DNA of 20,467 nucleotides from a virus, in IMG/VR virus record IMGVR_UViG_3300020190_000437, positions 1-20,467 of that record. One strand, 5' to 3'. How positions within the stretch are numbered: the first letter of the stretch is position 1; each line of letters begins with the position of its first letter. A program made the translations under genes and the position numbers. The notes under the pieces are model-generated. The model had not been told where the DNA came from and did not search any database. It worked only from the letters and a program-made list of their open reading frames with translations. Shown here one piece after another: positions 1-20,467 of the stretch.

Positions 1-139
1 ATGATAAAAAATAAAAGGATCCAGTATCTACTTTTTCCCATGTTCCGTCTATAGTATTAGTAGAATCAGATCCAATATTAGGGATAATAGCAGTTGGAAC
101 TTGTTCTAAAATTGCACTGTATAAAGATATAAATGGCAT
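1..139 (-). CDS. Start of an unidentified gene, cut by the left edge
   Basis: An open frame starts with ATG at 139-137 and runs off the left edge without a stop (46 codons visible). The product begins MPFISLYSAILEQVPTAI and continues with a polar stretch containing DGTWEKVDTG. I do not recognise the family. It lies 16 bases after the stop of the preceding fibre gene and has the same direction and an A-rich leader (TTAAAAATAAAACATC), so it is probably one more gene of the fibre/structural run. No signal peptide or membrane segment is visible in the part present. Confidence 0.6.
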   Translation of the reverse strand, partial: MPFISLYSAILEQVPTAIIPNIGSDSTNTIDGTWEKVDTGSFYFLS

Positions 140-155
140 GATGTTTTATTTTTAA

Positions 156-1763
156 TTAAAGTGATACGTTGTAAGATACTTGAAGTTTAGCATTAGGAAC
201 GTTAACTGGGTTGAATAGATTATCATAAACGCTCAGTTCAAAAATAGGACAAAATTCAGCATTGTAATATGCATCAAGTAATCCTTGAACAGGATGAACA
301 AATGATCCTATGTAATTTCTTCCTAGCATTTTAAATCCACCTCCAGCAGCAGTATATGTTGGTAAAGATGGGATGTTAATTATTAAGGTTCCTGGGTCTC
401 CAATATTATCTGAAGTGTATGGGTTTTGAGAAGAAGAAACAAATGTTCCAGGAACAACAGAGGTTGTTTGAGGTGGGAATTGAATTGTAGAGTACATCCA
501 TGAATTTGTTGTTCCAGGATGGTTATTAATCCATGGAGTTACTACATTTGTATTAAAATTATTATATGTTAAAATAGGATTAAATGGAGTAACTGGTCCT
601 ATTGGGTTTGAATTTTCATAGTATTCAATAGTAGTTCCTAATGAAAGTCTTAAATATGCTGTAGAATTACTAGCAGTAATATTTGTTAAAACTTGAATAC
701 TATTAATAGATTTCCATACGTTTTGTCCAATAATGGTATCAGGATAAGTACGTCCAAAAATATAAGTTCCAAAAGCATTTGTAAAATTACCTACAGCATA
801 TTGAGTTGTGTTTAATCCATTGTATGCATTGGCACTACTCAAATTACTTCCACTTACTTTAATTGAATTATTTACAAAGGCAATATGATAAGAAGATGTA
901 CTATGATTAAAGTTAACAACTCCAGAAGTAATTGTTGTTGATGATGCGTTAACATTTGTTACAGACCATCCACCTGGGAGTGGGTTTTCGTAGCAATCAA
1001 ATGAATATGATTTTCCATCAGATGGAATAACTAAGTATCCATCAATTACTCCATTAATGTCTCCACCTATTACGCTTGGGAAAACAAGAACATTTATACC
1101 ACTTTTGTTAACAAGTGTAACTGTTTTACCTTGAGTAGGTGTTTGAGGTAATCTTAAACAATATGATTGAGAGGATGCTGTGGAAATTACATTAATTCCG
1201 TAATTTGAATATGTAGTAGTATTTGTTGAATTTGGATTAAATGAAGCAGTTCCAGTAGGTACTAAAGAAATTATAGGACGAACAACAGCACTTCCTGAGG
1301 TAGTAAGTCTAATATCTCCACTTGCTGTTACGTTTCCGTTTATTGTTACGTTTTGATTTAATGTATTAACATATGAAGCAGTTGCAGCATTTGTAGCATT
1401 TGCAACTGTTCCTACAACGTTTGAAGCAGCAACATATGAAGCAGTTTGAGCTGTTGTTACTGTAGTGTTTAATACATTTGTAGCAGCATTATAAGTTAAA
1501 CCTGAATCAATAAAGGGTGATTGGCAACCTACGGCTTGTTCGTTTACTAAAACAACTGAGGTTGTAGTGTCTCCAGGAACAATAGTTGAAATATTAATGT
1601 TACTAGCACATCCTGCTGTAGTAGCATATGATGCTGATAAGTTAGAAGATCCAGTTCCGCCTACTACAATATTACCTCCAGGTCCTTTAATTAATAATTC
1701 ACTATTTACTACTACAGAATTGCCTGAAGTAGGTTCAATATTATTTACCTTTAATGTACTCAT
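156..1763 (-). CDS. Fibre-like structural protein (MSTL paralogue 3)
   Basis: This 535-residue protein is rich in Ser, Thr, Asn, Gly and Val, with short beta-strand-like segments, as in phage tail fibres and appendages. It begins MSTLKVNNIEPTSGNSVVV, a start shared with the two large genes transcribed before it. Residues about 40-140 hold repeated ASYA/TASYV units also seen in those neighbours, suggesting a repeated shaft. The middle has a more compact stretch (LPQTPTQGKTVTLVNKSG, then PGGWSV). The C-terminal half does not resemble the paralogues and lacks their AWRSGS ending, so it may carry a different receptor-binding tip. No catalytic motif is seen. The start is fixed by the conserved MSTL and the A-rich leader. 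The virion role is inferred from composition and neighbours. Confidence 0.7.
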   Translation of the reverse strand: MSTLKVNNIEPTSGNSVVVNSELLIKGPGGNIVVGGTGSSNLSASYATTAGCASNINISTIVPGDTTTSVVLVNEQAVGCQSPFIDSGLTYNAATNVLNTTVTTAQTASYVAASNVVGTVANATNAATASYVNTLNQNVTINGNVTASGDIRLTTSGSAVVRPIISLVPTGTASFNPNSTNTTTYSNYGINVISTASSQSYCLRLPQTPTQGKTVTLVNKSGINVLVFPSVIGGDINGVIDGYLVIPSDGKSYSFDCYENPLPGGWSVTNVNASSTTITSGVVNFNHSTSSYHIAFVNNSIKVSGSNLSSANAYNGLNTTQYAVGNFTNAFGTYIFGRTYPDTIIGQNVWKSINSIQVLTNITASNSTAYLRLSLGTTIEYYENSNPIGPVTPFNPILTYNNFNTNVVTPWINNHPGTTNSWMYSTIQFPPQTTSVVPGTFVSSSQNPYTSDNIGDPGTLIINIPSLPTYTAAGGGFKMLGRNYIGSFVHPVQGLLDAYYNAEFCPIFELSVYDNLFNPVNVPNAKLQVSYNVSL

Positions 1764-1788
1764 TTTTTTATTTTTGTTTTTTTATATT

Positions 1789-3495
1789 TTATACAAATGA
1801 ACCTGATCTCCAAGCTCCGTTCATCCACATATAAAGGAAATATTGGCCTCCTACGGTTGCAGGGACAATTTCTCCATCAGTTCCTGTCCAAGAAGGAGCA
1901 GCTGATTGGGTTGTAGGTAATACAATTGAACCGGACATTCTAACTTTGAAAGCATCTGAACGAGCTAATTGTCCTGTACCATTACCAACAATCATTAATG
2001 AAGTATCATCTCCTTGGGTATTAAATTGGCCTTGGACATGTTGGTATGAGCCTGAGGCTATTGTGCCTAATCCTTCTGCATGAGAATAATCACCTACGGC
2101 TTGGGTACCTGAACCTTCAGCATGAGAGTAATCTCCTACGGCTTGAGTGATCCTACCTTCTGCATGAGAATATGATCCTAAAACACTGTTTTCTTGTCCT
2201 GAGGAAAAGGATCCAGATATAATAACTTTTCTAGAGGAAAAATCACCTCCAATTAATGGGTCACCATAATCATTATTAATGTAAAGTTTATTACTTTGAT
2301 TTACTTGAGAAGAAGGTCCTGCTTTAATTCCTAAATAAACATTTCCAGTAGAGTTTGCAGAAGCATTTCTTCCAGCTAAAAATCCAACAGCTACGTTATC
2401 ATTCCCAGCAGTTAAATGTTCAAAAGTATTATCACCTATTGCTACATTTTGAAAACCTGTAGTATTAGCATTCATAGCATTTGTTCCTACCCCTATATTG
2501 TTAGTTCCTGAGGTAACAGAACTTAAAGAATGATATCCTACTGCTGTGTTTTGGATACCTGTAGATGCATTTTTTAAAGAAGAATGTCCTACTGCAGTGT
2601 TATGTCCACCTGAAGTAAGATTTTCTAATGAATATGATCCTAGAGCAGTATTGTAACTGTTAAGTCCTGAAGGACCTCCAATATAAGATACTAAAGTGTT
2701 AGATCCTATAGCAGTGTTGCCCAATCTATCATCATTAGATGATGCTGAAAAAGATAAATCTCCTACAACTATATTACTTGATCCTGATTTAGGGCCTTGT
2801 CCTACTCTAACTGAATTAAAATATGCATCTCCGTCTGTAGCAATACCATTTGCAGTTGAAGATAAAGTTCCTTGAATAGTTCCACTTCCGTCTAAAAAGT
2901 TTATTGTACCATTTGATACATAAATATCTTTCCATGCGTTTGTAGGTGAACCTAAACTAAATGATGAAGTAGTAGAGGCACCATTTGTAGCTGGTATAAT
3001 TGATCCACTAATTAAAAGTGAACCTGAAAATGTAAGGTTATTTGTTGATGGGTTAAATGTTAAAGTAGTTTTACTATAAACACCTGAAAAATTATCAAAT
3101 ACTCCTGGCCATCCAAGCAAAATTGGGTAATTTCCAGGTGGAAGCCCTGAGGTAGTAGTATATACTGAGTCAGCTTCAGTTGCATTGTTTACATACCCAT
3201 CAACATTTGCACCAGCAACGTATGATGCAGATGTAGTGTTTGTAGGTATTAAAGTTGAAATATCAACATTGAATGTACTTCCATCCCCCTTTTCAAAAGT
3301 TAAATTAGGGTCAGAAAATGAAGCTGTAACTAGTAAAGAACTAGTGTTAACACTTCCACCACCGTTCAAAGCATAAGAAGCGGTTAAAGCATTTGTGATT
3401 GATCCACTAATATTTCCTGTTACGGTTAAACTACCAGATATAACAAGGTTATTTCCTGTAGTTGAGGATATTGTGTTTACATTTAATGTACTCAT
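1789..3495 (-). CDS. Fibre-like protein with YadA-head-type and SHAEG repeats (MSTL paralogue 2)
   Basis: This is a 568-residue fibre-like protein. Its start, MSTLNVNTISSTTGNNLVI, matches the neighbouring paralogues. Residues 1-180 are GSL/TASY-type beta repeats. Residues about 259-375 contain seven NTAxG-like units, mostly 17 residues apart, as in trimeric YadA-type adhesin heads. Residues about 440-495 hold three YSHAEG units plus a degenerate YQHVQG unit, 14 residues apart, as in many phage fibres. The last 35 residues (GEIV…YFLYMW…AWRSGS) match the end of the next upstream paralogue at 3576-5099. The protein most likely forms a trimeric beta-rich fibre. A variant late-promoter motif lies 10 bases before the start. 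Its exact place on the virion cannot be told from sequence. Confidence 0.8.
   Translation of the reverse strand: MSTLNVNTISSTTGNNLVISGSLTVTGNISGSITNALTASYALNGGGSVNTSSLLVTASFSDPNLTFEKGDGSTFNVDISTLIPTNTTSASYVAGANVDGYVNNATEADSVYTTTSGLPPGNYPILLGWPGVFDNFSGVYSKTTLTFNPSTNNLTFSGSLLISGSIIPATNGASTTSSFSLGSPTNAWKDIYVSNGTINFLDGSGTIQGTLSSTANGIATDGDAYFNSVRVGQGPKSGSSNIVVGDLSFSASSNDDRLGNTAIGSNTLVSYIGGPSGLNSYNTALGSYSLENLTSGGHNTAVGHSSLKNASTGIQNTAVGYHSLSSVTSGTNNIGVGTNAMNANTTGFQNVAIGDNTFEHLTAGNDNVAVGFLAGRNASANSTGNVYLGIKAGPSSQVNQSNKLYINNDYGDPLIGGDFSSRKVIISGSFSSGQENSVLGSYSHAEGRITQAVGDYSHAEGSGTQAVGDYSHAEGLGTIASGSYQHVQGQFNTQGDDTSLMIVGNGTGQLARSDAFKVRMSGSIVLPTTQSAAPSWTGTDGEIVPATVGGQYFLYMWMNGAWRSGSFV
2011..2178 (-). repeat. 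Coding tandem repeat, SHAEG units, 42-bp period
   Basis: Three YSHAEG-containing units and one degenerate unit (YQHVQG) sit 14 residues apart (42 bases), residues about 440-495 of the fibre gene. DNA similarity between units is visible as repeated GCATGAGA and CCTACGGCTTG on the plus strand. SHAEG repeats are common in trimeric phage fibres. Confidence 0.85.
2371..2721 (-). repeat. Coding repeat, NTAVG units of YadA-head type, 51-bp period
   Basis: Seven units of the form N-[TVI]-[AG]-[VIL]-G start at residues 260, 282, 299, 316, 333, 350 and 367. All are 17 residues apart except the first step, which is 22. The pattern resembles the left-handed beta-roll repeats of YadA-like trimeric adhesin heads. 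It points to a trimeric beta-roll in the fibre. Confidence 0.8.
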
Positions 3496-3505
3496 TTTTT
3501 TATTT

Positions 3506-3517
3506 TGTTTATAAATA
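3506..3517 (-). promoter_or_regulatory. Variant T4-type late promoter (TATTTATAAACA)
   Basis: On the minus strand the sequence reads TATTTATAAACA, two mismatches from the palindrome found upstream of four other genes. It lies 10 bases before the ATG of the fibre gene at 1789-3495, inside an 80-base AT-rich gap. Assignment as a late promoter is by similarity to the T4 core TATAAATA and by position. Confidence 0.45.
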
Positions 3518-3575
3518 TGAAAAAAAAAATAAAAAACATTTAAACGGTGCCTTAAATTTTAAATTGTATTATGTT

Positions 3576-5099
3576 TTATGCTAAAGAACCTGATCTCCAG
3601 GCATTATTTAAGTATACATAAAAGAAATAGTTGTCGGAATTTACTACAAATACTATTTCACCTTTTTTACCAGTATATTCTGGGGGACCATCTAATACTC
3701 TAGGCAAAGCGAGTCCTCCAGATACTTCAAGAGATCCTGAAATTTTTCCATCTCCTTTAATGTCTACTGAACCTGTAACTTCTGTAGGTCCTGTTACTGT
3801 AACTGAACCAGATGTAGAAGTTGAACCTGTAATTGTAACTGATCCAGTAAATGTTGTATCTCCGTATAATACGTTTCCATCACAACAAAAAGTTGCGGTT
3901 TGGGTTGGAGTTAATGAACCTGAGCCCATTAAAACATCAGCTCCAAATGATTGTAGATTTGGAGTTTGGTTTCCAATATGAATTACGGGCATTGGATTAA
4001 ATGCTGTAAGTGTTGAAGTTGAATACTCGATAATAGTAAGAGTTTGAGTCCAAGTTGAACCTATATGAGTTACAGTTTGAGTAGTTCCTGTTGCTGTATT
4101 AAATAATTGAAGTGTTCCTCCATTTGCAGCTGCAGATGCTGAAATAGGGGTTCTAACATCTCCATAAGAAGGATCTAACCAAGCATAATTAAGGTATGCA
4201 CTAGCAGAAGATTTTGAAAATCTAACTGATCCTTCATATCCATACCATGCTGTTGCTTCGTCTCCAGGACAATACATTTCAATACATCCTGTTACAATTA
4301 ATCCATCATGTAAATTTGTAGGACCATATACATCTAATCCACCGGAAATTGTTACATCACTGTATAATGTAATTTCATCACAGCAAAAAGAAGCAACTGG
4401 GGTTATAGATCCTGTCCCAATTGGGTAAATTGGTATAGCTCCTGAAATAGGGAACGGAAAACCAATTTGAACTATTGTTCCTGTAGCAATATCTGGACCA
4501 GAAGCTGAAATATATGTAACTACACCATCAAAATTGGTTCCTGCATATCCATAGGGGGCATATATTCCAGTAGCAGAATCGTAAATATAACATACGTTGT
4601 TTGAAGCAACAGCTGCTGCAGCAATTCCTACTGTTAAATTTCCATATGTATTAAAGTTAATAGAAACATATTCAAATCCGTTTGGAGCAGGAGTTGTTCT
4701 ACCATCTACGGCCCAAAAAATAGGATTATCTTCATCATTATAACAATTAATATCTAAACACCCACTAATAGTTATATTACCAGTAAAATCAGTATCACCT
4801 AATACTTCAAATGATCCAGTTACTGTTGTAGGTCCTTCAAAATCCACAGAACCTGAGTTTGTAAATGACCCAGTGCATTCAAAAGATCCTGATTTAAGGA
4901 TTAAGTTACCATTATTAATAATTAAGTCACCATCTTTATTAGCAATTGATCCAGTTACATTTAACGATCCACTAAAATCATTAGTAGCACCCCCAAGATC
5001 TATTTCTTTTCCGGTAGCAGATATGATTTTAGTGTCAGCATTGATAATGACTGTAGTTCCTGAGGTAGGTTCGAGGTTATTTACACTTAATGTACTCAT
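3576..5099 (-). CDS. Fibre-like protein with a duplicated cysteine module (MSTL paralogue 1)
   Basis: This is a 507-residue structural-type protein starting MSTLSVNNLEPTSGTTVII. Residues about 43-110 are short beta repeats (SGSLNVTGS, TVTGSFEV). Two modules of about 140-150 residues follow, at residues 109-247 and 267-414. Each opens with G-C-[LI]-[DE]-x-x-C and closes with [SG]-[SL]-TP…[SAT]-x-FCCD-x-x-x-LY-x-D. A second run of short VTGS repeats (about 415-460) leads to a C-terminal segment with GEIV, YFFYVY and AWRSGS, shared with the next gene. No enzyme motif is visible. The gene is 9 bases downstream of the 116-residue fibre-type gene and has an A-rich leader without a Shine-Dalgarno sequence. 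It is likely a virion fibre or appendage, and possibly trimeric. Confidence 0.75.
   Translation of the reverse strand: MSTLSVNNLEPTSGTTVIINADTKIISATGKEIDLGGATNDFSGSLNVTGSIANKDGDLIINNGNLILKSGSFECTGSFTNSGSVDFEGPTTVTGSFEVLGDTDFTGNITISGCLDINCYNDEDNPIFWAVDGRTTPAPNGFEYVSINFNTYGNLTVGIAAAAVASNNVCYIYDSATGIYAPYGYAGTNFDGVVTYISASGPDIATGTIVQIGFPFPISGAIPIYPIGTGSITPVASFCCDEITLYSDVTISGGLDVYGPTNLHDGLIVTGCIEMYCPGDEATAWYGYEGSVRFSKSSASAYLNYAWLDPSYGDVRTPISASAAANGGTLQLFNTATGTTQTVTHIGSTWTQTLTIIEYSTSTLTAFNPMPVIHIGNQTPNLQSFGADVLMGSGSLTPTQTATFCCDGNVLYGDTTFTGSVTITGSTSTSGSVTVTGPTEVTGSVDIKGDGKISGSLEVSGGLALPRVLDGPPEYTGKKGEIVFVVNSDNYFFYVYLNNAWRSGSLA
3858..4775 (-). repeat. Diverged internal duplication with CxxxxC…CC signature
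   Basis: Copy A is encoded at 4359-4775 (residues 109-247) and copy B at 3858-4301 (residues 267-414). Shared features in order are SGCLDINC versus TGCIEMYC, an aromatic W-containing segment, GTGSITP versus GSGSLTP, and SFCCDEITLYSD versus TFCCDGNVLYGD. The interior has diverged strongly, so this is an old protein-level duplication. Confidence 0.7.
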
Positions 5100-5108
5100 T
5101 TTTTTATA

Positions 5109-5459
5109 TTATAGTATTACTAATCTAGAACCAGTGCTTACAATAATTGAACCTGAATTATAAACAGGTCCTACTAATAATGCATTGTATCCTGGAGGAA
5201 TAAATAAGGAGATAGAATTTGTTGGGAAATTAGCAATATATCCTTCATCAACTACTAAAGATCCAGTAAGTTGAACATCTTGTTGTAAAGGACTTAAATA
5301 AGATGCTGTAACATCTCCTGAAATACTTCCTGTAATTCCACCGGTTACTATAAGTGAACCTGTTATTGCATGTGAACCTGTAAAGTATTCAAAGTTACCA
5401 TCTAATTCAGCGATAGTAAGTGGAGAACCTTTTACTTGTCTTAAAGTTAAATTTGCCAT
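5109..5459 (-). CDS. Small fibre/appendage-type structural protein
   Basis: This 116-residue protein begins MANLTLRQVKGSPLTIAELD. The GSPLT-x-x-E-[LV]-D-x-NF pattern near the N-terminus is common at the start of phage fibre and tail structural proteins. The rest is short beta repeats (TGSLIVTGG, TGSISGDVTASY, LTGSLVVDEG) like those of the three larger genes that follow. An exact copy of the palindromic late-promoter motif lies 7 bases before the ATG, and the next gene follows after 9 bases. I infer a fibre base or connector role from composition and context; no specific family is recognised. Confidence 0.65.
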   Translation of the reverse strand: MANLTLRQVKGSPLTIAELDGNFEYFTGSHAITGSLIVTGGITGSISGDVTASYLSPLQQDVQLTGSLVVDEGYIANFPTNSISLFIPPGYNALLVGPVYNSGSIIVSTGSRLVIL

Positions 5460-5466
5460 TTTCTTT

Positions 5467-5478
5467 TATTTATAAATA
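5467..5478 (-). promoter_or_regulatory. T4-type late promoter, exact palindrome
   Basis: The exact TATTTATAAATA lies between the stop codon of the 162-residue gene (immediately adjacent) and the ATG at 5459, with 7 bases between motif and ATG. It contains the T4 late core TATAAATA. If used as in T4, the transcript would start only about 2 bases before the ATG. Confidence 0.6.
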
Positions 5479-5967
5479 TTAAGTGGATGCTACAAAATAT
5501 TCTAATTGTGTATTTCCTCCGATTGCTTTTGCTTTTATAGAGCTTAAATATACAAAATCGCTATAATAAGCTTCATCAACATACCCATCTACAACATAAT
5601 CATTAATTGATGGGGTGTTTATCTCAGTATCCCCTAACATTATAGATTTTCCAGGAGCTAAATCAAATAATGCACTTTCGGTATTATCGTTTGCAACTAA
5701 ATATACTGAAGTGTTATATTGGGTTGATATGTTTGTAATTCTAATATATTGTACTTGAGATTTTACAAATGCTCCACCTGTTTGTTCTTCTTCACTATTA
5801 CAAAAGCGGATAATTTCAATACCTGAACCACTAAAAGTAGTAGCAATAGTATCTACACGGCGAACTATTTGGTTAATTCCTGAAATGTTTTTAAACACAT
5901 AAGTTTTTTCAGTAGTATTGTTTGGAAGAGTAATTTCCTCAGTAATGGTTACATACAAATTGGCCAT
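5479..5967 (-). CDS. Conserved-looking small virion-type protein, function unknown
   Basis: This 162-residue protein starts MANLYVTITEEITLPN and is predicted to be mainly beta strand, with no signal peptide or membrane span. A segment around residues 65-115 (VQYIRITNIS, then VYLVANDNTESALFDLAPGKSIML) looks like the jelly-roll or Ig-like strands of small phage decoration or structural proteins, but I cannot assign a family. It sits between phoH and the fibre genes, with its own exact late-promoter palindrome 8 bases upstream of the ATG, which points to late expression. The virion role is inferred from context only. Confidence 0.6.
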   Translation of the reverse strand: MANLYVTITEEITLPNNTTEKTYVFKNISGINQIVRRVDTIATTFSGSGIEIIRFCNSEEEQTGGAFVKSQVQYIRITNISTQYNTSVYLVANDNTESALFDLAPGKSIMLGDTEINTPSINDYVVDGYVDEAYYSDFVYLSSIKAKAIGGNTQLEYFVAST

Positions 5968-5975
5968 TTATATTT

Positions 5976-5987
5976 TATTTATAAATA
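5976..5987 (-). promoter_or_regulatory. T4-type late promoter, exact palindrome
   Basis: The exact TATTTATAAATA lies 8 bases before the ATG at 5967 and 3 bases after the phoH stop. The core TATAAATA is that of T4 late promoters. Confidence 0.6.
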
Positions 5988-5990
5988 TGG

Positions 5991-6689
5991 CTAGCCTCTG
6001 AAAGATTTGTATACTTCTAAAATATCGTCTACTATTGGATGTCTATGGTTTTTTTCTAAGGTAATTACATTAAATCCAGGTACTTCTTTCATATGTTTGC
6101 ATATAACATCAAACCCAGATGTTTTTTTATCTCGTAAGTCAATTTGTGCACCATCACCACAAAAAATCATTTTACTACCTGAACAAATACGAGTTAAAAG
6201 TAATTCTGTTTGATTGTCTGTTAGGTTTTGTGCTTCATCTACTACAACTAAACAGTTTGTAAAGTTTCTACCTCGCATAAATGAAACTGGTACAATTTCT
6301 ATTTCACCTTCCGCTATACATTTTTCAATTTTTTCTTTGCTATATAAACGGTGCATATTTTCATATACAGGAGCAGTAAATGGGGCTAATTTTTCATTGA
6401 CATCACCTGGAAGAAATCCAATATCTTGTCCTGCTACTACAGTTGGTCGAGTGATAATAATTTTTTCAATTTCTTTATTAAATAGCATGTTAAGAGCAAC
6501 GTTTGCTGCTAATAAAGATTTACCTGATCCTGCTTTGCCACGTAAAATAGTTACTACATCTGTTAAAATTTTAGCTTTAGCTAATTTTTGTTCTTCGTTT
6601 AATTGAATGTTAAATTTGATTGGACCTTTTGGTTTTCTTTTTTCTTTAAAAACCTCTTGTGCTTGCTGTGTTCTATTAAAATCACTCAT
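5991..6689 (-). CDS. phoH: PhoH-like P-loop ATPase
   Basis: This 232-residue protein is of the PhoH family and has nearly the whole length of the ATPase core. Walker A is GKAGSGKS (residues 51-58) and Walker B is VVVDEAQN (148-155). The PhoH-typical ITRPTV segment (79-84) and the HRHP near the C-terminus are present. PhoH-like genes are frequent in T4-type phages. Their role is not settled; an RNA-related or nucleotide-stress ATPase has been proposed. It lies just after the capsid-gene terminator, so it needs its own promoter; the variant motif at 6701-6712 fits. The upstream leader has no Shine-Dalgarno sequence. Confidence 0.93.
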   Translation of the reverse strand: MSDFNRTQQAQEVFKEKRKPKGPIKFNIQLNEEQKLAKAKILTDVVTILRGKAGSGKSLLAANVALNMLFNKEIEKIIITRPTVVAGQDIGFLPGDVNEKLAPFTAPVYENMHRLYSKEKIEKCIAEGEIEIVPVSFMRGRNFTNCLVVVDEAQNLTDNQTELLLTRICSGSKMIFCGDGAQIDLRDKKTSGFDVICKHMKEVPGFNVITLEKNHRHPIVDDILEVYKSFRG

Positions 6690-6700
6690 ATAACTATATT

Positions 6701-6712
6701 TGTTAATAAATA
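6701..6712 (-). promoter_or_regulatory. Variant late promoter for phoH (TATTTATTAACA)
   Basis: The minus strand reads TATTTATTAACA, three mismatches from the palindrome, 11 bases before the phoH ATG. It falls between the terminator after the capsid gene and phoH, exactly where a promoter is required. Confidence 0.4.
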
Positions 6713-6721
6713 TTGTAGGGA

Positions 6722-6753
6722 AAATAAAAAAAGCCCGGCTTTCGCCAGGCTTT
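6722..6753 (-). terminator. Intrinsic terminator after the major capsid gene
   Basis: The minus-strand RNA folds as AAAGCC-U-GGC-GAAA-GCC-G-GGCUUU: ten pairs including one U-G wobble, closed by a C(GAAA)G tetraloop and followed by a run of seven U. The wobble is allowed only in the minus-strand transcript (C-A on the other strand), which confirms the direction. It lies 25 bases downstream of the capsid stop codon. Confidence 0.92.
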
Positions 6754-6778
6754 CTTAGACTTTTTATTTACTTAAATC

Positions 6779-8476
6779 TTAAACAAGGTTTAAGTTAGAA
6801 ATAAAGATACGACCAAAAAATTCAGGACGAATCATTTTCTTAGCGTAACGAGTCAATAGACCTTTACGTGGAGTAAATGTGTCTGGATCGTACACTAATG
6901 GAGTCATAATTAGAGGTACATATGGAGCAAATACCGCACCAGTTTCAAGGAATTGAGATCCTCTATAACCCATCAACATTAGACCTTCGGTCATGTAAGG
7001 GTTTTTGTAAACTGTATAACGGTTATTCATTTGACCTGCTTTTTGGATACCAAATGCATAGCTTGCTTTTGTTACATCACCATCAGAAGATGAAGCAAAT
7101 CCTGGGATTGATTCAAGGATAGTTGCTACACTTGGAGAAGTTACGATAAAGTTTGCACCACCACGTAAAGTCTTTTGGTGAATTTTATTAGAAACTTTTT
7201 GCATTTTAGTTCCTAGTGTTTGGAACCACTGACCTTGGGTATTAAAGAATCCAAGATCAATATATCCTGTTTTATTAAAATTTAATGCTTGGTTGTTCTC
7301 TACGTTCCAGTATTCATCCCATGCAGAAGCATCTTGGATCAACATATCGATTACTTCAAGGTCAATTTCCAATGCAATATATTCGCTCATGATTGAAGTT
7401 AATTCAGCTTCAGCATCCAAAGATTGGTATGCATTCAAATCTTGAGCAAATTCTGGTGTCCATTGTGCTTTTAACTTACGAGTTTTAGCAACAATAGCCT
7501 CAGATTTCATTTGGATATTGATTTGAGGAATAGCTAATTGATCAGCAGCTGTAGAATCAGCATTAGGATAACCACCAGCTAGTGGAGTTGCTGTGTTTGA
7601 TTTATCTTCAAAATCACCACGGTTGTTATCAACTGGTTGGATATTGTAGAATAATTGGTTAGTACCTGCTTGTGGAATATTTAAAGCACCTACCGCACCA
7701 TCAAAGATAAATGATGCTGTATTATTAGTTACAGTAGTAAACTGTGGCAATAATAAAGCATTAGTAGCAGCAGTTAATGTTGAGCCTGAAGCTATAACAA
7801 ATGCACGAACTCCTTTAGAGTCATAATTGGAAACAGTTGTTAACGGAACATCAACACGAGTGTATGATTGTGAAGTTGTTAAAAATTCAGCACCATACTG
7901 TAGGTTACTCCAAGAAGCTGTAGCAACAGTTACGTTAGTGATTGATGCAGAGAATTGGTTGATTGAATAAGCAAATCTACCAGCACCATATAAACCTTGG
8001 CTAGCATCGTTAGCCGCTCCAGGGTTGGTATTACCATACATAGATGAAGTAGCGCCATAAGTGTTACCACCAGGGCCAAAATTTCCGATAGGAGCAACTT
8101 TTCCATTAGCATCGCCATATTGGAAATCTAGGAAGAATACAAGACCAGAAGGCAAATTCATTGGTTGTACAGAAACGAATTCTTTAGATGATAAAGAACC
8201 GAATACTTTACGTACCAATGGAAGAGCTACTCCAGCCCATTGCTCACCTTGTCCTACAACGAAGTTAGCACCACCTACGTTTGTAGAAGATTGCTCAACA
8301 ACAAGTTGTTTTGCTTGGTTTTCGAGGATTAAAGCCATGTTGTTTTTCTCAACTTCACTATTCAATCCTTCTAATAATCCCGTTTTGCCCCATTTAGCGG
8401 CCATACGAGCAGCATCGTTCTGCATGTTTTTCCATCCAGAAGCCGAGCTTTCTAATAAAGAATTAATACTTGACAT
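6779..8476 (-). CDS. 23: Major capsid protein precursor (gp23-like)
   Basis: This 565-residue protein is of the T4 gp23 type. The N-terminal region carries LLEG and ILENQAK (residues 34-56), like the LLEG…FENQEK pro-region of T4 gp23. After it come LVRK and VQPMN-x-PSG-x-VF (about residues 87-115), matching the strongly conserved VQPMN-x-PTG-x-VF of gp23. The chain ends with a typical RPEFFGRIFISNL segment. The prohead protease should remove the N-terminus; E61 in LVVE-QSSTNVGGA aligns roughly with the known T4 site after E65. The gene follows the scaffold gene after 28 bases with a very A-rich leader (ACAAAAACAAACAAA), a strong start in Bacteroidota, and is followed by a strong terminator. 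It forms the hexamers of the head shell. Confidence 0.95.
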   Translation of the reverse strand: MSSINSLLESSASGWKNMQNDAARMAAKWGKTGLLEGLNSEVEKNNMALILENQAKQLVVEQSSTNVGGANFVVGQGEQWAGVALPLVRKVFGSLSSKEFVSVQPMNLPSGLVFFLDFQYGDANGKVAPIGNFGPGGNTYGATSSMYGNTNPGAANDASQGLYGAGRFAYSINQFSASITNVTVATASWSNLQYGAEFLTTSQSYTRVDVPLTTVSNYDSKGVRAFVIASGSTLTAATNALLLPQFTTVTNNTASFIFDGAVGALNIPQAGTNQLFYNIQPVDNNRGDFEDKSNTATPLAGGYPNADSTAADQLAIPQINIQMKSEAIVAKTRKLKAQWTPEFAQDLNAYQSLDAEAELTSIMSEYIALEIDLEVIDMLIQDASAWDEYWNVENNQALNFNKTGYIDLGFFNTQGQWFQTLGTKMQKVSNKIHQKTLRGGANFIVTSPSVATILESIPGFASSSDGDVTKASYAFGIQKAGQMNNRYTVYKNPYMTEGLMLMGYRGSQFLETGAVFAPYVPLIMTPLVYDPDTFTPRKGLLTRYAKKMIRPEFFGRIFISNLNLV

Positions 8477-8504
8477 TTTGTTTGTTTTTGTTTTAAATTG
8501 TTAA

Positions 8505-9536
8505 TTAAATTATTCCAGCCAATTTTTGCATACGTAAGAATGCATCGTTTGACTCTACGATTGGTTTTTTAACGTTTGGTGTAATTGTCGATTTAGAAGC
8601 ACTACCTAAGTTTTCTTTAATTGTATTTTTAGCAACTTTAATTCCCTCGTTTAAAGTTTCAAATACTAATTTTACTTCACCTACAGTAGTAGCTTTGTCA
8701 AACGAACTTAACACTTTTACTTTTTGACTTTCGTTCAAATTTTTAGCTTTGAAGATTTTGTTAGTATAAAGAAGTTTAGCATTTAACAAGTTAATTTCAT
8801 TTAATTCAGCTTTAAGAGATTTAATTGCAGAATAAGCTTCGTCAAGTTCTTTTTTCATTTTTTTCTTGTCTTCGTCTTCTTTTTCTTCTTTTTTCTCTTC
8901 TTTTTTCTTTTTAGCTTCTTCTAATGAATCAACATCTTCCATTTCTTCGATTTCGCGTAGCAATTCAGCTAAATCTACTTCTTCATCTTTCACTTCCATT
9001 CCTTCTTCATCACCCATACCTTCATGACCAGCTTCAAGTTCACCTGATGCGATCATGTCTTTAATAACATCTTCGATGATATCTTTAAGATCTTCATCTG
9101 TCATGTCTTCGAGGTCTAGTGGTTCACCTTCTTCTTCACCTTCTTCAGATTCTTCATCAGATACATCTGTATCGTCTTCGTCATCTCCTTCAGCTTCGTA
9201 AAGATTTTCTCCCATATCATCTTCTTCTAATTCTAGCTCACGTAAAAGCTCTTCCAAATCAATTTCATTCATTGTATCTTCAGTTTCATCTATGTATTCA
9301 GCTTCATCCATTTTATTTATGTCTTTAGCTTCTTTCATTTTTTCATCTTCAGACATACCGTAGTTTTCTTCAAGATCTTCGTCGAGTTCTATTTCTTGAA
9401 GTTTTGCGGCAAACATTGATTTCAATTGAGGTGTGAAGGCTTCTTCTAGAGCAGCTTTTGCATTTGCGATAGCAGTTTCTTTAACAGCTTTAGCATCTGC
9501 GATTGCTTCTTTAAGCAAGTCTCTGTTTGTTGCCAT
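8505..9536 (-). CDS. 22: Prohead core scaffolding protein (gp22-like)
   Basis: This 343-residue protein is highly charged and helical. It has an acidic middle (residues about 90-200, runs of D and E), a lysine-rich stretch (about 205-230) and a coiled-coil-like C-terminal part, ending FLRMQKLAGII, a typical tail of T4-type scaffold proteins. It contains several [L/I]-x-E sites of the kind cut by T4 gp21 (for example GELE-AG and SLEE-AK), as expected for a core that is degraded at maturation. It lies between the protease and capsid genes, the same 21-22-23 order as in T4. A long leader and an upstream terminator separate it from the protease gene, so scaffold and capsid are probably transcribed together and strongly. 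AGGA 5 bases before the ATG is one of the few Shine-Dalgarno-like sequences in the window. Confidence 0.9.
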   Translation of the reverse strand: MATNRDLLKEAIADAKAVKETAIANAKAALEEAFTPQLKSMFAAKLQEIELDEDLEENYGMSEDEKMKEAKDINKMDEAEYIDETEDTMNEIDLEELLRELELEEDDMGENLYEAEGDDEDDTDVSDEESEEGEEEGEPLDLEDMTDEDLKDIIEDVIKDMIASGELEAGHEGMGDEEGMEVKDEEVDLAELLREIEEMEDVDSLEEAKKKKEEKKEEKEDEDKKKMKKELDEAYSAIKSLKAELNEINLLNAKLLYTNKIFKAKNLNESQKVKVLSSFDKATTVGEVKLVFETLNEGIKVAKNTIKENLGSASKSTITPNVKKPIVESNDAFLRMQKLAGII

Positions 9537-9672
9537 TTTTCCTAAATTATTTGTTGGGAAAGTACGTTTATTAAAAAACGTAATAGAATTTTTTTAATAT
9601 AATGCTACATAATGTGAGGGGTAGCATATTCGTGTTATATATATGTAAGAAAAATGTTAAAGTCGCAAAAGC
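9537..9672 (-). promoter_or_regulatory. Leader of the scaffold-capsid unit, with two inverted repeats
   Basis: These 136 gene-free bases follow the terminator after the protease gene, so they should hold the promoter for scaffold and capsid. No exact late palindrome is present; TATATAAC on the minus strand (9634-9641) is the closest candidate. Two inverted repeats are visible: ATGCTAC/GTAGCAT (9602-9608 and 9621-9627, 12-base loop) and TACGTTT/AAACGTA (9563-9569 and 9576-9582, 6-base loop). Neither has a downstream U-run in the minus-strand transcript, so leader structures seem more likely than terminators. Confidence 0.4.
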
Positions 9673-9698
9673 AAAAAAAAAGCCCTTAAAAAAAGGGC
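9673..9698 (-). terminator. Intrinsic terminator after the prohead protease gene
   Basis: The minus-strand RNA has the stem GCCCUU/AAGGGC with a 5-base loop, followed by nine U (complement of the A-run at 9673-9681). It lies 23 bases downstream of the protease stop. A shorter T-run on the other side could make it weakly bidirectional, but no plus-strand gene is seen. Confidence 0.9.
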
Positions 9699-9720
9699 AA
9701 TTTTTACCGGTTTGCATATT

Positions 9721-10353
9721 TTAAAATAACGGACACGTACCTTTTGCACATAAAATTTCAGTAATAATTGAATTAGTACGAGCATACTGGTTAAGATAAG
9801 TAGATCTAGATTCATTTAATGCTCCATTTTTCATCCATGAATCTGGGTTAGATGGATTAGAAACAAGATCCCATGTTAATAGTTCAAAATCGTCTTGTAC
9901 TTCCATTACCTCACCCATTTGTTTTAATGATCCCATCCCACGAGAAGAAACACCAATAATTAAACCATTTCTAACTAATGCTCCAGCAATACGTCCTGAG
10001 GTAGTTCCTAAGTCACCTGGGTCAGAAAATATTTCTACTTTTCCATGGATTTCATCTCCTCTCCACCATACTTCACGAATTGCATGTGATGCATTACGTA
10101 GGTTAATTACTTGAGAATCGGGGTGGTCCAACTCACCTACTGTTTCAGTAGAATGTTGTTTGATTTTGCGTATAAAATTGTCGATTTCGCGTTCCCATAG
10201 TTCTTTTTTATAGTAACGGCCGTTTCCATTTTTAACTTCAACAGTAGCTAATATACCTTCAACGAAAATATTTCCGCCTTTGTTCATTCCCTCAATCAGT
10301 TTTACTGGTTTGGGAACAAAGTGTCTAGTTTCTATTAAAAGTTGCTTGTCCAT
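9721..10353 (-). CDS. 21: Prohead core protease (gp21-like)
   Basis: This 210-residue serine protease is of the T4 gp21 type (herpesvirus-assemblin-like fold). The conserved segments are NGNGRYY (42-48), GELDHP with the probable catalytic His77, the N-x-SH segment around residues 87-90, and GVSSRG (134-139) holding the catalytic Ser, followed by the DFELLTWDLVSNPS region. In T4 it cuts scaffold, internal and capsid proteins after [L/I]-x-E. The start lies 2 bases after the stop of the 763-residue gene, so translation is probably coupled. A strong terminator follows. Its position between the internal-protein gene and the scaffold matches the T4 order. Confidence 0.94.
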   Translation of the reverse strand: MDKQLLIETRHFVPKPVKLIEGMNKGGNIFVEGILATVEVKNGNGRYYKKELWEREIDNFIRKIKQHSTETVGELDHPDSQVINLRNASHAIREVWWRGDEIHGKVEIFSDPGDLGTTSGRIAGALVRNGLIIGVSSRGMGSLKQMGEVMEVQDDFELLTWDLVSNPSNPDSWMKNGALNESRSTYLNQYARTNSIITEILCAKGTCPLF

Positions 10354-10355
10354 AA

Positions 10356-12647
10356 TTAAAAATCCATTCCATTCATTTTTCCTTCTAAATCATCACGTAA
10401 TTGATTTTTCATATCTAAAGGAATGTTGGTGTAAGTGTCTATAATAGAATCAATATCTTGTCCTTCATCATAACGACGTTCAGCATCTTTTTTATATTCC
10501 ATGTATTCAGATGAAGGTTCATCTTCCATTTCATCAATAACTTCTTTATCTTCTTTTTTCTTGCCTTTAAATTTGGACATCATTTTTTCAACTTTTGCTT
10601 TTGCTTGCTCTAGTTTTTTGATGTCTTTTTCAAGTTCTTTAACCTTTTTCTTGTCAGTTAAAGCTTTCATATCCTCATCTTCATCAAGTTTAGTAAGTTT
10701 TGAACGTCTATGGTCAATTAGTGCGTCAATTTTGTCTAATTTAGCTTGTAGAACTTCGTGTTCTGCTTCTTTGTTTATATCAGCTAAATCTTTTTCTACA
10801 CTTTCACGTAAAGATTCTGCATCATATGATTCTTCAAACATTTGAGGTAAAACAACTACCATTCCACCTTCAGGATCTTGATTAAGAACTTCTAAATTAG
10901 CTATAAATTTCTTTAAACTTTCAATGTTAACTGGGCGTCCTCTTCCTATTACACCAGATTCAGCTTTTTGAAGTTTAGCATATTGTTTTGAAAGTTCATT
11001 TTCAACCCAATCTTTTAATTTTAATACTTCAAAATCACTAGGAAATTCAAGAGCTTGATATATAACATCTTTTCCTTTAATAGGATACTTTAATGTATTA
11101 GTACCAATAAACTTTTTAATATATGTTTTAAACTGACTCCAATAAAAATTTGAATCAAGACTTTTTAAAATATTGTTAAGAGGATTTCTATTATCTGAAG
11201 GGTTATCTAGAGCAAGTACAAGATAATTTGAAAATAAAATTGTATTATCAGGTAAAACTTTTATATGAGGAATCATCATAGACTCATTATATGCTGGGGC
11301 GTTTTCTCCAGGATTTAACAAGTTAAGTTTTTTCCTAGCTACAGGAGGTAAAATGTAGTATTTAGGGATAAATAATTTTCCATCACCGTCACCTTTAAGA
11401 TTAATAGTTCCCATAGTAGCGAAACCTCTACCTGCTTCTTCTAATTCAGCATCAACCATTTCACGAATTATTTTGCGTAATTTAGTTTCTTCTAAACTTC
11501 TATCAATATGAAAAGGTCTATATTCTTTTGGAAAACTTGACTTAGATAGTTTTGTAAAATAGGCAACAACTTCTTGTGGAGTATTATATTTTCCTACAAT
11601 AGGTGATCCAACTTTACTTAAATCTCTAACGCGATACATTCCATTTTGTAAGCTTATTTCATATTTGTCGTCATCAACTCTAATAAAATCATAATTAAGT
11701 CCTCTTAGTTCAGCATTTATTCCAGCACTAACTAACATTTTTGTTAAATCTTTTAGTGGGTTTGGTTGAGGATCAAAATAAACAGCTTCGTCAATTTCTT
11801 CATCAATCATTTCACGAATTACTTTGCGTAATTTAGCTTCTTCTAAATGGCTATGTAAACCACTTCCACCTGCAGGGTCAGTATCATCATCATAATTTCT
11901 TTTAATATTATAATATGACATTATTTCATCATATTCTTCTGAAGTCATATCTTTAGGGAGCATTCCTGTCCTTTCATGGTAGTCAAATAACTTAGATGCT
12001 TCATCTGATGTAAGTTTTGGTTGGATAGACTCTTTTAAATCACCATATCCACTTGACTTGTATTTTCCTTTAGCTTCTTTTGGCTCACCTAAACCAGGGT
12101 GTTCAGTTACATATCCTAAATCTTTAATTCCAAATTGACCATCTTTTGTATAATGGATTGGATCTTTTGATAAGTTTTTAAACACGATATCTTTTAATTC
12201 TTGCATCGTTTTATCAGCATTTTTAGGATCTTTCATTTCAGCATAGTAACCCATCATAATTTGATCAAAGATCATGTTATCAGGATTTTTTTCGTCTGAA
12301 TAGTCAAAGTTTTTTTCAAGATCTTTTTCTACAGGTTTAGAAACTTTTTTCTCTTCTGCTTTAACTTTCTCGTCTTCGTTTTCTTTTGCTTTTCTAGCTT
12401 CAGCTAAAAATGCTTCAAATGCAGTTTCATAAGATTCTTTTTTAGGACGATCCATAATTGCAGGCATCACCGAAATTATATTTTCTGAAATGATGTTTTT
12501 AGTTTTAAGTGATGCTACTGCTTCATCAAATGTAGCAGCGTTGCGTACAATGTTTGGAAATTGACGTTTTGCCTCTGTAAGGAAAACACCTTTATGTCCT
12601 TTACCTTCTTTGATTGATAAATACTGATCTTGTAGGGTCTTTTTCAT
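10356..12647 (-). CDS. Large candidate internal head protein with several protease-site motifs
   Basis: This is a 763-residue charged, mostly helical protein that I do not recognise as a family. It occupies the place of T4 genes 67/68, between portal and protease. Candidate gp21-type sites are FLTE-A (E25), FLAE-A (E83; compare FIAEA in T4 internal proteins), LEE-A (E270), EIDE-A (E287) and ELEE-A (E404). Two nearly identical helical units, LRK-[VI]-IREM-[IV]-D-x-E-[IL]-x-EA, lie at residues 273-288 and 390-405, each preceded by LEE-[AT]-K. They separate an acidic N-terminal part, a small alpha/beta-looking domain (289-385), a longer middle region (406-600) and a C-terminal coiled coil (about 610-700). 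The start overlaps the preceding stop by one base (TAATG). I infer a prohead-core polyprotein-like component. A fusion of separate internal proteins is also possible. Confidence 0.7.
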   Translation of the reverse strand: MKKTLQDQYLSIKEGKGHKGVFLTEAKRQFPNIVRNAATFDEAVASLKTKNIISENIISVMPAIMDRPKKESYETAFEAFLAEARKAKENEDEKVKAEEKKVSKPVEKDLEKNFDYSDEKNPDNMIFDQIMMGYYAEMKDPKNADKTMQELKDIVFKNLSKDPIHYTKDGQFGIKDLGYVTEHPGLGEPKEAKGKYKSSGYGDLKESIQPKLTSDEASKLFDYHERTGMLPKDMTSEEYDEIMSYYNIKRNYDDDTDPAGGSGLHSHLEEAKLRKVIREMIDEEIDEAVYFDPQPNPLKDLTKMLVSAGINAELRGLNYDFIRVDDDKYEISLQNGMYRVRDLSKVGSPIVGKYNTPQEVVAYFTKLSKSSFPKEYRPFHIDRSLEETKLRKIIREMVDAELEEAGRGFATMGTINLKGDGDGKLFIPKYYILPPVARKKLNLLNPGENAPAYNESMMIPHIKVLPDNTILFSNYLVLALDNPSDNRNPLNNILKSLDSNFYWSQFKTYIKKFIGTNTLKYPIKGKDVIYQALEFPSDFEVLKLKDWVENELSKQYAKLQKAESGVIGRGRPVNIESLKKFIANLEVLNQDPEGGMVVVLPQMFEESYDAESLRESVEKDLADINKEAEHEVLQAKLDKIDALIDHRRSKLTKLDEDEDMKALTDKKKVKELEKDIKKLEQAKAKVEKMMSKFKGKKKEDKEVIDEMEDEPSSEYMEYKKDAERRYDEGQDIDSIIDTYTNIPLDMKNQLRDDLEGKMNGMDF
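11433..11495 (-). repeat. Direct repeat copy 2 (LRKIIREM unit)
   Basis: These 63 bases encode residues 385-405. They match the copy at 11784-11846 at about 55 of 63 positions, 351 bases (117 codons) apart and in the same frame. The best-conserved part encodes KLRK-x-IREM. Confidence 0.85.
11784..11846 (-). repeat. Direct repeat copy 1 (LRKVIREM unit)
   Basis: These 63 bases encode residues 268-288 and are paired with the copy at 11433-11495. The similarity extends to the N-terminus of the winged-helix protein near 19099 (RLLEIIREEINEA) at the protein level. Confidence 0.85.
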
Positions 12648-13096
12648 TATTTTTCTGATAAAAGTTGTTTTATGTCTTTTAAATAGCTTTTAACTATTTC
12701 GATTGGTTTATTTATATCATATGAACCAGCATTTCCACCATATAGTTCAATTGTTTCATTTTTAGCGTTTGAAACTAGTGGTTGAATCTCGTTCATCAAT
12801 TTTTCTATTTCATCTAATGAAGCTATACGCATTTTTTGAACATCGTTCATTTCGTTTAACACATCATCTTCAAAAAGTTTTTTCTTGTCGTATGACTTTG
12901 GCTTAATATCTGGAGCTAGTTTGAATCCTAGTTTATAGTAAGAAATATTTTTAGCTCCTTTAGCATTTTTATCTTTATTAAATGCTGGTTTAGTAGCTAC
13001 TCCTGTACCTTCCCCAGGAGTAACTGTAGCGCCACCAACATTAGTAGCACTCATTTCTTTGAGTTTTTTACGAATTATTTCTTTAATATTATCCAT
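12647..13096 (-). CDS. Small candidate internal head protein with TNVGGA motif
   Basis: This 149-residue protein is not assigned to a known family. It opens with a basic amphipathic helix, MDNIKEIIRKKLKE, followed at residues 15-23 by MSATNVGGA and a Gly/Pro/Thr-rich segment. The same TNVGGA with a similar Gly pattern follows the predicted cleavage site of the capsid protein. LKE (12-14) fits the [L/I]-x-E rule of the prohead protease. The C-terminal half (about 80-149) is helical. The gene overlaps the preceding stop by 8 bases and touches the next start (TAATG), so it is part of a tightly coupled run from 13946 to 9721. I infer a small prohead core component. Confidence 0.7.
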   Translation of the reverse strand: MDNIKEIIRKKLKEMSATNVGGATVTPGEGTGVATKPAFNKDKNAKGAKNISYYKLGFKLAPDIKPKSYDKKKLFEDDVLNEMNDVQKMRIASLDEIEKLMNEIQPLVSNAKNETIELYGGNAGSYDINKPIEIVKSYLKDIKQLLSEK

Positions 13097-13946
13097 TTAC
13101 AGTTTCTAATTCGTTGATTAAGTCATAGTACTGTAACAAGTCAACTAAATCGTTGTCAGTTATTTTAGCGTTTTTAGCTGGGGGGTTAATAACTGTGATG
13201 ATTTCGTCAATTTTAATTTTAGTGGTTGGGTTTTTTGTTTTCTTATTTAACGTAGCCAATTCACTCTTAATTTCTGTTACCTTATTGGTATAAAATTCCC
13301 TTAAACGAGGTGTATTGTCAATAGAGGTAATATACTCTTTTAATATCGATTTTTGTTTTGGGTGTAATGTATCGTATTTTTCGTTAAAGTTTTCTAATAC
13401 CATTTTGTAAGCTAACAAACGTACATCTTTATCAGCTTTTTCAAATTCAGACATTACTTCATCACGAACTTTACCTTCAGTAATTTTAGCTGCAGTTAAA
13501 TGCTCTAAAATAGTTACTTTATTGTTGATAGTTTGTTCGGGATCTACTGCTTCTGGGGTGTTAGTAATTTCTAGCAATGTATAGAAAGCAGCATATATTT
13601 TATAATTAGGGAGCTTGTGGTTAAAAAACTCGTTGATGTTGTAGTGTTTCTGAATTTCACTGATCAAATTATATTTTTGACGTTTAATAGCTCCTCTATT
13701 CAATGCTTTAGATGAGTCAATTAATGTGCTAACTACAACATTAGCTCTCCCTTCAGTTAAGGACGTCTTTTTTAATAAAGTTTCATACAACTTATACTCA
13801 CGACCTAATTCCGACTTAACGAAATATTTTTTAAGTATATCTTTTGCTAGTGAATCCTTACCATCTAATGTATCAGTAGTGATTTGGCGAACTAAAAGTT
13901 CAAAAAGGATACCAGTATTTTTATACTTTGAATGTTTGATTTGCAT
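13089..13946 (-). CDS. Helical protein of the head module, function unknown
   Basis: This 285-residue protein starts MQIKHSKYKNTGILFELLVR. It is soluble, strongly helical and Lys/Glu-rich, with no signal peptide, membrane span or known catalytic motif. It lies directly after the portal gene and before the small TNVGGA protein, which it overlaps by 8 bases, and it has its own exact late-promoter palindrome 13 bases upstream of the ATG. The head-assembly role (core, neck or portal accessory) rests on position alone. Proteins with this kind of N-terminus appear, as far as I recall, in other marine T4-related phages as hypothetical proteins; I cannot confirm that here. Confidence 0.75.
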   Translation of the reverse strand: MQIKHSKYKNTGILFELLVRQITTDTLDGKDSLAKDILKKYFVKSELGREYKLYETLLKKTSLTEGRANVVVSTLIDSSKALNRGAIKRQKYNLISEIQKHYNINEFFNHKLPNYKIYAAFYTLLEITNTPEAVDPEQTINNKVTILEHLTAAKITEGKVRDEVMSEFEKADKDVRLLAYKMVLENFNEKYDTLHPKQKSILKEYITSIDNTPRLREFYTNKVTEIKSELATLNKKTKNPTTKIKIDEIITVINPPAKNAKITDNDLVDLLQYYDLINELETVNG

Positions 13947-13959
13947 TCTAATATTATTT

Positions 13960-13971
13960 TATTTATAAATA
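13960..13971 (-). promoter_or_regulatory. T4-type late promoter, exact palindrome
   Basis: The exact TATTTATAAATA lies 13 bases before the ATG at 13946 and 12 bases after the stop of the portal frame. It is the only exact copy inside the head module and would start a transcript from the 285-residue gene through the protease gene to the terminator at 9673-9698. Confidence 0.6.
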
Positions 13972-13983
13972 TGTGGAATTTTT

Positions 13984-15561
13984 TTACTCTCGTATTTGTG
14001 ATTCATCTAATAGCGAGTTTCCTCTAATATCTGATTCGAAGATTATTTGTTTGCTTTGGTTTTTTATATCGTTAAACATTCTAGCATTACGATTTCTTTT
14101 ATTTTTAGTTTCAAGTGCTAATGGACTTCCACCTTTATATTGAGGTTTGATTGAATCTGATTCATCTCCATCCTTTTTAACACCATCAGTACCAATTCTA
14201 TCTTTTCCAAATGCATTGTCTTGAGTATTTTTATCAGTTACTTTTTCAGAAGGACGACCTAAATCTTTTTCTTCATCATATCCAACAGGTACGCTGTTAT
14301 CTTCATATCTTCCTCTACCATATAAAGAAGCTAAATCATGCGGCGTACCATATGATTTACCAGTTTCAAGTGGGTCATTTCCTTCATTTTCAATTTGAGC
14401 AAGACGGAATTTACGTTTAGCATCTTGGATAATTAAGTCTCTATATTCGTCATATTGATCTTCACTTAAGTGGAATAAATTTTCATAAATCCAATCAGTA
14501 GGAAGAATTTTGTTTTCCATCATTTGGTTAGCTAAATCAACTTTTTCTCTCATTAAAGCTACTCTTTCTTGATCGTAGATAATTGATGGAGTAGTTAATG
14601 ATAGCTCAAAGTTTGTCATACTTTCATCACGGTATTCTTGAGTGTATAAGTGAACTAAAGCAATTTTAGTCAATTCAGATACTACAATGCGCTGGATGCG
14701 TTCAATTGTACGTGCAAAACGAATATCTTCAGCAGCTAACGTAGCTTTACCTGTTAAATCTTTTTCATACCCCATAAACGCTTTAGGAACCTTAAGGGCA
14801 GCAAATAATTTATCTCTTAGGTAAGTAACGTCTTCAATACCTTGCCATTGTAAACCTGCTAAATTATCAATTTTGGTTGAAGCATCATTACCTCTTATCG
14901 GAATATAAAAATCTTCAAGTAGGTTTTGCATATTATACTTTAAGTTATAATCACCTGTTTGTTGATCAATATATGGAGTGCGTTTCATTTTAGAGATTGT
15001 TTTCTGCATAAAGTTTTCCACTTCAGCAGGTGCAATATTTCCAACATTGATATAGAATATACGTTTTTCAGGCGCACGAACAATACGATGGATTAACATC
15101 GCATCTTCCATCATAGTGTATTGTTTAAACAATTTACGAGCAGGCTCTAAATACGATCTACCATAAGGTAAAAAGTTAGTATCCGTTAATAAACGGAAAT
15201 GAGCCATTTCATAATTGTCAAAGAAAATAGCATTTGCTTGATTCCCGGCATTTGGTACATTATAGTAACCATAATTTGAAGGAGATGAAATACCGTCAGG
15301 ATCAAATCTAAAACGTACTGAATTTGGGTGTTCTTTATCATATCCATCTTGTCTTTCAATATGGAATGCATTATAAGGAATTACGTTATATACACCGAAT
15401 TTTTCAGCAATTTCTAGTTTTAAGAAAAAATCACCATATTTCAACATATTACGAATCCAAGGCCATATCGTAAAACAAATTGTATAGAATTTTTTGTACG
15501 TCTTCATCCGAACTACGAATTTGTAATACTTCACCCATATCATTGCGTAAAGTACTTTCAT
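13984..15561 (-). CDS. 20: Portal protein (gp20-like), C-terminal part after a frameshift
   Basis: This frame encodes most of a T4-type portal vertex protein. Portal-like sequence begins near IWPWIRNMLKYGDFFLK (residues 32-48 of the open frame, from about 15468); the preceding 31 residues are the other frame's DNA read out of frame. Key segments are RIFYINVGN (about 157-165, the region targeted by classic cyanophage g20 primers), DFYIPIRGND and YLRDKLFAALKVP. The N-terminal 131 or so residues lie in the previous frame (15449-15859). Together they would give a portal of about 625 residues, in the expected size range for large T4-type portals. The portal forms the ring through which DNA enters and leaves the head. 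If translated separately, the start would be uncertain: ATGs lie at 15561, 15507 and 15447. Confidence 0.9.
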   Translation of the reverse strand: MKVLYAMIWVKYYKFVVRMKTYKKFYTICFTIWPWIRNMLKYGDFFLKLEIAEKFGVYNVIPYNAFHIERQDGYDKEHPNSVRFRFDPDGISSPSNYGYYNVPNAGNQANAIFFDNYEMAHFRLLTDTNFLPYGRSYLEPARKLFKQYTMMEDAMLIHRIVRAPEKRIFYINVGNIAPAEVENFMQKTISKMKRTPYIDQQTGDYNLKYNMQNLLEDFYIPIRGNDASTKIDNLAGLQWQGIEDVTYLRDKLFAALKVPKAFMGYEKDLTGKATLAAEDIRFARTIERIQRIVVSELTKIALVHLYTQEYRDESMTNFELSLTTPSIIYDQERVALMREKVDLANQMMENKILPTDWIYENLFHLSEDQYDEYRDLIIQDAKRKFRLAQIENEGNDPLETGKSYGTPHDLASLYGRGRYEDNSVPVGYDEEKDLGRPSEKVTDKNTQDNAFGKDRIGTDGVKKDGDESDSIKPQYKGGSPLALETKNKRNRNARMFNDIKNQSKQIIFESDIRGNSLLDESQIRE

Positions 15562-15859
15562 CGGATATAATATCTAAAGCAGAGGCAATAATAGCATCTG
15601 TATCCATTGAATCATATTCAGAATAAAGCGTAGGGCGTAAAGTTTGATAGTTGAAACTACTTTGGTATCCATAAATTGATGTATGTGAGTTAGTATAAAT
15701 TCGGTTAAATCGGTCTACAAGTGCATTTGTTTCATATTCACCTGAAACTTGTATTTTATTAGTATCGAATACTTTTAGTTGGTTATCTCCATCGTTTTGG
15801 ATGATAACGTCTGTTGAAAATAATCGTCTTAATCTACTAAATAATCCTGTATCTGCCAT
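15449..15859 (-). CDS. 20: Portal protein (gp20-like), N-terminal part, frame ends early
   Basis: This is a 136-residue frame with typical portal N-terminal sequence: MADTGLFSRLRRLF, then TLYSEYDSMDTDAIIASALD (about 77-96), DIISDEST and a VLQIRSSDEDVQKILYNLFYD segment. It stops at 15449, while the homologous sequence continues in the next frame from about 15468. Restoring one frame requires skipping one base, or inserting two (mod 3) bases, near 15461-15475. Between NLFYD and IWPWIRN a few residues of the usual portal sequence seem to be missing, which favours a short deletion over a simple slip. It lies 8 bases after the terminase stop, behind TATAAAATAAAAC. Confidence 0.85.
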   Translation of the reverse strand: MADTGLFSRLRRLFSTDVIIQNDGDNQLKVFDTNKIQVSGEYETNALVDRFNRIYTNSHTSIYGYQSSFNYQTLRPTLYSEYDSMDTDAIIASALDIISDESTLRNDMGEVLQIRSSDEDVQKILYNLFYDMALDS

Positions 15860-15867
15860 GTTTTATT

Positions 15868-17469
15868 TTATAAAAGCCAAGAAATATCTTCTTGACCATT
15901 TGAGTAAGGGTTGTCTATTTTAAATGGGTTATTGTTATACTTATCAGCATAATTTGGCCCATTGGAATAACCTCCAGCATATGATGTACGAGAATTTCCT
16001 ATACTATTCAACATACTTTTAGTCATTTCCATACTATTTGTTCTAAGTTTAAAAGCGGTTTCACGTAAATAACACCCAATAGAAAATGCCATAATCAAGT
16101 CGTCATTGTATCCTCCTTGAGCTTCTGCTCTACCGTTTCTCCATATAAATACTTTCATTTCCTCTAATAGGCGCACAGAATGGAAAACAACTGCTTTATC
16201 TATAATAGCTTCTTGAAATTTACCAATTGCTATTGGACGAGTTGTATTTGACATGGTAAAACCAGGTGTCATTTTACTGTGATCCATATAAGGATCAAAG
16301 AAATTATCTACATTGTTTGTTCCACCTTTTGGTGAATAATAAAAGTTTTGATAACCTCTATCTAAAATCGTTTGTACTGTTGACCATCCTACACTTTGAT
16401 TTTCGACTGCAAGTAAAGCATTGTTATATTCCGTTGCAATGCTAGTTAACAAGTGTCCATAATCCTTTGTATTGATTTGACCCTTATATTCACCTACCTG
16501 AGTGAATGTTTCAACATCAAAGATGTGAAACCCTGAAAAATCCTTACCATCACCACGTGCTACATCAGCTACGATCAAATAGTTCCTAGAATAGTCGGCT
16601 GGTTCCCAAATCCATAGGTTTTGGTCAACTCCACGTTTTTCAAGAGGTTCTTTCACGTGAAATTGTTCGTAAAAAGTAATATCTTCTGGTGTAAATACAG
16701 TGTCACCAGATGTTGTAAAGTCACAGTCACATTCTTGTGCTGCCATTCGGATACCTAAATCAGCATCTTGTTGATCTCTCCATGATTGATCTCGTTCAGG
16801 ATGTACTTGCCAAGGTAATCTAATAGGTAAAAAACTATTATCACCCATTTCTGCAGCAACCCATGTTTTATGGAACCAGTTACCTGTACCATAAGGTGTA
16901 GATAATGCAATACAACCTCCACCAGTAGCTAAGGTTTGTTGAGCTGAGGCCCATATCTCACCAATATTGTGAATGAAGGCAGCCTCATCTATAATCAACA
17001 AAGAAACGGCTTCTGATCGACCTGCATCACTTGAGGCACCTATTGCTTTGATTTGAGATCCATTTGGTAATCGAAGTGTTAATTTGTTTGCTTCGTCAGG
17101 TTTGTTTGCAAATTTAAGCCACGAAGGTAAACTTTCGTACATAAATCTAACTTTGGTAACCATGTTTTTAGCGGTTTCCTGTTTAGTTGCAATACATAAT
17201 ACGTTTTTATCTTCATGAAATAACATTAACCACAATGAGTAACCTGCGGATAATGTTGAAATACCTAACTGGCGGGATTTAAGTACTATTGAATATGGAT
17301 TCTCTTGGAATAAAGTAAGTACTTTTTCTTGGAATGGATAAAGGTTAAATTGAATTCGTCCACGTTGTGGATGTTGGATGTAACAGTATTTTTTCATAAA
17401 ATACGCTGGTGATTGGGCGCATTTTATATATTCCTCTCGGACTACCTGTTTTAAACTTTTTTCTTCCAT
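15868..17469 (-). CDS. 17: Terminase large subunit (gp17-like): ATPase and nuclease
   Basis: This 533-residue packaging motor has both domains complete. The ATPase has a variant Walker A SRQLGIST (65-72), Walker B LLIIDEAAF (157-165, Asp161-Glu162) and a motif III STP (190-192). The RNase H-like nuclease shows LIVADVARGDGKDFSG (Asp302), LLAVENQ (Glu356) and GYNDDLIM (Asp456/Asp457), matching the three acidic positions of T4 gp17. It pumps DNA into the prohead through the portal, cuts concatemers, and directly precedes the portal gene here. The start overlaps the upstream stop (TAATG), which supports it and indicates coupling. The usual P-loop Lys before the Ser/Thr is Ile; several phage terminases have such a variant P-loop. 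Confidence 0.95.
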   Translation of the reverse strand: MEEKSLKQVVREEYIKCAQSPAYFMKKYCYIQHPQRGRIQFNLYPFQEKVLTLFQENPYSIVLKSRQLGISTLSAGYSLWLMLFHEDKNVLCIATKQETAKNMVTKVRFMYESLPSWLKFANKPDEANKLTLRLPNGSQIKAIGASSDAGRSEAVSLLIIDEAAFIHNIGEIWASAQQTLATGGGCIALSTPYGTGNWFHKTWVAAEMGDNSFLPIRLPWQVHPERDQSWRDQQDADLGIRMAAQECDCDFTTSGDTVFTPEDITFYEQFHVKEPLEKRGVDQNLWIWEPADYSRNYLIVADVARGDGKDFSGFHIFDVETFTQVGEYKGQINTKDYGHLLTSIATEYNNALLAVENQSVGWSTVQTILDRGYQNFYYSPKGGTNNVDNFFDPYMDHSKMTPGFTMSNTTRPIAIGKFQEAIIDKAVVFHSVRLLEEMKVFIWRNGRAEAQGGYNDDLIMAFSIGCYLRETAFKLRTNSMEMTKSMLNSIGNSRTSYAGGYSNGPNYADKYNNNPFKIDNPYSNGQEDISWLL

Positions 17470-17897
17470 TATTTAACTACTATAAAGGTAACAATAGTAA
17501 GTAAGGAAGCCACGAATCCTCCGCCTAACCACTTAAGTCCTGATTTAAGATTGGTGTTTTTACGGGTTAAATCATTAACGTCTTTTTCAAGTCCAGTGAT
17601 TATTTTATCTTTTTTTTCAATCGTTTTTTCATAATCAGCTATCTGTTTTTGATGTGATTTTTCTTTTTCAGTATATAAAACGATGATACTATCTTGAGAA
17701 TCAATTTTTTCGTTAAGTTGATAAACTAATTTATTTGCTATTTTAAGTTCAGCCATAGCCGAATCACCTCTAACTAAGTCAATAGCAATACGTCTTGCTT
17801 TATCGTATGAAAAACAAATTCTACTTGTATCTTTTTGAGAAAAAGTCGTTGAGTTCAGTAGGAGAAGAACTAGTAAGATCTTTAATTTTCTTATCAT
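17469..17897 (-). CDS. Candidate spanin subunit with signal peptide and C-terminal membrane span
   Basis: This 142-residue protein has four visible parts. They are a positively charged N-terminus with hydrophobic core (MIRKLKILLVLLLLN, a signal peptide probably cut near S20), a Cys at residue 28 in RICFSYDKARR, a long coiled coil (about 45-118), and a C-terminal hydrophobic segment, LGGGFVASLLTIVTFIVV (124-141). No clear lipobox is seen. The gene starts 77 bases inside the end of the preceding membrane coiled-coil gene, in another frame. This layout resembles Rz/Rz1 spanin pairs, which disrupt the outer membrane at lysis. A single protein with signal peptide and C-terminal span also resembles a u-spanin. 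A protein of unknown envelope function is the alternative. Confidence 0.55.
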   Translation of the reverse strand: MIRKLKILLVLLLLNSTTFSQKDTSRICFSYDKARRIAIDLVRGDSAMAELKIANKLVYQLNEKIDSQDSIIVLYTEKEKSHQKQIADYEKTIEKKDKIITGLEKDVNDLTRKNTNLKSGLKWLGGGFVASLLTIVTFIVVK

Positions 17898-18183
17898 AAT
17901 ACAAACGTGTTTTAATTAATTCTTTTTCCGTAATTTTAATTTCATTATTTAATGAATCTATAACTTTAGTTTGTTTAATTATTTGATAGTTTAAAGTATC
18001 ATTTAATTTTTTGTATTTGTTAATTTCAATTCTTAAGCTATCTATCTCCCTTTTTTCTTTGTCATATGTGTTTATTTGGGTAGGTTTAACTTTTACATAA
18101 ATTAAAAATAACAACAATAGTAAAAGTATCCCACCTATAATTAGATGGGATAACTTTAATTGGAATGTTTTATCTTTTATCAT
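17821..18183 (-). CDS. Candidate inner-membrane spanin (Rz-like coiled-coil protein)
   Basis: This is a 120-residue protein with a basic N-terminus, one membrane span (about 11-30, LSHLIIGGILLLLL) and then a periplasmic-type coiled coil (about 40-100) ending ELNDFFSKRYK. That is the N-in, C-out build of Rz-type inner-membrane spanins. I chose the ATG at 18183, one base after the upstream stop; an upstream in-frame ATG at 18198 would add MQVYK and overlap the previous gene by 14 bases. Its 3' end overlaps the next gene by 77 bases. No holin or endolysin is seen nearby, so the lysis role is an inference from topology and overlap. Confidence 0.55.
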   Translation of the reverse strand: MIKDKTFQLKLSHLIIGGILLLLLLFLIYVKVKPTQINTYDKEKREIDSLRIEINKYKKLNDTLNYQIIKQTKVIDSLNNEIKITEKELIKTRLYYDKKIKDLTSSSPTELNDFFSKRYK

Positions 18184-18184
18184 C

Positions 18185-19099
18185 TTATAAACCTGCAACT
18201 GCTCTTAAAGCATCTACTTGAACAGCATTAAACTTATATTTTTCTTTAGCAGAGTTAATAATTTGAATAGCTAATTTTTTATCTTCAGCACTTAATTCAC
18301 CTTTAGCTTTTTTAACTTTATTCATTAATCCTGTACGGATACGATCAAAGTTTTCATCTTTACTTGCTGGGGATGCTTGAGCTAATTCTTTTGCGGTTTT
18401 ATCACCTTTAATTTCTGCAGATGAAGGACCTTCTTCACTAGGTGATGTAAATTCATCTTCATCTTTATAGTAGGTGTCTTCTACTTCTTCGTCTGAATAT
18501 GATACATCATCAAATCCATCATTTCCTGGTGTGCGAGTAGCTGTTTTGGTTCCTGGTTTTCTGCCTCGTTGCCCTGTTGAAGGTGCTTTTTCTGGTTTAT
18601 CTGGATTGGAAGGTCTTCCTTGGGGTTTATCTGTTACTTTTTTCTTGGTTACTCCAGTTACAGATTCACCTTTATCTAGGATACCATAATCAATTAAATA
18701 ATTAATTAATGGGTTAACCTTTTGTTGAATAATGCCTAACTCATTAGCAATATCTCTTTGACGAATGGGTTTATTTTCTTTTTTATCTCTTTGGATAATA
18801 TCTATTATTTTATAAAGTAATTTTTTTCCTTCTTTAGTTGAATCTTTAATTTCATCTTTTAATTTTGCTAATTTTTCTGGGTTAGAAAGAACAATATTAT
18901 ATGCCATTTCATCTAATTGTTCTTCTTCAAGTTCCTCTTCAGCTAATTTTTTATATTTAGATAAAATTTCAGGTTCAGGCATTCCTGAAACGTTGATTTG
19001 GGGTTCAAATCCTTTTTTTTCGTCTGCAGGATTTTTTAATCTATAAAAGGCTTCGTTAATTTCTTCACGTATAATTTCAAGTAAACGAGATTTTTTCAT
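18185..19099 (-). CDS. Winged-helix, AT-hook-like DNA-binding protein with capsid-targeting-like N-terminus
   Basis: This 304-residue protein has not been assigned to a family. Residues 1-18 (MKKSRLLEIIREEINEAF) match the IIRE-x-I-x-EA helix found in the 763-residue head protein and end in INE-A, a possible gp21 site. Residues about 92-143 look like a winged helix (KIIDIIQRD, IRQRDIANELGI, VNPLINYLIDYGIL). GRP (161-163) and RGRKP (178-182) in a Pro/Lys/Thr-rich linker resemble AT hooks. An acidic stretch (about 193-225) and a short C-terminal helical domain follow. It sits two genes before the large terminase, so a small-terminase role is possible; a DNA-binding protein packed in the head is the other reading. 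An exact late palindrome lies 9 bases upstream. Confidence 0.7.
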   Translation of the reverse strand: MKKSRLLEIIREEINEAFYRLKNPADEKKGFEPQINVSGMPEPEILSKYKKLAEEELEEEQLDEMAYNIVLSNPEKLAKLKDEIKDSTKEGKKLLYKIIDIIQRDKKENKPIRQRDIANELGIIQQKVNPLINYLIDYGILDKGESVTGVTKKKVTDKPQGRPSNPDKPEKAPSTGQRGRKPGTKTATRTPGNDGFDDVSYSDEEVEDTYYKDEDEFTSPSEEGPSSAEIKGDKTAKELAQASPASKDENFDRIRTGLMNKVKKAKGELSAEDKKLAIQIINSAKEKYKFNAVQVDALRAVAGL

Positions 19100-19108
19100 A
19101 TTTAATTT

Positions 19109-19120
19109 TATTTATAAATA
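19109..19120 (-). promoter_or_regulatory. T4-type late promoter, exact palindrome
   Basis: The exact TATTTATAAATA abuts the stop codon of the NTPase gene (19121) and lies 9 bases before the ATG at 19099. It is the first motif copy upstream of the terminase-portal genes and could drive them all. Confidence 0.6.
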
Positions 19121-19651
19121 TTAGAAACCTATTACTTGTTTCAATTTCTGTATTCTTTCCTCAGTACTACCCGATAATTCAGCATAGTTTTTAAATTTAT
19201 TTTTATGTCTTATAATAAGTTGTTGTATTTCTTCATCTATTTTTTTTCTATATTCAGCATCTACGACACGTACTCCATTGTCTTCAAGTTCTACACCTTC
19301 AGGTGAAACATAAAATATGTAATCATATTCACGAAGTAAATGCGATACAGCATCGTTAAAATCATCTGCTACAAAGTATGCTATTGATTTAGCTAAACGT
19401 GTAAATGCCATAACATCAATTACAGTTCTATCTGTTATCATGTTATTTAACATAAGTTCACTTGCGCGTTCAGCCATAAACACTATTTGACCTTTTAATG
19501 TTGAATCCGTGTTTAACGGAATACCTAAATCACGTAAATACTTTGAACGTTCTGTTTTAAATTCATATCCAGCAAATTCAGGTAATTCTTTTAATGCATT
19601 AACTAATGTTGTTTTACCAACTGAAATTGTTCCACAAAGACCTATTTTCAT
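19121..19651 (-). CDS. P-loop NTPase, AAA_28 / NadR-like kinase type
   Basis: This 176-residue protein has Walker A GTISVGKTT at residues 7-15 at the very N-terminus, a DRT-x-ID segment (74-79) and YDYIFYVSPEG (109-119). This arrangement is typical of the AAA_28 family, related to the ribosylnicotinamide kinase domain of NadR and to small nucleotide kinases. The likely role is phosphoryl transfer to a nucleoside or NAD precursor, but the substrate cannot be read from sequence. The start overlaps the stop of the FAD-dehydrogenase gene by four bases (ATGA), so the two are translationally coupled and may share a metabolic task. It precedes the late-promoter copy at 19109-19120, which separates it from the head genes. 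Confidence 0.85.
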   Translation of the reverse strand: MKIGLCGTISVGKTTLVNALKELPEFAGYEFKTERSKYLRDLGIPLNTDSTLKGQIVFMAERASELMLNNMITDRTVIDVMAFTRLAKSIAYFVADDFNDAVSHLLREYDYIFYVSPEGVELEDNGVRVVDAEYRKKIDEEIQQLIIRHKNKFKNYAELSGSTEERIQKLKQVIGF

Positions 19652-20467
19652 AACTTTAATAAATTTTCTGCTACATAAATTGCTTGTGCACCTGATACTG
19701 TAATGCCTCTTGCACTTAAAGCATCACCTACGAAATGTACGTTAGAGTATTTTGTTAAACTAAGATCTTTATAGTTTACTAACGGTTCAGGTGACAAATA
19801 TTTTACTTCAGGCATATAAATTCCCCAATCATCTTGTAATGTTGGGAATACTTTTTTCATGTCTTGGATAAAATCCATAACATATCTAAAATAACCTTCC
19901 ATTACCGGCTCTACAACATGAGTAAGTGTATCTAAACTAATTTGAGTTGAAGTTACATTATTACCTTCTGATGTAGTTGATGGTTGGCGAGATGGGCTAT
20001 AATATAAACCAGTACCATTTGATTGTAATTTACTTACTACATTACGTGACCAAGTAAATGGATCCTTAATACCATTAATCTCCATTAAAATACCAAAATT
20101 GGTCATATCATTTCGATAACGCTCATCTTTTTTAGCATGACCATTGTAACTATGATCTCCATATGTTTCTTCTACAGCAACATAAGCAGCATTATTATTT
20201 GTACAGAATGAACGTAATGAAACTCCTTTATCTTCAAATTTTTTATATAACTTAAAGTCATATGAAATATCAATTAATTTTTGAAAGTGTTCTTGTGGTG
20301 CTTCAAATCGAACTCCAATTTGTACTGATTTAGGTTCATCTGGAAGTTGATATTCGTTTGCTATTTCTTGGGCAAAATCAATACCTGATTTACCTACTGC
20401 AAAGATAAGTTCATCATACTCTACAGTTAAACCACTTATTGAATCTAATGTTTTATAAAATAAAGTA
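19648..20467 (-). CDS. FAD-dependent dehydrogenase (COG2509-like), C-terminal part, cut by right edge
   Basis: The frame is open from the right edge to the TGA at 19648 (273 codons visible); the N-terminus, with the expected FAD-binding GxGxxG, lies outside the window. Visible segments are LIFAVGKSG, IGVRFEAP (matching the IGVR-[IV]-E-x-P of this family), a LRSFCTN stretch, and a C-terminal VHFVGDALSARGITVSG that closes the FAD site in this type of flavoprotein. The first ATG inside the visible part (20106) is not the true start, since conserved sequence continues well upstream. The physiological substrate of the family is uncertain. In this phage the gene is coupled to a kinase-like NTPase, which suggests an auxiliary metabolic unit. 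Confidence 0.8.
   Translation of the reverse strand, partial: TLFYKTLDSISGLTVEYDELIFAVGKSGIDFAQEIANEYQLPDEPKSVQIGVRFEAPQEHFQKLIDISYDFKLYKKFEDKGVSLRSFCTNNNAAYVAVEETYGDHSYNGHAKKDERYRNDMTNFGILMEINGIKDPFTWSRNVVSKLQSNGTGLYYSPSRQPSTTSEGNNVTSTQISLDTLTHVVEPVMEGYFRYVMDFIQDMKKVFPTLQDDWGIYMPEVKYLSPEPLVNYKDLSLTKYSNVHFVGDALSARGITVSGAQAIYVAENLLKL

What the first reader, a model, noticed from the sequence alone, without database searches (positions are those of the whole stretch)
10356..19099. Recurrent LRxIIRE…[IL]xE-A helix: a possible set of capsid-targeting / cleavage modules in several proteins
The helix occurs at the N-terminus of the winged-helix protein (RLLEIIREEINE-A), twice in the 763-residue protein (IREMIDEEIDE-A and IREMVDAELEE-A), and in shortened form at the start of the 149-residue protein (NIKEIIRKKLKE). 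The unit usually ends in [I/L]-x-E followed by A. T4 gp21 cuts after [L/I]-x-E, and T4 internal proteins carry an N-terminal targeting peptide ending in such a site. I infer that this phage marks cargo for packaging into the prohead with a reusable peptide, and may deliver DNA-binding cargo to the host.
Basis: partly seen in the sequence, partly recalled or inferred. Interest (0 to 1): 0.75.

Follow-up and report, generated by a model that had tools for sequence, protein, structure and literature searches.

The report
Phage head protein with swappable cargo
A group of uncultured T4-like phages seems to build part of the inner core of its head from a long protein holding interchangeable small domains, with likely head-protease cut sites at the joints, so each phage could load a different set of proteins into its head and perhaps deliver them to the bacterium.

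Summary
Its role is best seen in the 763-residue protein, encoded between the portal and an S77 (T4 gp21-type) prohead-protease gene, where T4 keeps core genes 67/68. In 56 non-identical family members both ends are conserved, but the middle is a string of exchangeable domains (14 profiles, 31 strings). A 20-residue LRKVIREMIDAELEE|A module and [LI]xE sites sit at the joints. DNA homology between close relatives breaks and resumes at these sites, twice leaving only a 59-63-bp module alike. Most sites fall in predicted disordered linkers. The winged-helix protein is a second such precursor: in 28 of 28 members an exchanged inner domain follows an [LIM]xE. Best reading: prohead-core precursors that gp21 cuts to release internal proteins. 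The claim that the helix alone is a capsid-targeting tag is weaker: the terminase carries it without a following LxE, and helix-LxE coupling across families is not above composition. Cutting, packaging and injection are inferred; I found no virion protein data.

The parts
10356..12647 (-). 763-aa modular prohead-core precursor (whole gene)
   Evidence: Lies between portal and S77 protease genes; 12 [LI]xE[AGSTM] against 2.7 expected; 56 non-identical family members with 31 domain/module strings
12030..12647 (-). Conserved N-terminal part, residues 1-206, with LxE sites at 14, 25, 83 and 206
   Evidence: 30 aligned sequences; DNA homology ends here in 5 of 7 chosen pairs
11787..11846 (-). Module 1, residues 268-287: LEE|AKLRKVIREMIDEEIDE|
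11487..11786 (-). Domain F, residues 288-387; its last three residues (LEE) are also the first three of module 2
   Evidence: Profile found in 5 of 56 members; folded at 297-367 in the model of the whole protein
11436..11495 (-). Module 2, residues 385-404: LEE|TKLRKIIREMVDAELEE|
   Evidence: 60-bp island 90% identical to the relative L011 between different neighbours
10803..11435 (-). Domain C, residues 405-615, ending at LRE|S
   Evidence: Model mean pLDDT 82.1, 14 of the 18 ten-residue blocks from 21 to 200 above 85; profile found in 7 of 56 members
10359..10802 (-). Conserved acidic C-terminal helical part, residues 616-763
   Evidence: Mean net charge of last 150 residues -12 over 56 members; helices in model
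18185..19099 (-). 304-aa winged-helix protein: second modular precursor
   Evidence: 28 members with a shared start, mostly a shared C-terminal part, and an exchanged inner domain; HTH_Crp_2 E 0.0022, below Pfam cut-off
19052..19099 (-). N-terminal unit of the 304-aa protein: MKKSRLLEIIREEINE|A
   Evidence: LxE at residues 14-27 in 28 of 28 members; in L025 and L034 the inner domain follows this unit directly
18620..18907 (-). Exchangeable domain of the 304-aa protein (winged-helix-like), directly after QLDE|
   Evidence: 28 of 28 domain starts preceded by [LIM]xE; starts chosen by eye
12647..13096 (-). 149-aa protein starting MDNIKEIIRKKLKE|M
   Evidence: 25 of 25 members have LxE at residues 14-27
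9721..10353 (-). S77 prohead protease (T4 gp21 type), the presumed cutting enzyme
   Evidence: PF03420 E 3.9e-28, phrog_207 E 1.4e-48; GELDHP and GVSSRGMGS match T4 gp21 GELNHP and GVSSRGLGS
8505..9536 (-). gp22-like scaffold, rich in LxE sites
   Evidence: 10 [LI]xE[AGSTM] against 2.9 expected; T4 gp22 9 against 1.7; position before the capsid gene; no family match better than E 0.07

Best explanation
The 763-aa protein, and in its own way the 304-aa protein, is a modular precursor of the prohead core. Conserved ends anchor it in the core. Between them lie small folded, mostly basic domains that are exchanged between phages by recombination. The joints carry [LI]xE sites, often as a 20-residue helical module (LEE|xKLRKVIREMIDAELEE|A). 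Shown here: anatomy, site conservation, domain exchange and its break points. Inferred: after shell assembly the gp21-type protease cuts after the Glu and frees the domains as internal proteins among the DNA, to be injected like T4 IP proteins and perhaps to act against host defences. In addition, the near-identical module DNA probably offers a joint for recombination, which would keep exchanges in frame and at cut sites.
For: Gene order portal - 285 aa - 149 aa - 763 aa - S77 protease - gp22-like - capsid mirrors T4 20-67-68-21-22-23. [LI]xE[AGSTM] excess in the 763-aa and gp22-like proteins as in T4 gp22; none in the window's three tail-fibre-like proteins. 14 domain profiles in 31 strings over 56 members. 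Among pairs with N-terminal parts at least 93% identical, 43 of 53 carry a different domain string; the window's allele (L002) and L011 are 98.1% identical there but read M*F*C and IK*A. Break points found without using the motif lie within 6 aa of [LIM]xE in 46% of 979 cases (not independent of each other) against 25% by chance (sd 1.3%). In 7 of 7 chosen pairs DNA homology stops within 5 residues of a site, and the stretch that runs into the C-terminal part begins from 10 residues before to 2 after the L.E|S site. P3/P1 near-invariant at sites 83, 206, 404 and 615 with several residues at P2. 10 of 12 sites lie in ten-residue blocks of mean pLDDT 53 or less (mean 51 against 68 for random positions, P 0.002; against 63 for other Glu, P 0.008). 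Seven of the swapped profiles are basic (+4.1 to +6.8), the C-terminal part acidic (-12). 304-aa family: 28 of 28 domain starts directly after [LIM]xE.
Against: No virion protein data: no cut has been seen. Bare [LI]xE is not clearly in excess in the 763-aa protein (16 against 11.2, p 0.088). The free P2 is not distinctive: other conserved Glu of the family have 1-6 kinds of residue before them too, and P2 is fixed at site 14. Sites 14 and 25 lie in well-predicted regions, and site 25 has Asp for Glu in 5 of 30. Flanking sites are weak for some profiles: Q 3 of 5 upstream and 0 of 5 downstream, P 1 of 3 and 1 of 3, G 4 of 9 upstream. P1' in the 304-aa family is often M or I rather than the A, G or S that I recall as common at T4 sites. 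Profiles F, G, H and M are acidic. No known fold for domain C and no Pfam hit for profiles A/E/P, so 'cargo' is inferred from exchange and charge. By reading, Mel-JY01 has only a 178-aa protein and immuto a 360-aa protein without such domains in this place (not searched with the profiles).
Confidence: 0.65

Rival explanations
1. The modules are structural linkers or assembly helices of a long scaffold. The middle domains set head size or shape and are all removed; LxE sites only help degrade the scaffold, as in T4 gp22, and nothing is kept as cargo.
For: The gp22-like scaffold is also full of LxE; long helices at the C-terminus. [quoted passage not shown]
Against: LxE is scarce inside the domains (22 against 87 expected, although the domains were chosen between sites), which is odd for something to be shredded. 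The main domains are basic, domain C is predicted well folded, and the domains differ between phages with near-identical N-terminal parts.
Confidence: 0.22
2. The helix at gene starts is a general N-terminal element of these phages (for folding, expression or assembly) unrelated to the head; its LxE arises from helical L/E-rich composition.
For: Helix-bearing families have LxE in 10 of 19 against 7.9 by local shuffle, P 0.20; the terminase carries the helix without LxE at 14-27; a protein in a baseplate-like neighbourhood carries it; leader-bearing genes are scattered along G001 and G002. Per genome, the excess of LxE at P1 8-22 is not peculiar to this clade: p 0.0026, 0.00069, 0.21, 0.038, 4.7e-8 and 0.0038 in G001-G006, but also 0.017 in T4, with 0.058 in immuto and 0.096 in Mel-JY01.
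Against: By family, [LI]xE peaks at P1 10 (17.5 families) and 12 (14.2) against 4.6 +/- 1.8 at 35-79, and 30 of 150 multi-member families keep [LI]xE at a fixed P1 of 8-21 against 12, 11 and 12 in control windows. In L025 and L034 the same inner domain follows the N-terminal unit directly that elsewhere follows an internal LNE|.
Confidence: 0.35
3. The modules are mainly recombination joints: short DNA repeats that spread domains, with no protein-level role of their own.
For: 59-63-bp islands of 81-95% identity at modules between different neighbours in two of seven pairs.
Against: P3 and P1 are kept while P2 differs at four sites, and joints without the helix also carry LxE (e.g. L.E|S before the C-terminal part, LNE| in the 304-aa family), so selection seems to act on the protein.
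Confidence: 0.15

Closest known systems
T4 internal proteins (IPI-III, Alt) with their capsid targeting sequence
   Same: N-terminal leader ending in [LI]xE, differing and exchanged bodies, basic cargo (T4 part recalled), gp21-type protease. T4 IPII and IPIII start MKTYQEFIAE|A, much like MIKLIDILKE| on genes of relatives.
   Different: Here the exchanged domains are mostly inside longer precursors, between conserved ends, with a helical 20-residue unit; targeting and cutting are untested.
T4 prohead core proteins gp67, gp68 and gp22
   Same: Place between portal and protease genes or next to the capsid gene; several LxE sites; acidic part.
   Different: T4 gp67 and gp68 are 80 and 141 aa, too short for such a string of domains; no match of the 763-aa protein to any Pfam or PHROG family at E below 0.01.
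Propeptides of giant phage SPN3US head proteins
   Same: Long N-terminal propeptides cut by the prohead protease, some at several places (PMC10052503, passages).
   Different: SPN3US cuts at AxE (PMC5694885, passages) and 13 of 14 sites remove N-terminal propeptides; no exchange of inner domains was described in the passages seen.
Phage P1 DarB capsid targeting signal
   Same: A short N-terminal signal sends a defence-related protein into the head (PMC9024508, passages).
   Different: One 250-kDa protein, not a set of swapped domains.

Membership tests
S77 prohead protease (T4 gp21) | Peptidase_S77 domain with conserved His and Ser segments | tested here: met
   PF03420 E 3.9e-28, 98.7 bits against cut-off 27; GELDHP and GVSSRGMGS match T4 gp21 segments; that these hold the catalytic residues is recalled
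T4-type prohead core protein | Encoded between portal and protease/scaffold genes | tested here: met
   T4 order
T4-type prohead core protein | Several protease sites of [LI]xE | tested here: met
   [LI]xE[AGSTM] 12 against 2.7 expected, though bare [LI]xE only 16 against 11.2, p 0.088; P3/P1 conserved at several sites. Sites are predicted, not shown
T4-type prohead core protein | Sequence homology to gp67 or gp68 | tested here: inconclusive
   No Pfam or PHROG match better than E 0.013; no direct profile comparison with gp67/gp68 was made
T4-type prohead core protein | Present in proheads and cut by the protease | not testable with these tools
   Needs mass spectrometry or in vitro cleavage
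T4 internal protein with capsid targeting sequence | Short N-terminal leader ending in [LI]xE | tested here: met
   304-aa family 28 of 28, 149-aa family 25 of 25 with LxE at residues 14-27
T4 internal protein with capsid targeting sequence | Leader coupled to LxE beyond what composition gives | tested here: inconclusive
   10 of 19 helix families against 7.9, P 0.20; but positional peaks and 30 of 150 conserved families against 11-12 in control windows
T4 internal protein with capsid targeting sequence | Leader suffices to carry a protein into the head | not testable with these tools
T4 internal protein with capsid targeting sequence | Inhibits host restriction or otherwise acts on the host | not tested
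   Homology searches gave no function for domain C or profiles A/E/P; activity itself was not testable

The most novel reading that the evidence does not exclude
These phages carry an interchangeable magazine of injected proteins built into the head scaffold: domains are swapped by recombination at a 60-bp module that is at once the recombination joint and the protease-cut linker, so any domain that lands there in frame is packaged, cut free and injected. A second magazine (the 304-aa family) and N-terminal leaders on other genes feed the same route.
Probability: 0.45. Interest if true: 0.85.

Novelty: new variant of a known kind. Interest (0 to 1): 0.72.

Why it matters
T4 internal proteins Ip1-3 are injected inhibitors of type IV restriction enzymes that share only an N-terminal leader (PMC12373910, passages). 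A precursor whose joints mark domain borders would let injected phage proteins be found by sequence alone in uncultured phages, and would suggest how new ones are acquired without losing packaging. It also gives direct tests: predicted N-termini in virions, and candidate anti-defence domains to express in laboratory strains.

Tried and rejected
Helix as a sufficient head address: rejected as unproven because of the terminase N-terminus, the protein in a baseplate-like neighbourhood and the shuffle test. Fold of domain C: no PDB or BFVD match at E 0.001 or better; VIA-align best Z 6.8 over 55 residues, which the tool says is common by chance; PDB sequence search best E 1.6. Profiles A/E/P: Pfam 0 of 19 members at E 0.05, PDB best E 0.58. 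Whole-protein profile against PDB: none at E 1; whole model against PDB: none at E 0.001. 763-aa protein against 50,697 phage records: no match at E 1e-5.

Edge test (59 of 70 up against 19.5 expected, 59 of 70 down against 26.5) is partly circular, because I chose the domain seeds between sites; one search was run for that reason. The first clustering of middle segments chained different pieces and was replaced. The pattern for short leaders (21 of 297 families against 0.9 in shuffles, highest 4) was drawn after seeing examples and overlaps the helix families, so it is descriptive; the same pattern finds 6 T4 proteins, among them IPII, IPIII and gp24 but also two homing-endonuclease genes, mobB and I-TevIII. 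One search merged nearly equal break points (3,011 to 979). One search used 56 of 57 sequences: the immuto homologue was left out. The seven pairs were chosen from near-identical pairs, not all pairs. Domain starts, and the number of inner-domain types, were set by eye. Gene calls in relatives were made by a simple longest-ORF script, so some starts may be wrong. Gp67/gp68 were not compared directly with the 763-aa protein.

Literature: searches (open-licence PMC only) listed no title or abstract start that describes swapped domains in a phage core precursor; I saw passages of six papers, none in full.
Full report
What is there. The window is a 20,467-base virus contig of a T4-like phage. Its terminase is 56.5% identical to that of Flavobacterium phage immuto and 51.2% to that of Microcystis phage Mel-JY01. 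On the minus strand the order is: 304-aa winged-helix protein, 125 aa, 142 aa, terminase, portal, 285 aa, 149 aa, 763 aa, S77 prohead protease, gp22-like scaffold, capsid protein. The scaffold is named by position and LxE content, the capsid protein by resemblance to the annotated immuto one. T4 has 20-67-68-21-22-23 in the same order. The four helix copies of the finding are all present.

More than chance. A 15-column profile of the helix puts 34 of 1,370 genes from six relative contigs plus immuto and Mel-JY01 above the best of 2,740 shuffled or reversed controls; the 18 seeds are among them. With nine columns, 73 of 2,171 non-identical proteins match at residue 6 where 0.43 is expected from the internal rate. 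Clustered by the rest of the protein, the 124 N-terminal hits form 19 families.

The 763-aa protein is modular. A search of viral contigs found 84 stretches encoding relatives, of which 80 loci were kept. Of the homologous ORFs, 57 were complete, over 340 aa and non-identical; 56 without immuto, the window's own allele (L002) included. Residues 1-206 and the C-terminal helical part are conserved; the middle is not. Fourteen domain profiles and the module make 31 different strings; two of these (2 and 3 members) hold no domain hit. Some profiles are related to each other: C, D, Q and B align, as do A, E and P. Among pairs with N-terminal parts at least 93% identical, 43 of 53 have different domain strings. 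The window's allele (100% identical in L001 and L002) and L011 share 98.1% of that part but no middle-domain profile.

The joints are [LI]xE sites. Break points of protein similarity, found without the motif, lie within 6 residues of [LIM]xE in 46% of 979 cases against 25% (sd 1.3%) by chance, and of the strict [LI]xE[AGSTM] in 32% against 15%; the cases come from 55 related proteins and are not independent. At DNA level, in seven chosen pairs, homology stops within 5 residues of a site, and the stretch that runs into the C-terminal part begins from 10 residues before to 2 after the L.E|S site; in L002/L011 and L007/L034 only a 59-63-bp module stays alike in between. In 30 aligned sequences the C-terminal site is L 30/30, then R, K, M, N or Q, then E 30/30, then S, G or N. 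Sites 83 and 206 behave alike; at 404 P3 is L, I, M or F and P1 is E in 28 of 30; site 14 has an invariant P2, and site 25 has D in 5 of 30. As a control, 7 of 26 conserved Glu have a conserved [LIM] at P3, and the residue before the other 19 also varies (1-6 kinds), so free P2 fits a protease site but does not prove one. In the AlphaFold2 model of the whole protein (mean pLDDT 67.8) ten of twelve sites fall in blocks of pLDDT 53 or less, and domains F (297-367) and C (430-600) are folded between them. Domain C alone reaches mean pLDDT 82.1.

The 304-aa protein is a second case. In 28 members a shared start MKK[ST]RLLEI[IV]REEI...LxE| (with small variations) is followed in most by a variable spacer, then an [LIM]xE, one of at least eight kinds of inner domain by my reading (the window has a winged helix; the kinds were not tested against each other) and mostly a shared C-terminal part; 21 of 28 carry RGRK/KGRP-like stretches. 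The inner domain starts directly after [LIM]xE in 28 of 28, with starts set by eye. In L025 and L034 the PDFGG domain follows the N-terminal unit itself, which makes the end of that unit equivalent to the internal joints.

Other leaders. A few genes upstream of the 304-aa gene, several relatives carry a small gene with the helix start (116, 114, 93, 89, 92, 94, 158, 91 and 227 aa); the bodies belong to at least three families. Other genes start MIKLIDILKE|, MISLVQLLKE| and the like, close in pattern to the T4 IPIII leader MKTYQEFIAE|A, for which targeting was mapped mainly to residues 4 and 7 and processing to 8 and 10 (PMC9026906, passages). By family, [LI]xE peaks at P1 10 and 12, and 30 of 150 multi-member families keep it at a fixed P1 of 8-21 against 12, 11 and 12 in control windows. 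Bodies include kinase-like proteins (weak: phrog_18305, E 0.0012 and 0.0091) and a Zeta_toxin-type P-loop protein (E 3.1e-12); of the ten proteins scanned the others had no Pfam match better than E 0.003. A 484-kb phage record (LR756508) has, by my reading, 7 of 20 ORFs around its portal gene starting with a similar helix.

Results against. Helix-bearing families have LxE in 10 of 19 cases against 7.9 by local shuffling (P 0.20). The terminase family has the helix and no LxE at 14-27 in 37 of 37, and a family of about 111 aa sits in a baseplate-like neighbourhood. Bare [LI]xE is not clearly in excess in the 763-aa protein (16 against 11.2, p 0.088). Counted per genome, LxE at P1 8-22 is enriched in five of six clade contigs at p below 0.05 but also in T4 (p 0.017). 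Edges are weak for profiles Q, P and G. Mel-JY01 and immuto seem to lack the middle domains (by reading). No cut, no packaging and no injection has been shown.

Mechanism. Most likely (0.65; lowered from 0.68 on checking, because of the bare-LxE and P2 controls) the two proteins are core precursors cut by the gp21-type protease into internal proteins. Shown: place, modularity, site conservation, linker position, exchange at sites. Inferred: cutting, retention in the head, injection, action on host defences. The helix as a head address on single genes is plausible but unproven (about 0.4).

Known things. It would work like the T4 internal-protein route, whose Ip1-3 inhibit type IV restriction enzymes (PMC12373910, passages), but I found no description of domain exchange inside core precursors at protease-site modules. 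I therefore file it as a new variant of a known kind.

Noticed in passing
window 13984-15859: The portal gene is split into two overlapping frames here; the contigs L001 and L002 carry one 632-aa frame, so the break is probably a sequencing error or a damaged copy.
   Followed up: yes
L016:422-958, L107:8407-9443, L098:15435-16190: Genes with short T4-like leaders (MIKL.DIL.E|, MISLVQLLKE|) carry kinase-like (weak matches), P-loop (Zeta_toxin-type) and unknown bodies; candidates for injected proteins.
   Followed up: partly
window 8505-9536 (C-terminus) and starts of relatives' genes: The gp22-like protein ends in FLRMQKLAGII; a similar RMQ.LAGI string ending in xE opens several other genes (e.g. 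MNKETLRMQMLAGIITE|S), perhaps another shared leader.
   Followed up: no
L085:22429-23595 (Mel-JY01): A 388-aa gene between protease and scaffold ends in a stretch that looks to me like an ADP-ribosyltransferase (VYRAVSP, STTL, ESEIILP), which would parallel T4 Alt; not tested by any search (sequence).
   Followed up: no
window 15868-17469: The terminase starts MEEKSLKQVVREEYIKC, the same helix pattern; 0 of 37 terminase sequences have LxE at residues 14-27.
   Followed up: yes
window 156-5099: Three adjacent tail-fibre-like proteins (535, 568, 507 aa) share the start MSTL.VN.[IL]..T.G.
   Followed up: no
L136:9515-25534: In the 484-kb phage record LR756508, 7 of 20 ORFs around the portal gene start with a similar helix (read by eye), so the helix start is not confined to this clade.
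   Followed up: partly
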